From the NCBI RefSeq assembly GCF_041320595.1, contig NZ_CP166625.1:1-64000 (forward strand): a DNA stretch of 64,000 nucleotides, read 5' to 3'. Both the position numbers and the translations under genes were made by a program. The notes under the pieces were generated by a model. It ran no database searches and was not told the origin of the DNA. It worked only from the letters and a program-made list of their open reading frames with translations. The first letter of the stretch is position 1. Each line of letters begins with the position of its first letter. Shown here one piece after another: positions 1 through 64,000 of the stretch. The DNA comes from Pleomorphomonas sp. PLEO. Lineage in GTDB: Bacteria > Pseudomonadota > Alphaproteobacteria > Rhizobiales > Pleomorphomonadaceae.

Positions 1-53
1 TTGACGCTATAACGATCCCCGAGCCGGTTCAAGGGCTGGGAGAGCGGCAAACC

Positions 54-1070
54 TTAGATCAAGTCGTTGGCCAGCAATTCTTCCTTGACGTAGGCGTAAA
101 AGATCGGCGCGGCCACCAGTCCAGGCACGCCGAAGGTCGCTTCCATAGCCAACATCACCGTCAGCATCTCCCACGCACGCGAGTTGATCTGTGTGCCGAT
201 GATGCGGGCGTTGACGAAATATTCCAGCTTGTGGATGGCGATCAAAAACATCAGCGCGGCGATCGCCGCTGGCGCCGAAACACCCAAGCTGACGATGAAG
301 ATTACCGTGTTGGAGATGACGTTGCCGACCACCGGCAGGAGGCCGACGATAAAGGTCACCGCTACCATAGTCTTCAGAAACGGCAGCTGGACTCCGATCA
401 GCGGGTCGAGGCCGAACAGAAACAGGGCGGTCAGCGTCGTGTTGAGCAGCGAGATTCGGAACTGGGCAAAGACGACACGACGGAAGGACAGCGTCAGCCG
501 ACGAACGCGCTCGATCAATTCGACGGCTAGAGGGCCATGCGGCTTTTCCGGCGGCTTGCGGAACAGCACCAGCGAGCCGATGATGATGCCGAACAGGATA
601 TAGACGAGGATACGCCCAACATCCTGGCCGAAACGCTGGAGCTCCCAGGCGTTGTCCTGCAGAAACTTCACCGCTTGCCGGCGGAGCTCGTCGGTGTTGA
701 CGGGAATATAGTCCCCGATCCATGGCGGCAGATAGGTGCGGCCGGTTTCCAACACCTGGGCCATCTTGTGAATGAGGGCGAACAACCCCTCCGAACCGTT
801 GGTGAATAGCGAACTGGCGGCGATGATCGCGCCGGTAATGCCGAGCGAGATGGCCGCAACGATGACGATGAGCGCCACCGCCTTGCCCATTTGCTGCGTC
901 CATCCGGTGCGGTTGCGCAGCCAAGGCGCGGCACTGATCGCCGTTTCATGGACGAGCAGGCCTGCCAGAAGGCCGGCGAGCAGGCCCATCTCAAGGCAGA
1001 GCAAGAGAGCGACACCAACGATCAGATAGGACGCAATCTTTACCCAGTTGTAGGAAGCCAGCTTGTCCAT
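54..1070 (-). CDS. AI-2E/PerM-family membrane transporter
   Basis: Polytopic inner-membrane protein of 338 residues that I recognise as an AI-2E transporter (PerM-like) family member. Hydrophobic hairpins lie at about residues 10-40 and 62-90, a soluble loop follows (about 95-150), and a C-terminal block of membrane helices ends the protein, with a glycine/proline-rich LLPVVGNVISN segment typical of the family. The substrate cannot be read from sequence; members have been tied to autoinducer-2 export or ion antiport, so the family name should not be taken as function. The gene is divergent from the GH1 glycosidase, 129 bp away. Length is normal for the family (about 340-360). The stop codon is at the very left of the window and nothing is seen in the 53 bases beyond it. 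Confidence 0.85.
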   Translation of the reverse strand: MDKLASYNWVKIASYLIVGVALLLCLEMGLLAGLLAGLLVHETAISAAPWLRNRTGWTQQMGKAVALIVIVAAISLGITGAIIAASSLFTNGSEGLFALIHKMAQVLETGRTYLPPWIGDYIPVNTDELRRQAVKFLQDNAWELQRFGQDVGRILVYILFGIIIGSLVLFRKPPEKPHGPLAVELIERVRRLTLSFRRVVFAQFRISLLNTTLTALFLFGLDPLIGVQLPFLKTMVAVTFIVGLLPVVGNVISNTVIFIVSLGVSAPAAIAALMFLIAIHKLEYFVNARIIGTQINSRAWEMLTVMLAMEATFGVPGLVAAPIFYAYVKEELLANDLI

Positions 1071-1199
1071 CGGCCGTGGTCATCTCCATCAGTGATGCCC
1101 CAATACAGCCCATTCCGGATGAACGCAAAAAGAAACCACGAGGGCTTCCGACGTGAACCGATTCATGGCAATGCCTTCTGGTCGAAGAGGAGGAACTTC

Positions 1200-2558
1200 A
1201 TGTCCAGCATCGCGCTTTCGAAACGTTTTCCCCGCGACTTTGTCTTCGGCTATGCGACCGCTGCCTATCAGATCGAAGGCGCCCACGACGAAGACGGCCG
1301 CAAGCCAAGCATTTGGGACGCCTTCTCGCGCATTCCCGGCCGCGTCAGGGACGGTGATAGTGGCGATATTGCCTGCGACCACTATCATCGCATGCCCGAG
1401 GATGTGCGGCTGCTGAAGTCGCTGTCGGCGGATGCCTATCGTTTCTCGATCGCTTGGCCACGCGTCATCCCCGACGGTCGTGGCCCGGTCAACGAAAAAG
1501 GCATCGACTTCTACGATCGGCTGATCGACGAGTTGCTGAAGGCCGAGATCAAGCCTTATGCCACCCTCTACCATTGGGATCTGCCGATCGAACAGCACGG
1601 CCGTGGTGGCTGGTGCGCTCGCGATACGGCCTATGCCTTCGCCGATTATACCGACGTGGTGATGGCGCGCCTCGGCGACCGTCTTTCCGGCATCATGACG
1701 CTCAACGAGCCCTGGTGCTCGGGTCACCTTTCCTATCTCATTGGAGAGCACGCGCCCGGCGAACGCAATCTCGCCGCGGCGCTTGCCGCCATCCACACGC
1801 TGAACCTCGCGCATGGCCTCGCCATGCAGGCGATCAAGGCGCGCCGCGCCGATCTGCCGGCCGGCATCGTCTACAACGCAAAAGCACTTTATCCTTTCAC
1901 CGACCGTCCGGCGGATATTGCCGCTACCGAGCGCTACCGCGCCTTCCACGACGGCGTTTTCATGGACCCGGTGTTTCTTGGCCACTATCCGGCCGACGTG
2001 CTGGACGCCTTCGGTCCCATCATGCCGAAGATCGAGCCCGACGACCTCAAGATCATCTCGACGCCGATCGATTTCCTAGGCCTCAATTTCTACGCGCCGG
2101 AACGGATCGTCGCCGATCCCGCCCTGCCCTATCCGCGCGCCCGCTCGGTGCAGGCGGAGAACGTACCGCGCACGGCCATGGGCTGGGAGATCCATGCTCC
2201 CGCCCTCGACCGTCTGCTCACCGACCTCAATGACCGTTACGATCTGCCGCCGATCTACATCGCCGAAAATGGCTGCGCCCAATATGACGAGTTGGTCGAT
2301 GGCAAGTGCGACGATCCCGGCCGTGTCGACTATCTTGAAAAGCACCTCACCGTGCTCGCCGATGCCCGAGACAAGGGTATCCAGATCGACGGCTATTTCG
2401 TCTGGTCGCTGATGGACAATTTCGAATGGTCGCACGGCTACGCCAAGCGCTTTGGCGTGGTCTATGTCGACTACGAGACACAAGCGCGCATCCCTAAATC
2501 CTCGGCGATCTGGTATCGCGACCTGATTGCCGGCCGGGCCCAGGCGGCATCTGTCTAG
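1200..2558 (+). CDS. GH1 family beta-glucosidase
   Basis: Glycoside hydrolase family 1 retaining beta-glycosidase, 452 residues, cytoplasmic (no signal peptide). Seen: the N-terminal FVFGYATAAYQIEGA signature, the acid/base glutamate in TLNEP, and the nucleophile glutamate in YIAENG (most family members read ITENG, so A replaces T), followed by the C-terminal GYFVWSLMDNFEWSHGY block. The start at 1200 is chosen because GAGGAG lies just upstream and the family-conserved N-terminus begins there; the frame stays open further upstream but that stretch has no family similarity. Expected to hydrolyse beta-glucosides or cellobiose brought in by a transporter not present here. It stands alone, divergent from the AI-2E-family gene. 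Confidence 0.93.
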   Translation: MSSIALSKRFPRDFVFGYATAAYQIEGAHDEDGRKPSIWDAFSRIPGRVRDGDSGDIACDHYHRMPEDVRLLKSLSADAYRFSIAWPRVIPDGRGPVNEKGIDFYDRLIDELLKAEIKPYATLYHWDLPIEQHGRGGWCARDTAYAFADYTDVVMARLGDRLSGIMTLNEPWCSGHLSYLIGEHAPGERNLAAALAAIHTLNLAHGLAMQAIKARRADLPAGIVYNAKALYPFTDRPADIAATERYRAFHDGVFMDPVFLGHYPADVLDAFGPIMPKIEPDDLKIISTPIDFLGLNFYAPERIVADPALPYPRARSVQAENVPRTAMGWEIHAPALDRLLTDLNDRYDLPPIYIAENGCAQYDELVDGKCDDPGRVDYLEKHLTVLADARDKGIQIDGYFVWSLMDNFEWSHGYAKRFGVVYVDYETQARIPKSSAIWYRDLIAGRAQAASV

Positions 2559-2575
2559 TGCGCCTTGCCAAGAAC

Positions 2576-2605
2576 AAAAAAATCCCGGGAGCATTGGCTC
2601 CCGGG
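2576..2605 (-). terminator. Rho-independent terminator for the small-protein genes
   Basis: Perfect 9-bp stem (2584-2592 with 2597-2605) and 4-base loop. Read on the minus strand the hairpin is followed by a run of T (the A-run at 2576-2582 on the plus strand). It lies 112 bases past the stop of the 2718-2990 gene; on the plus strand there is no T-tract, so it does not serve the GH1 gene. Confidence 0.75.
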
Positions 2606-2717
2606 GAAGTTGATCGGCACGCCTGGAAGGGAAACGGGCCGAGAAGGACAACCAAGGCAATACATCAGGTGAAACAGAGGACTAAAGAAAAGGCACTAAA
2701 CAACTTATCGAGTAGAA

Positions 2718-2990
2718 TTAGGTGCTGAAAGCTTCGGCCGCGGTCCGGCCGGTCAGGCCGAGGCCGTCGCGGAAGAGCGAATACTGGCGGCGACCGCGCT
2801 GCGTCGATTTGCCGGCGCCATGCCGTGCGAGACGCCGTACGGCCCGCTCGGCAGCAAAGCCATTGTCGAAGCTCGCCCCTTCAAGTGAACGAAAGCGCGT
2901 ATCAACCGCGTGGAACTCATAGGCGCTGCCCGCGCCGACCAGCACGCCGACTGCCTCGCCGGCCAGCTCAACGATATACCCACTGTCCAT
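2718..2990 (-). CDS. Hypothetical 90-residue protein
   Basis: I do not recognise this protein. It is 90 residues, starts MDSGYIVELAGEAVGVLV, then has an aromatic/charged middle (YEFHAVDTRFRSLEG) and an Arg-rich tail from about residue 47 onward. The start is set by a GGAGG motif 6 bases before the ATG. The first 45 residues look like a small folded beta-rich domain and the rest looks disordered and basic. It follows a 33-codon frame (3026-3127) on the same strand by 35 bases and is followed by a strong terminator, so the two probably form a bicistronic unit. Function unknown. Confidence 0.6.
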   Translation of the reverse strand: MDSGYIVELAGEAVGVLVGAGSAYEFHAVDTRFRSLEGASFDNGFAAERAVRRLARHGAGKSTQRGRRQYSLFRDGLGLTGRTAAEAFST

Positions 2991-3025
2991 TTTAGCCTCC
3001 AGGGCCGGCACGCACCGACCGATCT

Positions 3026-3127
3026 TCAAACCCGCTTGAGAGCATTTAGTTTCAGCGCACGTTCAAAAAAGCGCCGACAGTACTGGCGGAGATCGGTGCG
3101 AGGCGTGGTCAGGTCTTTGAAGGTCAT
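3026..3127 (-). CDS. Candidate 33-residue small protein
   Basis: Short reading frame with an unusually good ribosome binding site: AGGAGG, 5 bases of spacing, then ATG. The product (MTFKDLTTPRTDLRQYCRRF...) is 33 residues, strongly basic, with one cysteine and an amphipathic Arg/Phe/Leu-rich C-terminal half (RRFFERALKLNALKR). It precedes the 90-residue hypothetical gene on the same strand by 35 bases. It might be a real small protein or a leader peptide. No family is recognised. Support is the RBS and the context only. Confidence 0.45.
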   Translation of the reverse strand: MTFKDLTTPRTDLRQYCRRFFERALKLNALKRV

Positions 3128-3423
3128 GGTCGCCTCCTATCGTGGAAGGGCACCACCATGCTGGGCATGGCGCTTTAGCGTTTGATCCGGCGGTCGCAAG
3201 CTACAAGTCAAATCCCGCCGCACCCGTCTCCGGATGCCCTTTTATGTGGCATCGAACGGGGCAGTTCTTCGAGGAACCGTCGTCCAAATATTGCGAGAAA
3301 TGGAGATAAATCGCCCAGACGGCGTTCCGAACGGCAAAAGATTCAAATTTGCACCGTCGGAGCAAGGCGGATTTAGCATGTCAGGCCGACAATATCGGAT
3401 CGTCATGTCCTCGGAGCCACCCG
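3128..3423. other. Intergenic stretch between divergent small genes
   Basis: About 296 bases separate the 33-residue minus-strand frame and the FlgC-like gene. It must hold both promoters, but I see no convincing -35/-10 pair, terminator or repeat. An open plus-strand frame at 3234-3488 crosses it and is discussed under rejected items. Confidence 0.4.
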
Positions 3424-3825
3424 ATGTCCCTTTCATCCGTATCGTCGATTTCCTTGTCGGGGATGCAGGCTGCCACGACACGCCTTGAGGCGTCGGCCTC
3501 CAATATTGCCAACGCCTCATCGTCGGGATCGCTACCCGATGCGTCTGGCGCCACCACGGCCTATGCGCCGGTGACGGTGACGCAATCCGACGTCAGAGGT
3601 GGCGGCGTCTCCGCGCGGATCACCAACGCCGCCGACCCTTATGTCACCAGTTACGATGCGTCTTCGCCGGACGCCAACACCGACGGCCAGGTTGCCATGC
3701 CGAACGTCGACATGGCCAGCGAACTCGTCAACGTCATGACGGCCCGCATCAGCTATGAGGCTTCGGCCAAGACGATGAAGGCGTCAAACGACATGATGAA
3801 GACGACGCTCGACGCCTTCAGCTGA
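3424..3825 (+). CDS. FlgC-like flagellar rod protein (orphan)
   Basis: 133-residue protein with the two ends of flagellar rod/hook-family proteins. The N-terminus reads SGMQAATTRLEASASNIANASS, where SNIANA matches the flg_bb_rod signature, and the C-terminus has VDMASELVNVMTARISYEASAKTMKASNDMM, matching the FlgC/FlgE/FlgG C-terminal helix. Start 3424 is chosen because GGAG lies upstream and the conserved N-terminus begins there. No other flagellar gene is in the window, so it is an orphan paralogue rather than part of a rod operon. It could be a minor rod component or a protein with another role; a true flgC would normally sit beside flgB and fliE. Confidence 0.75.
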   Translation: MSLSSVSSISLSGMQAATTRLEASASNIANASSSGSLPDASGATTAYAPVTVTQSDVRGGGVSARITNAADPYVTSYDASSPDANTDGQVAMPNVDMASELVNVMTARISYEASAKTMKASNDMMKTTLDAFS

Positions 3826-3841
3826 CGGACCTTTATTCCGT

Positions 3842-4959
3842 TCACGCGCGCTGACGCTTCACCGTCTCGATATGACGGACCATGGCCTCGGCTTCGGCCG
3901 GCGTGAACACCGCCGCGACGATCTCATTCTTGAAGCATTCCCCTTTGCCGAGCGGTGCGTGAGTGACCGGTCGCCCGTTTACGCGGGACGCTTCGTCAGG
4001 AGACCTGACCGGGAATGCCATGCCGACCGCTTCTTGATCACCGGTACGGCAGATCCAGCGAGCGGCGGCGCCGGTATTCTCGGGCATGAAGGAGGTATAG
4101 TCGGCCGTCCCGTCCGGGTGAATCTGCATGAAGTGCGACCACCCCTCGTCGTCGGTCAGCGGATCGAAAGCGAACACCACCTCCGGCGCGAAAATCTTGT
4201 CCGAGGTCAGCGTGGCGGCGCGGCTGGGATCCTTGGCGAGTTCGGCGATCCACGCGACATAGCCCGGCCCCGGCTGGATGTGCGGCGGGATTTCCTGCCG
4301 GACGCGTAATCCCTCGGCTGTTTCGTGCAGCGTGCCGACCAGCCGCCCCCCTCGCGAGCGCGCCAGTTGAGATGGCCGAGATAATGCACGGCCAAGGGCG
4401 TCGATTTCAGATTGGTAACCGTGATGCCTATGGTGATGCGCGCCCGCCCCTCGTAGAGCTTCAGGATCGGCACGGCCTCGTAGTTGACGGCAAAGGCGAC
4501 GGTGTGATTGTAGCGGCCGGTGACGGCGATGTACCTGCCGTTTTCATCCTCACCAAGCAAGAGAGCGGCGTCGCGGTAGGGGGCGTTCGGCAATTCTCCG
4601 TGCTGCTCGCGGCGCTCCATGGGGCCAGGGGCGCCGATCGCCGTGATGCCGGCATGCTGGAAGTAGCCGCCATAGGTCTCGAAAAACCTCTGCGTTGAGC
4701 GAGGCATGTCGAACATCGACTTCATGCCGACGTCGCGACCACCGAGGCGGGCCGACCAGACGTGCTGCCCCTGGAAGGGTAGTACCACCACCTCGTCGGC
4801 GCCATTCGACACCCTGATGGCGTCGACACCGGAGGCAAAGCGGAAGGCCGCCGCCGTAAGCGCGCCCGCGCGAAAAATCACCCGCTCGGCTTCCGAAAAC
4901 GCGACACCGCGAAGGTCGACGGACGCCATTGCCGCTTCGCCCAAACTCGACACTACCAT
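3842..4959 (-). pseudogene. DUF4432/aldose-1-epimerase-like gene, single frameshift
   Basis: Galactose-mutarotase-like protein that I place in the DUF4432 family (cytoplasmic, sugar-binding beta-sandwich). ATG at 4959 is preceded by GGAGGACGGT. The first frame runs to ...HLNWRAREGG, where a run of six G (plus-strand C-run 4347-4352) breaks the frame. The family-like sequence continues in another frame (RLVGTLHETAEGLRVRQEIP..., then VVFAFDPLTDDEGW...) to the stop at 3842, with no stop codon on that side. Adding one G (REGGRLVG) restores a 372-residue protein. Either a recent inactivation or a base lost in sequencing. No sugar operon surrounds it: the FlgC-like gene converges on it and the HerA-type gene lies upstream. 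Confidence 0.72.
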
Positions 4960-5083
4960 ACCGTCCTCCCGCAACAGGCGGCTGCGCTCCTCCCGAGTCG
5001 ACGGTCGCCGGAGGACAGTCTGTCGCGTTTTCCCCTCAGCTCCAAGGGGGCGCAGCACAGCAATAGAGCTTAATGAAAGAACC

Positions 5084-6571
5084 TTATTCGGCAGCGGCCG
5101 CCGCGGTCGCCGAACCCGGTGCCGTTTGCCAGCCGAGATCGGGCAGCTGGATCATCCGCTGACCACGCAGATCGGACGCGGTGACGAGAAAACCACGCTC
5201 TTCCATATAGGCGAGCAGCCGCCGCGCACGCGATGGCGAGCGGGTGCCGTAAGCGCGCGCAATCTCCGCATCCGATGGGCATGGCGCTTTCTGAAGCGCC
5301 GCCTTGGCGACCAGCAGGAAGACGCCCCGCATATCCTCGGGCAGCGAGGCGGCGATCAGCGTGGCTTGCTGCCAGGCATCTTCATCGACCGTTTCCGTCT
5401 CGACGCCGGCACGAGCCAGCGATAGGCGCTGTCGGAAGGACTGCAGGTCGAGGCTGTCGCCGGTTACCCGCTTGATGCGGCAGCGAACCAGGAAATCCTG
5501 ATAGAGCATCGACACCGCCTGGAAAGCGGCGTCGGGCTCGGCCATCATCTCGGCCAGGATTTCTTCGATGGCTTCGTCGCGGGCAAGACGGCCGAGCAGA
5601 TCGGCCTGGGGAGGGTTGTCCTCCGGAGCCGGCGCCAATGCGGCGCGCGAACGCGACAGTTCGGAGAGGATATCGGCGGTGGATACCGGCGCGGCGGTAG
5701 TGCGCGGCATTTCCTCGCCGGCCGTCGACCGGAAGATCAACTCGCGGGCCGCCTCGCCGCCCTGCTCGGGCAGCGGCGTCAGCTTGGGGCCGCCGCCACG
5801 TCCGGTGGTTTCCACCGGCCCGATCCTGACCGGCTCCGGCCGGCGACCGATGGCTGGGCCGAGCGAAACGAACTCACCCCGCTGAAGATTGCGGAACATC
5901 TCGGCCTGCCGGCGCTCCATGCCCAGAAGGTCGGCGGCGCGGGCCATGTCGATATCAAGGAAGGTGCGGCCCATCAGAAAGTTGGACGCCTCGGCGGCAA
6001 CGTTCTTGGCGAGCTTGGCGAGCCGCTGGGTGGCGATGACGCCGGCAAGACCGCGTTTGCGGCCACGGCACATCAGATTGGTCATGGCAACGAGCGAGAG
6101 GCGACGCGCCTCACCGTCGGCTTCACCGGACGCGGCGGGCGCGAACAATTGTGCTTCGTCGACCACCACCAGCATCGGATACCAGTTGTCGCGCTCGGCA
6201 TCGAACAGGCCGTTCAGAAAAGCGGCTGCAGCCCGCACCTGACCGTCAACGTCGAGCCCTTCAAGATTGAGTACGACGGACACGCGGTGTTTGCGGACGC
6301 GCGCGGCGATCAAGGCCAGATCGCGTTCGGAACAGTTGGCGTCGACCACCACATGACCAAAGCGGTCGGCCAGGGTCACGAAGTCGCCTTCGGGATCGAT
6401 GATGGCCTGCTGGACCCATTCGGCGCTCTGCTCAAGCAGACGGCGCAAGAGATGCGATTTTCCCGAGCCGGAATTTCCCTGGACCAGCAGACGGGTGGCA
6501 AGCAGTTCCTCGAGGTCGAAGGCAGCGCGCGCGCCGTTCGTCCTGTTGCCAATGTCCACGCTGAAGGTCAT
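5084..6571 (-). CDS. HerA-type ATPase (DUF87 domain)
   Basis: Hexameric FtsK/HerA superfamily ATPase of 495 residues. Walker A is GNSGSGKS at residues 32-39, Walker B is MLVVVDEAQLF at about 133-143, and the sensor/arginine region includes IATQRLAKLAKNVAAEASN, the pattern of DUF87 'helicase HerA' proteins. The C-terminal half (about 270-495) is Ala/Glu-rich and probably helical, with an unassigned winged-helix-like end (SDAEIARAYGTRSPSRARRLLAYMEERGFLV). Bacterial members act on DNA ends or conjugation-like processes, but no NurA nuclease or partner is adjacent, so its role is open. The ATG at 6571 begins the conserved domain although its RBS is weak. Divergent from the mog gene. Confidence 0.85.
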   Translation of the reverse strand: MTFSVDIGNRTNGARAAFDLEELLATRLLVQGNSGSGKSHLLRRLLEQSAEWVQQAIIDPEGDFVTLADRFGHVVVDANCSERDLALIAARVRKHRVSVVLNLEGLDVDGQVRAAAAFLNGLFDAERDNWYPMLVVVDEAQLFAPAASGEADGEARRLSLVAMTNLMCRGRKRGLAGVIATQRLAKLAKNVAAEASNFLMGRTFLDIDMARAADLLGMERRQAEMFRNLQRGEFVSLGPAIGRRPEPVRIGPVETTGRGGGPKLTPLPEQGGEAARELIFRSTAGEEMPRTTAAPVSTADILSELSRSRAALAPAPEDNPPQADLLGRLARDEAIEEILAEMMAEPDAAFQAVSMLYQDFLVRCRIKRVTGDSLDLQSFRQRLSLARAGVETETVDEDAWQQATLIAASLPEDMRGVFLLVAKAALQKAPCPSDAEIARAYGTRSPSRARRLLAYMEERGFLVTASDLRGQRMIQLPDLGWQTAPGSATAAAAAE

Positions 6572-6721
6572 CCCGAGGTCTTTGTCCCACGCCACCGATT
6601 GTACAGAACGCGTCTTTCGAAGGTGCCCTCCTTCTGTCGACCGATTCGGTTGCCTTGGCCAAGGGCGAAGCAAGGTGCTAACGCTGTCTTCTCCCGTGAT
6701 TCACAGGCTGGAGCCTCGATA

Positions 6722-7243
6722 ATGGTCCGCATCGCGATTTTAACCGTCTCCGATCGCGCCGCACGCGGCGAGTATGAAGACCTGTCGGGGCCGGCGATCG
6801 CCGCCTGGCTCGGCCGCGCCGTCACTTCACCCTACGAGCTCCTGACACAGGTGGTCCCCGATGGAGTGGACAGCGTTGGAGGAGAACTGGTTCGGCTCTG
6901 CGATGAAGAGCGGGTCGATCTCATCCTGACCACCGGCGGTACCGGTCCCAGTCCTCGCGATCTTACGCCAGAAGCGATGAAGGTCGTTTTGGAAAAAGAA
7001 CTGCCGGGCTTTGGTGAGCTGATGCGGCGCATCAGCCTCGAGACTGTACCGACGGCTATCCTGTCGCGTCAAACGGCCGGCACGCGCGGCACGACGCTGA
7101 TCGTCAACTTGCCCGGCAAGCCGGCGTCGATCGCCGTTTGCCTGAACGCGGTCTTCCCTGCGATCCCCTACTGCCTTGATCTGATTGGAGCCGGCCGCAT
7201 AGATACCGACCCCGCCATCTGCCATGCTTTTCGGCCAGCGTAA
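6722..7243 (+). CDS. mog: Molybdenum cofactor protein MoaB/MogA family
   Basis: 173-residue molybdopterin-binding protein of the MoCF family. MogA adenylylates molybdopterin before molybdate insertion; MoaB is its close homologue. Seen: the ILTVSDRAARGEYED start, the signature TTGGTGPSPRDLTPEA at about residues 70-85 with the functional aspartate, and the C-terminal NLPGKPASI motif. The length fits the short single-domain form rather than MoeA. The N-terminus at 6722 is where family similarity begins. No other molybdenum cofactor gene is nearby. I cannot separate MogA from MoaB by eye, so the symbol is tentative. Confidence 0.88.
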   Translation: MVRIAILTVSDRAARGEYEDLSGPAIAAWLGRAVTSPYELLTQVVPDGVDSVGGELVRLCDEERVDLILTTGGTGPSPRDLTPEAMKVVLEKELPGFGELMRRISLETVPTAILSRQTAGTRGTTLIVNLPGKPASIAVCLNAVFPAIPYCLDLIGAGRIDTDPAICHAFRPA

Positions 7244-7443
7244 GCCGGCAGAGGCAAGTTGCTTGCAGTAAGACACCGCTCGTAGTATGAGAGACCATCG
7301 ATTTTGGCCAGACCATCGGCCCTGAACGCCTGGGATTATTCCTCCGCGACGTGACGACCTTTCCAAACTCGGTAAACCAACCCAGTCGCGCGCTCAGTCG
7401 CGTGGCTTTCTTCAAGTAGACTTTCTGAGGAAAGGATCTCGTC

Positions 7444-7653
7444 ATGGCTGTAGGTACCGTTAAGTGGTTCAACGCCACCAAGGGTTACGGCTTCATCGCT
7501 CCGGACGCTGGTGGACCGGACGTTTTCGTCCACATCTCCGCTGTCGAGCGCTCGGGCCTTGGCTCGCTTAACGACGGCCAGAAGGTGAACTTCGAAGTCG
7601 TTCAGGACCGCCGTTCCGGCAAGTCCTCGGCCGATAACCTGTCGGCTGCCTGA
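7444..7653 (+). CDS. Cold-shock protein, CspA family
   Basis: 69-residue single cold-shock domain, an RNA/ssDNA-binding beta-barrel that destabilises RNA secondary structure. Seen: [15 protein letters not shown] (RNP1 is KGYGFI) and VFVHISAV (RNP2). The gene is monocistronic: about 200 bases of leader precede it, an AGGAAAGGA ribosome site lies 9-10 bases before ATG, and a strong terminator follows the stop closely. The long leader suggests post-transcriptional control, as in other csp genes, but no specific structure was assigned. Confidence 0.95.
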
Positions 7654-7682
7654 TCGCAGGATCGGCACGCAATAAATAAAAG

Positions 7683-7713
7683 CCCCGCGAGAGCCCTCTC
7701 TCGCGGGGTTTTT
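7683..7713 (+). terminator. Rho-independent terminator of the cold-shock gene
   Basis: Perfect 11-bp stem CCCCGCGAGAG / CTCTCGCGGGG (7683-7693 with 7698-7708), 4-base loop, then a T-run at 7709-7713. It lies 30 bases after the csp stop. Confidence 0.95.
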
Positions 7714-7733
7714 GTTTGCAATAAGAGAGCCTG

Positions 7734-8231
7734 TCAGTTGGTACCCGGCACCATCATGCGGCGCAGGGTAGAATCCTTCAGGATGAAGTGGTGGTAAAGC
7801 GCCGCTGCCGCATGGATCAGGATCAGAACCACGAATATCGGCTTGTTGACCTCGTGAATCTCGCCAAAGGCGCGCATGTCGACAAACTGCGCCAACAGCC
7901 CGGTGATCGGCGTGACGATCAGCATCAAATAGAAGATATAGTGGAGCGCCTCGCCGGCCCGCACCTGCAGGGCGGGGCCGGGAACAGATGCCGGCACGCC
8001 GAGGGCAAGACGAAGACCGAGGCGAACCAGCGTAAGCACAAGAACTGCAATACCCACGCCGATATGCAGATAATAGGCGGTCAGGAGCGGCGCGGCGTCC
8101 TGTCCGGAACGCAGAATATAGTTATAGCGCCCCATGTCTTCGCCGAAAATCAGCTGGAAAAACACGAGAAGCACAATCAGCCAATGGAGTGAAAGCTGGA
8201 AAGCGGTGTAACCGGTAGAATGCTTGGCCAT
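7734..8231 (-). CDS. Cytochrome b561 family protein
   Basis: 165-residue four-helix membrane haem protein of the bacterial cytochrome b561 (CybB) type. Hydrophobic helices lie at about residues 10-30, 50-70, 90-115 and 128-150. Candidate haem-ligand histidines are in SLHWLIV, YYLHIGVG, EALHYIF and LILIHAAAALYHH. It probably passes electrons from ubiquinol, for example in superoxide scavenging as shown for E. coli CybB; this is transferred from family knowledge. It is a single gene convergent with csp, with the start 118 bases from the end of tex. Confidence 0.9.
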   Translation of the reverse strand: MAKHSTGYTAFQLSLHWLIVLLVFFQLIFGEDMGRYNYILRSGQDAAPLLTAYYLHIGVGIAVLVLTLVRLGLRLALGVPASVPGPALQVRAGEALHYIFYLMLIVTPITGLLAQFVDMRAFGEIHEVNKPIFVVLILIHAAAALYHHFILKDSTLRRMMVPGTN

Positions 8232-8349
8232 GGTGGGCCCTCACGATGGTTAACGCCGCCGAGCTTACACCAAATCCAGCAGCCACCAACCGTGAAGATC
8301 GCAGCTATCGCTCCAAAATTGTAATGCCGAGCCCTATGTGCCCAGCCGA

Positions 8350-10644
8350 TCAGCGCCTTTTCATGGCAGCAGCCAACGCAGCGGCCATCGCACTGTTACC
8401 GGTGGCCGGCGGCGGGTCGCGACGATCCGGACGACCGCTACCGGCTCCTTTCGGCGCTCCATCGTCATCCTTGCGCATCGACAAGGCGATACGCTTGCGC
8501 TTTGCGTCAACCTCGACGACGCGGACCTTCACCACGTCGCCAGCCTTCACAACGTCACGGGGATCCTTCACGAACCGATCGGCCAACTGACTGACGTGGA
8601 CGAGGCCGTCCTGATGGACGCCGATGTCGACAAAGGCGCCAAAGGCGGCAACGTTGGTCACCGTGCCCTCAAGGATCATGCCGGGCTTGAGATCGGCAAT
8701 GTCCTCGACCCCTTCCGCGAAATTCGCCGTCCGGAACTCCGGACGCGGATCGCGACCTGGCTTTTCCAGCTCGGCCAGAATGTCGCGCACTGTCGGCAGA
8801 CCGAAGCGCTCATCCACGAACTTGGCCGGACTGAGCGCCTTCAACGCGGCGCTGTCGCCCATCAGCTGTCGGATATCGCGGCCGCAGGCGGCGACGATAC
8901 GGCGAGCGACACCATAGGCCTCCGGATGCACCGAGGACGCATCGAGCGGCTCATCGCCATCGCGAATACGCAGGAAGCCGGCGGCCTGTTCGAAGGTCTT
9001 GGCGCCGAGGCGCGGCACCTCCATCAGTGCCTTGCGACTGCGGAAGGCGCCCGACGCGTCGCGATGGGCGACGATCGCCTCGGCAAGCGCCGGGCCAAGA
9101 CCGGAGACACGGGAGAGAAGCGGCGCCGAGGCCATGTTGAGGTCGACGCCGACCGCGTTCACGGCATCCTCGACGACAGCGTCGAGCGCCTTGGCCAGGT
9201 GCCCCTGATCGACATCGTGCTGATACTGCCCGACACCGATCGACTTCGGCTCGATCTTGACCAGCTCGGCCAAAGGATCCTGAAGACGGCGGGCGATGGA
9301 AACGGCACCGCGCAACGAAACGTCGAGGCCGGGAAACTCGCGGGCTGCCAATTCCGAGGCCGAATAGACAGAAGCGCCGGCTTCGCTCACTACCACCTTG
9401 GTCGGCTTCGGTGCCGGCGCAGCGGCGATCAGCGCGGCGGCAAGGCGATCGGTCTCTCGGCTTGCCGTACCATTGCCGATGGCGATCAGATCCACCTTGT
9501 GCTTGCGCACCAGCGCCGACAGCGCGGCGAGCGCACCGGTCACGTCGTTCCTCGGTTGGAAGGGATAGACGGTGGCGGTGTCGAGGAGCTTGCCTGTGGC
9601 GTCGACCACGGCAACCTTGACGCCGGTACGGATACCGGGATCAAGGCCCATGGTGGTACGGGCACCCGCGGGAGCGGCGAGCAGCAGGTCCTTGAGATTG
9701 TCGGCGAAGACCCGGATCGCCTCTGCCTCGGCCTTTTCCCTCAGCGTGCCCATCAGATCGAGGGAGAGGGAAAGCTGCAATTTCACCCGCCAGGTCCAAC
9801 GACAGACGTCAAACAGAAACCCTTCGGCCGGCAGTCGCGCCGGAACACTGATCGAGAAAGCTTCCGCCACCATCCGCTCAACCGGCTTGACCGGGGTTGG
9901 GTCGTCGGCGTCGATCTCCAACTCGAGAGCCAGTATCTCCTCGTTGCGACCACGCAGCATGGCGAGCGCCCGATGGCTCGGTGCCGTCGCCCAGCGCTCG
10001 CGATGATCGAAATAGTCGGAAAACTTCTCGCCGGCCGTCTCCTTGCCGGCAATGACCGCCGAGCGCAGCACGGCGCGATCTCGCAGGTAGGTGCGCAGGC
10101 GGCCAACCAATTCCGGTGTTTCGGCGAAGCGCTCGGCCAGGATATCGCGTGCGCCGTCGAGCGCCGCCTTGATGTCGGGCACCGCCTCCGTGACGTAGGC
10201 AGCAGCGACCGCCGCCGGCTCCAGCGTTCGGTCGGCGAACAGCGCGTCGGCAAGCGGTCCGAGCCCTTTCTCCTTGGCGATTTCGCCTTTGGTGCGGCGC
10301 TTCGGCTTGAAGGGCGCGTAGAGATCCTCGATCTCGGCCTTGGTGACAGCAGCGGCGATCTTTCCGGAAAGATCGGGCGTCAGCTTGCCCTGCCCGTCAA
10401 TGGCCGCCAGAACGGCCGCGCGACGGGTCTCGAGTTCACGCCGGTAGGCGAGCCGTTCTTCGAGCTTGCGGAGTTGGGTGTCATCGAGCCCGCCAGTCAC
10501 TTCCTTTCGGTAGCGGGCGACAAAAGGCACCGTCGCCCCCTCATCGAGAAGGCCGACCGCCGCCGCCGCTTGGGCCGGACGGCAGCCGATTTCGCTGGCA
10601 ATGTCCCCGACAATGCGGGCTTCGACGGCTGCGGAAAGGGTCAT
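8350..10644 (-). CDS. tex: Tex family RNA-binding transcription accessory protein
   Basis: 764-residue Tex protein. Seen in order: the N-terminal Tex helix-turn-helix region ([28 protein letters not shown]), a YqgF/RuvC-like fold ([22 protein letters not shown]), helix-hairpin-helix segments ([20 protein letters not shown]) and a C-terminal S1 domain ([30 protein letters not shown]). Tex binds nucleic acid and affects transcription and toxin or stress gene expression in several bacteria. The start at 10644 has GGGAGCC upstream and matches the usual N-terminus. Length is normal (about 770). Confidence 0.95.
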
Positions 10645-10753
10645 GTCACGGCTCCCTAACAAGAAGGTCGCGACATTAGGCATCCCACTCGGGCGGCGCA
10701 ACGGCGCCGGCCCGTCTTGTCAACAGCCCGTCACGTGCTTCAGGCCGACGATA

Positions 10754-11035
10754 TCAGCCCGAAACCACCTTGAGCGAAGGCTTTTTGGCGACTTCCTTCT
10801 TTGCAGCTTCTTTCTTTGCGGCGGGTTTCTTGGCGGCCGGCGCCTTGGCTTCAGCTGGTTCCTTCTTGGCAGCCGCGGCGCGCGGCTTGCGAGGCGCCTT
10901 GGGCTGGGCTTCCGCCTCGGCGCGGACGATCGCCTCGGCTTCCAGCCAGTGTTGATCGGCCCGGCCTTCTGGCTGCCCTTCAGCCAGCCAAAGTTCGCGT
11001 GCCTTGGCCCTGATCTTGGCTTCGATATCGGACAT
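10754..11035 (-). CDS. DUF2934 protein with Lys/Ala-rich tail
   Basis: 93-residue protein. The first 40 residues (IRAKARELWLAEGQPEGRADQHWLEAE) match the short DUF2934 motif common in Rhizobiales-type bacteria. The remaining half is a low-complexity Lys/Ala/Pro tail with repeated AAKK and PAAKKE units resembling histone H1-like or AlgP-like DNA-binding tails. The ATG at 11035 is chosen because the motif begins there; the frame is open upstream without similarity. Function is unknown; nucleic-acid binding by the tail is inference. Confidence 0.8.
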   Translation of the reverse strand: MSDIEAKIRAKARELWLAEGQPEGRADQHWLEAEAIVRAEAEAQPKAPRKPRAAAAKKEPAEAKAPAAKKPAAKKEAAKKEVAKKPSLKVVSG

Positions 11036-11322
11036 GTCGAAATCCTCTCTTGTTCGGAACCCAGCCAGCGGATGCCGGTACGACATCCCCTCAGGGGCGT
11101 TCGGGACAATAAACTGGACCCTTCGACCCAACGGCTTCCTAGGCGAAACCGTAACGGGAATAATGTAGCGCAGCACTCGCGGTCTGAGAAGGCAGCGGCC
11201 GGCTCAAAATGGCGCGATCGCAAAGAGTTTTGCCCTGCACCGCCGGGGGAGAGCGCTTTTTTTGGCGGCAAGCCGGCTGGAACGAGGTCAGCCTTTCCGG
11301 GCCACCGAATCAACCCCATGGG

Positions 11323-12636
11323 TCAGGCGATGGAGGCCGCGATAGCCGGCCGTAGCGCGCCCGCCGCGGCGATCAGCGAGCCTACATCGGCGGTGAGAAG
11401 GCGCCCGGCTTCGACCACGCGTCGTCCTGCGACGAAGACATCGGTGACGTCGCCCCGTCCGGTGGAATAAACGAGGTGGGTAACGGGATCGAACAGCGGC
11501 GCGGCATGCAGCCGGCCAATGTCGACCAAGATGAAATCGGCCTCCTTGCCGACTTCGATCGATCCCAGCCGGTCGCCCGCCCCCAGGGCGCGCGCGCCAT
11601 TTCGCGTCGCCATGGCCAAAGCCTCACCCGTGGTGACGGCGGCGGCATCGCCGGTGGTTGCCTTGTGCAGCGTGGCGGCCAGGCGCATGGCGAGCCACAT
11701 GTCCAAGTCGTTGCCGGAGATGGCGCCGTCGGTCCCGAGCGTCACGTTGACGCCAGCCTTGAGAAGCGCCGGAACCGGCGCGAAGCCCGAGGCGAGCTTC
11801 ATATTGGACATCGGATTATGCACGACGTGCGTGCCGGAAGCGGCGAGCAGATCGATCTCCGCCGCGTCGAGGTGAACGCAATGGGCCAGCACCACATCGG
11901 AGCCAAGCAGGCCCAGATCGGCAAGATGAGCGATGACGCGGCGGCCATAACGCTCGGTCACCGTTGCCTGCTCGGCCGCCGTTTCGGCCGCGTGGGTACA
12001 CCAGAACCCGCCGCGCGAGCGGGAGAGACGGGCAGCGTTCTGAAGGTGCTCCGGCGACACCGTGTAAGTGCCATGCGGCAGGCAGCCGGGGAAAACGAAG
12101 GGATCGTCCTCGACAGCGTCGAAGAATGCCGTGGCGTCGGCGAGCCGACGGTCGGCAAGATGGCCGTCCATGCCGGGAGGATCGAAGAAAATGCCGCCTG
12201 TGGCGACGCGGATCCCGAGCGCTTTGGCTGCCCGTACCGTCTCCTCAGGGAACCAGAACATGTCCATGACGGAGGTGACACCGGAGAGCAGCAGCTCGGC
12301 AAGACCGAGTTCGGCACCAAGCCGGCAGGTCGCCGGATCGAGGATCGCCCGTTCGGCCTTCCATACCGTCTGCAGCCAAGGTTCGAGCGGCAGGTTCTCA
12401 ACGAGGCCGCGAAACAGGCTGTCGCCGGCGTGGCAGTGCGTGTTGATCAGGCCGGGCATCAGAATGCGGTCTCCCACCTCCACCAGTTCGGCGCCATCCA
12501 GGGGAATGGTCGACGCGGGCCCGACGGCGGCGATACGGCCGTCGCGGATGGCGATGGCGCCATCCGAGATCACAGTCATCGCCTCATCGCAGGTGACGAG
12601 ATGAGCAGCGCGAACGACAAGATCGGAACAGGACAT
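11323..12636 (-). CDS. Amidohydrolase, TrzA/AtzA/SsnA-like deaminase
   Basis: 437-residue metal-dependent hydrolase of the chlorohydrolase/cytosine-deaminase-like amidohydrolase superfamily. Seen: the metal motif NTHCHAGDSLFRG (about residues 62-74), CTHAAETAAEQ (third metal His and following Glu), HCVHLDAAEID, and LGTDGAISGNDLDMW with the metal Asp. Candidates include methylthioadenosine/S-adenosylhomocysteine or guanine-type deaminases, or a triazine-hydrolase relative; the substrate cannot be fixed by eye. ATG 12636 is chosen because GGAG lies 5 bases before it. Divergent from a small cupin gene, 107 bases away, which may share its promoter region. Confidence 0.87.
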   Translation of the reverse strand: MSCSDLVVRAAHLVTCDEAMTVISDGAIAIRDGRIAAVGPASTIPLDGAELVEVGDRILMPGLINTHCHAGDSLFRGLVENLPLEPWLQTVWKAERAILDPATCRLGAELGLAELLLSGVTSVMDMFWFPEETVRAAKALGIRVATGGIFFDPPGMDGHLADRRLADATAFFDAVEDDPFVFPGCLPHGTYTVSPEHLQNAARLSRSRGGFWCTHAAETAAEQATVTERYGRRVIAHLADLGLLGSDVVLAHCVHLDAAEIDLLAASGTHVVHNPMSNMKLASGFAPVPALLKAGVNVTLGTDGAISGNDLDMWLAMRLAATLHKATTGDAAAVTTGEALAMATRNGARALGAGDRLGSIEVGKEADFILVDIGRLHAAPLFDPVTHLVYSTGRGDVTDVFVAGRRVVEAGRLLTADVGSLIAAAGALRPAIAASIA

Positions 12637-12743
12637 GTTCTCTCCAGGTTGTGCATTCATCGCCGATGAACCAAACTTCGTAAAGGGCGATGGCTGGTAG
12701 GGGCCAATGCCCCACAATCGCCCTTGCGACCCACGAGGCAAGT

Positions 12744-13118
12744 ATGACCCACCCGCTTCTCGCGCCCAGCAGAGGCCTGCAGGAATTCGCCACTTCGGAG
12801 CGCTGCTTCATCACTGAGCTTCTCAACCATTCGTCACGGCCGGATGTATCTCTGGCACGAGCACGCGTCCTGCCCGGCGTCACCACCGAATTGCACGCTC
12901 TCGACGTGGAGGAGACCTACGTGATCGAGGCGGGAGGCGGTATGATTGAGGTCGGCGGCGATCGCTTCCGTGTCCGACCGGGCGACAGCGTCCGCATTCC
13001 CGAGGGAACATCCCAGCGCATCGACAACGATGGCGCCGTCGATCTCGTTTTTCTCTGCCTGTGCCGGCCACGCTTCCGCGCCGAGGGCTACGTAAGTCTT
13101 GAATCGCCGCGCACCTAA
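12744..13118 (+). CDS. Small cupin-domain protein
   Basis: 124-residue single cupin. Seen: LPGVTTELHALDVEETYVIEAGGGMIEVGGDRFRVRPGDSVRIPEGTSQRIDNDG, the two cupin motifs with a metal-site His and Glu and a PGD turn. The first motif has LHALDVEE rather than HxH, so one usual metal ligand is absent or replaced. The start has GAGGC upstream. It sits back-to-back with the amidohydrolase. Function unknown; it may be a small-molecule isomerase or a sensor-type cupin. Confidence 0.8.
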   Translation: MTHPLLAPSRGLQEFATSERCFITELLNHSSRPDVSLARARVLPGVTTELHALDVEETYVIEAGGGMIEVGGDRFRVRPGDSVRIPEGTSQRIDNDGAVDLVFLCLCRPRFRAEGYVSLESPRT

Positions 13119-13325
13119 GCACAGGTGTGTCGCGGCAGGACAGATCGAGACTCGTAATTCGCATCCCTACGTATAAGTGCTGGCAATACCTCGCATTTTT
13201 GGCTTTCAGTTTCCTAAAATACCGATAGTTTCCTTGATTCCTTTACGGACAGGTAACGGATTTCGCGCGACATATACTGACGTCGGATGCACTCGTTGCA
13301 TCGACCCGCACCATAAGGAACAGGC

Positions 13326-14687
13326 ATGTCCGCTGTCTCGAATCTTGTCTCTGACATGCGTCAGCGTCTCGGCTTTCACGCTGTCGACGACAGCGTCACC
13401 ACCACACTTCGCGAACATCGCCCTTATATTTCCAGTATTCTTGCCGAGGGTATCGACGCCTTCTATCGGCATGTCTCCCAATTCCCCGAAACCAAGCGCT
13501 TTTTCCGTTCGGCCGATCACATGGCCCATGCCAAAGCGGCGCAAATCAAGCATTGGGAACATGTGCTGGAGGCTCGCTTCGACGAGACCTATTTCCAGTC
13601 CGTGTACAAGATCGGCGAGACGCACTACCGGATCGGTCTGTCGCCGACCTGGTATATCGGTGGCTACGATTTTCTGCTGACAGCGCTGATCGGTCGCATC
13701 AACAAGGATTATTCCGGCGGCTTGTTCAAAGGCGGCCAAGATGAAACGCGGCTCAAGCTACTGCAGGCCCTCAGCAAGGCGGTGATGGTCGACATGGATT
13801 TCGCCATTTCGGTCTACATCGACGCCGAACGCGCGGCGCGCCATAGCCTGATCGATCGCGTCACCCAGGAATTTGAGTCATCGGTCGGCGCCATCGCCGA
13901 CAAGGTCCTGGCCTCCGCCAAGGATATGGCGACGCTGACGCACGCCCTCGATCAGGCGACCGACCGCGCCGCCGAGCGGGCGCAAAGCGTGACACATGGC
14001 GCCGAAACGGCCTCCGCCAACGTCGCCACCGTTGCCGCCGCCACCGAGGAGCTGACCGGCTCCGTTGCCGAAATTACCCGACAAGTCGCGGAATCGAGCC
14101 GCGTCGCCGCCGAAGCGGCCGCTGACGCCCTCCGCACCTCGAGGCAGATCAAGGAACTCTCCGAAGCTGCCAAGAAGATTGGCGATGTCGTCGACCTCAT
14201 CGACAACATCGCTTCTCAGACCAACCTCCTTGCACTCAATGCCACCATCGAGGCGGCACGGGCCGGCGAGGCCGGCAAGGGCTTCGCGGTGGTGGCCGCA
14301 GAGGTCAAGCAGCTGGCCGACCAGACCGCCAAGGCGACTTCGACCATCGCCGACCAGATCAACGGCATTCAGGCTTCGACCGAGCAGTCGGTGGCGGCGA
14401 TCAACGCCATCTCCGGCGTGATCGGCCGCCTGAGCGATATCGCCAGTGTCATCGCCGCCTCCGTGGAAGAGCAGGGCACGGCCACACTCGATATTTCACG
14501 CAGCCTCAACTTGGCATCGACCAGTACCGCCGAGGTGACCGAACATATCGACGGCGTGTCCAAGGCCAATGCGGCGGCCGTCGCTGCTACCGAACGCATG
14601 AAAACCGGCACCGCCGAACTCGACGACAGCTGCGCCCGCCTTCGCTCCGAGATCAAGGGCTTTCTGACGAAAGTGCGCGCAGCCTAA
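13326..14687 (+). CDS. Globin-coupled methyl-accepting chemotaxis protein (HemAT-like)
   Basis: 453-residue soluble chemoreceptor. Residues about 20-170 form a protoglobin sensor with the likely proximal haem histidine at H100 in [17 protein letters not shown]. Residues about 175-450 form a cytoplasmic signalling coiled coil whose hairpin tip is at about 293-322 ([18 protein letters not shown], then [11 protein letters not shown]). There is no transmembrane segment, so it acts in the cytoplasm as an oxygen or gas sensor feeding a CheA/CheW system encoded elsewhere. The ATG at 13326 follows an AGGAACAGGC ribosome site. Monocistronic, with a hairpin terminator 30 bases after the stop. Confidence 0.93.
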
Positions 14688-14717
14688 GGCGCCGCCTGAC
14701 ATTGTGATAACGGTGAA

Positions 14718-14757
14718 ATCAGGACGGTCGCCTGAACGCGGCTGTCCTGATCTTTAT
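14718..14757 (+). terminator. Hairpin terminator after the globin chemoreceptor gene
   Basis: A 14-bp stem counting two G-T pairs (14718-14731 with 14738-14751), a 6-base loop, then CTTTAT. The T-tract is short, so efficiency may be moderate. Confidence 0.65.
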
Positions 14758-14939
14758 CCATAGGCCTCTCTTTGGGCACATCCTTTTGCCAAGGAGGGAT
14801 CGCCTGGCGGCGCCCTCGCCCTCCCCCACTTGCGGACGTTGCCGGCTGGCGAACGCTTTGCGCCGCCGCCGCCCTTGCTTTTTCGGCAAAACGGTCCCAT
14901 CCGTCAGGCAATATATCTTTCCCTGAGATGGATCGAACC

Positions 14940-16796
14940 ATGCCCGCTTATCGTTCCCGCACCTCCACTCACGGCCGCAACATGGCCGGTGCCCGCGGCC
15001 TGTGGCGCGCCACCGGCGTCAAGGAAAGCGATTTCGGCAAGCCGATCATCGCCGTGGTCAACTCCTTCACCCAGTTCGTGCCGGGCCACGTGCACCTCAA
15101 AGACCTCGGCCAGTTGGTCGCCCGCGAAATCGAGAAGTCGGGTGGTCTTGCCAAGGAATTCAATACCATCGCCGTCGACGACGGCATCGCCATGGGGCAC
15201 GACGGCATGCTCTATTCGCTGCCGTCGCGCGATCTCATCGCCGACAGTGTCGAGTATATGGTCAACGCCCATTGCGCCGATGCCATGGTCTGCATCTCCA
15301 ACTGCGACAAGATCACCCCCGGCATGCTGCTGGCGGCACTGCGTCTCAACATCCCCGCCGTTTTCGTGTCCGGCGGCCCGATGGAAGCGGGCAAAGTGTT
15401 GCTGTCGACGGGCGTCACCAAGTCGGTCGATCTGATCGATGCCATGGTGGCCGCTGCCGACGAGAAAGTGTCGGATGCCGATGTTCGCTCCTACGAGCGG
15501 TCGGCCTGCCCGACCTGCGGCTCCTGCTCGGGCATGTTCACTGCCAACTCGATGAACTGCCTTACCGAGGCGCTCGGCCTCAGCCTGCCGGGTAATGGCT
15601 CGATGCTGGCGACGCACGCCGACCGCAAGGCGCTGTTCCTGAAAGCCGGTCAGCTGATCGTCGATCTCTGCAAGCGCTATTACGAAGGTAACGACGGGAG
15701 TGTGCTGCCACGCTCGATCGCTTCCTTCGCGGCCTTCGAAAATGCCATGACGCTCGACATCTCCATGGGTGGCTCGACCAACACTGTCCTGCACCTGCTG
15801 GCCGCCGCTCAAGAAGCCGGTGTCGATTTCACCATGGCCGACATCGACCGCCTCAGCCGCCGCGTGCCCTGCCTTTCCAAGGTGGCGCCGGCTGTCGCCG
15901 ACATCCACATGGAAGACGTGCACCGGGCCGGCGGTATCTTCGGACTGCTCGGCGAGCTGGACCGTGGTGGTCTTCTCAACACCGATCTGCCCACCGTGCA
16001 TGCGCCGACGCTCAAGGCGGCGATCACCGAGTGGGACATCGTGCAGTCCAACTCGATCGCCGTCCGCACCTTCTTCGCGGCGGCTCCCGGCGGCGTCCCT
16101 TCGCTCGAGGCTTTCAGCCAGGATCGGCGATGGGATGAACTCGATGTCGACCGCAAGAAGGGCGTGATCCGCTCGGTGGAGCACGCCTACTCCAAGGACG
16201 GCGGCCTCGCCGTGCTGTTCGGGAATATCGCGCAGGACGGTTGCATCGTAAAGACGGCCGGCGTCGACGACTCCGTCCTCGTCTTCGAGGGCGAGGTGAA
16301 GATCTACGAGAGCCAGGAAGGCGCAGTGAAGGGCATTCTTGGCGGCGACGTCAAGGCCGGCGACGTGGTGGTGATCCGCTACGAAGGTCCCAAAGGCGGC
16401 CCCGGCATGCAGGAAATGCTCTACCCGACGAGTTATCTGAAGTCCAAGGGCCTCGGCAAGTCCTGCGCGCTGTTGACCGATGGTCGTTTTTCCGGCGGAA
16501 CATCGGGCCTTTCGATTGGTCATGCCTCGCCGGAAGCCGCCGAGGGTGGCGCCATCGGCCTCGTCGAAGCGGGCGATCGTATCCGTATCGACATTCCCAA
16601 GCGCACCATCGACCTCCTGGTCTCCGATGACGTTCTGGCGTCTCGCCGTGCCGTCATGGAAGCCAAAGGCAAGGCCGCCTGGAAGCCTGAAGCCCCGCGT
16701 TCACGCAAGGTGTCGGCGGCATTGCGGGCCTACGCTGCCATGGCCACCTCAGCCGCCAAGGGTGCCGTGCGCGACGTGAGCCAGATCGAACACTGA
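14940..16796 (+). CDS. ilvD: Dihydroxy-acid dehydratase
   Basis: 618 residues, nearly the same length as E. coli IlvD (616). It dehydrates 2,3-dihydroxy-acids to 2-keto acids in isoleucine/valine synthesis and carries an Fe-S cluster. Seen: the N-terminus [29 protein letters not shown] with a cluster cysteine, [19 protein letters not shown] at about 195-213, and [14 protein letters not shown] near the C-terminus. The start at 14940 is chosen by match to the conserved N-terminus; an in-frame ATG lies 12 bases upstream. It is a single gene with no other ilv gene near it. A weak hairpin follows. Confidence 0.97.
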
Positions 16797-16805
16797 GAAC
16801 CATGG

Positions 16806-16828
16806 GAAGGGCGGCACGTCCGCCCTTC
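16806..16828 (+). terminator. Weak hairpin after ilvD
   Basis: A 9-bp perfect stem (GAAGGGCGG with CCGCCCTTC), 5-base loop, followed by TCTCC rather than a clear T-run. It begins 9 bases after the ilvD stop. Confidence 0.45.
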
Positions 16829-17013
16829 TCTCCTGAGCCATAGTCAAACCGGCCGGTTTTCGGCACGGTTTCCTCTGGGTGCCTGTTCGCCTTGGAACAC
16901 TTCGGCGCTTCAAGCGTTATTCAGCGGTATGTCGCCGTTCACCAGGCCAATCTGAAATAGGGCAAAATCCTGCCTGCCAATCATTGGATGACGCCTAATT
17001 ATTTCGATTCAAC

Positions 17014-17026
17014 CAAAGCGCTTTTA
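17014..17026. promoter_or_regulatory. Upstream LacI-type operator of thuA
   Basis: CAAAGCGCTTTTA, containing the perfect 10-bp palindrome AAAGCGCTTT at 17015-17024. It is the exact reverse complement of the second site 99 bases downstream. The centred CG dinucleotide with A/T-rich flanks is typical of LacI-family repressor operators. The repressor, perhaps ThuR, is not in the window. Confidence 0.6.
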
Positions 17027-17097
17027 TTACTCTATCGCCCAAAATATCGCCGACGGAACAATCAATTGCCGAGGCAGTGGGCAGTCCTCGCCAACTC

Positions 17098-17127
17098 TTG
17101 ACAAGCCGCTTTAAAAGCGCTTTGAAT
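17098..17127 (+). promoter_or_regulatory. thuA promoter with operator in the spacer
   Basis: A consensus -35 hexamer TTGACA lies at 17098-17103. With an 18-base spacer a plausible -10 TTGAAT lies at 17122-17127 (4 of 6 matches to TATAAT). The palindromic operator TAAAAGCGCTTTG (17112-17124) fills the spacer and overlaps the -10, so a bound repressor would block polymerase. The hexamers are read by eye; the transcription start is not known. Confidence 0.6.
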
Positions 17128-17251
17128 GGTCGGGAAGCAAGATGCCGCGTCTCGTCCCGATGCGCCAGGAGAGCTGACGGACTGGACCTTGCCGCGGGTT
17201 CTGCAAAGCATAAGTCAGCCATGCCGGACCGCTCATCCTCGGGAGGATTCC

Positions 17252-18037
17252 ATGACCATACGCGCCACCGTCTTTGGCGAAAACGTTCATGAGCAGACCA
17301 GCCAAGTCGTTCGTGACCTCTACCCTAACGGTATGCATTCCACCATCGCCGATGCCCTCAACGCCGATCCCGCCATCAAGGCGAGCTGGGTGACGCTGCA
17401 GATGGCAGAGCATGGCTTGACGACCGAAAAGCTCGCCGCGACCGACGTTCTCGTCTGGTGGGGGCACGCCGCCCACGGCGAAGTCAAAGACGAGATCGTC
17501 GAGCGCGTCGCCAAGCGCGTCTGGGAGGGCATGGGCCTCCTCGTTCTCCACTCCGGCCATTTCTCAAAGATCTTCAAGCGGTTGATGGGGACCCCCTGCG
17601 CGCTCAAATGGCGCGAGGCGGGCGAGCGCGAACGTCTCTGGGTGATCAACCGCAACCACCCGATCGCCGCCGGGCTGCCCGAGAAGATCGAACTCGACAT
17701 GGAAGAGATGTACGGCGAGCCTTTCTCGGTCCCCGAGCCGGATGAAACCGTGTTCATCTCCTGGTTCCAGGGCGGCGAAGTATTTCGCTCCGGTCTCTGC
17801 TACAAGCGCGGCGCTGGCAAGATCTTCTACTTCCGCCCTGGCCATGAGGCCTATCCCACCTATCACGACGAAAATGTTCTGACCGTGCTGCGCAACGCTG
17901 TGAAATGGGCCTACAACCCCGGCCCAGCCTGGACGGCGGTTACCGATGCGCCGAACGTGCCGGTCGACAAGGCGCTGGAACCGATCGAAGCGCGTGGCTT
18001 GACCATCCACGCCAAGGGTGCTCCCGGCCTTCGCTGA
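17252..18037 (+). CDS. thuA: ThuA family protein, trehalose/sugar utilisation
   Basis: 261-residue cytoplasmic protein of the ThuA family (class I glutamine-amidotransferase-like fold). Seen: [32 protein letters not shown], and the C-terminal [34 protein letters not shown] block. In Sinorhizobium ThuA and ThuB take part in the conversion of trehalose and related disaccharides through 3-keto intermediates. A strong GGGAGGATTCC ribosome site precedes ATG 17252. The gene is first in an operon with the oxidoreductase 64 bases downstream, under a promoter with two LacI-type operators. The transporter genes that usually accompany thuAB are not present. Confidence 0.9.
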
Positions 18038-18101
18038 GCGACCTCCCAAGCGGCCGGTGGTCTCCCCGCCGGCCGCTGCTCTATGTCAGCCCCCCTTCCC
18101 C

Positions 18102-19166
18102 ATGGACCCCAACATGCGCCTCATCATTGTCGGCACCGGCAGTATGGCCCGCCATCATGCCAAGCATTTCGCCCAGATCCGCGGCGTCAAAATCGTCGGC
18201 TGCGTCGACATTTTCCCGGAATTTGCCACCGCCTTCGCCAAGGAATTCAACATTCCCCGGACGTTCCCCACGGTGGAGGATGCCATCGTCTGGGGCAAGT
18301 TCGATTCGGCGTCGAACGTCACCACCGACCTTGCACACTACCCGACCACGATGGCTCTGCTCACCGCTGGCAAGCATGTGCTTTGCGAAAAGCCATTGGC
18401 CACCAACTACGCCCATGCGCTGGAGATGACCGAGGCCGCCGAAAAAGCTGGCCTCGTCGGTATGGTGAACCTCAGTTATCGCAACGTTCCTGAGATCCAC
18501 AAGATGCACCAGATGGTCACCTCTGGTGTCATCGGCGACGTCAAGCATGTGGAAGCGAGCTATCTTCAGAGCTGGTTGACCGGCACGCATTGGGGCGACT
18601 GGCGAACCGAGAGCCGCTGGCTGTGGCGCCTGTCGGAAAATCATGGCTCGAAGGGTGTCATCGGCGACGTCGGCATTCACATTCTCGACTTCGCCTCCTT
18701 CGGCGCCGGCACCGACGTGACGCGACTGTTCGGCCGCCTCAAGACCTTCCATAAGGCACCTGACGACAAGATCGGCGAATACACGCTCGACGCCAATGAC
18801 AGCTTCGCCGGGACGTTGGAATTCGACAACGGCGCCATCGGTGTCATCCACGCGTCACGCTTCGCCACCGGTTACGCCAATACGCTGCGCGTCCGCGTCT
18901 TCGGCGACAAGGGCGGGCTCGAGATCCAGAATGGCTCCGACGGCACATGGCTGCGCGTCTGCAAGGGCACCAAGGACATCAACAGCCAGACCTGGCGTCC
19001 GGTCACGGCCAAACCGGTGCCGATGAACTACAAGCGCTTCGTCGACGCGGTGAAGGCTGGCAAGACCATGGAGCCGAGCTTCCGTCGGGCTGCCGAACTG
19101 CAGCGCATCCTCGATGCCTCCTTTGAAACGGAGAGGCTCAGAGGGGAGCTGGCCGTCGCCGGCTGA
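18102..19166 (+). CDS. thuB: Gfo/Idh/MocA oxidoreductase, ThuB-like
   Basis: 354-residue NAD(P)-dependent sugar dehydrogenase. Seen: the N-terminal Rossmann nucleotide-binding motif LIIVGTGSMARHH, the catalytic-lysine motif VLCEKPLA (about residues 92-99), and a C-terminal substrate domain with GDVGIHILDF carrying the usual Asp/His pair. It probably oxidises a disaccharide at C3 together with ThuA. Position directly after thuA, same strand, supports the ThuB assignment. The start could be 18102 or 18114; neither has a good ribosome site, which suggests translational coupling or a missed upstream start. A strong terminator follows. Confidence 0.85.
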   Translation: MDPNMRLIIVGTGSMARHHAKHFAQIRGVKIVGCVDIFPEFATAFAKEFNIPRTFPTVEDAIVWGKFDSASNVTTDLAHYPTTMALLTAGKHVLCEKPLATNYAHALEMTEAAEKAGLVGMVNLSYRNVPEIHKMHQMVTSGVIGDVKHVEASYLQSWLTGTHWGDWRTESRWLWRLSENHGSKGVIGDVGIHILDFASFGAGTDVTRLFGRLKTFHKAPDDKIGEYTLDANDSFAGTLEFDNGAIGVIHASRFATGYANTLRVRVFGDKGGLEIQNGSDGTWLRVCKGTKDINSQTWRPVTAKPVPMNYKRFVDAVKAGKTMEPSFRRAAELQRILDASFETERLRGELAVAG

Positions 19167-19190
19167 GATGGTCTAGGCGAAAATGATTTG

Positions 19191-19222
19191 AGCCGCCGGG
19201 TTGTTCCGGCGGCTTTTTTTTC
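19191..19222 (+). terminator. Rho-independent terminator of the thuAB operon
   Basis: A 9-bp perfect stem (AGCCGCCGG with CCGGCGGCT), 6-base loop, then eight or more T. It lies 25 bases after the thuB stop. Confidence 0.95.
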
Positions 19223-19325
19223 GTTTCATCATGACCGGCAGCGGACGATTAGCGATACCGTATTTAGTCGGCTTATTTTTTGATGGCGTACACCTCCATC
19301 AATGCCAACTAGGTACTGCGATAAT

Positions 19326-19353
19326 AAAAAGGCCGGCGACCAGGCCGCCGGCC
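19326..19353 (-). terminator. Rho-independent terminator of ackA-pta
   Basis: Read on the minus strand: GGCCGGCG, 7-base loop, CGCCGGCC (19331-19338 with 19346-19353), then TTTTTATT. It lies 30 bases after the pta stop. Confidence 0.9.
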
Positions 19354-19382
19354 GTTGTTGTTCAACCCATACGCCGGAGCTT

Positions 19383-21500
19383 TTACTCGGCAGCGACCGC
19401 TTGCGCCGGCTGGTGGCTCTGGCCAACCTGGATGGCGGTCAGCGCGATGGTATAGACGATGTCGTCGACCAGCGCGCCGCGCGACAGATCGTTCACCGGC
19501 TTACGAAGGCCCTGCAGCATGGGACCGACCGAAACGACATTGGCCGAGCGCTGCACCGCCTTGTAGGTGGTGTTGCCGGTGTTGAGATCGGGGAAGATGA
19601 AGACGTTGGCATGTCCGGCAAGCGGCGAGCCCGGCGCCTTCTGCTTGCCGACGCTTTCAACGGAAGCCGCGTCATACTGGATCGGGCCGTCGACCAGAAG
19701 GTCGGGGCGAAGTTCCATCACCTTGAGCGTTGCCGCGCGCACCTTGTCGACATCGCTACCCGTGCCAGAGGTCCCGGTCGAGTAGGAGATCATGGCAATG
19801 CGCGGATCGATGCCGAAGGAGCGAGCGCTGTCGGCCGACTGGCAGGCGATTTCGGCCAGTTCGTCCGCCGACGGGTCCGGGTTAATGGCGCAGTCGCCAT
19901 AGACCAGCACCTGATCGGGCATCAACATGAAGAACACGCTTGAGACGATGGAGTTGCCCGGAGCGGTCTTGATGAGCTGTAGCGCCGGGCGCACCGTCGA
20001 GGCGGTGGTATGCACGGCACCGGACACGAGGCCATCCACGTGGCCCAAGGCCAGCATCATGGTGGCAAGCACCACGTTGTCCTCAAGCTGGGCTTCCGCC
20101 TGCGGCGGGGTCAGCCCCTTCGACTTGCGAAGTTCGACCATCGGCGCCACGTAGCTGCCGCGCACCTTGGCCGGATCGAGGATTTCCAGCTCGGGCGGCA
20201 GATCGATGCCGTGGCTGTCGGCGACATCCTTGATCGCCTTGGGGTCACCGACCAGCACGCAGCGAGCAATGCGCTTCTCGGTGCAGATGACGGCGGCCTT
20301 GATGGTGCGCGGCTCGTCGCCCTCCGGCAGCACGATACGACGGTTTGCCGCGCGCGCCTCCTGGATCATCCGGTGGCGGAACATCGGCGGCGTCATCAGA
20401 CCGCCGTTGGAACGCGCCGTCGCCGGGGCGAGCGGAGCAAGGTTGATGTGATCGGCCACATGCTCGAGCAGCTTCTCCATCCGCTCGGAATCCTCGTGGC
20501 GGACACGGCGGTCCATCGAGTTGAGGCGGACAGCGACGTCGTAAGTCTGGAGTTCGGTGGTCAGCACTGGCAGGTCGCCAAAGCGCGGCGCTAGGAACTC
20601 GGCCATCGAGGGAGCCATTGGCTCGTCGCAGGTGAGAAGCAGGCCGGCAATCGGCAGACCGGAAGAGCGAGCCAGCGTCGTGGTGATGATGATATCGGAC
20701 CGGTCGCCGGGGGTGACCACCAGCGTGCCGGCCTTCAGCGCCTTCACCACCTTGTCCGGGCCGCGGGCGCCGATGACGATCTCACCGACACGCGCTTTCT
20801 TGATGTCGCCCGGACGAAGGATGCCGAAGCCAAGATCAGAGGCGACGTCGATGAGGCGCGGTGCATTGAGCGCCGGCTCGTCGGAGGTGACGGCGAGCAC
20901 CGGCACGCCAATCTTCGCCGCCTCGAGCGCCTGGGCGAATTCCTCCGCTTTGCCGTCGCCACCGCGGGCGCGGCCAACGATCAGACCGGCAAAGGGACGA
21001 CCCTCGGCGAGGAACCGGTGATGAGCGTCGGCGAGATCGCCGACGATCGACTTCACAGTGGCATCGAGACCGGGAACCACCGGAATGATCTCAGCCGATA
21101 GCGACCGGCCCATGGCGATATCGAGATCGATGGTCAGCGGATGCGTCGTCGACGGCAGCAGACCTTCGACGATCACCATGGAGCGACCACCGCGTGCCTC
21201 TTCGACCAGCTCGACGATCTCCTCGAGCAGGGTGAAGAGATTGCCGGTGCGGATCATCTCCTCAGCGCGCTCGGCGGGGATCGGATCGGGCGTATTGAGG
21301 CCGAGCAGCGTACGGGCGAAATGCACCGACCGGTCGAGCCCGTCAGGATAGGCCTCGGGATCGGCCACCGGCTTGGCAAAGCCGACGTCGTAGCCTTCAC
21401 GCTGGAAGGCGCGGACGAGGCCGAGCGCCACAGAGGAAATGCCCTGTTGGCTGGAGGTCGGCGCCAGGAAGAACGTGCGGTAAGAGGGTTTCGGAGTCAT
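19383..21500 (-). CDS. pta: Phosphate acetyltransferase, long form
   Basis: 705-residue Pta that interconverts acetyl-CoA plus phosphate and acetyl phosphate plus CoA. Seen in order: an N-terminal P-loop-like AAA_26/BioD-type domain (FFLAPTSSQQGISSVALGL, about 10-30), a DRTGG domain in the middle (about 215-330), and the catalytic PTA_PTB domain from about residue 375 (MFRHRMIQEARAANRRIVLPEGDEPRTIKAA ... GTSGTGSDVDKVRAAT). Length matches the E. coli long form (714). It follows ackA by 19 bases on the same strand, the normal acetate-pathway pairing, and ends at a strong terminator. Confidence 0.96.
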   Translation of the reverse strand: MTPKPSYRTFFLAPTSSQQGISSVALGLVRAFQREGYDVGFAKPVADPEAYPDGLDRSVHFARTLLGLNTPDPIPAERAEEMIRTGNLFTLLEEIVELVEEARGGRSMVIVEGLLPSTTHPLTIDLDIAMGRSLSAEIIPVVPGLDATVKSIVGDLADAHHRFLAEGRPFAGLIVGRARGGDGKAEEFAQALEAAKIGVPVLAVTSDEPALNAPRLIDVASDLGFGILRPGDIKKARVGEIVIGARGPDKVVKALKAGTLVVTPGDRSDIIITTTLARSSGLPIAGLLLTCDEPMAPSMAEFLAPRFGDLPVLTTELQTYDVAVRLNSMDRRVRHEDSERMEKLLEHVADHINLAPLAPATARSNGGLMTPPMFRHRMIQEARAANRRIVLPEGDEPRTIKAAVICTEKRIARCVLVGDPKAIKDVADSHGIDLPPELEILDPAKVRGSYVAPMVELRKSKGLTPPQAEAQLEDNVVLATMMLALGHVDGLVSGAVHTTASTVRPALQLIKTAPGNSIVSSVFFMLMPDQVLVYGDCAINPDPSADELAEIACQSADSARSFGIDPRIAMISYSTGTSGTGSDVDKVRAATLKVMELRPDLLVDGPIQYDAASVESVGKQKAPGSPLAGHANVFIFPDLNTGNTTYKAVQRSANVVSVGPMLQGLRKPVNDLSRGALVDDIVYTIALTAIQVGQSHQPAQAVAAE

Positions 21501-21519
21501 AGTCGTCGTCCCTTTCGCA

Positions 21520-22730
21520 TCAGGCTTTGGCAGGCATAAGACCGGCGAGGAGGGCTGTGTCCTCGGCGATTACACGCTCTTCATCGGTCGGTACGACGAT
21601 GGCCACTGGCTTCTTCGACCGCGAGACGATGCCGCTCTTGCCGCCGAAGATGGTGGCATTGGCTTCTTCGTCGAGATCGAGGCCGAGAGCCGACAGGCGC
21701 TTCAGCGTCTTGGCCCGGATATAGGCGGAGTTTTCGCCGATGCCACCGGTGAAGGCGACGGCGTCAAGGCGCGGCAAGGCGGCCGTCAGGGCGCCGATAT
21801 AGCGGCAGAGACGGAAGACGAAGACGTCGAGCGTCTCCTCGGCCTGATGGTTGCCAGCCTGGGCCGCCTCGGTCAGTGTGCGGCAGTCGTTGGAGAGTTC
21901 CGACAGGCCGAGAAGGCCGCTCTCGCGATTGACCATCTTCTCAAGTCCGTCGACATCGAGACCCGTCTTCTTGGCGATGTAGGCAAGCGCGCCATAGTCG
22001 ACGTCGCCCGTGCGGGTGCCCATGACCAGGCCCTCAAGCGGGGTGAGGCCCATCGAGGTATCGACGCACTTGCCGTTCAAGACGGCGGTGGCAGACGAGC
22101 CGTTGCCAAGGTGGCAGACGACGACGCCGCTATCGTTCGGATCGAGGCCGAGCAGACGGATGGTCTCGCCGGAAACATAGCGGTGCGAGGTACCATGGGC
22201 GCCGTAGCGGCGGACGCCGAGGTCGCGGTAGTACTTGCGCGGCAGAGCGTAGAGGAAGGCCTCCGGCTTCATCGTCTGGTGGAAGGCAGTGTCGAACACC
22301 GCCACCTGCGTCAGCGTCGGGAAGGCGTGGACGGCAGCGCGCATACCGACGGCGTGCGCCGGGTTATGCAGCGGGGCAAAGGGACAGGTGCCGATTTCCT
22401 CAATCATGGCATCGTCGGTCAGGATGCGGCTTTCGGTGAAGCGCTCGCCGCCGTTGACCACGCGGTGGCCGACCGCCGCCACGCGCTCAAACCAGCCGCG
22501 CTCCTTGAGGAAGGCCATCAGCGCATCGACCGCGCCCTGGTGGTCGGTGGAAGCCAGCGCCGCCTTGTTCTTGGCGCCGTCGACGTCGAAACGGATCGAG
22601 GCATCGCTCTGGCCGAGACGCTCGGCAAGACCCGAGGCCAGCGGCTGGCGTTCGCCGACCGGGTAGATGGCGAACTTCAGCGACGAGGAGCCGCTGTTGA
22701 TGACCAGGATCAGGGGGAGGATGTCGACAT
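21520..22730 (-). CDS. ackA: Acetate kinase, start region frameshifted
   Basis: Acetate kinase makes acetyl phosphate and ADP from acetate and ATP. Seen: the N-terminal phosphate motif LVINSGSSSLKF, GHRVVNGGERF, HGTSHRYVS, CHLGNGSSATAV, TRTGDVDYG and FTGGIGENSAYIR, all in one frame. That frame has no ATG, GTG or TTG between an in-frame TAG and LVINSGSSS. An ATG at 22730 reads MSTSSP and then hits TGA; adding one C to the five-C run (plus-strand G-run 22713-22717) gives MSTSSPLILVINSGSSS, a normal AckA start, and a 403-residue protein. So a single base seems to be missing at the start, by mutation or by sequencing. Alternatively CTG could initiate. First gene of ackA-pta. Confidence 0.88.
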
Positions 22731-23077
22731 CAGCGATACTCTATCGATTCTCGTTGGATTGACCGAGGATACGGCGAGCGGCGGCGCCCCCGTCATACCA
22801 AATCTCGTGGATTTGCGCCGAATATCCGAGATCGGGAGGATTTGGTATGCGGCCCACCCCGTACCGAGATAATGGGCCCGAATGTGAAGGACACGCCGTC
22901 GACCCTAGCGCGAACCGATTTATATTTTCTTTTCATGACTTTAACAAAAACTGTCGCCCGCATTCGCGGAATGGCTCGACCGAGAGCAATGCGCAAGACG
23001 CAGACGAGCCGCCCGGCAGCGGCATAAGTGCGCGCCACCGAACAGCTTTTTCATATCGCGGGTGTGACACTCGCCGC
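22731..23077. other. Intergenic region between the aminopeptidase gene and ackA
   Basis: 347 bases with no credible gene. It should hold the ackA promoter (minus strand). Its one clear structure is the long palindrome at 22794-22849, described separately. An open minus-strand frame at 22793-23038 has no similarity or ribosome site and is not accepted. Confidence 0.55.
22794..22849. repeat. Long interrupted palindrome upstream of ackA
   Basis: An 11-bp perfect inverted repeat CATACCAAATC (22794-22804) and GATTTGGTATG (22839-22849), with a second nested pair ATCTCG / CGAGAT at 22802-22807 and 22827-22832. No T-run follows on either strand, so it is not an ordinary terminator. It may be a dispersed palindromic element or an RNA structure. 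No second copy was noticed in the window. Confidence 0.5.
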
Positions 23078-24454
23078 TCAGGCGCGGCCGAAGCGATCCT
23101 TCAGATAGCGATAAAGGGCACGGATAGCTTGCGCCTCACCGCCCTCCGGTTGGCCGGGCCGCGCCGCCGGCACCCAGGCAAAGATGTCGCCGTGCATCCA
23201 GGTCTTCGCCTTGTCGACGAAACGGCCAAGGAAAAGGGCGGCGGTGATTGAGCCGGCAAAGCCACCGGGCGCCACGTTGTTGAGGTCGGCGATCTTTGAC
23301 TTCAGTCCTTCCTCATAGGGAGCCCACAAAGGTAGTCGCCAGAGCGGGTCGCCAGCGGCGAGGCTGGCCGCCGACAGATCGGCGGCGAAGGCGTCATCGC
23401 GGGTGTAGAAGGGTGGAATATCCGGCCCCAGTGCGACGCGGGCGGCACCGGTGAGCGTGGCGAGATCGACGAGGAGGTCCGGAGCCTCATCATCGGCAAA
23501 GGCCAGCGCGTCGGCCAGGATCAGGCGGCCTTCGGCGTCGGTATCGCCAATCTGAACGGTGAGGCCCTTGCGCGATGGGAAGACGTCGCCTGGCCGGAAG
23601 CTGGTGCCGGACACGGCATTCTCGACAATCGGCAACACGACGCGTAGACGCAAGTCGAGGTCAGCTTCCATGATCAGGCGGGCCAGACCGAGCACGTTGG
23701 CCGCGCCGCCCATATCCTTCTTCATCAGCAGCATGTAGCTGCCGCCCTTGATGTCGAGGCCGCCGGTATCGAAAACCACCCCCTTGCCGACCAGCGACAC
23801 CTTTGGCGCGTCGACCCGTCCCCAGGTGAAGGTAATCAGGCGCGCCTGCCGAGGTGAACCGCGCCCCACGGCCTCGATGAGAGGAAACTCGCGGGCAAGC
23901 AGATCCTCACCGATATATTCCTCAAATACCGCGCCGTGGGCCGTCGCCAGTTCGCGAGCGGCAGCGGCTAGTTCGGCGGGGCCAAGATCATTAGCCGGCG
24001 TATTGACGAGATCTCGCACCATGAAGACGGCAGCGGCGATCCGCTCGGCCTCGGCGCCTTCCTCGCCCTCCGGCAGGACAAGACGAGGCGTGTTGGTCTT
24101 GGGCTTCAGATAACGCTCGAAGCGATAGGCACCGAGCGCGAAGGCAAGCGCTGCCTCGCCGAAGCCTCCCGGCCAGCCTTCGAGACGATAGGTACCAGCA
24201 GGCAACGCGGTGGCCAGTTTGCCGGCAAGCAGTGGCGGTCGGTTGCTCCCCTCGCGACCAAGGCCGAACAGCACCGTCGCTACCTCGCCCTCGGCGTTGG
24301 GCAACAACAGAACTGTCCCCTCGTCGGCGGAGAAGGCGTTGGCCTTCGCCCAAGCGGCAGCGCCAAGCTCAGTGAGCTTGGATTCCAGCCCCTCGACCGT
24401 GACGGCATGGACGGGAATGGCAACTTCATCGGCAGCGGCGAAAACGGACAGCAA
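23078..24454 (-). CDS. Leucyl aminopeptidase, M17 family
   Basis: 458-residue cytosolic di-metal aminopeptidase. Seen: VGKGVVFDTGGLDIKGG and MLLMKKDMGGAANVLG (metal-binding Lys and Asp residues), and IGDTDAEGRLILADAL, the family signature with D in place of the more usual N in NTDAEGR. The N-terminal 150 residues form the variable M17 N-domain. Start TTG at 24454 has GGAG 9 bases upstream, and no ATG or GTG lies in the open frame before it, so it is the best start available. The gene lies upstream of ackA on the same strand, 347 bases away, and diverges from the TPR lipoprotein gene. Confidence 0.92.
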   Translation of the reverse strand: MLSVFAAADEVAIPVHAVTVEGLESKLTELGAAAWAKANAFSADEGTVLLLPNAEGEVATVLFGLGREGSNRPPLLAGKLATALPAGTYRLEGWPGGFGEAALAFALGAYRFERYLKPKTNTPRLVLPEGEEGAEAERIAAAVFMVRDLVNTPANDLGPAELAAAARELATAHGAVFEEYIGEDLLAREFPLIEAVGRGSPRQARLITFTWGRVDAPKVSLVGKGVVFDTGGLDIKGGSYMLLMKKDMGGAANVLGLARLIMEADLDLRLRVVLPIVENAVSGTSFRPGDVFPSRKGLTVQIGDTDAEGRLILADALAFADDEAPDLLVDLATLTGAARVALGPDIPPFYTRDDAFAADLSAASLAAGDPLWRLPLWAPYEEGLKSKIADLNNVAPGGFAGSITAALFLGRFVDKAKTWMHGDIFAWVPAARPGQPEGGEAQAIRALYRYLKDRFGRA

Positions 24455-24621
24455 GGCGGCAAACTCCAGTTGGTACTCTTCCCGAATGTAGAGAGGCGGA
24501 CGGGTGGCGGCAAGGCGAGGATAACTTACAGGTAAGGCCGGGTTAACCGGCCGTTAGGGTTAACAGATTACCAAGGAATGCATTCGAGGCGGCCACGCCG
24601 CCCCTCATCACGGTGGGATTG

Positions 24622-25407
24622 ATGTTGCTTTCCATCCGACGTTCCACGCTTCTCGCCTTGCTGCTGCCGCTGTCGTTCGCCGCCGCAGGATGCGCGAACA
24701 ATCAGCCGGTGCTCACCACCCGTGGCGACGTCTCGGTAACAGGCTCGGTCGACCGGATGACCGATGCACAGATTGCGTCCGCCGCGTCGGCATGGGGCCA
24801 GCGCTACAACGCCGACCCCAAGAGTCGAGCCAATATCCTGAATTACGCTGCCGCCCTCCGCCTGAGCGGCCGCACCGATCAGGCGGTGGCCGTCCTTGAA
24901 AAGGGCATGGTCGCCTCTCAGAACGATCCCGAAATGAGCGCGGCCTACGGCAAGGCGCTGGCGGCCAACGGCAACTTCGACCAGGCGCTCAGAGTCATCC
25001 GTCAGACTCAACGGCCGGACCAACCAGACTGGAAACTCTACTCGGCCGAAGGCGCCATCCTCGATCAACAGGGCAATCCCGCCGAGGCGCGCAGCGCCTA
25101 CCAGAAAGCGCTGCAAATCGCCCCCGGCGAGGCGTCGATCTATAACAACCTCGCCCTATCCTATCTCTTGGCCGGCGACATCACCAACGCCGAGAAGACG
25201 CTGCGGCAAGCGATCGCACTCCCAGGTGCCACCAGTCGTATCCGCCAAAATCTGGCGCTGGCTCTCGGACTGCAAGGCAAGTTCAAAGAGGCCGACGCCG
25301 TCGCCCGGCAGGAACTCGATCCGGTGCAGGCAGAGGCCAACGTCGCCTATCTCAAGTCGATGCTGAGCCAAACCAATACCTGGAAGGAAGCTCGCAAACA
25401 GGGCTGA
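24622..25407 (+). CDS. TadD-like TPR lipoprotein
   Basis: 261-residue lipoprotein with tetratricopeptide repeats. The N-terminus has a basic start, a hydrophobic segment (STLLALLLPLSF) and the lipobox AAGC at about residues 20-23, so it is probably anchored in a membrane on the periplasmic side. TPR units follow from about residue 55 (AAALRLSGRTDQAVAVLEKG; AYGKALAANGNFDQALRVI; AYQKALQIAPGEASIYNNLALSYLLAGD). The pattern matches TadD/PilF-type pilotins of the Flp pilus system, but no tad genes are nearby, so it is an isolated member. ATG 24622 is chosen; an in-frame GTG is at 24613. A cupin gene starts 14 bases after its stop. Confidence 0.8.
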   Translation: MLLSIRRSTLLALLLPLSFAAAGCANNQPVLTTRGDVSVTGSVDRMTDAQIASAASAWGQRYNADPKSRANILNYAAALRLSGRTDQAVAVLEKGMVASQNDPEMSAAYGKALAANGNFDQALRVIRQTQRPDQPDWKLYSAEGAILDQQGNPAEARSAYQKALQIAPGEASIYNNLALSYLLAGDITNAEKTLRQAIALPGATSRIRQNLALALGLQGKFKEADAVARQELDPVQAEANVAYLKSMLSQTNTWKEARKQG

Positions 25408-25420
25408 AGGGGAGGCTTTT

Positions 25421-25927
25421 CTGAGAATTATCAACCTCGACGACGTCAGCTTCGACCCTGAAGACGAACTCGACCGGGTGGCACCCGAAGGCTACGCGGC
25501 TCGGTTCGCCGCGGTCGGCCAGCGGCTCGGCGCCCAAATGCTCGGCTATTCCGTGGTCGAGACCAAGCCAGGGTGCCGCGCCTCGCCGATGCACAACCAC
25601 CGCTGCAACGAGGAAATGTTCCTGATCCTCGACGGGGAAGGCGTCCTCCGCATCGGTTCCGAGCGATACCCCGTCCGAACTGGCGACATCATCGCCTGCC
25701 CGCCCGGCGGCCCGGAAACCGCACACCAGATCGAAAACACCTCCGACAAACCGCTTCGATATTTCGCCATCTCGACGATGGTAGAGCCCGATGTCATCGA
25801 CTACCCGGACTCGGGCAAGTTCCTGGTCAAGGGCCATCTGCCGGCCGGCGACGGCACTCGAAGCGAACCCTTCCGCTTCATCGGCCGGCGCGAGACCAGC
25901 CTCGATTATTGGGACGGTGAAGACTGA
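25421..25927 (+). CDS. Cupin-domain protein with probable CTG start
   Basis: 168-residue cupin. The metal motif is MHNHRCNEEMFLILDGEG (H-x-H ... E ... G), followed by YPVRTGDIIACPPGGPETAHQI with the second-motif histidine. The N-terminus RIINLDDVSFDPEDE reads as coding and leads to a CTG at 25421, preceded by a near-perfect ribosome site GGGGAGG at 5 bases. No ATG, GTG or TTG occurs in frame near it, and the next GTG (25478) has no ribosome site. So either CTG initiates or a base differs from the true sequence. It follows the TadD-like gene closely, perhaps cotranscribed, and converges with codA. Substrate unknown. Confidence 0.75.
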   Translation: MRIINLDDVSFDPEDELDRVAPEGYAARFAAVGQRLGAQMLGYSVVETKPGCRASPMHNHRCNEEMFLILDGEGVLRIGSERYPVRTGDIIACPPGGPETAHQIENTSDKPLRYFAISTMVEPDVIDYPDSGKFLVKGHLPAGDGTRSEPFRFIGRRETSLDYWDGED

Positions 25928-25950
25928 CGGCCCATGGAGGGGCCGATCAT

Positions 25951-27243
25951 TCACTCGCCGCGCGGCGGTGCGTAAGCTGCCGGATCGACGGTTCCGGGGC
26001 GGCCCGGCAAGTCCAGTCGAGCAAGGCGCGGTGCCGTCTGCGATACCACCTTGCCATTCCGGACCACGGCGAGGCGCGTCGGCTTCAAGCGGATCGCCTC
26101 CACCGTGTCGCGGGCTTGCAGCACCACGAAGCTCGCCGCCTTGCCCACTTCAAGGCCGTAGTCTGCAAGACCGATGGCCTTCGCAGCCCGGTCGGTGACA
26201 CAGTGGAAGGCGGTATCGATAGCATCGAGCGCCGTCATCTGACCGACGTGGACGGCCATCGACGCCACTTCCAGCATGTCGCCTGACCCCATGGAATACC
26301 AAGGATCCATCACGCAGTCGTGGCCGAAGGCGACATTGACGCCGGCCTTGAGGAGCTCCGGAACGCGCGTCATGCCACGCCGCTTGGGATAAGTGTCGTG
26401 GCGTCCCTGCAGCGTGATATTGATCAGTGGATTGGCGACGGCGTGCACACCAGCTTCCCGCATCAGCGGAATCAGCTTGGAAACGTAGTAATTATCCATG
26501 GAATGCATCGAGGTGAGGTGGCTGCCGACCACCCTGCCCTGCAATCCGGTTCGGATCGTCTCGGCGGCCAGCGTCTCGATATGGCGAGACAGCGGATCGT
26601 CGCTCTCGTCACAATGCAGATCGACCATCAGGCCGCGCTCGGCGGCGATCTCGCAGAGGCGGCGCACCGAGGCGGCTCCGTCCGTCATGGTCCGCTCGAA
26701 ATGCGGAATGCCGCCGACGACATCGACACCCATGTCGAGCGCCTTGAGAAGATTGCGTTCGGCGGTCGGTGACCGATAGAAGCCGTCCTGCGGGAAGGCG
26801 ACGAGCTGCAGGTCGATGTAGGAGGCGACACGCCTCTTCACTTCCAAGAGGGCCTCGACGGCCAGCAGACGATCGTCGCAGACGTCAACGTGACTGCGAA
26901 TGGCCAGAAGCCCCTGGCTGACCGCGAGGTCGCAATAGCGAAGCGCCCGCTCGACCACCGCTTCCTGGGTGAGAAGCGGCTTCAATTCGCCCCAGAGGGC
27001 TATACCTTCCAAAAGCGTGCCAGATCGGTTCATGCGTGGCAGACCGAGCGATAGCGTTGCGTCCATGTGGAAATGCGGGTCGACGAAGGGCGCTGTTACC
27101 AGCCGTCCGGTCGCGTCGATGGTCGTATGGGCAGGGCCACCGATGGCCGGCCGGATATCGACGATGCGGCCGTCATTGACGGCAATGTCGACGCCGGTGC
27201 GGCCATCGGCGAGATTGGCATTCTCAATGAGCAGGTCGAGCAT
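25951..27243 (-). CDS. codA: Cytosine deaminase, CodA type
   Basis: 430-residue amidohydrolase, close in length to E. coli CodA (427), which deaminates cytosine to uracil in pyrimidine salvage. Seen: FVDPHFHMDATLSLG (metal His residues), LHCDESDDPLSRH (CodA-type HCDE), GSHLTSMHSM, and VAFGHDCVMDPWYSMG (metal Asp), all close to the E. coli pattern. ATG 27243 begins the conserved N-terminus with GAGGT upstream. The HypT-like regulator gene ends 35 bases upstream on the same strand, so the two are probably one transcript. No cytosine permease gene is adjacent. Related deaminases for isoguanine or creatinine cannot be fully excluded. Confidence 0.85.
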   Translation of the reverse strand: MLDLLIENANLADGRTGVDIAVNDGRIVDIRPAIGGPAHTTIDATGRLVTAPFVDPHFHMDATLSLGLPRMNRSGTLLEGIALWGELKPLLTQEAVVERALRYCDLAVSQGLLAIRSHVDVCDDRLLAVEALLEVKRRVASYIDLQLVAFPQDGFYRSPTAERNLLKALDMGVDVVGGIPHFERTMTDGAASVRRLCEIAAERGLMVDLHCDESDDPLSRHIETLAAETIRTGLQGRVVGSHLTSMHSMDNYYVSKLIPLMREAGVHAVANPLINITLQGRHDTYPKRRGMTRVPELLKAGVNVAFGHDCVMDPWYSMGSGDMLEVASMAVHVGQMTALDAIDTAFHCVTDRAAKAIGLADYGLEVGKAASFVVLQARDTVEAIRLKPTRLAVVRNGKVVSQTAPRLARLDLPGRPGTVDPAAYAPPRGE

Positions 27244-27278
27244 GGGCAACCTCGGTCGTGTAGGGTTCAGGCGGAAGC

Positions 27279-28196
27279 TCAGGCCGTGGGGGCCGCGTCG
27301 GTGTGATCCTTGAGATAGGTCCACAACCGCTCGACGCGGGCGCGCACCTTGTCCATATTGCGATAGATGCGGATGCGCATGTCGATCACCGCCTCAGGGT
27401 CGACGACCAGAAGCTTGCCAGTCTCGATCTCCGCACGGATGGTATTGGCGGGCAGCCAAGCCATGCCGCGGCCCGTGAGTGCCATGGTCTTGATCGCCTC
27501 GGCCATCGGGTTCTCGTAAATCTTGGCGAGGTTAAGCACCTCGCCGCGTTCGGCAAGCAACACGGAGACCAGCCGGCCAAGGAAAGTCTCCGGCGCGTAG
27601 GCAAGGTAGGGGACGGGCTTGTCAGAGCCGCCCGGTAACGCGAACAGAGGCATCCCCGCCTCATCGGGTGCCGACACCGGCATGACCCGGTCACTGCCGA
27701 GGTCGAGCGAGGGAAAGCGCTCGGGATCCAGCAGTACCGGCACGCGCGGATGCTCGTAGGTGAGCAGGAAGTCACAGTCGCCTTCGGCGAACATGCGAAT
27801 GCTGTCGTGAAAATTTTCAGTGATCAGCCGGGCGTGGATCGGTCCGAAGCCGGTCTCAACATCCTTCAGCCACCAAGGAAAGAAAGAGATCGACAGCGAA
27901 TGCAGCGTCGAAAAGGTCAGGATACCCTGGCCTTGCGCCCGACCGGAGCGCAGTTCGGCGCGCTCGATCAGAATCAGGCGCAAAACTTCCTCGGCGGTCT
28001 CGCGGAAACGGCGTCCTTCGGCTGTCAGCGTCGTCGGATAAGTGGACCGATCGACCAACGGCACCCCGAGCCATTGCTCAAGCTGCTGGATACGGCGACT
28101 GAAGGCGGATTGCGTGACGCGGCGCTCCACAGCCGAGCGCGAAAAACTACGCGTGTTGGCGAGGCTCACGAAATCCTCGAGCCACTTGATTTCCAC
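27279..28196 (-). CDS. LysR-family regulator, HypT/YjiE-like
   Basis: 305-residue LysR-type transcription factor. Residues 1-60 form the winged helix-turn-helix (EIKWLEDFVSLANTRSFSRSAVERRVTQSAFSRRIQQLEQWLG). The effector domain follows. The opening IKWLEDF, the AFSRRI helix and the late GMAWLPANTIRAEI segment resemble E. coli HypT/YjiE, the hypochlorite-responsive regulator, more than generic LysR proteins. The gene is directly upstream of codA on the same strand, so it may regulate or simply be cotranscribed with it. The 253 bases upstream should hold its promoter; no T-N11-A site was fixed there. Confidence 0.82.
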   Translation of the reverse strand: MEIKWLEDFVSLANTRSFSRSAVERRVTQSAFSRRIQQLEQWLGVPLVDRSTYPTTLTAEGRRFRETAEEVLRLILIERAELRSGRAQGQGILTFSTLHSLSISFFPWWLKDVETGFGPIHARLITENFHDSIRMFAEGDCDFLLTYEHPRVPVLLDPERFPSLDLGSDRVMPVSAPDEAGMPLFALPGGSDKPVPYLAYAPETFLGRLVSVLLAERGEVLNLAKIYENPMAEAIKTMALTGRGMAWLPANTIRAEIETGKLLVVDPEAVIDMRIRIYRNMDKVRARVERLWTYLKDHTDAAPTA

Positions 28197-28449
28197 AGAT
28201 CGGCACTCCCGCTCGAGGCTCCATGGCCTCGCGCGCGCGACGGCGCGCCCGGAAAAAGGTCACGCCCGTTATGTACGCAGACGGGTGGCAAAGTCGAGCC
28301 CCGCCGCCCACGCAATCGCTTGAAAAGGATTGCCTTGTATCTCCTGCCGGCGACCCTCGGCCGCCTTGTTTTCGCGTCACCCAATGCCAATGGCACCCCA
28401 GCCGCTTGGCGCGCCTGCGATGCGATTGGTGTCATCGTGAGGAATAACC

Positions 28450-28929
28450 TCAGCCCTGTTTGGCGAGGAAGCTCTCGATTGCCTCGACGGCAAGGGCATG
28501 GTCCTCGTGCTGCGGCAGCCCCGAGACGGTGACGGTGCCGACGAGACCGGTGCCGATCACCTGGATCGGGAAAGCGCCGCCGTGGGCGGCGTATTCGCGT
28601 GGATCGACCAACATGGCCTCGTGGAACGGCACATCCTTCAACGCAGCCCGTCGTCCCATATAATAGGAGGAATGGCCGAAGCGCATGACGACGGCATTCT
28701 TGCGGATCACCCATTCATCGTTGTCGGCGCTGGTGCCAGGAAGCGCTGCGTGGAACAGTTGCTGTCCGGCGCGGGTCACGTCGACGGTGATGGGCAGGCT
28801 GCGGGCACGGCCGAGCTCCAGAAGATGAAGACCGAGCGCGATGGCGGTGTCGTTATCGAATGCCGGAAACTGCAAGCGCTCCTCTTGCGCCAAGAGGTCG
28901 TCGAGAAATTCCTGTGAAATGAAAGTCAT
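28450..28929 (-). CDS. UPF0303/HbpS-like protein
   Basis: 159-residue cytoplasmic protein of the UPF0303 family (GlcG/HbpS-like fold). Seen: the family patterns AFDNDTAIALGLHLLELGRA, VMRFGHSSYYMGR and YAAHGGAFPIQVIGTGLVGTVTVSGLPQHEDHALAVEAIESFL. Function is unknown; relatives bind haem or small molecules. Its ATG overlaps the stop of the flippase gene by 4 bases (ATGA), so it is the last gene of the polysaccharide operon that starts at 31708, which is an odd place for this family. Confidence 0.85.
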   Translation of the reverse strand: MTFISQEFLDDLLAQEERLQFPAFDNDTAIALGLHLLELGRARSLPITVDVTRAGQQLFHAALPGTSADNDEWVIRKNAVVMRFGHSSYYMGRRAALKDVPFHEAMLVDPREYAAHGGAFPIQVIGTGLVGTVTVSGLPQHEDHALAVEAIESFLAKQG

Positions 28930-30374
28930 GGTCGCGTCCCCGCGAATTTTCCAGTGATGAGGCCGACCAGCGGCGGCAGGTGCCTATAATAGACGGCTGC
29001 GAGCGCCGCGACATAGGAAAGGCCGCCAATCAGCATGGCACCCACAAGACCAAGGGCGGTATGCGGCCAGTTAACCGCGTGAACGGCAAGCCCCATGACG
29101 AGCGTCGCAACCGCGATCCGGGCGGTGTCGGCAACTGGAAATCGGAAGCCGCAAAGCCGGATGGCGATGGTGGCAGAGAGCGCCAGCGTCAGACTGGAAG
29201 CGATGAGCGCGCCCAAAACGACACCCACCAAGTAGTTCATGTAAAATCCGACGGTGGCAAGACCGGTGGTGGCGACGATTTCAAACAAACCGATGACAAC
29301 GAGCAAACCGTAGCGGCGGTCTAGCGTCAGCATCTGCCCGGTAGCATGGGCATGATAAGCGCGAACCATGCCGCCGAAAGCGGCGAGGCCAAGAATGGAC
29401 CGCGTCACGTCGCGATAGGTTTCGGCCACCGCGAGATCGACGAGGATATCCGTCACGAGCCAGAGTCCGACCACTGACGGCAGCAAAACGGCGGTGAGCA
29501 GAGCGGCATTGGTCTTGAGTTGATCGAGCGCCGTCTCGCGATCGCCGGCGTTGATGAGCCGCGCGGCAATCGGGAAGGCGGCGACGGCAACCAACATTGA
29601 GGCAACGGAGGCCGACCGGCGGCCAAGTCCCCAGCCAACCGCCATCAAACCGAAGGCCGCCGAGCCACCAATGTGATCGACCACGTAACGAATGCCGTTC
29701 TCCCCGAACCAGCCAATACCGTTAATGGCCAGCATTGGGCCGCCGTTCAGGATGGCGTCCTTCAGAATGGCGATGTCGAGGCGAGCCGTTCGAAAACTGG
29801 CCCCGATCATCGGAAGAGCAATGGCGGTGCCGACAGCCTGCATCGCCGCATAGGCGAGCAGCAGGTCGCCGGCCGAGGCACCGAAGAGCCGGGTGGTGAG
29901 AACACCGGCAACTAGCCCTCCGACTGGGCCTGACGTCAGAAGGAGCGTGTAGGCGAGGATCTTGTCCTGTGCCCGTGCACGCTCGCCAAAATGGTTATTG
30001 AGACCACGCGTCACATAATAGGCGGCGATGATCATGAAGACGGTGAGCGGATCGCCGCGCCCGTCGAAGAAATGTATCGAGAGGGCCGCTGCGGCAAGTT
30101 CGGGAAGCGTCAGAAGTCCGATCAGCGTCGTTTCGGTTTCGAGATAACGATGGCGTCCGGCGGCATCCTCGGCCGGGGGCAGGAAACGCAGCGTGTAGAA
30201 GGAGAACCAGGAGCGGCTCAGCATATAGGCGAGCTCCTGCGTCGAAGTGACGAGGACGAAGGTGGACATCTCGGTAGGCGACAGCCACCAGGTCCAGATC
30301 ATCATCGATAGGAACTGCGCCACTGGCGACAGGAACTGCGCCGGTAGGTAGAGGATGGTCTGGCGGATCAGCAT
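28926..30374 (-). CDS. Polysaccharide flippase, Wzx/MATE-MVF superfamily
   Basis: 482-residue integral membrane protein with about 12-14 hydrophobic helices throughout and no large soluble domain. It fits the polysaccharide-flippase (Wzx-like) group, which moves undecaprenyl-linked repeat units across the inner membrane. The recognisable parts are the N-terminal MLIRQTILYLPAQFLSP and repeated small-residue membrane helices, so the assignment leans on context. The start at 30374 overlaps the stop of the upstream polymerase gene by 7 bases, and its own stop overlaps the next gene by 4 bases. Confidence 0.78.
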   Translation of the reverse strand: MLIRQTILYLPAQFLSPVAQFLSMMIWTWWLSPTEMSTFVLVTSTQELAYMLSRSWFSFYTLRFLPPAEDAAGRHRYLETETTLIGLLTLPELAAAALSIHFFDGRGDPLTVFMIIAAYYVTRGLNNHFGERARAQDKILAYTLLLTSGPVGGLVAGVLTTRLFGASAGDLLLAYAAMQAVGTAIALPMIGASFRTARLDIAILKDAILNGGPMLAINGIGWFGENGIRYVVDHIGGSAAFGLMAVGWGLGRRSASVASMLVAVAAFPIAARLINAGDRETALDQLKTNAALLTAVLLPSVVGLWLVTDILVDLAVAETYRDVTRSILGLAAFGGMVRAYHAHATGQMLTLDRRYGLLVVIGLFEIVATTGLATVGFYMNYLVGVVLGALIASSLTLALSATIAIRLCGFRFPVADTARIAVATLVMGLAVHAVNWPHTALGLVGAMLIGGLSYVAALAAVYYRHLPPLVGLITGKFAGTRP

Positions 30375-31708
30375 GGCCGAGGCCTTTCGACGTGTTGCCG
30401 ACGGCAAGCGAAGGCCGTGATGATGAGAGTGGTCAGAAGAGCCAGCTCCAAAGACTTGGTGGAAAAGGAGGAAACGGCCGTCGAAATCAGGAAATACATG
30501 CCGAGTGGTATGAGGACGGGAGAACCGAAGCGGCGAACGAACTCGGCAAAGAAGGCGGCGAGCCCCATCAGGAAGAACAGCGTGACGAAGCCGCCATAAT
30601 AGGCAACGAAGCCAATGTAAGCGCTCTCGATGGCGAGCGGCGTTCCAATCTTCGGCAGCATCGCCTTCACGGCGGCGACATTCGGCCCAAACACGATCTC
30701 CTGCCAAGACATGTCGCGGAAAATGGACAGCATGGCGACACGCGCCATGGCGCTGCCCTCGTCATCCAGAAAACGACCGATAATACGATCGATCAGCCCG
30801 CCATCAACAACGAGAATGACGCCGATCATCAGTAAAGTGGCCGCCAGAATGGCAGCCGCCGAAGCGATCAACGGAAAGCGGCGTCCAAGTACCAGGTGAG
30901 CACCCAAAAAAGCCGCTATGGCGATCAGCGCGGCGGCCGACAGTACGATGGCGGTGCGGCCTCCGAAAAAGAACAGAGCGCCGAAGTGAAACATCACGAG
31001 CGCCAAACGTGGTCCCCGCCCAAAGGGACCAGCGCCGAGGGCCAATGACACCAGGCAAACCGCCGTTGTCATGGCATTCATCAGCGGATGGCCGAGCAGC
31101 GCTGTCGCCCGCCAGTCCCAATCGAGCACTGCTCCATTGACATAAAGCGGCGTCAGACGGAATCCACCGAGCACCTCGGCATAGCCGAGCAAGCTGTTGA
31201 TAACGAGAATGGCCTGCACGACAAGCGCAAAGAGCCTCATCTCGCCAGGCCCGAGGCGGATAAGAGCGGCAAACAGGCAAGCGGTTAGCACAAAATTGTC
31301 GGTTACCTGGGAGATCGGCGTCTTCTGTACGAAGAGGACCTGGAAGGTAAGGAAGCCGGTCGCAAGAAAGAGGACGAGCAGGCCAGGACTTTGACGCCAA
31401 ACTCGGTTCAGGAAGCCACTGAGACCTCCGTCGGTCACGATCCAGGCCGCGAGTGCCAGCATCGCCAGATAGGTCGCCGGGTGGATCTTGAGGAGCGGGC
31501 TGCCGCCGGTCGCGTCGTAGGGAATACCGATCAGATTGAGCGTCTGACCCGACAGCAGAAAGAGAGCGAGAACGGAGAGAAACGTCAGACCAACGGCAAA
31601 AGGCCGGACGTCGATGACGACGCCGTTGGCTACCGAGCGGTAGGAAACAGGAAGCTGAAACGCCCGCGCCGCCATGCCGATGTCGACCCCAATGCAAATC
31701 CCATTCAT
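30368..31708 (-). CDS. O-antigen polymerase/ligase-like membrane protein
   Basis: 446-residue protein with about 11-12 transmembrane helices and one larger periplasmic loop (about 310-355, ending ...AMLPKIGTPLAIESAYIGFVAYYGG). The layout and the H/E-containing loop match Wzy_C/O-antigen ligase-type proteins (ExoQ-like), which polymerise or ligate lipid-linked sugar repeats in the periplasm. First gene of a three-gene overlapping operon (polymerase, flippase, UPF0303). ATG 31708 has AGGATG just before it. Divergent from the GumC-like gene, 176 bases away, so the promoters of the two halves of the locus lie there. Confidence 0.8.
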   Translation of the reverse strand: MNGICIGVDIGMAARAFQLPVSYRSVANGVVIDVRPFAVGLTFLSVLALFLLSGQTLNLIGIPYDATGGSPLLKIHPATYLAMLALAAWIVTDGGLSGFLNRVWRQSPGLLVLFLATGFLTFQVLFVQKTPISQVTDNFVLTACLFAALIRLGPGEMRLFALVVQAILVINSLLGYAEVLGGFRLTPLYVNGAVLDWDWRATALLGHPLMNAMTTAVCLVSLALGAGPFGRGPRLALVMFHFGALFFFGGRTAIVLSAAALIAIAAFLGAHLVLGRRFPLIASAAAILAATLLMIGVILVVDGGLIDRIIGRFLDDEGSAMARVAMLSIFRDMSWQEIVFGPNVAAVKAMLPKIGTPLAIESAYIGFVAYYGGFVTLFFLMGLAAFFAEFVRRFGSPVLIPLGMYFLISTAVSSFSTKSLELALLTTLIITAFACRRQHVERPRPC

Positions 31709-31884
31709 CCTGAAGGAATCGTCGTGTCCGCATGGTTAACCGACGGTCTTCGCAGAGAGGGCGGACCCTTCTATTTCGGCCGACAGCGTTCACGTTTCCT
31801 TAAGCGCGCCAGCTTATGGTTAACAAGCTGAAAACGCGGGCGGAAAGCAAGTTGAACAGTCTCCCCGAATACCGGAATAGGGAT

Positions 31885-34125
31885 ATGGCGAGACCGACCG
31901 GTGACGAAACGCGTCGTCCGGGCGAGGTCGATATCGGCCTGCTCTTATCCATTATCTTCCGTCAATGGCTGCTGATTTTAGCGATCACCGGGCTGTTCGT
32001 CGGCGTAGGTTTCACGTACGCCATGCTCGCCCCAAGGGTGTGGGAATCGACGGCGCGGGTATTGCTCGACCCGCGTGACAAACAGGTGGCCGGTCCTGGC
32101 CTCTCCCAACCAATGCAGAACGTAGACGCCGTCTGGATCGACACGCAGGCCAACATCGTCACCTCCGCTGCCATTCTGTCGACGGTCATCGACACACTCG
32201 GCCTCGAGCGCGACCCGGAATTCGGCGGGACCCGCGACGAGACGCTGAGGGCGCTCGTCAGGGCCATCTCAGTGGCGCGCGCCGACCAGACCTATGTGCT
32301 CGACATATCGGTTCGAAGCGGCTCGGCCGATCGCTCGGCCCGTATCGCTCAGGAACTCGCCGAGTCCTTCGTTGCCAACCAGGTCGAGGTGAAAGAGGCC
32401 GCGGTCCGCGAGGCCAGCAGTCTCATCAACCACCAGCTTGAGGACCTCCGAGCCAAGGCACGCGCCGCTCAGGAGACCCTTGAAACCTACCGGCGCGAGC
32501 ATGGCCTCCTGACCGCCAACGGCCGTTCGGTGGACGAGGACACGCTGCGCCAGCTCAACGACGGCTATGTCGCCGCCCGCCTGCGCACACAGGATGCCAA
32601 AGCGCGCCGAGACAAAATCGCCGCCGCCCGCGCCGGTGGTCTGGACACTGCGCTCAGCGGCATCGACTCCACGGTTCTGAGCCGCCTCAAGATAGAGCGG
32701 GCGCTCGCCGCTCGTACGGTCGGCGAACTCGCTCAGGATCTCGGCCCCAGCCACCCGCGTATGCTGGCAGCCCGCGGCGATCTTGAACGCGCCGACGCCC
32801 AGATCGACGGCGAGCTCAAGACGCTATCGTCGAGCGCCGACACCGAATACCAAGTGGCGGCTGCCGCGGAGGCTTCGGCCCGCAAAGCGCTTGACGATGC
32901 TAGCGCAGTGGTCACCGATACCGGCGAGCGGACCATCGAGCTGCGCGAACTTGAGAACGAGGCGTCGCTTCGCGCCGACATGTATAAGAACTATGTCGCG
33001 CGCACCGCTGAAATTACGCTGCAAGCCAACACGCAAGTGTCGGATGCGCGCGTCATTGCCCCGGCCAATATCCCCCTTTCTCCCTACGCCCCGCGTCGAA
33101 CCATCATCCTGGCTCTTGCCGGCATCGCCGGCCTTGGACTGGCGCTTACCATCGCCGTTTATCGCGGCCGTCGCTACCTGCCGGAATACCAGTGGCTTGA
33201 AGAGACGAGTTCCGCCGATTTCATTGATGAGGAGGAGCCGGCCGCCGCCGAGGATACTCCGCTGGAACCGGTCTTCGACGTCGCGGAGACGACAATCGAG
33301 GAAGATGATTCCCATGAAACACCGCCGCTGGGCGCGGTCCAAGACGGGATAGACCAGGCCGAGATTGTCGACGCCGTGCCGGCAGCGCCATCGGTTCTCG
33401 CCGAGCTGTCGGTTGACACTCGTGCCGTCGCCCGCGACTGGCGTGGACGGTCAGCCTCCAGGACCGCGCGCACGATTCTGACCAGCTCGATCACCGATCA
33501 CGATGGATCGCCCTTGCCGACCGCTGCCGAGACCTTCCGGGAACTCGTCGGCAAGATCTCGACGGCGACAGGCGCGTCGCAACTGATCCTGGTGCTGGGT
33601 GCCAACGACGGTCCGGCGACGGCGGCTGTCGCCTTCGGCCTCGCGCACGTGCCGACCAAGGATGGCGTTCTCCTCGTCGATGCCTCCTGGGATGATCTGC
33701 CGCTCCATCGCGCTTACGTCGACGAAACGATGCCCGGGGCGATCGATGTGATCGCGGGTACTGCCGATGCGGCGAGCGTCGCCATCTGCGAAGGCGGGGC
33801 CGACATCACGCTCATCGGAGTCGGCGGGCCGGAAGCCGCGGCCCAAATTGCCACCAATGTCGATCGTGTCGCCGACTTTGTCGGCAAACTTTCGCACGAC
33901 TTCGGCCGCGTCATCCTGCATTTCGGACACCGACACTCACCTGACCTGCTGGAGGCTCTCCTCCATCGCGTCGACGCCGTACTGATCGTCGCCGATGCCA
34001 TCGTTGAAGACGACGACGAAGCGGCGGCGATGGTGCGTGATCTCCTCGGTGCCCTGCCCGCCTTCACAGGGCTCGTGCTGGTGAAGGAACGCCACGAACG
34101 CGTCATCCTGGCCGAGCGAGCCTGA
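31885..34125 (+). CDS. GumC/ExoP-like polysaccharide co-polymerase with kinase-dead C-terminal domain
   Basis: 746 residues. Order: a Wzz-type first membrane helix at about 27-49, a periplasmic domain with a long coiled coil (about 165-320), the proline-rich region ANIPLSPYAPRR and second helix at about 405-425, an acidic linker (about 440-500), then a P-loop-like domain (about 542-746). Normal partners carry a BY-kinase Walker A (GKS/T); here the loop is GANDGPATAA at about 572-581 with no lysine, while the A'-like strand VLLVDASWDD is kept. There is no C-terminal tyrosine cluster. So it probably controls chain length without kinase activity. The start is 31885 (weak GGAAT/AGGGA site) or 31816. 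Divergent from the polymerase operon. Confidence 0.87.
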   Translation: MARPTGDETRRPGEVDIGLLLSIIFRQWLLILAITGLFVGVGFTYAMLAPRVWESTARVLLDPRDKQVAGPGLSQPMQNVDAVWIDTQANIVTSAAILSTVIDTLGLERDPEFGGTRDETLRALVRAISVARADQTYVLDISVRSGSADRSARIAQELAESFVANQVEVKEAAVREASSLINHQLEDLRAKARAAQETLETYRREHGLLTANGRSVDEDTLRQLNDGYVAARLRTQDAKARRDKIAAARAGGLDTALSGIDSTVLSRLKIERALAARTVGELAQDLGPSHPRMLAARGDLERADAQIDGELKTLSSSADTEYQVAAAAEASARKALDDASAVVTDTGERTIELRELENEASLRADMYKNYVARTAEITLQANTQVSDARVIAPANIPLSPYAPRRTIILALAGIAGLGLALTIAVYRGRRYLPEYQWLEETSSADFIDEEEPAAAEDTPLEPVFDVAETTIEEDDSHETPPLGAVQDGIDQAEIVDAVPAAPSVLAELSVDTRAVARDWRGRSASRTARTILTSSITDHDGSPLPTAAETFRELVGKISTATGASQLILVLGANDGPATAAVAFGLAHVPTKDGVLLVDASWDDLPLHRAYVDETMPGAIDVIAGTADAASVAICEGGADITLIGVGGPEAAAQIATNVDRVADFVGKLSHDFGRVILHFGHRHSPDLLEALLHRVDAVLIVADAIVEDDDEAAAMVRDLLGALPAFTGLVLVKERHERVILAERA

Positions 34126-34502
34126 ACGAGGCCGCATAACACGGAAGTTTGGCGGCGTACCGGCTCCAACCTCGCGAAACGCCAGTCCGGCAGCAGCATC
34201 AATTCGCAGTCTGTACCTGACAGATAGCGAACCAGCGGACGAAAGCTCGCCAAGGTCGCGCTTGGCTGGACGACAGGCTGGTGTGGCAGGTGGCGCGACC
34301 TGACTGACGGGCCGCCGAGGCTGATCTTTGAGGCCACGGTGCTCGGCAATATTCAGTAAACCCTCAGTGCGCCCCAGGACGGAGGATCGAAACGATCGCT
34401 TCCTTCCACCCAAAACAAATCGGCATTTCATTACAATTTGAAGGATCCGATAAATCGGGGCTGAACCGCGGCCGGACTAAGGTGACAGCGAAGGGGAGAG
34501 AT
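34126..34502. other. Intergenic region before the WecG-type gene
   Basis: 377 bases with no gene. It separates the GumC-like gene from a leader frame and glycosyltransferase gene, and is long enough for an independent promoter. I see no terminator with a T-run after the GumC-like gene and no convincing promoter hexamers. Confidence 0.45.
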
Positions 34503-34604
34503 ATGCCATCGGCACGGCTCTTCCCAGACGTTGCAATTCGCTGGGAGGCGGAGATGGGATCTTTATGGTCCGTCGCGCGCCTCCGGCGTCGGGATGGCGC
34601 TTGA
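34503..34604 (+). CDS. Candidate 33-codon leader frame upstream of the WecG-type gene
   Basis: ATG at 34503 follows the ribosome-site-like GGGGAG by 4 bases. The product (MPSARLFPDVAIRWEAEMGS...) is 33 residues, ends in an Arg-rich stretch, and matches no family. Its stop codon falls inside the loop of the hairpin that hides the ribosome site of the next gene, so translating it would melt the 5' arm. That geometry fits a leader peptide; a translated product is not shown. Confidence 0.35.
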   Translation: MPSARLFPDVAIRWEAEMGSLWSVARLRRRDGA

Positions 34605-34614
34605 CGCGCCGGAG
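34581..34614 (+). promoter_or_regulatory. Hairpin covering the ribosome site of the WecG-type gene
   Basis: An 8-bp perfect stem CTCCGGCG (34581-34588) with CGCCGGAG (34607-34614). The 3' arm contains GGAG (34611-34614), the only good Shine-Dalgarno sequence before the ATG at 34623 (8 bases of spacing). An alternative smaller hairpin GGCGC/GCGCC (34596-34600 with 34606-34610) competes with it. Confidence 0.5.
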
Positions 34615-34622
34615 AGTCGCCA

Positions 34623-35489
34623 ATGTCAGGTCTGTTCCACGATCGGTCGGTTACGACCGAGGCAGTCAATGCGACTGAAGCCGTTCATACCCCTCAACCG
34701 ATCGCGGTGATCGATGCAACGCGCGTCAACATCGGCAAGCAGGCCGACCTCGTCCACCTTGTCACTTTCGACGCGCTGACTGGCCGCGGTGGTACCGTTT
34801 TCACGCTGAACCTCGACCACCTCGTCAAGCTGGAGCACGATCCGGCTTTTCGGGCAGCCTACGATCAAGCAACCTATGTATCGGCGGACGGCGCACCGGT
34901 GGTGGCCATGGCACGGCGACAGGGGGCCAATCTCGTGCGCGTTACCGGCGCCGACTTGGTGCGGCCACTCTGCGGAGCCGCCGCGCTGGCCCGGATTCCC
35001 GTGCATTTCTTCGGCACGACCCCGGAGACTCTCGTCACGACCGAGGCCGTATTGCGTTGCGAGTTTCCGCGCCTGATCGTCGCTGGTATCGAAAGCCCCC
35101 CCTTTGGTTTCAGTCCGTTTGGCATTGAAGCCCGCGCCGCGGCTGAACGTGTGGCGTCAAGTGGTGCCCGCATCTGTTTTGTGGCGCTCGGCGCGCCCAA
35201 GCAGGAGGTTTTCGCAGAATTTGCCAGGCGCTGGGCACCCGGTGTTACCTTTGTTTGTATCGGCGCCGCGCTCGATTTCATTGGCGGCAGTCAGAAGCGC
35301 GCGCCAGAATTTCTTCGGGAAGCAGGCCTCGAGTGGCTGTGGCGGCTCATCCACGACCCACGTCGCCTCGCCAAACGCTATGTGCTGTCGGCGATGTACC
35401 TCATGCGATACAACGTCCGCCAACTGGCTGGTCGACTGCCGAGACGGCGCCGGCTCGCCGCTTCCGACAATGCTACCCGCGAGGAATGA
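34623..35489 (+). CDS. WecG/TagA/CpsF-family glycosyltransferase (GT26)
   Basis: 288-residue cytoplasmic glycosyltransferase. Seen: TLNLDHLVKLEHDPAFRAAYDQA, SADGAPVVAMARRQG and the GADLVRPLC segment of the family, then VALGAPKQEVFAEFARRW and GAALDFIGGSQKRAPEFLREAGLEWLWRLIHDPRRLAKRY. The GGSQKRAP...GLEWLWRL...P.R pattern is diagnostic for GT26. It adds a sugar, often ManNAc/ManNAcA-type or a glucose in rhizobial polymers, to a lipid-linked intermediate in exopolysaccharide synthesis; the sugar is not readable. The GT4 gene starts 8 bases after its stop. Confidence 0.92.
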   Translation: MSGLFHDRSVTTEAVNATEAVHTPQPIAVIDATRVNIGKQADLVHLVTFDALTGRGGTVFTLNLDHLVKLEHDPAFRAAYDQATYVSADGAPVVAMARRQGANLVRVTGADLVRPLCGAAALARIPVHFFGTTPETLVTTEAVLRCEFPRLIVAGIESPPFGFSPFGIEARAAAERVASSGARICFVALGAPKQEVFAEFARRWAPGVTFVCIGAALDFIGGSQKRAPEFLREAGLEWLWRLIHDPRRLAKRYVLSAMYLMRYNVRQLAGRLPRRRRLAASDNATREE

Positions 35490-35496
35490 TCAGACG

Positions 35497-36741
35497 ATGG
35501 TTCATCGCATCACCGTTCTTCACTCCATCGATCCGCGCGGCGGCAAGGTGGGCGGCATCGAGACGCATATCCGACTGCTGCTGTCACGTTATCCCGATAC
35601 CGTATCGGTGCTGCTGGTCGGCATCGACGAGCGCGGCGATCTCGAGATTGGCAAGCCGGTCAAGGTTGAGTTCGACGGCCGTCAGATAGACTTCCTGCCC
35701 GTGATTCATATTCCCGGCGAAACCATGCGCGCCGCGGCCAAGAAAATCAGCCAGTCGGTAACGCTGCACTTCACCCTCGGAATTATGCGTTATCTGTTCA
35801 CCATTCGCCGTCTCTCGGCAGGTGATTCCGCCTCAACCGAGATCGAGCGCTTCGAGCAGGCAATTCCAGCCCGGCTGATCGGCAACCCTGTGGTGCAACT
35901 CGTGCACAACGAGGAGACCAAGGGCGACAAGATGGACAGTCTCATCGGCCGCTACTGGTGGATTCATCGCCTCAACGAAAAGATTGCCCTCACCCTCGCC
36001 GCGCGCGTCGTGGGCGTCAATCCCAACATCATCGCCCGCTATGAGCGGGAGATGCCGAGGATCGCTCGCAAATCCGAATTCATGACGGTGTCGGTCGACA
36101 CCGAGCGCTTTCCCGCTGCGCCCTTTCCGACAGACGACGTGTTCCGCGTTGTGTTCGCCGGCCGGCTCGACGCCTTCAAGGATCCGCCCTTGATGTTCGA
36201 GACGCTACGGCGTCTTCATGCCAAGCTCGGCGGCAAGTTTGAATTTCATTACATCGGTACGTCCGACCCACATCGCGACAAGGAATTCGCGGCCATCGAG
36301 CCATTCACCATCCGCCACGGATTCCAGACTGGCGATGGCGTGTCGGCCATCATGCGTAACTGTCACGCCGGTATCCTCACGTCCTTTTTCGAGGGCATGC
36401 CCTGTTACCTGCTGGAAGTCCTTTCGAGCGGCAGACCGATGGGGGCCATCCGGCTGTCGCAATATGATCCGCTGATCGAGGCGGGCGTGTCCGGCTTCCT
36501 CGTCGAGCGACCTGATGACCGTGAGATAGCCGCTGAGGTGATGGCCGATCACTTCGTACAGCTAGCCGCAGACATCGCTGCCGGTCGGCTCAATCCTGAA
36601 GCCATCCGCGCCAAGGTGACGCCCTATTCGGTGGCAGTGCAGATGCCGAAGCTGTTTGAGCGTCACATCGCGCTTGGCTGCGGCCGCTCTCGACCTCATC
36701 AACCCGCCGTCGCCAGTCCGGCGAATAGCCGCTCCCACTGA
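35497..36741 (+). CDS. Glycosyltransferase family 4, exopolysaccharide locus
   Basis: 414-residue GT-B fold enzyme. Seen: an N-terminal domain with the glycine motif GGKVGGIETHIRLLLSRY, and a C-terminal Glyco_trans_1 domain with VVFAGRLDAFKDPPLMFETLRRLH and the nucleotide-sugar E-x7-E-type region GILTSFFEGMPCYLLEVLSSGRPMGAI. It presumably adds a hexose to the growing lipid-linked repeat. It is probably cotranscribed with the WecG-type gene (stop 35489, start 35497; GAGGA about 12 bases upstream overlaps the end of that gene). Its last 43 bases overlap the 3' end of the next, convergent glycosyltransferase gene. Confidence 0.9.
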   Translation: MVHRITVLHSIDPRGGKVGGIETHIRLLLSRYPDTVSVLLVGIDERGDLEIGKPVKVEFDGRQIDFLPVIHIPGETMRAAAKKISQSVTLHFTLGIMRYLFTIRRLSAGDSASTEIERFEQAIPARLIGNPVVQLVHNEETKGDKMDSLIGRYWWIHRLNEKIALTLAARVVGVNPNIIARYEREMPRIARKSEFMTVSVDTERFPAAPFPTDDVFRVVFAGRLDAFKDPPLMFETLRRLHAKLGGKFEFHYIGTSDPHRDKEFAAIEPFTIRHGFQTGDGVSAIMRNCHAGILTSFFEGMPCYLLEVLSSGRPMGAIRLSQYDPLIEAGVSGFLVERPDDREIAAEVMADHFVQLAADIAAGRLNPEAIRAKVTPYSVAVQMPKLFERHIALGCGRSRPHQPAVASPANSRSH

Positions 36742-37760
36742 TCGATACCAGCCTCGGCCGAGAACTCTTGGGCTCTGGCGACGCCCGGCCCTGGATCTGG
36801 TTGCATTGCCAATGCCCGGTCAAGTGCCGCTGCCAGCGCAGCGGCATCTTCGACCGGAACCAATTGGCCATATGGTCCGGCTAGGATTTCCCGCGACCCA
36901 TCGCAGTCGGTGGCAACCACCCGAAGCCCAGCTGAGAGCGCTTCGACGGTTGTCATGCCGAAGGCCTCGGTGCGCGACGGCACAGCCGCGACGCGTGCAA
37001 GGCCGTAGACCTCAGCCGCCGACGAAACGCGCCCAAGGAAGCGCACGCGATCGCTGATGCCGAGATCTACCGTCTGCTGGACGAGCCGCTGCCGCTCCGG
37101 CCCGTCGCCGCCAATAATGAGGCGGGCCTCGGGCGTCGTCAGGCGGGCGAAGGCATCGATCAGCACGTCTGTGCCTTTTTCCCGCGACAGGCGGCCAACG
37201 GCACCAACTAGGGGCGGCCTAGCGGCAATCTCCTCGGTTGTCGCGGCGGCTATCAATGGCACTGGATTATAGATGCGCTCCGTCTTGGCCGCAGGCGCAT
37301 GCCAGCGGTCGACGAGCGCCCGCACAATACCGTCGGACACACCGACGAACCGCCGGGTCAGAGGCACAAACAAAGGCAAGGCATAGAAGCCGACAGCCGA
37401 CAGGCGGCCGGTCTTGTATTCCTCGAACCCATGATAGGAGAAGACAAGCGGTGTCCGTGACAGGGCAAGGATTTTGGCGAGAGCCAGCTTGACGCAGTTG
37501 ACTGAAACGGCCCCGGCGATCACATCGAAGGAGTGGCCGCGCAGCAGGCGGGCGAGCTGCAACACGGCGCCTATATGACCTTTGCCGACTTCGATTGTGG
37601 AAACGGCTGGATCGACACCGTCGTCGGCCACTTTCTCGTCGAAAGCGAAGGTAACATGGTGGCCGCGTGCCGCTAGACCGCTAGCAAGGATAGCCCAGAC
37701 TCGCTCGGCGCCACCGCCGCCGGAGGCGCGGGTATAGAGAAGAACATGGAGCTTGCGCAT
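36699..37760 (-). CDS. Glycosyltransferase family 4, convergent
   Basis: 353-residue GT-B enzyme. Seen: LLYTRASGGGGAERVWAILASGLAARGH at the N-terminus, VGAVGRLSREKGTDVLIDAFARL (phosphate-binding start of the second domain) and VPSRTEAFGMTTVEALSAGLRVVATDCDGSREIL (E-x7-E-type motif). An excellent site CTGGAGGCGAA precedes ATG 37760. Oriented against the rest of the exopolysaccharide genes and overlapping the preceding gene tail-to-tail by 43 bases. Divergent from the DMT transporter gene, 132 bases away. Confidence 0.9.
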   Translation of the reverse strand: MRKLHVLLYTRASGGGGAERVWAILASGLAARGHHVTFAFDEKVADDGVDPAVSTIEVGKGHIGAVLQLARLLRGHSFDVIAGAVSVNCVKLALAKILALSRTPLVFSYHGFEEYKTGRLSAVGFYALPLFVPLTRRFVGVSDGIVRALVDRWHAPAAKTERIYNPVPLIAAATTEEIAARPPLVGAVGRLSREKGTDVLIDAFARLTTPEARLIIGGDGPERQRLVQQTVDLGISDRVRFLGRVSSAAEVYGLARVAAVPSRTEAFGMTTVEALSAGLRVVATDCDGSREILAGPYGQLVPVEDAAALAAALDRALAMQPDPGPGVARAQEFSAEAGIDQWERLFAGLATAG

Positions 37761-37892
37761 TTCGCCTCCAGAGCGGCGGGAGCCTGCATGAAGGTAGCCT
37801 TGGAACACTCCTAGGACCAAGCGGGAAATGAGTGTCGGCTCCCCAGAACCGTCCCGCCGTCCTCGCCAAGATGGCCGGGATCGGCTATCGAG

Positions 37893-38831
37893 ATGCGACT
37901 TTCGTCGATCCCGCTGGAGCTCCGTTTGTCCGCTAAGTCTCTCGCCCACCGCGCCGCCGGTTCCACCGTCGGCCTCGGCATCTTCATGATGTTCTTCGGC
38001 GACTTCATGTTCGCCGTCAATGACGTCATGGGCAAGTGGTTGGCTGGAACCTTTTCGGCCGGACAAATCGTCTTGGTGCGATCGCTCGCCGCGCTCCTGG
38101 TGCTCGCTCCGCTTCTTCTGAAAGGCGGCGCACCGGAACTCGTTCGGCTCGAGCGGCCAGGAATACAGGTGTCACGTGTGGCGCTGGCCACAGCCGAGAT
38201 CGTGTTTTTCTATATGGCCATCCGCTTCCTGCCGCTCGCCGACGTCATGACGTTCTATCTCGCCGGGCCGATCTATGTTGCCGCGGTATCGCCGTGGCTG
38301 CTCGGCGAGCAGGTGAGCAAGCGCCAATGGTTGGCCATCGCCATCGGGTTTGCCGGGGTCATCTTCGTGCTGCGCCCGGGCGCGGGCAGCCTATCGCTCG
38401 CCTCGCTCATCTCCATTGCCGGCTCGCTTTGCTACGCCATGATGGTGGTGCAAAGCCGCCAGCTTCGGGGCACGCCCGACCGGGTGCTGGTGTTCTGGCA
38501 GACTGTCGGCGCGCTTGCGGTCGGCGCCGTCCTGGCGCCCTTCGACTGGGTCATGCCGAACCTTGTAGACCTCGTCATGCTGGCTGCTCTCGGCATCATC
38601 TCGATGACCGCCCACCTCTGCATAGCCCGCTCGGTCAAGCTGGCGCCGGCTGCCGTGGTCGCGCCAATTCAGTATTCGCTGCTGCTGTGGGCCATTTTAT
38701 TCGGATGGCTGGTGTTCGGTGATCGACCGCGGCCATCAATGCTGGTTGGCGCCGCTGTCATCGTCATCGCCGGCCTGATGGTGGTGGGCGGACGTGGCAA
38801 CCGTAACGCCACAACAGAAGGTCGTGACTGA
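37893..38831 (+). CDS. DMT-superfamily (EamA) transporter
   Basis: 312-residue inner-membrane protein with about ten hydrophobic helices in two EamA repeats (about residues 25-155 and 165-300). Recognisable pieces are the first-repeat end FYLAGPIYVAAVSPWLLGEQVSKRQWLAIAIGFAGVIFVLRPG and the second-repeat end LLLWAILFGWLVFGDRPRPSMLVGAAVIVIAGL. It exports or imports an unknown metabolite or drug. It lies just after the exopolysaccharide locus but shows no specific link to it. The N-terminal 25 residues precede the first helix and the start is uncertain. Confidence 0.88.
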   Translation: MRLSSIPLELRLSAKSLAHRAAGSTVGLGIFMMFFGDFMFAVNDVMGKWLAGTFSAGQIVLVRSLAALLVLAPLLLKGGAPELVRLERPGIQVSRVALATAEIVFFYMAIRFLPLADVMTFYLAGPIYVAAVSPWLLGEQVSKRQWLAIAIGFAGVIFVLRPGAGSLSLASLISIAGSLCYAMMVVQSRQLRGTPDRVLVFWQTVGALAVGAVLAPFDWVMPNLVDLVMLAALGIISMTAHLCIARSVKLAPAAVVAPIQYSLLLWAILFGWLVFGDRPRPSMLVGAAVIVIAGLMVVGGRGNRNATTEGRD

Positions 38832-38905
38832 AACCCTGTCGATCTTCGCCGAATGTCGCTATGATTCGCTTCAGATGTGTTCAGATGTTTCAGGAGGTTG
38901 TCTTC

Positions 38906-40102
38906 ATGCGGTTTTCGGTTCCCGTCCTAACAGCGTTGGTTGTCGGGCTGCCGGTTCTCGCCACCCCCGGCCTTGCTGCGGATTGCAGCGCCAAGGGCGA
39001 CGGCTTCGGCACATGGCTCGCCGGCTATTCGAAGACACTGGTCGACGCCGGTCTTCCCACTGATACGGTGCAATCGGCCCTCGCCGGCATCGCCTTCGAT
39101 CCGGCAGTGATCAAGAAGGATCGGGGACAGGGCGTCTTCTCGCAGACCTTCACCGAGTTTGCCGGCCGCATGGTCAATAAGAATCGCCTGACGGTTGGTG
39201 CTCAGAAGATCAAGACCAATGCCGACCTGTTCGCTCGTATCCAGGCGCAATTCGGAGTGCCGGCCGAGGTGATCGTCGCGGTTTGGGGACTCGAGAGCGA
39301 CTTTGGCGCCAATACCGGCGATTTCCCGACCCTGCAGTCGCTGGCGACCTTGGCCTATGACTGCCGCCGCCCCGTCATGTTCCAGAACGAGTTGCTAGAC
39401 GCCCTCCAGATCGTGGCGCGCGGGGATCTTGCGCCCTCGGAAATGAAGGGCGCCTGGGCGGGCGAGCTTGGCCAGACGCAGTTCCTGCCCTCCAATTACC
39501 TTCGCTACGCCGTCGACTTCGACGGCGACGGCCGCCGCAACCTCATCAAGAGCGCACCGGACGTACTGGGTTCGACAGCCAACTACCTCCATTCGCTCGG
39601 TTGGCTGCCTGGGCAGCCTTGGCTTGTCGAGGTCAACATTCCCTCCAGCTTGCCGTGGGATCAGGCCGATCTGCCGATCAAGAAGCCGGTCGGCGAATGG
39701 CAGGCAATGGGTGTTCGGGCTGCGAACGGCTCCATTCCCGACGGATTGGCAGCGCTCTACCTGCCGATGGGCCGCTTCGGGCCGGCCTTCCTCGCCTACC
39801 ATAACTTCGACGTCTATCTCGGCTGGAACGAGTCGCTGGTCTACTCGACGACCGCCGCCTATTTCGCAACCAGACTTGCCGGCGCGCCCCCGGTCGGTGC
39901 CGGCAACGGCAATGTTGAAGCGCTCGGTGCCTCCGACATCGCCTTCATTCAGGGCGCGCTCACGGCTCAGGGCTTCGACGCCGGCCCCAAGGATGGCAAG
40001 CTCGGCCAGCAGACGCGCGAAGCGGTGCGAGCCTTCCAACAGAAAGCCGGTCTGCCGGTCGACGGCTGGCCGGATTCGGCTTTGCTCCAGGCGCTCAGGT
40101 GA
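38906..40102 (+). CDS. Lytic murein transglycosylase, MltB (GH103) type with peptidoglycan-binding domain
   Basis: 398-residue exported enzyme that cleaves peptidoglycan glycan strands non-hydrolytically. Seen: signal peptide (MRFSVPVLTALVVGLPVLATPGLA, probable cleavage about residue 25), the catalytic glutamate E130 in VWGLESDFG, the GELGQTQFLPSNYLRYAVDFDGDG block and a C-terminal PG_binding_1 domain (about 335-396, AFIQGALTAQGFDAGPKDGKLGQQTREAVRAFQQKAGLPVDG pattern). No lipobox is visible, so it may be soluble in the periplasm. Start 38906 has CAGGAGG 8 bases upstream. Its stop overlaps the GTG start of hrpB (GTGA), so the two genes are translationally coupled. Confidence 0.94.
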   Translation: MRFSVPVLTALVVGLPVLATPGLAADCSAKGDGFGTWLAGYSKTLVDAGLPTDTVQSALAGIAFDPAVIKKDRGQGVFSQTFTEFAGRMVNKNRLTVGAQKIKTNADLFARIQAQFGVPAEVIVAVWGLESDFGANTGDFPTLQSLATLAYDCRRPVMFQNELLDALQIVARGDLAPSEMKGAWAGELGQTQFLPSNYLRYAVDFDGDGRRNLIKSAPDVLGSTANYLHSLGWLPGQPWLVEVNIPSSLPWDQADLPIKKPVGEWQAMGVRAANGSIPDGLAALYLPMGRFGPAFLAYHNFDVYLGWNESLVYSTTAAYFATRLAGAPPVGAGNGNVEALGASDIAFIQGALTAQGFDAGPKDGKLGQQTREAVRAFQQKAGLPVDGWPDSALLQALR

Positions 40103-42573
40103 CGTCGATACCAGTGCGCTGGTCGTCGCCGCTTCCCATCGACGCGGTGCTTGACGATATCCAAGCATCGCTCGACGGCAACCCGCGCCTCGTTCTTGTC
40201 GCCGCCCCAGGCGCCGGCAAGACGACGCGGGTGCCCCTTGCCCTTCTCGGAGCTCCGTGGCGGCGGCGTAAGTTGCTGGTCGTCGAGCCCCGCCGCCTCG
40301 CCGCTCGCGCCGCGGCGGCGCGCATGGCCGCCAGCCTCGACGAAGACGTCGGGCAGACGGTCGGCTACCGGGTTCGTATGGATTCGAAAGTATCGGCGAA
40401 GACGGTGATCGAGGTGATCACCGAGGGCGTGTTCACGCGGATGGTGGTCGAGGATCCACTGCTCGATGGGGTGTCGGCAGTCCTTTTCGACGAGTTCCAC
40501 GAACGCTCGCTGGATGGCGACCTTGGTCTCGCGCTCGCCCTCGACGGCGCGACACTGAGGGAGGACCTGCGAATCGTCGTGATGAGCGCCACGCTCGATG
40601 GTGGTCGTGTAGCGAGCCTTCTGGGCGGCGCGCCGGTCATCGAAAGTGCCGGCCGCGCCTTTCCGGTAGAGACGCGGCACGTCGACCGCGATCCCCTCGC
40701 GCGCTTCGAGGACCAGATGGCGGAGGTGGCGCTCCAGGCACTCCGCGAGGAAGAAGGGTCCGCGCTGGTCTTCCTGCCAGGGCAGGCGGAAATTCGCCGT
40801 GTCGCCGAGCGGCTCGACGGACGTCTGCCAGCAGGCGTTCGCCTCGCCCCGCTCTACGGCGCTTTGACGAGTGGCGAACAGGATTTCGCCATCCGACCCT
40901 GCAGGTCTCCGGAGCGCAAGGTCGTGCTTGCCACGGCCATCGCCGAGACGTCGCTGACCATCGACGGCGTGCGCCTCGTCATCGACGGCGGCCTTGCCCG
41001 CGTACCCAAATACGAACCGGACACCGGCCTGACACGGCTCGAAACAGTGCGCGTCTCTCGCGCGTCGGCCGATCAGAGGCGCGGTCGTGCCGGCCGCACC
41101 GAGCCCGGTGTTTGCTGGCGCCTTTGGAGCGAAGGACAGACGGCGGCGCTTCAGCCTTATTCGACACCGGAGATCCTGGAAGCCGACCTCAGCCAACTCG
41201 TGCTCGACCTTGCGGCCGTTGGCATTCGCGATACGGCCACTCTCGCCTTTCTCGATCCACCTCCCAAGCCGGCGTGGAACGAAGCCGTGGAATTGCTCCG
41301 TGAGCTTGAGGCGATCGATGACGCGGGACGCATCACCGCCGAGGGCAAGGCGCTCGCCCGCCTGCCGCTGCCGCCGCGCCTTGCCCATATGATCCACCGC
41401 GCAGCGGACTTCGGCGCGACGCGGCTCGCCGCGGACATTGCCGTAATCCTGACAGAACAGGGACTCGGCGGCGAGTCCACCGATCTCGCCGACCGCCTGA
41501 TGCGTTTCCGCGCCGATCGCGGTCAACGGGCTACCGACGCGCGGGCGATGGCAGCAAGATGGGCCAAGCTGGCGGCAGGAAGCGCTATCGCCGAAGCGCC
41601 GTCGCCGTCACCCGGCGCCATCCTTGCCCTCGCCTATCCCGACCGGATCGCCGAGGCACGCGGTCAGCGCGGCGCCTTTCGCCTGGCGAGCGGCCGTGGT
41701 GGCTTGGTCGAAGACTACGATCGACTGGCGAAGGAAGACTATATCGTCGTCGCCGATCTCTCGGGCAAAGCCGAGCGGGCGCGTATCCGGCTCGCGGCCG
41801 CCATTTCCCGCGACGAGGTCGAGACGCTTTTTGCCGAGCGGATAGTCGCTGAAACTTCCGTCCTGTTCGATTCCACGGCACGCGCTGTCCGCGCCCGCCG
41901 CGTCCGGCGGCTCGGAGCGGTGAAACTCGCCGAGGAGCCAATTGCCGCGCCGACCGGCCCAGAGACGAGTGCCGCGCTCCTGGCTGGCGTCAGCCGGACC
42001 GGCGTCGACCGCCTCGGCTGGTCGAAAGAGCAGCGGCGGCTCAGGGAGCGGGCTGGATTTCTCAACCGAACGGTGGGTGAGCCATGGCCGGATCTCACAG
42101 ATGCCGCCCTGGCCGACAGGCTCAATGATTGGCTCGGGCCGTTCGTCGACGGTCTGACGCGACTCGACGAGATCGACGCAGCGCTGCTCGGCGCGGCCAT
42201 CGACCGGCTTCTTCCCTTCGGGCTTCGGCAGGAAATGGATCGGCTGATGCCCAGCCATTTCGAAGCGCCGACCGGCAGCCGCGTGCCCGTCGACTATGGC
42301 GCCGACGGCGGGCCGGCCATCGAGATCCGGGTACAGGAACTGTTCGGTCTCGACCGTCACCCCGCGATTGCCGGTGGTCGAGTGCCGCTGACGCTGGTGC
42401 TGACCTCACCGGCCCACCGGCCGATTCAGACGACCAAGGACCTGCCCGGCTTCTGGCGTGGCTCGTGGAAAGACGTGGCGAAGGACCTTCGGGGGCGCTA
42501 TCCGAAACACCCTTGGCCGGACGATCCGCTTGCTGCCGAACCGACCCGCCGCGCCAAGCCACGTGGCACCTGA
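40099..42573 (+). CDS. hrpB: ATP-dependent helicase HrpB
   Basis: 824-residue DEAH-box RNA helicase. Seen: Walker A APGAGKTT (residues 36-43), the DEFHER box (131-136), SAT (163-165), QRRGRAGRTEPG (arginine-finger motif VI) and the long HrpB-specific C-terminal half ending in HPWPDDPLAAEPTRRAKPRGT. Usual length is about 820. Starts at GTG 40099, overlapping the stop of the transglycosylase gene by 4 bases. In E. coli HrpB has a poorly defined role in RNA metabolism. Convergent with cysA, 31 bases away. Confidence 0.95.
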   Translation: MTSIPVRWSSPLPIDAVLDDIQASLDGNPRLVLVAAPGAGKTTRVPLALLGAPWRRRKLLVVEPRRLAARAAAARMAASLDEDVGQTVGYRVRMDSKVSAKTVIEVITEGVFTRMVVEDPLLDGVSAVLFDEFHERSLDGDLGLALALDGATLREDLRIVVMSATLDGGRVASLLGGAPVIESAGRAFPVETRHVDRDPLARFEDQMAEVALQALREEEGSALVFLPGQAEIRRVAERLDGRLPAGVRLAPLYGALTSGEQDFAIRPCRSPERKVVLATAIAETSLTIDGVRLVIDGGLARVPKYEPDTGLTRLETVRVSRASADQRRGRAGRTEPGVCWRLWSEGQTAALQPYSTPEILEADLSQLVLDLAAVGIRDTATLAFLDPPPKPAWNEAVELLRELEAIDDAGRITAEGKALARLPLPPRLAHMIHRAADFGATRLAADIAVILTEQGLGGESTDLADRLMRFRADRGQRATDARAMAARWAKLAAGSAIAEAPSPSPGAILALAYPDRIAEARGQRGAFRLASGRGGLVEDYDRLAKEDYIVVADLSGKAERARIRLAAAISRDEVETLFAERIVAETSVLFDSTARAVRARRVRRLGAVKLAEEPIAAPTGPETSAALLAGVSRTGVDRLGWSKEQRRLRERAGFLNRTVGEPWPDLTDAALADRLNDWLGPFVDGLTRLDEIDAALLGAAIDRLLPFGLRQEMDRLMPSHFEAPTGSRVPVDYGADGGPAIEIRVQELFGLDRHPAIAGGRVPLTLVLTSPAHRPIQTTKDLPGFWRGSWKDVAKDLRGRYPKHPWPDDPLAAEPTRRAKPRGT

Positions 42574-42604
42574 CGAACGCACATCCAGCGTGCCGTCGAC
42601 ATCC

Positions 42605-43654
42605 TCAGGCGGCACCAGAGAACAAGCCGGCCGCCCGGATCTCCAGCGCGGCGCGATCACCGATGCGGGGTGGCTCACGATCGGCCGGGGTCAGAGCTTC
42701 AATGACCGTGTCGGTCCCGTCGGCGCGGAAACCGACACGACGCGACGAGCCGGAGCGGTGCAACGATACCACCGTTGCCCAGAGGCCGTCGCCATCGCGG
42801 CGGAAGGCGACATGCTCGGGCCGAACGTAGAGCTTGGCCGGTCCGTCGAACAGAAGCGGTGGCAGCTTGGGAATAGTCACTTCCTGCTGGCCGACATAGG
42901 GACGGCCTTTGGTGATGTGGATATCGAGGCGGACCGATTCGCCGATGAAGTCGAAGACAAAGGGCGTCGCCGGCCGGTCATAGACGTCCTCGGGCGTACC
43001 TTCCTGCTCGATCCCGCCCGCGCTCATGACGACGACGCGGTCGGCGAGATCGAGCGCTTCTTCCTGGTCATGGGTCACGAACAGCGTGGTGTGACCGGTA
43101 CGGTCGTGGAATTCCCTCAGCCACAGGCGCAGTTCCTTGCGGACCTTGGCGTCCAAGGCCCCGAACGGTTCATCGAGCAGGAGAACGCGCGGCTCAACCG
43201 CGAGCGCCCGGGCCAGCGCCACCCGCTGGCGCTGGCCGCCGGACAGCTGGCTCGGATAACGGCCGCCGTAATTTGGCAACTGAATCAGCGCGAGCAGTTC
43301 CTCGACCTTGGCCCGGATGGCCGCCGCCGTTGGCCGCGTCCGGCGTGGCCGCACCCTCAAGCCATAGGAGATATTGTCGGCGATGGTGAGATGCTTGAAG
43401 AGCGCATAGTGCTGGAAGACGAAGCCGATCTGCCGTTCCTGGACGCTTTTGAAGCTAGCGTCCTCACCGCCGAACAAGACCTGTCCGCCCGATGGAATCT
43501 CGAGCCCGGCGACGCAACGCAGCAGCGTCGTCTTTCCCGAGCCGGACGGGCCGAGCAACGCCAGAAGTTCACCGGAGGCGACCTTGAGATCGACGCCGTG
43601 CAGAGCCGCCGTCGTGCCGAAGGTCTTCGTGAGGTTGCGAATGTCGAGTTCCAT
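42605..43654 (-). CDS. cysA: Sulfate/thiosulfate ABC transporter ATP-binding protein
   Basis: 349 residues. Seen: Walker [10 protein letters not shown] (about 35-43), the signature [15 protein letters not shown], Walker [17 protein letters not shown], the H-loop [15 protein letters not shown] and a C-terminal TOBE-like regulatory domain (about 235-349). It energises sulfate import as the last gene of sbp-cysU-cysW-cysA, following cysW by 11 bases. Gene order and the CysA-type C-terminus support sulfate over other CUT/MOI-type transporters. Confidence 0.95.
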
Positions 43655-43665
43655 CGGAGGCTCCG

Positions 43666-44586
43666 TCAGTGGCGGTGACCAGCGGCGAGATCGCTGGCAT
43701 AGCGATGCTCCAGCCAGGACTTGATGCCGAGCGTCACCAGCGCCAGGGCGGCGAGCAGCGAGGCAACGGCGAAGGCGGCGACGAACTGATACTCGTTGTA
43801 GAGGATCTCTATGTGCAACGGCATGGTGTTGGTGTAGCCGCGGATGTGCCCAGAGACCACGGATACTGCCCCGAACTCACCCATGGCGCGGGCGTTACAG
43901 AGCAGCACGCCATAAAGCAGCGCCCATTTGACGTTGGGCAGCGTCACCGTCCAGAACATGCGGAAGCCGGAGGCGCCTAACGTCAGCGCCGCCTCTTCGT
44001 CGGTATTGCCCAGTTCCTCCATCAGCGGGATCAGCTCGCGGGCGATGAAGGGAAAGGTGACAAAGATCGTCGCCATGACAATGCCCGGCAGGGCGAAAAT
44101 GATCTGAATGCCGGCTGACTGCAGCAGGCCGCCAAAGAGGCCGTGGCTGGCATAGAGCAGCACGTAGACGAGGCCGGCAACCACCGGCGACACAGAAAAG
44201 GGCAGGTCGATCAGCGTCACCAAAAAGGTCTTGCCGCGAAAATCGAACTTGGCGATCGCCCAGGCAGCGGAAACGCCAAAGACGAGATTGGCCGGCACGG
44301 CGATGACGGCCACCACCAGCGTCAGGATGATGGCGTCGAAGGCGGCCGGATCGGCGAATGCCTGAAGAAAGGCACCGGTCCCTTTCCGGAAAGCCTCCAT
44401 GAAAACCGTGATGAGCGGCAACAGCAGGAACAGGCCGAGAAAGCCCACCGCCAGCGCGATCAGCAGGCGCCTGACCCACGGCGCCTCCTCGGTCGGCAAT
44501 CGGCGGCGCGGCGGACTGGCAACCACCGATCCGGCGACGGCCGTTTCTTCAAGCGATGCGGCGAGCGCGACGGAACTGTCAGACAT
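43666..44586 (-). CDS. cysW: Sulfate ABC transporter permease CysW
   Basis: 306-residue inner-membrane permease with about six helices after a 40-residue N-terminal tail. The EAA loop, which contacts CysA, is around [52 protein letters not shown] is the typical CysW motif. Start 44586 has GAGG 7 bases upstream and overlaps the end of cysU by 8 bases; another ATG lies 6 bases upstream. Forms a heterodimer with CysU. Confidence 0.94.
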
Positions 44587-45421
44587 GACCATACCTCGCG
44601 CGCGCCCGGGCTTGGATCAAATTGATGACGAGAAGGGTTGCGAAACTGACCGTCAGCATGATGGCGGCAACGGCCGTGGCGCCGGCATAGTTGAACTCTT
44701 CAAGCTTGATGATGATGAGCAGCGGCGCGATTTCCGAGACATAGGGAATATTGCCGGCGATGAAGATCACCGATCCATATTCACCGACCGCCCGGGCGAA
44801 GGCCAGCGCGAAACCGGTCAGAATGGCCGGACTTAACACCGGCAGCACCACCGAGGCGATGGTTCTGAGCCGACCGGCGCCAAGCGTCGCGGCGGCCTCT
44901 TCAAGTTCGCGATCAACCTCGGCGAGCACCGGTTGCACCGTGCGGACGATGAACGGCAGACCGACGAAGACCAGCGCCAGAAAGATACCGAATGGCGTGA
45001 AGGCGATCTTGAGACCGACAATGGCCGCGATGGAGCCGATCCAGCCTTTCGGGGCATAAAGCGCGGTCAAGGCGATACCGGCCACCGCCGTCGGCAAGGC
45101 GAAGGGCAGATCGATGATGGCATCGAAGAAGCGGCGACCTGGGAAGTCGTAGCGCACCAGCACCCATGCGATCAGCAGACCGAAGGGCACGTTGAAGGCC
45201 GCCGCCGCGAAGCTGGTCACGAAAGACAGCCTCAGCGCCGACAGCGTGCGGCCGTCGAGCGCCAAGGCAATTATCTCATGTGCCCCCAGCGAAGAAGCCC
45301 GGAAAAGCAGGGCGCCAAGTGGAAGGAGCACGATCACCGACAGATACAGGATCGTGAAGGTGATGGTCAGGCGAAAGCCCGGCAGGACGCTCGGCTTGAC
45401 GAAGAGCACGTTCGGGGTCAT
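44579..45421 (-). CDS. cysU: Sulfate ABC transporter permease CysU (CysT)
   Basis: 280-residue inner-membrane permease with six or so helices. The EAA loop is [51 protein letters not shown], which contains the CysT-type [10 protein letters not shown] motif. Start 45421 is chosen for the GAGG just upstream; the frame is open further but without similarity. Follows sbp by 161 bases containing a strong hairpin, then overlaps cysW. Confidence 0.94.
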
Positions 45422-45441
45422 CGGCCTCGCTTTCGGAGGAA

Positions 45442-45473
45442 GCCGGCGGACGGGGGGTACCCGGTCCGCCGGC
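45442..45473 (-). promoter_or_regulatory. Intercistronic hairpin between sbp and cysU
   Basis: A 10-bp stem GCCGGCGGAC with GTCCGCCGGC, lying 21 bases upstream of the cysU start on the minus strand. There is no T-run, so it is more likely a stabiliser of the 3' end of sbp mRNA, or a processing site, than a full terminator. This would favour more binding protein than permease. Confidence 0.55.
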
Positions 45474-45582
45474 GGCAAGGTCTCGTTCTGTCAAAGGAAA
45501 GAGAAATCCAGGCGGCGCCGTTGCAATCCACATGGCAATCCCTCCACTCATCGGCACCGGCGAGAACGGCCGGCAATGTCGG

Positions 45583-46602
45583 TCATTGTGCAGGCTTGTA
45601 GATCTGGTCAAACACGCCGCCATCGCCGAAATGATAGGGCTGCGCCTTGGCCCAGCCGCCGAACAGCGGATCATCGATGCTGACCAGCTTCAGCTGAGGG
45701 ATCGACTTCAGAAGCGCGGGATCGACCAGGTTCGGCTCGGACGGGCGATAGTGATACTTGGCAGCGAGCGTCTGCCCCTCGGCCGAGTAGAGATACTCGA
45801 GATAGGCGCGCGCCTCCTTCTCGGTGCCGTTGGTCTTGGCGTTGCCCTCGACAACGGCGACCGGCGGCTCTGCCAGGATCGACTGCGGGGGTATCACGAT
45901 GTCGAATTTGTCGGCGCCGAATTCGTCGAGCGCCAGGAAAGCCTCGTTCTCCCAGGCGAGCAGCACATCGCCCAACTCGCGCTGTGCAAAAGTAACGGTC
46001 GATCCACGCGCACCAGTGTCGAGCACCGGCACATGCTTGTAGAGGGTCGCGACGTAATCGCGAATCTTCGCCTCGTCACCGCCATACTGGCCAGCGGCCC
46101 AGGCCCAGGCGGCAAGGTAGTTCCAGCGCGCTCCTCCCGAGGTCTTCGGGTTGGGGGTGATCACTTCGATGCCGTCCTTGACGAGGTCACCCCAGTCATG
46201 GATGCCCTTGGGGTTCCCCTTGCGAACCAGGAAGACGATGGTCGAAGTGTACGGGGCGGAATTGTGCGGCAGCTTGCCACGCCAATCGGCCGGGATTTTG
46301 CCTGTCTTCTCGACGATGGCGTTGATGTCGCTTTCGAGCGCCAGCGTCACCACATCGGCCGGCAGCCCATCGATGACGGCGCGCGCCTGTTTGCCCGAGC
46401 CGCCGTGAGAGGCGCGAATGGCGATATCCTCGCCCGTCTCGGCCTTCCAATGCGCCGCGAAGGCCGCATTGTAGGCCTCGTAGAACTCGCGCGTCGGATC
46501 GTATGAAACGTTGGTCAGCGTCACCGCCATGGCGGGAGCGGCGAGGACGAGCGGTGCCGCGACCACGGCGGCGAACAGTCCCAGAAGTTTCGAGCCTCTC
46601 AT
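45583..46602 (-). CDS. sbp: Periplasmic sulfate-binding protein
   Basis: 339-residue exported binding protein. Signal peptide [21 protein letters not shown] (cleavage about residue 26). Seen: [68 protein letters not shown] and [22 protein letters not shown], all typical of the Sbp/CysP family. It captures sulfate or thiosulfate and feeds CysUWA. First gene of the operon; the 246 bases before it should hold the promoter. A 7-bp hairpin with a 3-base loop (46624-46640) lies 21 bases upstream of the start. Confidence 0.95.
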
Positions 46603-46848
46603 GCGTCCAGTCTCCAGCCTTAAGCGATGATGTTCATCGCGCCTATCCGGGAGCTTCGGCAGCTGTTGGCCCCTAAGGCCTCCCGACAGGCTGAAATCCT
46701 AAAAGGACAGCTTCAATTGGCAAGAGATACCATTCCCTCCGAAATGGTCGATTTGTAAAATTTCATTTCATTATTGTCGCCGATTACGCGACTCGAGGCA
46801 ACATGCTTCCGAGAAGCCATGGCTTTGCGGTGGGATTTTCCTTTGCCA

Positions 46849-48300
46849 TCAGCGGCGAACCAAGTCGCGGACGCGATGGATGACCTCCGCGAGCAAAGCA
46901 GCAAGCGGCTTCTCCGGCTGCTGTCTCAGCAAAGACAGCGACGGATAGCGAGGCGTCTTTTCCCCCTCCAGCCGCCAGACCCAACTGGCCGCGGCGGGAA
47001 GCAGTGCAACGCCCGGCCGTCCGAGCGCGCCAGCCAGGCGAAGCGACAGACCGTCGATGGCGATAATGGCATCGATCCGGCTGATCAGAGCGGCGCAGTC
47101 GACCCGAGCGTCGACGCCGGCCTCGAAATCGGGGCCGGGATGCTCGATGCGGACCGGTGGATCGGCGACCTCCCAGCCGGACGGCGTTGACGAGCGGGCA
47201 AGCATGGTCGATGGCACCCGCTCGAGAGCGACAAAGCGCAGGTCACCGATACCGGCGAGCGGCGCGAGATCGTCGAGCCGAAGACCGCCGCCCCAGACAA
47301 GGCCAATGGCCGGCTTGCCACGGCCGAGGTCCAGCCGCGCGCTCCAGCGGTCCGCGAGCATTGGCTCGGCGGCGAGCAGTGAGCCGGTTGGGACGAAGCT
47401 GCCGGCGGTGAGCCCAAGGCGATGTGGCAGGCCGACGAGCGGCGCAGCGGCGCCAGCGGCCCTAACCCAATCGCCGACATCATCGTTGTCAGCAACGACG
47501 TGGCCGACGCCCTCGATCGACGAAGCGAGGCGAACGAAAGGCTTCGGCGCCACCAGCACGAGGTAGGCGGCCAATGACCGGGCAAGCGGCAACACGGACG
47601 CGAAGGTGATGAGGTCAAGCGGATCGGGGCCGGTCCAAACGAGGAGCGGACGATCAAGCGGAGCCCCATCCCACACCGGCAGCCGGGCCGCCCAGGGCGG
47701 ACAAGTGGCCACCCCATCAAGGTCGGCAAAGCCGCCGGCCATGTCACCGAGCGACAAGAGCGCCGCCGCTCGGTCGGCATGCGGACGAGATTCGCCTGTC
47801 CGCCGGAAAGCCTCGACCGCCGCCAGCGGGCGACCGGCAGCGACCAGGGCCGAACCGAGGCCGCTCAGGGCATGCGGCTCGGCCGGGTCAAGCCGCAACG
47901 CCGCATCGAAAGCCGAAACCGCGCCGTCGGCATCGCCGGCGGCAAGGCGCGCCACGCCGAGGCGGGCGGCGAGGCGCGCGTCGAGCGGTTTGGCGGCACG
48001 GGCTCGTTCGAAGGCAGCCGCGGCTTCCGGCAAGCGAGAGGTCGCGGCAAGCGCCTCGCCAAGCGCGGCGGCGATATCGGCGCGGCCGGGCTCGGTGCGA
48101 TCGGCACGCGTCAGGAATATGACGGCGCGCGCATGATCGCCATTGGCACGGGCGGCGGTGGCGGCCCCCAGCATGGCCGGCACATGGTCCGGCGCCCGCA
48201 CGAGAGCCACCTCATAGAGGGCGACCGCCTCGATCCATTTGTGAGTGGCTTCGGCAGCGGCGGCACGGGCCAGCAGTTGATCAACGACCGTTTCTGTCAC
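46849..48300 (-). CDS. TPR protein with C-terminal glycosyltransferase-like domain
   Basis: 483 residues. N-terminal TPR units (about 1-175: WIEAVALYEVALVRAPDHVPAMLGAA, AAAFERARAAKPLDARLAARLGVARLAAGDADGAVSAFDAALRLDP) lead into a GT9/GT41-like domain (about 190-470). The end of that domain, IDGLSLRLAGALGRPGVALLPAAASWVWRLEGEKTPRYPSLSLLRQ, follows the pattern (HLAGALG.P ... DWRW ... SPWYP..RLFRQ) seen in TPR-glycosyltransferase proteins, but H, D and W positions are altered. The GTG start at 48300 overlaps the stop of the upstream giant gene (GTGA). It is a shortened fourth copy of that protein's module. Function unknown. Confidence 0.8.
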   Translation of the reverse strand: MTETVVDQLLARAAAAEATHKWIEAVALYEVALVRAPDHVPAMLGAATAARANGDHARAVIFLTRADRTEPGRADIAAALGEALAATSRLPEAAAAFERARAAKPLDARLAARLGVARLAAGDADGAVSAFDAALRLDPAEPHALSGLGSALVAAGRPLAAVEAFRRTGESRPHADRAAALLSLGDMAGGFADLDGVATCPPWAARLPVWDGAPLDRPLLVWTGPDPLDLITFASVLPLARSLAAYLVLVAPKPFVRLASSIEGVGHVVADNDDVGDWVRAAGAAAPLVGLPHRLGLTAGSFVPTGSLLAAEPMLADRWSARLDLGRGKPAIGLVWGGGLRLDDLAPLAGIGDLRFVALERVPSTMLARSSTPSGWEVADPPVRIEHPGPDFEAGVDARVDCAALISRIDAIIAIDGLSLRLAGALGRPGVALLPAAASWVWRLEGEKTPRYPSLSLLRQQPEKPLAALLAEVIHRVRDLVRR

Positions 48301-51300
48301 GACGCCGGCCTTTCGGGAAGGAGACCGCGCAGGACACCGACGAGGTCGCCACCCCGTTGCACGAAGCGGGCTTCGGGATACCAGAGCGTACCGCCCTCCC
48401 CCGCCCAAAGCCAGTCGGCCGAGGATGGATCGATCACGACTGTCGGCCGGCCAAGGGTGGCGGCAAGATGGGCGGTAGCCGAGACGGGAGCAATCACCGC
48501 ATCGAGCGCCGCCATCGCCGCCGCCATTTCGACGAAGCCGCCAAGCCGATCGCCCAGCGGTTCGACAACGAGTCCATTCGGCAGCACGGCGAGCGAAGCC
48601 CGGCCAGCGCGGCGATCAAGGGCGAACAGGCGGATGCCCTGGAGGTCGGCAAGCGGGGCGAGAAGCGAGGCGTCCGCGGCGTTCCGCCAATAAAGGCCGA
48701 TAGCAGTCCGGCCGTCGCCGCCGAAGAATTGCCGCCAAGCATCAATTCGCAAGGGATCTGGCCGGAAAAGGGCGGGTGGCGGCAGGCTTGTCCGTTCGGT
48801 GCCGAACACATGCGGCAGGCTTCGAAGCGGCACCTCCAGATCGTAGGGCGGCAGACGCCGCCCCTGCTCGACCACCGTGACCTGACCGCCAAGATCAAGC
48901 CGGCGGAACAGATCGGTAAGAGCCGGGCGCACCTCAAGAACGAGCCGAGGCCCATTCGCCATGAACTGCGGCAGGAAGCGGGCAAAGGCGATGTCCAGCC
49001 CAAGATCGCGTTCGCCATGAACGAGCAGCGTTCGATCGCGAATATCCTCGCCAGTCCAGCGAGCTGCTGAAAAACGTCGCGGCAATAGTTCGGCAGCTTG
49101 CCAGCGTATCTCCGAGCGAGCAAAGCCACGCTGGTAGTCGCCGGCCATCAGCAGCGCCTCCGCTTCGTCCATCAAGAGCTCGGGGTCGGTCGGCGCCAGC
49201 GCCACGGCGCGACCATAACAACCGAGAGCCTCAACCGTGCGACCAAGCGCCACCAGAGCCTTGCCAACAGTACGATGGGCACGAGCGAGGTCGGGCCGGA
49301 GTTCGACTGCCCGCTCGGCATGGGCAAGCGCCTCTTCGAGGCGACCATCGAGCCGTTCGGCATCCGAGAGTTCGACGAGCCGCTCGGCGGTCGGCGCCTC
49401 GGCCACCAGCGCGGCAAGAAGGCTTCCAGCTCGCTCGCGTTCGCCGATCCGCAGAAGGGCCGAGGCGAGTTTCTCCCGCAGTTCCGGCTCGGCGGTCCCG
49501 GCGGCAATGGCGTCGCCCAGCAGCAGGACGGCGCGATGATCGTCGCGGCTGGCGAGCGCGGCGAGACCGGCGCGCGCGAGCGCCGCCACCGGCCGCGGGA
49601 AGAACTCATCGCCTTCTAAAGAAGCGTCGATGGCCGGCGCTGGGTCGGCACGGAAAGGAACGGCACGGTCGCCGGCCGCGAAGGCGGCAAGTGCCACGAC
49701 GAGGCGGGAAAGTCGGTCGGATTCTCCCTCCCCGGGACGGTGGCGAAAAAGGCGCGTGGCCGGGAACCAGGGCGTTCGACCGTCTTTTTCCAGCCAGAGC
49801 CAATCATCGCGGTCCGGGCCGATGACAAAGGCGGGGCGACCGAGGGCGCCGGCCAATACGGCGATTGGGCTACCCGCGAGCGCGACTACGGCGTCAATAT
49901 TCGGAAGGGCGGCGGCAATCTTGTCGAGCTCCGACTGACCGATGGCAAGCGGCCATGCATTTGGCAGGCGCGCTGTGGCCCCAGCGTCGAGGGCGACGAA
50001 GGTGACCCCGGGCAGCGCGGCGAGCAGCGCCATATCGACCGAAGTAGCCAGACCGTCGAGCGCCAAGCCGACACGGAAACCTTCGAGATGGGCGAATGTC
50101 CGTGCCACGTTAGTCACGGCAACCGGATCGGATGCGAGATAGCGGCGCGGCGCCGGCAACCCATCCATGGTGAGGCCAAACAGAGCCGGCAGGCTCATCA
50201 CGCGGAGGGCGAAGTCACTACCCTGCGCCTTGCCCATGCCGTCGATCCCGTCGGCGTAGGCCAGCAAAGGCGCCAGTTCGTCCGCGCCATCGACGCGAAC
50301 GGTTGTCGCGCCCGCCGCCTTGAGCATGGGAGCAAAGCGCAGGAAACGTAACAGCACCCCCGCGTCGCCTTCGGCAGCAAGGATCACATCTCGACCGGCG
50401 AGGTCGGCGAGGGCTGGAAGAGCCCGCGCTTCGCCATGCCGGCACTCAAATTCGACAAGGCCGGTGGCAAAGTCGCCAGAGGCCAACAGCAGTTCGCCGA
50501 GAAAGGCGCGGGTGGCTGGGGACGAGCGGCGAGCAACGAGACGACGCAGGACGTCGATCGCCTCACGGGTGCGGCCGACTGTGGCGAGGGCGCGAGCAAA
50601 TTCCATTGCCGCTTCGGTGTGACTACCGTCGCGGGCCACGGCAGACCCAAGGAAATGCAGGGCAAGCCCAGTCTCGCCGGCCGTTGCCGCGAGACGCCCG
50701 AGACCGAGGCGGGCGTCGGCGCCATCTTGAACAATGACAGCCCGTTCGAAAGCGCGGGCAGCGGCGCGGGTATCGCCAAGCTTCCTCAGTGCCTCTCCCC
50801 AAGCCACAAGCAGATCGGTCCGGTGGGGCGCCGTCTTTACCGCCTGTCGGAGGGCAAACTCCGCTCTGGGCTGGTCACCGAGTTCGATGAGAGCGGCGGC
50901 GCGTGCCATCAGCGCATCAATGGAGGACGGATCAATGCTGGATGCCTGCTCGGCGTGCTGGAGCGCCGAGGCGGGGTTGCCCCGCTCGAGGTCGCGGCGG
51001 GCGGCAAGGAGCAGCAGCGGAGCATGGCGCGAGCCGATGGAAAGCCCGGCGTCAAGCACTCGATTGGCATCGGCCACCTCGCCAACGCGGAACAATAGCC
51101 CAGCAAGCCGCGCCCAAGCCTCCGGGACCGCCGGGGCGAGCGCCACCAGGCGCGCGGCAAATGGCAGAGCGGCACGGGCGGCGGCGGCGCCATCGACCCC
51201 CTCGGCGGCGGCGGCGAGCCGGTTGAGGGCAGCGACGACGGATAACCCCGGCGTGGCGAGCGCCTTTGCCTCCGATGTCAATGCATTAGCGACACCCAGC

Positions 51301-52205
51301 CAGTCCGCTCCTTCAGCGCGAAACAGGCGCGCGCCAGGATACCAGCGACTGAACTGACCTTGGCATCCCCACATCCAATGCGGCGCATCGTCGAGCAGCA
51401 GCCACAATGGCGCACCGGCAACGCCAGCGGCATGGGCCACCGGACCATCGGTTGCCACAACGAGGTCGAGGCCGGCGAGTGTGGCGGGATTGAACTCGAC
51501 CACCTGGCCGCCGAGCTTCCTGGCCGCCGCCTGATCAAGTGCCACCAGGCGGAAGGCGGGAAAGGCTTGGCGAAGCACCGGTATGACGCTCTCCGCTGTC
51601 ATCTCGGTCCCCCTGCCCCATGGCGACGCGCCCAAGGCGAGCCCAATAGCCATCCCTTTGTGTTGCAACGGCAACAAGATGGGCGGCGGCACGTCGTCCG
51701 GCGAAAGGCCAAGCACACATGGCGCGGAGGCAAGCGGCAAGATGAGATCATGCGGCGGCAGCGAGGCAACACCGACGAGTGGCACGCCGCCAAAAGCGGG
51801 GGCGAAGGGCGAAAGCCATTCCAGTTGCTCAGCGGGAACCGCCAGCGTCAGCGACAATACGCGAGCGGCAAGTTTCGGCAAGAAACGGGCAAAGGCGAGC
51901 GTGTCGCACTCGTCCTCCTCGGCGAGCACGACGACGCGAGCCGCTGGCGATCGCGCGCCGTTCCAGCGCGGCCGGTCGGATGGTGCTAACAAGGGGCGGC
52001 GCTCAAAATCGGCGAAACCTTCCGCCCAGTTCCCATCGGCGAGCGCAAGCCGCGCCGCGTCCAGGCGAGAGGATGTCGCGGCATCCAGTGCCCGTGTCTG
52101 GCGGTCCTCATCGATCGTCAGGTCTTCGTCCAGTTTAAGCTCCAGATGCCACCGCCGTTGGTTCAAGCCCTCTCCATGGAGCGAACAGCCTGATTCGGGG
52201 AACAT
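48297..52205 (-). CDS. Giant protein with three tandem TPR/glycosyltransferase-like modules
   Basis: 1302 residues, no signal peptide, no membrane helix. Domain order: glycosyltransferase-like module 1 (about 55-297), TPR block (about 345-575), module 2 (about 578-820), TPR block (about 865-1022), module 3 (about 1025-1285). Each module starts with a W/Y..GF/GL..xE.R block (WAEGFADFERR, FATGLVEFECR, YQRGFARSEIR) and ends with a ...AHLA.xLGRP ... DW.W ... WYP/WFP..R segment like the GT9/GT41 end of bacterial TPR-glycosyltransferases. Module 3 is best kept; modules 1 and 2 lack some family residues, so they may be structural. ATG 52205 is chosen for GGAG 8 bases upstream; the frame is open to 52364. 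Coupled to the 483-residue gene downstream, divergent from the LOG gene. Confidence 0.82.
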   Translation of the reverse strand: MFPESGCSLHGEGLNQRRWHLELKLDEDLTIDEDRQTRALDAATSSRLDAARLALADGNWAEGFADFERRPLLAPSDRPRWNGARSPAARVVVLAEEDECDTLAFARFLPKLAARVLSLTLAVPAEQLEWLSPFAPAFGGVPLVGVASLPPHDLILPLASAPCVLGLSPDDVPPPILLPLQHKGMAIGLALGASPWGRGTEMTAESVIPVLRQAFPAFRLVALDQAAARKLGGQVVEFNPATLAGLDLVVATDGPVAHAAGVAGAPLWLLLDDAPHWMWGCQGQFSRWYPGARLFRAEGADWLGVANALTSEAKALATPGLSVVAALNRLAAAAEGVDGAAAARAALPFAARLVALAPAVPEAWARLAGLLFRVGEVADANRVLDAGLSIGSRHAPLLLLAARRDLERGNPASALQHAEQASSIDPSSIDALMARAAALIELGDQPRAEFALRQAVKTAPHRTDLLVAWGEALRKLGDTRAAARAFERAVIVQDGADARLGLGRLAATAGETGLALHFLGSAVARDGSHTEAAMEFARALATVGRTREAIDVLRRLVARRSSPATRAFLGELLLASGDFATGLVEFECRHGEARALPALADLAGRDVILAAEGDAGVLLRFLRFAPMLKAAGATTVRVDGADELAPLLAYADGIDGMGKAQGSDFALRVMSLPALFGLTMDGLPAPRRYLASDPVAVTNVARTFAHLEGFRVGLALDGLATSVDMALLAALPGVTFVALDAGATARLPNAWPLAIGQSELDKIAAALPNIDAVVALAGSPIAVLAGALGRPAFVIGPDRDDWLWLEKDGRTPWFPATRLFRHRPGEGESDRLSRLVVALAAFAAGDRAVPFRADPAPAIDASLEGDEFFPRPVAALARAGLAALASRDDHRAVLLLGDAIAAGTAEPELREKLASALLRIGERERAGSLLAALVAEAPTAERLVELSDAERLDGRLEEALAHAERAVELRPDLARAHRTVGKALVALGRTVEALGCYGRAVALAPTDPELLMDEAEALLMAGDYQRGFARSEIRWQAAELLPRRFSAARWTGEDIRDRTLLVHGERDLGLDIAFARFLPQFMANGPRLVLEVRPALTDLFRRLDLGGQVTVVEQGRRLPPYDLEVPLRSLPHVFGTERTSLPPPALFRPDPLRIDAWRQFFGGDGRTAIGLYWRNAADASLLAPLADLQGIRLFALDRRAGRASLAVLPNGLVVEPLGDRLGGFVEMAAAMAALDAVIAPVSATAHLAATLGRPTVVIDPSSADWLWAGEGGTLWYPEARFVQRGGDLVGVLRGLLPERPAS

Positions 52206-52363
52206 TATATCCGCTCCCGCCCGTCCCCAGACGGCAGTGACGACACCAGCCGACGCGTTCGTGCCACAGTACGGCCTCGTTTCAACGTTCCTTAACAAGC
52301 CGATCCCTATGCTCACCTTCCCGCCTTTTTCCGGCCGGACGGCTGGAATCCAGGACTGACCCA

Positions 52364-53182
52364 ATGACCGACATCGCTGATAATACCGCCCAGAAGACCT
52401 CGAAGGCCTTCGTCCTGCCCGCCGTCGACAGCGATTATCTCCTGTCGGACTCGATGCGCGGCGTCCGCTTCATGCTGGAGTATTCCAAAGCAGAGCAGAC
52501 CCTGAAGGCTTGGGGCATTCGTTCGACGCTCGTGGTATTCGGTTCGGCCCGCGTCCATGAAAACGGCGATCCTTTGCATAATCGCTGGTATGGGACGGCA
52601 CGCGAATTCGGCCGCATTGCCTCCGAGCGCGGCGGCGCCGTCAATCGCACCGACGGCTTCTTCGACAATGTCATCGCGACCGGCGGCGGCCCAGGCATCA
52701 TGGAGGCTGCCAATCGTGGCGCCCGCGACGCCGGTGCGCCCACCATCGGCTTCAACATTACCTTGCCGCACGAGCAGGAACCCAACGCCTATACGACGCC
52801 GCAGCTCACTTTCCGGTTCCACTACTTTGCCATGCGCAAGATGCACCTTGCGATGCGCGCCAATGCCCTGGTGGTTTTCCCCGGCGGCTTCGGCACCTTC
52901 GACGAACTGTTCGAACTCCTCACTCTGACCCAGACGCACAAAGGCACCCGCATCCCGGTCGTGCTAGTCGACGGCGAATATTGGCACAAGGTCATCAACT
53001 TCGACGCCTTGGCCGATTACGGCATGATCAACCGCGAGGACATCGGTCTCGTTCACTTCGCCGAGACGGCCGAGGAAATCTGGGGCTATCTCGCCTCCGA
53101 AAACCTCGGATCGCACCGCAACCGCGACAAGGCCCGATATGGTGAGGGCGTGCTGACCCGCCCTTCCCCCGTGCCGGAATGA
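52364..53182 (+). CDS. LOG family protein (TIGR00730-type)
   Basis: 272-residue cytosolic protein of the LOG/'lysine decarboxylase-like' family. Seen: VVFGSARV, IATGGGPGIMEAANRGARDAG and VVFPGGFGTFDELFELLTLTQ, i.e. the PGGxGTxxE nucleotide-binding motif. Many members are cytokinin riboside 5'-monophosphate phosphoribohydrolases or nucleotide-salvage enzymes; others bind second messengers. The N-terminal 80 residues are longer than in the short LOG type. Divergent from the giant TPR gene, 158 bases away, and 73 bases before mutS. Confidence 0.88.
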   Translation: MTDIADNTAQKTSKAFVLPAVDSDYLLSDSMRGVRFMLEYSKAEQTLKAWGIRSTLVVFGSARVHENGDPLHNRWYGTAREFGRIASERGGAVNRTDGFFDNVIATGGGPGIMEAANRGARDAGAPTIGFNITLPHEQEPNAYTTPQLTFRFHYFAMRKMHLAMRANALVVFPGGFGTFDELFELLTLTQTHKGTRIPVVLVDGEYWHKVINFDALADYGMINREDIGLVHFAETAEEIWGYLASENLGSHRNRDKARYGEGVLTRPSPVPE

Positions 53183-53255
53183 CGAGCTGGATAACCGCGC
53201 CGATCGGACAATTGCCGCGTGAAAAGCGGCGCGGGCTTTGTTAGCTTCCGCCCCC

Positions 53256-55985
<2,730 letters not shown>

Positions 55986-56078
55986 TTGTTCGGTTGGCGC
56001 CGACTATTCGATTTTATTGCCGGCTGCGCTTTCGAGCATCCCTGCCGCGCCTGCCTCCTCCGAAGGTGATTGCCGACG

Positions 56079-58850
56079 ATGACCAAGCTCCCGGAAACCG
56101 CCTCTTTGATCAACGAGAAGGCGCTCGGTGAAGAAATGGCCGCAATCGCCGGCCGGGCAGCAGCAGCCGGTTCCGACCCACGACCGGAATTGCTCGCCGC
56201 CCTGAAGCAGGCGAACCTGGATGGACGTGCGGTTGCCCGCGATATTCTCATCCGCGACCGCGATGGCGTCGGTTGCGCGCGCCGCCTGTCGGCGCTCGTG
56301 GATTCGTTGATCCGTGTCCTCTACGAGTACACGGTGAGCAGCGTGTTCCCCGGAGGGCGGGAGGAGAAGATCGCCATCATCGCTGTCGGTGGCTATGGCC
56401 GCGCGACGCTGGCGCCATCGTCCGACGTCGATCTTCTTTTCCTGTTGCCGCCGAAATCGCAGCCGCTTGCCGACAAGGTGCTGGAGCACATCCTTTATTT
56501 TCTCTGGGATGTCGGCTTCAAGGTCGGTCATTCGACGCGGCGCGTCGACGACTGCATCAAGCTCGGCCGCGCCGACATGACCATCCGCACGGCGCTGCTC
56601 GAGGCGCGCTGGATCCTCGGCGACAAGGGCCTCTACGCCGAGATGACTACCCGCTTCGACAACGAGGTGGTCAAAGGCACAGGCACCGAGTTCATCCAGG
56701 CCAAGCTCGCCGAGCGCGACGAGCGGCACCGGCGGGCTGGAACCTCGCGCTATCTCGTCGAGCCCAACGTCAAGGACGGCAAGGGTGGGCTTCGCGATCT
56801 GCATACGCTGTTCTGGATCGCCAAATACTTCTATCGCGCCTCGACCGCCGACGAATTGGTCAAACAGGGCATCTTCGCACGCAAGGAGCTTAACCGCTTC
56901 CGCAAGTGCGAGGAGTTTCTATGGGCCGTGCGCTGCAACCTCCACTTCGTTACCAACCGGGCCGACGACCGGCTGGGCTTCGATAACCAACGGGAAATCG
57001 CCGAGCTTCTTGGCTATCAGCTCCATCCCGGCCTTGAGCCGGTCGAGCGTTTCATGAAGCACTACTTCCTGGTGGCAAAAGACGTCGGCGACCTCACGCG
57101 CATTTTCTGCGCCGCCCTTGAAGAGATGCACGCCAAGCCGAAGCCGATGCTCGACCGGGTGCTGCATCATACGTTCCGGCGGCGCAAGAAGTCGCTGCCC
57201 GGAACGCCGCAGTTCATCATCGACAACGACCGCCTGTCGGTGATCGACGATGGCGTGTTTGAGCGCGATCCAGTCAACCTTCTCAGGATCTTCGCGGTCG
57301 CCGCTCGCAACGACCTCGACTTCCAACCGGACGTCTTGAAGCTGATCACACGCTCGTTGCGCTTGATCGACGCCGACCTCCGCGAAAACGAGGAAGCCAA
57401 CCGGATCTTCCTCGACGTGCTCGCCTCCAAGAAGCACGCGGAGACCGTGCTCAGGGCGATGAACGAGACCGGCGTGCTCGGTCGTTTCGTCAACGAGTTC
57501 GGCCGCGTCGTGGCGATGATGCAGTTCAACATGTATCATCACTATACCGTCGACGAGCACACTCTCAGGGCTATCGGTCTTTTGACCCAGATCGAGCGCG
57601 GCGAGGACCAGGGCGAGCATCCGCTCGCAACCGAGCTGTTCCCGGTGATCGCCAACCGCAACGTGCTCTATCTCGCGCTGTTCCTGCACGACATTGCCAA
57701 GGGACGCGTGGAGGACCATTCGATTGCCGGCGCCAAGATCGCCCGTCGCCTCGGGCCGCGCTTTGGCTTTTCGCCAGCCGAAACCGATCAGTTGGCCTGG
57801 CTGGTCGAGAATCATCTGGTGATGTCGATGATCGCCCAGTCGCGCGACCTTTCCGACCGCCAAACCATTCGCGACTTCGCCGCCGTGGTGCAGACGGTGG
57901 AACGGCTGCGAATGCTGCTGATGCTGACCATCGCCGACATCAAGGCGGTTGGCCCCGGCGTCTGGAACGGCTGGAAGGGGCAACTCCTCCGGACGCTCTA
58001 TTACGAGACCGAGCCCTACCTCCTGGGCGGCCACTCCAAGCTGTCGCGCGACCAGCGTGTCGCCGCTGCCAAGGCGGAACTCGCCGCCGAACTCACCGAC
58101 TGGAGCGAAGCGGATCTGTCAGACTATGGCCGCCGCCACTTCCCGCCCTACTGGCTGCGCGTCGACCTGCCGGAGAAGGTGATGCACGCGCGCCTCCTGA
58201 AGTCGATGGAGGGTACCGGCCGGCGGCTTGCCACCGCCTATTCGACCAAGAAGTTCGAGGCGATCACCGAGCTTGTCGTGGTGGCGCCTGACCACCCACG
58301 GCTTCTGTCGACCATTACCGGGGCTTGCGCGGCAGCCGGCGTCAATATCGCCGATGCCCAGATCTACACCACCAACGATGGTCTCGCCCTCGACACCATT
58401 CTGATCAACCGCGAATTCCCCGATGACGCCGACGAGTTCCGCCGCGCCGACCGCGTGCTGAAGGTGATCGAGGCGGCGCTGGAAGGTCGCGAGAAGGTGC
58501 CGGAAATCGTTGCTCGCCGCGTCGGCCAGCGCAAGCCGAGCAAAGCTTTCCGCGTGCCGACCGACATCAAGTTCGACAATGCGTTGTCGGAAACCCTCTC
58601 CGTGCTGGAAGTTTCCTGCCTCGATCGTCCGGGGCTTCTCTATGACGTGACGACGGCGATGAGCGATCTCAACCTCAACATCGCCTCGGCGCATATCGCC
58701 ACCTTCGGCGAACGGGTCGTCGACGTGTTCTATGTCACAGACCTCACCAAGCTGAAGATCCAGTCCGGCGCCAAGCAGGCCGCGATACGCAGGCGCATCC
58801 TCGCCGCCGTCGTGGGCGAGGAGCCACATCCGCCCAAGAAGGCAGCCTGA
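56079..58850 (+). CDS. glnD: [Protein-PII] uridylyltransferase / uridylyl-removing enzyme
   Basis: 923 residues. Sensor of glutamine that modifies PII proteins and so controls nitrogen assimilation. Seen: the nucleotidyltransferase motif GGYGRATLAPSSDVDLLF (about 104-121), an HD domain with LFLHDIAKGRVEDHS (about 530-545) and two C-terminal ACT domains (LVVVAPDHPRLLSTITGACAAAGVNIADAQIYT and VSCLDRPGLLYDVTTAMSDLNLNIASAHIAT). ATG 56079 follows an AAGGTGA site. The murJ start is 15 bases after its stop, so the genes form an operon, a common arrangement in Hyphomicrobiales. Confidence 0.97.
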   Translation: MTKLPETASLINEKALGEEMAAIAGRAAAAGSDPRPELLAALKQANLDGRAVARDILIRDRDGVGCARRLSALVDSLIRVLYEYTVSSVFPGGREEKIAIIAVGGYGRATLAPSSDVDLLFLLPPKSQPLADKVLEHILYFLWDVGFKVGHSTRRVDDCIKLGRADMTIRTALLEARWILGDKGLYAEMTTRFDNEVVKGTGTEFIQAKLAERDERHRRAGTSRYLVEPNVKDGKGGLRDLHTLFWIAKYFYRASTADELVKQGIFARKELNRFRKCEEFLWAVRCNLHFVTNRADDRLGFDNQREIAELLGYQLHPGLEPVERFMKHYFLVAKDVGDLTRIFCAALEEMHAKPKPMLDRVLHHTFRRRKKSLPGTPQFIIDNDRLSVIDDGVFERDPVNLLRIFAVAARNDLDFQPDVLKLITRSLRLIDADLRENEEANRIFLDVLASKKHAETVLRAMNETGVLGRFVNEFGRVVAMMQFNMYHHYTVDEHTLRAIGLLTQIERGEDQGEHPLATELFPVIANRNVLYLALFLHDIAKGRVEDHSIAGAKIARRLGPRFGFSPAETDQLAWLVENHLVMSMIAQSRDLSDRQTIRDFAAVVQTVERLRMLLMLTIADIKAVGPGVWNGWKGQLLRTLYYETEPYLLGGHSKLSRDQRVAAAKAELAAELTDWSEADLSDYGRRHFPPYWLRVDLPEKVMHARLLKSMEGTGRRLATAYSTKKFEAITELVVVAPDHPRLLSTITGACAAAGVNIADAQIYTTNDGLALDTILINREFPDDADEFRRADRVLKVIEAALEGREKVPEIVARRVGQRKPSKAFRVPTDIKFDNALSETLSVLEVSCLDRPGLLYDVTTAMSDLNLNIASAHIATFGERVVDVFYVTDLTKLKIQSGAKQAAIRRRILAAVVGEEPHPPKKAA

Positions 58851-58865
58851 GGAAGGCAACCGTCC

Positions 58866-60431
58866 ATGAGTCTGGTCAAAAACTTCGTGACGGTGGGTGG
58901 CGCCACGCTGTCCTCTCGCCTGCTCGGTTTCGTGCGCGACGTGTTCATGGCCAACATGCTTGGTTCGGGACCGATCGCCGACGCCTTTTTCGTCGCGTTC
59001 CGTCTGCCCAACCTGTTCCGCCGCCTGTTCGCCGAGGGCGCCTTCTCCTCGGCCTTCGTGCCGCTGTTCGCCCGGGCGCTCACCGAGGGCGGCAAGACGG
59101 CGGCGCGAGCCCTTGCCGAGGACATTCTCGCCATCTTCCTGCTGGTGCTGGTCGTGGTAACTGCCCTGGCCGAAGTGGGAGCGCCCTGGCTGGTCGGCGT
59201 GCTGGCGCCGGGCTTCATCGACGACCCGCAGAAATTCGCCGCCGCCGAATTCATGACACGCGTGATGTTTCCGTATCTCGCCTGCATGTCGCTGACCGCC
59301 ATGGCGGCGGGCATGCTGCAATCCTTCGGGCGTTTCGCGGTCGCGGCCTTCGCGCCGTCCCTGCTCAACGTCATTCTGGTGGCAGCCCTGATCCTCATCT
59401 GGTGGGAGAACTGGGCCGGCACGCCGGAAGCCGCCTATACGCTCTCCTGGGCGGTCTGCCTTTCGGGCGTCGCTCAACTGATCGCCGTGGCGGGCTCGCT
59501 GTTGTGGATCGGCTTTCCGGTGTCGCTGACGCGGCCGCGTTACAACGACAACGTCCGCCGCTTCGTCCGCCTCGGCATTCCCGGGGTGATCTCCGGTGGT
59601 ATTACCCAGATCAACATCGTGGTCGGCACCATTATCGCCTCGATGCAGGCGAGCGCGGTGTCCTGGCTCTACTTCGCTGACCGCATCTACCAGCTGCCGC
59701 TCGGGGTGATCGGCGTCGCCATCGGCATCGTGCTGTTACCGGATCTTACCCGCCGCGTTCGCACCGAAACGGCGGAAAGCATTTTCCACACCCAAAACCG
59801 GGCGCTGGAATTCGCCATGGCGCTGACGCTGCCTGCCACGGTGGCGCTTCTCGCCATTCCCTACACCATCATGCGCGTGCTGTTCGAACGTGGCGCCTTC
59901 ACCGCCGCCGATACGCTCGCCACCGCCAACGCCCTGATCGCCTTTACAGTCGGCCTGCCGGCCTTCGTCGCCATCAAGGTATTCCAGCCATCCTTCTACG
60001 CCCGCGAGGACACCCGTACGCCGACCGTGCAGGGCGGCATCTCCGTGGCCGTCAATGTCGTCGCCTCGCTGGCGCTGTTTCCCTTCATCGGCCACGTCGG
60101 CATCGCCGCGGCGACGTCGCTTGCCGCCTGGGTCAACGCGCTGATGCTGGTGATCGAACTCCACCGTCGCGGCCATTTCCGCGCCGATGCGCTGCTGGTT
60201 CGACGCCTTGTGCTGCTGGCCATTGCCAGCCTGCTGATGGGAGTGGCGCTGATCCTCGGCGAAAACCTTGTCGACGCCCATCTCCATGGTGGCCGTCAGT
60301 TCGTCCAAGGCTTCTGGCTGCTCGGCCTTTGCATGTTCGGCATGGCGGTCTACGGGCTCGCCACCGTGCTGACCGGCGCCGTCGATGTTCGCCGCTACGC
60401 GCGCGCTGTGCTCGATCGCGGCCGGCGCTGA
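58866..60431 (+). CDS. murJ: Lipid II flippase MurJ (MviN)
   Basis: 521-residue inner-membrane protein with about 14 helices of the MOP superfamily. It flips lipid II for peptidoglycan synthesis. Seen: SRLLGFVRDVFMANMLGSGPIADAFFVAFRLPNLFRRLFAEGAFSSAFVPLF, the diagnostic MurJ N-terminus, with conserved Arg residues in the cavity, and PGVISGGITQINIVVGTIIAS. ATG at 58866 directly after glnD. Confidence 0.96.
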   Translation: MSLVKNFVTVGGATLSSRLLGFVRDVFMANMLGSGPIADAFFVAFRLPNLFRRLFAEGAFSSAFVPLFARALTEGGKTAARALAEDILAIFLLVLVVVTALAEVGAPWLVGVLAPGFIDDPQKFAAAEFMTRVMFPYLACMSLTAMAAGMLQSFGRFAVAAFAPSLLNVILVAALILIWWENWAGTPEAAYTLSWAVCLSGVAQLIAVAGSLLWIGFPVSLTRPRYNDNVRRFVRLGIPGVISGGITQINIVVGTIIASMQASAVSWLYFADRIYQLPLGVIGVAIGIVLLPDLTRRVRTETAESIFHTQNRALEFAMALTLPATVALLAIPYTIMRVLFERGAFTAADTLATANALIAFTVGLPAFVAIKVFQPSFYAREDTRTPTVQGGISVAVNVVASLALFPFIGHVGIAAATSLAAWVNALMLVIELHRRGHFRADALLVRRLVLLAIASLLMGVALILGENLVDAHLHGGRQFVQGFWLLGLCMFGMAVYGLATVLTGAVDVRRYARAVLDRGRR

Positions 60432-60531
60432 GCGCCTTTCCGCCTTGCGGTCACTGCGCGCCGGGTCCATAAGTCCGCCCGCCCGGTCTCACCACCGGCG
60501 CGCGTGAAACTCTATCCTCGGGTCCAAACCG

Positions 60532-61584
60532 ATGCCTTTCAAGCCTCTTGTCTTCTCCGGCGTGCAACCGACCGGCAATCTTCATCTCGGCAATTATCTC
60601 GGCGCCATCAAGCGCTTCGTGGAAATGCAGGCGACCCACGACTGCATCTACTGCGTGGTCGACGAGCACGCCATCACCGTCTGGCAGGATCCGTTCGAGC
60701 TCCGCCGCCAAATCCGCGAAGTGACGGCCGCCTTCCTCGCCGCCGGCATCGATCCGAAGACGCATATCGTCTTCAATCAGAGCCAGGTGCCGGAGCATGC
60801 CGAACTCGCCTGGGTGTTCAATTGCGTCGCCCGCATGGGCTGGCTCAACCGCATGACGCAGTTCAAGGAAAAGGCAGGCAAGGACCGTGAGAACGTGTCG
60901 GTGGGCCTGTTCGCCTATCCGAGCCTGATGGCCGCCGACATCCTCGTCTACCGAGCGACGCATGTTCCGGTCGGCGAAGACCAGAAGCAGCACCTCGAGC
61001 TCACCCGCGACATTGCCACGAAGTTCAACAACGACTTCTCCGCGTCGATCGTCGCCCAGGGCCACAGTGCCGAGGATGGCTATTTCCCGCTGCCTGAGCC
61101 GCTGACGCAAGGCCCGGCACCGCGCGTCATGAGCCTGCGCGACGGCACCAAGAAGATGTCGAAATCCGATCCCTCGGACTATTCGCGCATCAACCTCACC
61201 GACGACCGCGACGCCATCGCCACGAAGATCCGCAAGGCCCGCACCGATCCAGAGCCGCTGCCTTCGGAGATCGATGGTCTCAAGGAGCGCCCCGACGCCG
61301 ACAACCTCGTCACCATCTACGCCGCGCTGGCGGGTATGACGCGGGAAGCGGTGCTGGCAGACCATGGTGGGTCGCAGTTCTCCGCCTTCAAGCCGGCGCT
61401 CGCTGATCTTGCCGTGTCGGTCCTGTCGCCGATCAACGACAGGATGAAGGCGCTGATGGCCGAGCCCGACCATATCGACGCCATCCTGGCCGATGGTTCG
61501 GAGCGGGCCGGTGCCATCGCCGGCAAGGTGATGGACGAGGTCCGCGACATCGTCGGCTTCATTCAGAGCCGCAAGCGGCGCTGA
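60532..61584 (+). CDS. trpS: Tryptophanyl-tRNA synthetase
   Basis: 350-residue class I synthetase that charges tRNA-Trp. Seen: the HIGH-like motif [14 protein letters not shown] (about 10-23), the KMSKS loop at 208-212, and TrpRS-specific stretches such as [18 protein letters not shown] and [36 protein letters not shown]. Length and start are normal. It lies 100 bases after murJ, same strand. Confidence 0.97.
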
Positions 61585-61654
61585 CAGACCCCGCAGGCAA
61601 AACTTGAGGGCCGGCGCGGCTTGTCCGCGGCCGGCCTTCTGCTACTCTGGCGGC

Positions 61655-62151
61655 ATGGTTTCACGTCGTCTCGCCCGTGAAGAGGGCCACCGCCGCAAGT
61701 TCCTCTGCGTCATCGACGACACGCCCGAATGCGACCGGGCGGTGGTCTACGCGGCAACGCGCGCCCGGCATACCGTCGGCGGTCTGGTGCTGCTCTATGT
61801 CATCCCGCCCGGCGACTTTCAGCACTGGCGCGGCGTCGAGGAAATGATGCGGGCCGAGGCGATGGACGAGGCAAGGCAGCGCCTTGCCGCCACCGCCGAG
61901 CGCGTGCACGCCTTCGCCGCTGAAATCGAAGCGGAACTGGTCATCCGCGAGGGGCAAGCGGCCGAAGCGATCCATCGCCTGATCGAGGAAGATCGCGACA
62001 TCGCCATTCTCGTGCTGGCAGCCGGAACAGGCACCGAGGGTCCAGGGCCTCTTGTCACGTCGGTCGCCGCCCGCTCGGCCCCCCCTTCCCAATTCCAGTG
62101 ACTATCGTGCCCGGCGATATGAGCGATGAGGACATCACCGCCGTCGCCTGA
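61655..62151 (+). CDS. Universal stress protein (UspA family), 3' frameshift
   Basis: Cytoplasmic UspA-fold protein: RRKFLCVIDDTPECDRAVVYAATRARHTVGGLVLLYVIPP at the N-terminus and VIREGQAAEAIHRLIEEDRDIAILVLAAGTG near the end. As written the frame stops at 62101 after SAPPSQFQ. The family-like end FPIPVTIVPGDMSDEDITAVA continues in another frame to a stop at 62151. A C-run of seven bases (62079-62085) lies at the break; one more C gives a 165-residue protein. So the last 21 or so residues are lost or scrambled unless a base is missing from the sequence. It lies between trpS and the Nfu-type gene, its usual place in this gene block. Confidence 0.8.
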
Positions 62152-62227
62152 CCTGCCCAAACGACTTATGTCCGCAGGTTCACCGATTGTTCATTTGCAA
62201 AGTCGGAACTATCCTCTAAAGATCAAG

Positions 62228-62244
62228 TTTAGATTTGTTCCAAT
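62228..62244. promoter_or_regulatory. Possible Irr-type iron control box before the Nfu gene
   Basis: TTTAGATTTGTTCCAAT matches 11 of the 14 fixed positions of the inverted repeat TTTAGAA-N3-TTCTAAA known for Irr in Rhizobiales. It lies 27 bases before the ATG of an Fe-S protein gene. Consensus recalled from knowledge; three mismatches make this weak. Confidence 0.3.
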
Positions 62245-62270
62245 CAGGCGAGCCTGAGGAGCCCGATACG

Positions 62271-62825
62271 ATGTTTATCCAGACCGAGTCCACACCCAAT
62301 CCGGCCACGTTGAAATTCCTGCCCGGGCGGGTCGTCCTCGAAGGCAGCCCGCGCGAATTCCTGACACCCGAACAAGCGACTGTGTCACCTCTCGCCGGCG
62401 CTCTGTTCGAAATTTCCGAGGTGACCGGCGTATTCTTCGGTGCCGATTTCATCACGGTGACCAGCAAGGATGGCGATTGGGCGCATCTGAAGCCCGCAGT
62501 GCTCGGTGTCATCATGGAGCACTTCATGTCCGGTGCGCCGATTCTGACAACCGTCGAGACGACGGCCGGTGCCGAGGACTTCGATCCGGCCGACGCCGAG
62601 ACGGTTTCGTCGATCAAGGAGCTGCTCGATACGCGCGTCCGTCCGGCCGTGGCGGCTGACGGCGGAGACATCACTTTCCGCGCTTTCAAGGACGGCGTCG
62701 TCTATCTCAATATGCGCGGCGCCTGTGCCGGTTGCCCGTCCTCGACGGCGACGCTCAGGAACGGCATTCAGAATCTGCTGCGCCACTTCCTGCCGGATGT
62801 GCGCGAAGTGCGGGCCGTGGCCTGA
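62271..62825 (+). CDS. NifU-family Fe-S scaffold/carrier protein (Nfu/HIRA type)
   Basis: 184 residues. N-terminal Nfu_N domain (MFIQTESTPNPATLKFLPGR, about 1-90) and C-terminal NifU domain (about 110-180) with the cluster motif RGACAGCPSSTATLRNGI, whose CxxC binds a [4Fe-4S] cluster delivered to client proteins. ATG 62271 is chosen for the family start and GAGGAG upstream; an in-frame ATG lies 36 bases before. The trpS - usp - nfu order is commonly seen in Hyphomicrobiales. Confidence 0.93.
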   Translation: MFIQTESTPNPATLKFLPGRVVLEGSPREFLTPEQATVSPLAGALFEISEVTGVFFGADFITVTSKDGDWAHLKPAVLGVIMEHFMSGAPILTTVETTAGAEDFDPADAETVSSIKELLDTRVRPAVAADGGDITFRAFKDGVVYLNMRGACAGCPSSTATLRNGIQNLLRHFLPDVREVRAVA

Positions 62826-62851
62826 TTCCTCACGTCCTCACCCGTTTCACA

Positions 62852-62874
62852 CGCCGTCGGCCCAGCCGGCGGCG
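62852..62874 (+). terminator. Hairpin after the Nfu gene
   Basis: CGCCGTCGGC with GCCGGCGGCG, a 10-bp stem with one mismatch and 3-base loop, followed by TTGTCATTTCC. The T-tract is broken, so efficiency is uncertain. It starts 27 bases after the stop. Confidence 0.5.
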
Positions 62875-63062
62875 TTGTCATTTCCAGCTACAAGCTATCA
62901 AGATACCGTGAGAGGGCCGTGAACGTCCGGCAATAAGCCGCGCATTCGCCTTGTCGGTCACTTTTATCGAACAATCTGTCAGCCAATCGCGGACTATGCG
63001 AGCCAAAAGGCGGAGCCTAGGTCGGATGAAGAGTTTTCTTCTTCCTCCCGAAAGGCTTTTCA

Positions 63063-63656
63063 ATGTCCGCTCTTCTTGCCGATGACACGCTCGACCGCCT
63101 GTTTCGCGACGGCCGCTCTTTCAACGGCTTCCTCGATAAGGTGGTTACCGACGAGACGCTGAAGACGCTCGCCGAACTGGTAATCCTCGGCCCCACCGAG
63201 GCCAACACCCTGCCCGGTCGCTTCGTGTTCGTGAAATCGCCCGAGGCCAAGGAAAAGTTGCTCGCTGCCATGGCGCCGGGCAACCAGGCCAAGACGAAGA
63301 CCGCGCCGGTCTCGGTGATTGTCGGCTATGACCTCGATTTCTACGAGAACCTGCCAAAGACCTTCCCGCACGCCGATGCGCGCTCCTGGTACGCCGGCTC
63401 GCCGGATGAGCGGTTGCAGTTCTCGGCGTTGCGCTCGGCGTCGCTGCAGGCTGGCTACCTCACCACGGCGGCACGGGCTCTGGGCCTCGACGTAGGCCCA
63501 ATGGCTGGCTTCGATGCCGCCACCCTCGACGCCGCCTTCTTCCCCAACAGCCGCGTCCGAACCTTCCTGGTGGTCAATCTCGGCTATGGCGACAAGGCGT
63601 CGCTATTCCCGCGCCTGCCGCGCCTTTCCTTCGACGAATACGCCCGCATTGTCTGA
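63063..63656 (+). CDS. Nitroreductase family protein, RutE/HadB-like
   Basis: 197-residue flavin (FMN) reductase of the RutE subgroup, whose E. coli member reduces malonic semialdehyde in pyrimidine catabolism. Seen: RLFRDGRSFNGFLDKVVTDETLKTLAELVILGPTEANTLPGRFVFV (RutE-type N-terminus), SALRSASLQAGYLTTAARALGLDVGPMAGFD and NSRVRTFLVVNLGYGDKASLFPRLPRLSFDEYARIV. No other rut genes are nearby, so its physiological substrate is unproved. AAAGG lies 7 bases before the ATG. A strong terminator follows. Confidence 0.88.
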   Translation: MSALLADDTLDRLFRDGRSFNGFLDKVVTDETLKTLAELVILGPTEANTLPGRFVFVKSPEAKEKLLAAMAPGNQAKTKTAPVSVIVGYDLDFYENLPKTFPHADARSWYAGSPDERLQFSALRSASLQAGYLTTAARALGLDVGPMAGFDAATLDAAFFPNSRVRTFLVVNLGYGDKASLFPRLPRLSFDEYARIV

Positions 63657-63679
63657 TCACGTCCGGATCAGCGCGACGA

Positions 63680-63713
63680 AGCTCCGCCGGCAAAACGGCG
63701 GGGCTTTTTTTTT
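63680..63713 (+). terminator. Rho-independent terminator after the RutE-like gene
   Basis: A 10-bp stem with one T-G pair (63680-63689 with 63696-63705), GCAAAA loop and a run of T at 63705-63713. It is four bases from the stop of the convergent nth gene. Confidence 0.9.
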
Positions 63714-63716
63714 GCA

Positions 63717-64000
63717 TTACGCCATCGGGAACCGTTTTTCCGGGCTCCGGCAGAGATCGGCGACAATACACCGCTCGCATTCCGGTCGCCGGGCCTTGCA
63801 GACGTAGCGGCCGTGCAGGATGAGCCAATGATGGGCGTGCTGAAGGTAGGCTTTCGGCACCACCTTTTCCAAGCCGAGTTCAACAGCGATCGGCGTCCGG
63901 CCGGGCGCAAGCCCTAGCCGGTTGGCGACGCGGAAGACGTGGGTATCGACGGCAATGGTCGGCTCGCCGAAGGCAATGTTGAGGACAACGTTGGCCGTCT
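63717..64000 (-). CDS. nth: Endonuclease III, 3' part (gene continues past window)
   Basis: C-terminal 93 or so residues of a DNA glycosylase/AP lyase of base excision repair. In frame from 64000 leftwards: TANVVLNIAFGEPTIAVDTHVFRVANRLGL, where VDTHVFR carries the catalytic aspartate, then HAHHWLILHGRYVCKARRPECERCIVADLC with the four-cysteine Fe-S cluster motif C-x6-C-x2-C-x5-C, ending EKRFPMA and TAA. The helix-hairpin-helix and catalytic lysine are beyond the window edge. Confidence 0.93.
   Translation of the reverse strand, partial: TANVVLNIAFGEPTIAVDTHVFRVANRLGLAPGRTPIAVELGLEKVVPKAYLQHAHHWLILHGRYVCKARRPECERCIVADLCRSPEKRFPMA

Follow-up and report, generated by a model that had tools for sequence, protein, structure and literature searches.

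FlmG of Caulobacter is a protein with TPRs and a GT-B domain that O-glycosylates flagellins, and its TPR domain alone binds the acceptor protein, according to the account in PMC7591256. The protein analyzed here resembles FlmG by domain architecture, with a TPR block and a predicted C-terminal GT-B domain, whereas FlmG itself, as that account presents it, has one module, is active and is a motility gene. A second point of reference is TibC, for which Asp-110 was proposed as the base and where Ala in place of Asp-110, or of any of three sugar-binding residues (Arg-286, Trp-305 and Lys-230), eliminated transfer or greatly reduced it (PMC4358343). The likeness to TibC and bacterial autotransporter heptosyltransferases lies in a predicted GT-B heptosyltransferase-like fold (Foldseek E 2e-5, module 1) and in the kind of substrate proposed for the intact relatives, as TibC modifies repetitive secreted proteins in the cytoplasm. 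TibC itself, by the same source's description, differs in its beta-barrel, its four-cysteine iron finger, its dodecameric assembly, its activity and its having no TPR (PMC4358343). Judged by position, its Asp-110 would correspond to the Asp of the EQGxGD motif considered below.

OGT and SPINDLY, which also combine TPRs with GT-B, were the first Foldseek matches of module 3 taken together with its TPRs, at low TM-scores (about 0.3-0.4), whereas the GT part of the protein shows sequence kinship to GT9. Bacterial TPR and GT9-like proteins with single or multiple modules (PF01075 with TPR) have the same domain order and a homologous GT segment; unlike them, the modules studied here are without key residues and fall below the PF01075 cut-off. 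Intact arrays of this kind, with up to ten modules per ORF, are little described in the literature that we searched.

Architecture and homology of the array

We analyzed a 64,000-nt stretch of Pleomorphomonas sp. PLEO DNA, hereafter the window. On its minus strand, a giant ORF (48297..52205) begins with ATG and stays open for 1302 aa, and the plus-strand frame at 48297-52205 is interrupted by stops. Translation and profile matches divide the giant ORF into GT module 1, TPR2, GT module 2, TPR3 and GT module 3. The GT-like segment of module 1 (approximately residues 54-335; 51201..52046) is identified by profile, model and Foldseek. It is followed by TPR block 2 (approximately residues 336-570; 50496..51200), matched by Pfam TPR_19 and other TPR families, and by the segment of module 2 (approximately residues 571-850; 49656..50495), identified by profile and motif states. 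TPR block 3 (approximately residues 851-1015; 49161..49655; Pfam TPR and helices in the model) and the segment of module 3 (approximately residues 1016-1302; 48300..49160; profile, model and Foldseek) complete the protein, all features being on the minus strand.

The TPR block of module 1 is nearly gone, and its GT part begins near residue 53, compared to residues 254-340 in seven related loci. Downstream of the giant ORF, gene B (46849..48300, minus strand, 483 aa; Pfam and profile) comprises a TPR block and a fourth GT-like module, and its GTG start overlaps the giant ORF's TGA stop (GTGA). An earlier, sequence-only reading had described one 1302-residue frame carrying three TPR plus GT-like units. 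The frame was borne out on the minus strand, and all three units were recovered by the profile search below, in which 0/40 shuffled sequences matched; the count of units has to be extended by the fourth in gene B, and the first unit is nearly without TPRs.

The repeat relationship proposed in that reading is present, with modules 1 to 3 mutually 29-32% identical (BLASTP in the better direction, E 9e-15, 1e-15 and 5e-19). Gene B matched module 1 weakly, with E 2e-4 in one direction and 0.014 in the other. A comparison with TPR-GT9 relatives gave a positive result for every module. We built a profile solely from 60 TPR-GT9 relatives of other bacteria and used 40 shuffled sequences as controls. 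The profile's match to module 1 is split in two (1.4e-7 and 3.5e-18), and it matched module 2 at 3.9e-36, module 3 at 2e-47 and the gene B module at 1e-31, so that all four modules are detectably homologous to TPR-GT9 proteins. The Pfam PF01075 gathering cut-off was not reached by module 3 (E 0.035; 13.9 vs 22 bits), no PF01075 match was listed for gene B, and module 1 matched no Pfam family; one set of 75 outside relatives matches PF01075 throughout (75/75, E <= 0.01).

For modules 1 and 3, structure prediction agrees with the expectation of a shared GT-B fold. AlphaFold models of modules 1 and 3 were made from the window and relatives found in the scan of named genomes, yielding pLDDT 85.7 and pTM 0.84 for module 1 alone and pLDDT 93.2 and pTM 0.90 for TPR3 with module 3 (residues 880-1302), where ten helices precede the GT part. 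The top Foldseek matches of module 1 were heptosyltransferase II HepII (1psw, E 1.4e-5), TibC (4rap, E 2e-5) and WaaC, and those of module 3 with its TPRs were SPINDLY and OGT (E 6e-11 and 4e-10), followed by HepII (1psw, 2.1e-7). The TM-scores are modest (0.3-0.5 overall; 0.39-0.48 for the GT-B matches of modules 1 and 3), and the two models resemble a GT-B fold at that level. Sequence search of the PDB returned TPR matches only; when the GT profile was used without TPRs, the sole match was WaaC, which is weak (E 0.07) and aligns at the DTxxxH motif. A PHROGs search returned one unknown family, on module 3.

Distribution of arrays and loss of key residues

Our family sample holds 20 genomes, 14 of which belong to the window's genus. 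The three-module form occurs in 12 of these 14 (window included) and is 67-78% identical to the window's in the 11 congeners. Genome G018 has a two-module form with gene B, having lost a module, and genome G011 has a 1768-aa form with gene B. Forms of 1691-1735 aa, again with gene B, were found in three genomes of the same family (G001, G002 and G006) and in three of another family (G153, G260 and G276). Gene B lies downstream of the array in 12/12 eroded-array genomes and in 8 other array loci. At the level of the order, 48/397 genomes have a match at E 1e-15.

For wider comparison, we used 80 stretches, the best among 540 that were confirmed, a non-random set that has none of the window's genus among it. 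Among its loci from named genomes, 35/79 carry multi-module ORFs (44 ORFs with 2-10 modules), a share that is inflated because a triple-module query served to rank the loci by similarity. The largest array is a 5371-aa ORF with ten modules in a Telmatospirillum MAG. The idea that the triple architecture is unique was ruled out by these ORFs, and the premise that such proteins normally have one TPR block and one GT domain does not fit them either.

To compare catalytic potential, eight key residues were scored from the GT9-type motifs EQGxGD, D..RS, DTxxxH and DWRW. All eight are present in 12/12 single-module relatives, and the 28 modules of seven intact arrays score 8/8 in 25 cases and 7/8 in three. 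The 224 modules of the wide set, from 79 loci, score 8 (192 modules), 7 (29), 6 (one) or 5 (two, one of which scores low for lack of its N-terminal part). Because retrieval of this set relied on a pattern beside the active site, these counts would under-represent degenerate arrays elsewhere. One locus, L081, very probably duplicates the record of L050, and its modules are counted in both the intact-array and the wide sets.

The window array scores 4, 2, 3 and 2 of 8 for modules 1, 2, 3 and B, respectively, and the claim that its modules look eroded relative to the family therefore stands (2-4 of 8 vs 7-8 in 221/224 wide modules). The loss is shared by the genus: in the eroded arrays, found in 12/14 genomes, 48/48 modules keep only 1-4 of 8 residues (3-4 in module 1, 2 in module 2, 3 in module 3 and 1-3 in B). 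Across these 48 modules, Q71, Q78, R214, Q243 and R330 are each retained in 0/48, T305 in 1/48, and G72 and S215 in 2/48 each. G018 (locus L045), an intermediate with scores of 2, 6 and 3, was excluded from the residue and column counts of the eroded group and is reported separately.

We repeated the comparison without choosing residues, on the 57 columns whose conservation in the wide set is 90% or more. Of these columns, 24 are lost in module 1, 22 in module 2, 21 in module 3 and 27 in B. For eight columns the loss is common to all four modules, compared to a permutation mean of 1.6 (8 was reached in 2/100000 permutations), and 14 are retained in all four. Seven of the eight commonly lost columns lie in active-site loops, which were defined after the motifs had been seen and hold 16 of the 57 columns (Fisher p 0.0003). 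When the modules are pooled, 26/64 are retained in motif loops vs 108/164 elsewhere (p 0.0009); for the individual modules, the concentration of loss in loops has p-values of 0.24, 0.03, 0.07 and 0.24 (modules 1, 2, 3 and B), falling below 0.05 only in module 2.

What remains differs between modules. Module 3, previously singled out as the preserved unit, is without the EQGxGD Asp, the D..RS segment, the DTxxxH Asp and the DWRW Arg, and it is module 1 that keeps more. Module 1 retains the DTxxxH Asp/His pair in 12/12 genomes and the EQGxGD Asp in 10/12, and gene B keeps two Asp, in 12/12 and 11/12 genomes. This pattern, together with purifying selection on all modules (see below), is what a changed enzyme would predict, in which module 1, with the others perhaps as helpers, transfers a sugar or other group from a new donor to a new acceptor with changed specificity. 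Module 1 is nevertheless without R214, Q71, Q243, R330 and S215 in 12/12 genomes, has the longest stem in the module tree (1.79 changes per column) and has almost no TPR block, which makes a changed enzyme unlikely, if still worth weighing. Most likely, none of the four modules still catalyzes transfer by the canonical route, and we infer that the present protein is inactive.

Loss of transfer would also be compatible with a regulatory pseudoenzyme, whose dead GT domains would have a nucleotide-sugar or nucleotide as ligand, transfer nothing and signal to a TPR-bound partner. The fold is kept in the models of modules 1 and 3, and parts of the donor site are kept in module 1 and B, yet the four modules differ in their donor-site residues, the majority of which are gone; we consider such signaling quite unlikely.

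Gene neighborhood and history of the locus

The search for homologues with multi-module architecture and for their neighbors found both the arrays and a giant repeat protein beside the intact ones. In 7/7 intact-array loci, a long Ser/Thr-rich repeat ORF lies upstream on the same strand, and the one scanned, the giant repeat ORF of G011, has matches to serralysin C-terminal and RTX families. A GT4-type gene is present in 6/7 of these loci (by ORF comparison; two were scanned), and DUF6165 genes are nearby in 5/7 (by ORF comparison, and by profile in G011); in G006, the sole DUF6165 match is located elsewhere and is below the cut-off. In G001, G002 and G006, the array contig also carries an ABC exporter that is 59-62% identical to that of G011.

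Relatives of the giant protein are strong in 4/20 genomes of the family (G011, G001, G002 and G006) and weak in G004, and the giant protein was not found in the window genome or in 12/13 congeners. The best exporter-like match of the window genome, among the matches listed, has 33% identity. The RTX repeat has no match in the window genome. Among 11 eroded-array genomes searched for RTX repeats, seven are without them and four have some, so that these genomes have not generally lost RTX proteins as a class. A tie between all multi-module arrays and RTX proteins was considered and is not general, a simple scan having found RTX-type or Ser/Thr-rich ORFs in only some of the 35 multi-module loci. 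Seven of these ORFs were scanned: three match FlgK, one is hook-like, one is RTX, one is TPR and one is without a family.

These neighbors bear on the simplest proposal, an ordinary active enzyme whose three or four working modules modify several sites on one surface protein. The intact arrays of relatives keep their key residues and stand next to a giant repeat protein, three loci have FlgK as a neighbor and one has a hook-like protein, and FlmG provides a TPR and GT-B precedent that glycosylates flagellins (PMC7591256). The window genome, however, is without the giant protein, and the low scores of 48/48 modules in the 12 arrays extend the difficulty to the whole eroded group, making continued multi-site transfer very improbable. 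The idea of a multi-site protein glycosyltransferase, put forward in the sequence-only reading, accordingly fits the intact relatives and probably not the window protein.

The genomic site links the two states. Beside the window array lies a gene (52364..53182, plus strand) that we take to be LOG-like, and a mutS-like and a trpS-like ORF, again presumed identities, are near. The intact array, giant protein and ABC exporter of G011 occupy the site of the window array, their cluster adjoining matches to the window's LOG gene (83%), mutS-like ORF (80%) and trpS-like ORF (87%). Because these flanking genes match the window's, we regard it as the same genomic site. On the other side of the window array are presumed sulfate-type ABC transporter genes (42605..46602, minus strand), downstream of gene B; the transporter directly follows the array at the same junction in the window and G018, and is on another contig in G011.

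Differing neighbors had suggested a relocation of the array, which we dropped in view of the intact G011 array beside the same LOG, mutS and trpS genes. With an intact array at the same site, loss in place is the preferred and simplest history, within which we infer the order of the loss events.

Constraint on the array and its present role

We compared evolutionary rates across the 12 eroded-array genomes, where the ratios are rough because synonymous change is fairly high. The median pairwise dN/dS is 0.58 for the N-terminal 55 residues; in the remainder of the giant ORF it is 0.21 (GT1), 0.21 (TPR2), 0.23 (GT2), 0.22 (TPR3) and 0.17 (GT3), and in gene B it is 0.10 (TPR) and 0.18 (GT). The array evolves faster than the neighboring transporter gene (dN/dS 0.07, 11 genomes). 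Its frames are open in 12/12 genomes, each with at least 1255 aa, at a mean identity of about 70%. In G012, a TAG lies ahead of the start used.

A pseudogene in decay, persisting since the giant protein and exporter disappeared, would account for the missing substrate-like gene and exporter, the lost catalytic motifs and the module missing from G018. The open frames, the dN/dS values well below 1 and the retention of gene B in 12/12 genomes argue against decay, which is barely tenable as an explanation.

A quick tree of modules shows long stems for the eroded modules (1.79, 1.01, 0.69 and 0.94), followed by branches of ordinary length, and this pattern is one of fast change and later constraint. 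Modules 3 and B each form one clade across two families, as does module 2 once modules 1 are held together. In the free tree, the window's module 1 was placed among modules 2; holding modules 1 together raised the likelihood by 12.16 (p-AU 0.87), and we therefore read that placement as a long-branch effect. Since the modules pair across families, their duplication predates the window lineage. A recent internal duplication is ruled out by this pairing, and with it the earlier scheme of internal duplication followed by division of labor as a recent event.

We propose that a four-module, TPR-guided array for protein glycosylation was the ancestor of both the giant protein and gene B. Intact relatives have such an array clustered with the genes for a giant Ser/Thr-rich repeat protein, the probable acceptor, and an ABC exporter. 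The ancestor would have glycosylated the giant protein. In the window lineage, the giant protein and exporter are missing and the GT9-type motifs for donor binding and catalysis are gone from all four modules, with the fold, TPRs and open frames retained under purifying selection. That the frames are kept and constrained speaks for a function today, the simplest being protein binding by the TPRs and the dead GT domains. The present role would accordingly be one of binding, as a non-catalytic, multivalent scaffold or a chaperone or regulator, in which TPR superhelices and dead GT-B domains would serve as docking surfaces.

Based on sequence-level evidence of homology, motif loss, a site shared with an intact cluster, intact frames and dN/dS below 1, we assign a probability of about 0.6 to the reading that a former multi-site protein glycosyltransferase array is now kept as a non-catalytic scaffold. 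The more detailed history has even odds in our judgment: a four-module array would have become a pseudoenzyme array when, after the loss of its giant secreted partner and exporter at the locus, all its modules lost the same catalytic columns in parallel, and selection would have kept it as a non-catalytic scaffold in at least 12 species, with G011 still intact and G018 halfway.

The locus cautions that labeling such ORFs as glycosyltransferases can be an error. If the scaffold reading holds, the locus would represent a naturally replicated loss of catalysis in a retained enzyme array, spanning four paralogous modules and twelve species at one site, where the same genus also has one congener with an intact array and one with an intermediate form. 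It would allow the roles of TPR-GT proteins beyond catalysis, including acceptor binding and chaperoning, and the origins of pseudoenzymes to be tested.

Features of the window and its genome

The third glycosyltransferase-like module of the giant 1302-residue protein (48297-52205, reverse strand) matches phrog_36377, a family of functionally uncharacterised phage proteins, over residues 1145-1283 (E = 3.8e-9). Elsewhere in the window, a gene cluster of polysaccharide type occupies 28926-38066, with ORFs that we take to be flippase-like, polymerase-like and chain-length-like, together with glycosyltransferases. The same genome carries a solitary, single-module TPR-glycosyltransferase gene (2658449-2660452; L160:10450-12453) that has all eight key GT9-type residues, and its neighbours resemble chemoreceptor genes.

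DUF6165 genes in eroded-array genomes

Four eroded-array genomes (G007, G010, G012 and G016) still have DUF6165 genes, at other sites, while the remaining genes of the intact-array cluster have been lost.

Arrays near flagellar genes

In a Telmatospirillum MAG, one 5371-residue ORF (L085:2921-19036) contains ten TPR-glycosyltransferase modules, each with 8/8 key residues, and a hook-like flagellar protein is encoded close by.

FlgK genes lie a few kb from multi-module arrays in three Geomonas loci (L090, L095 and L096), a proximity that suggests flagellar protein glycosylation.
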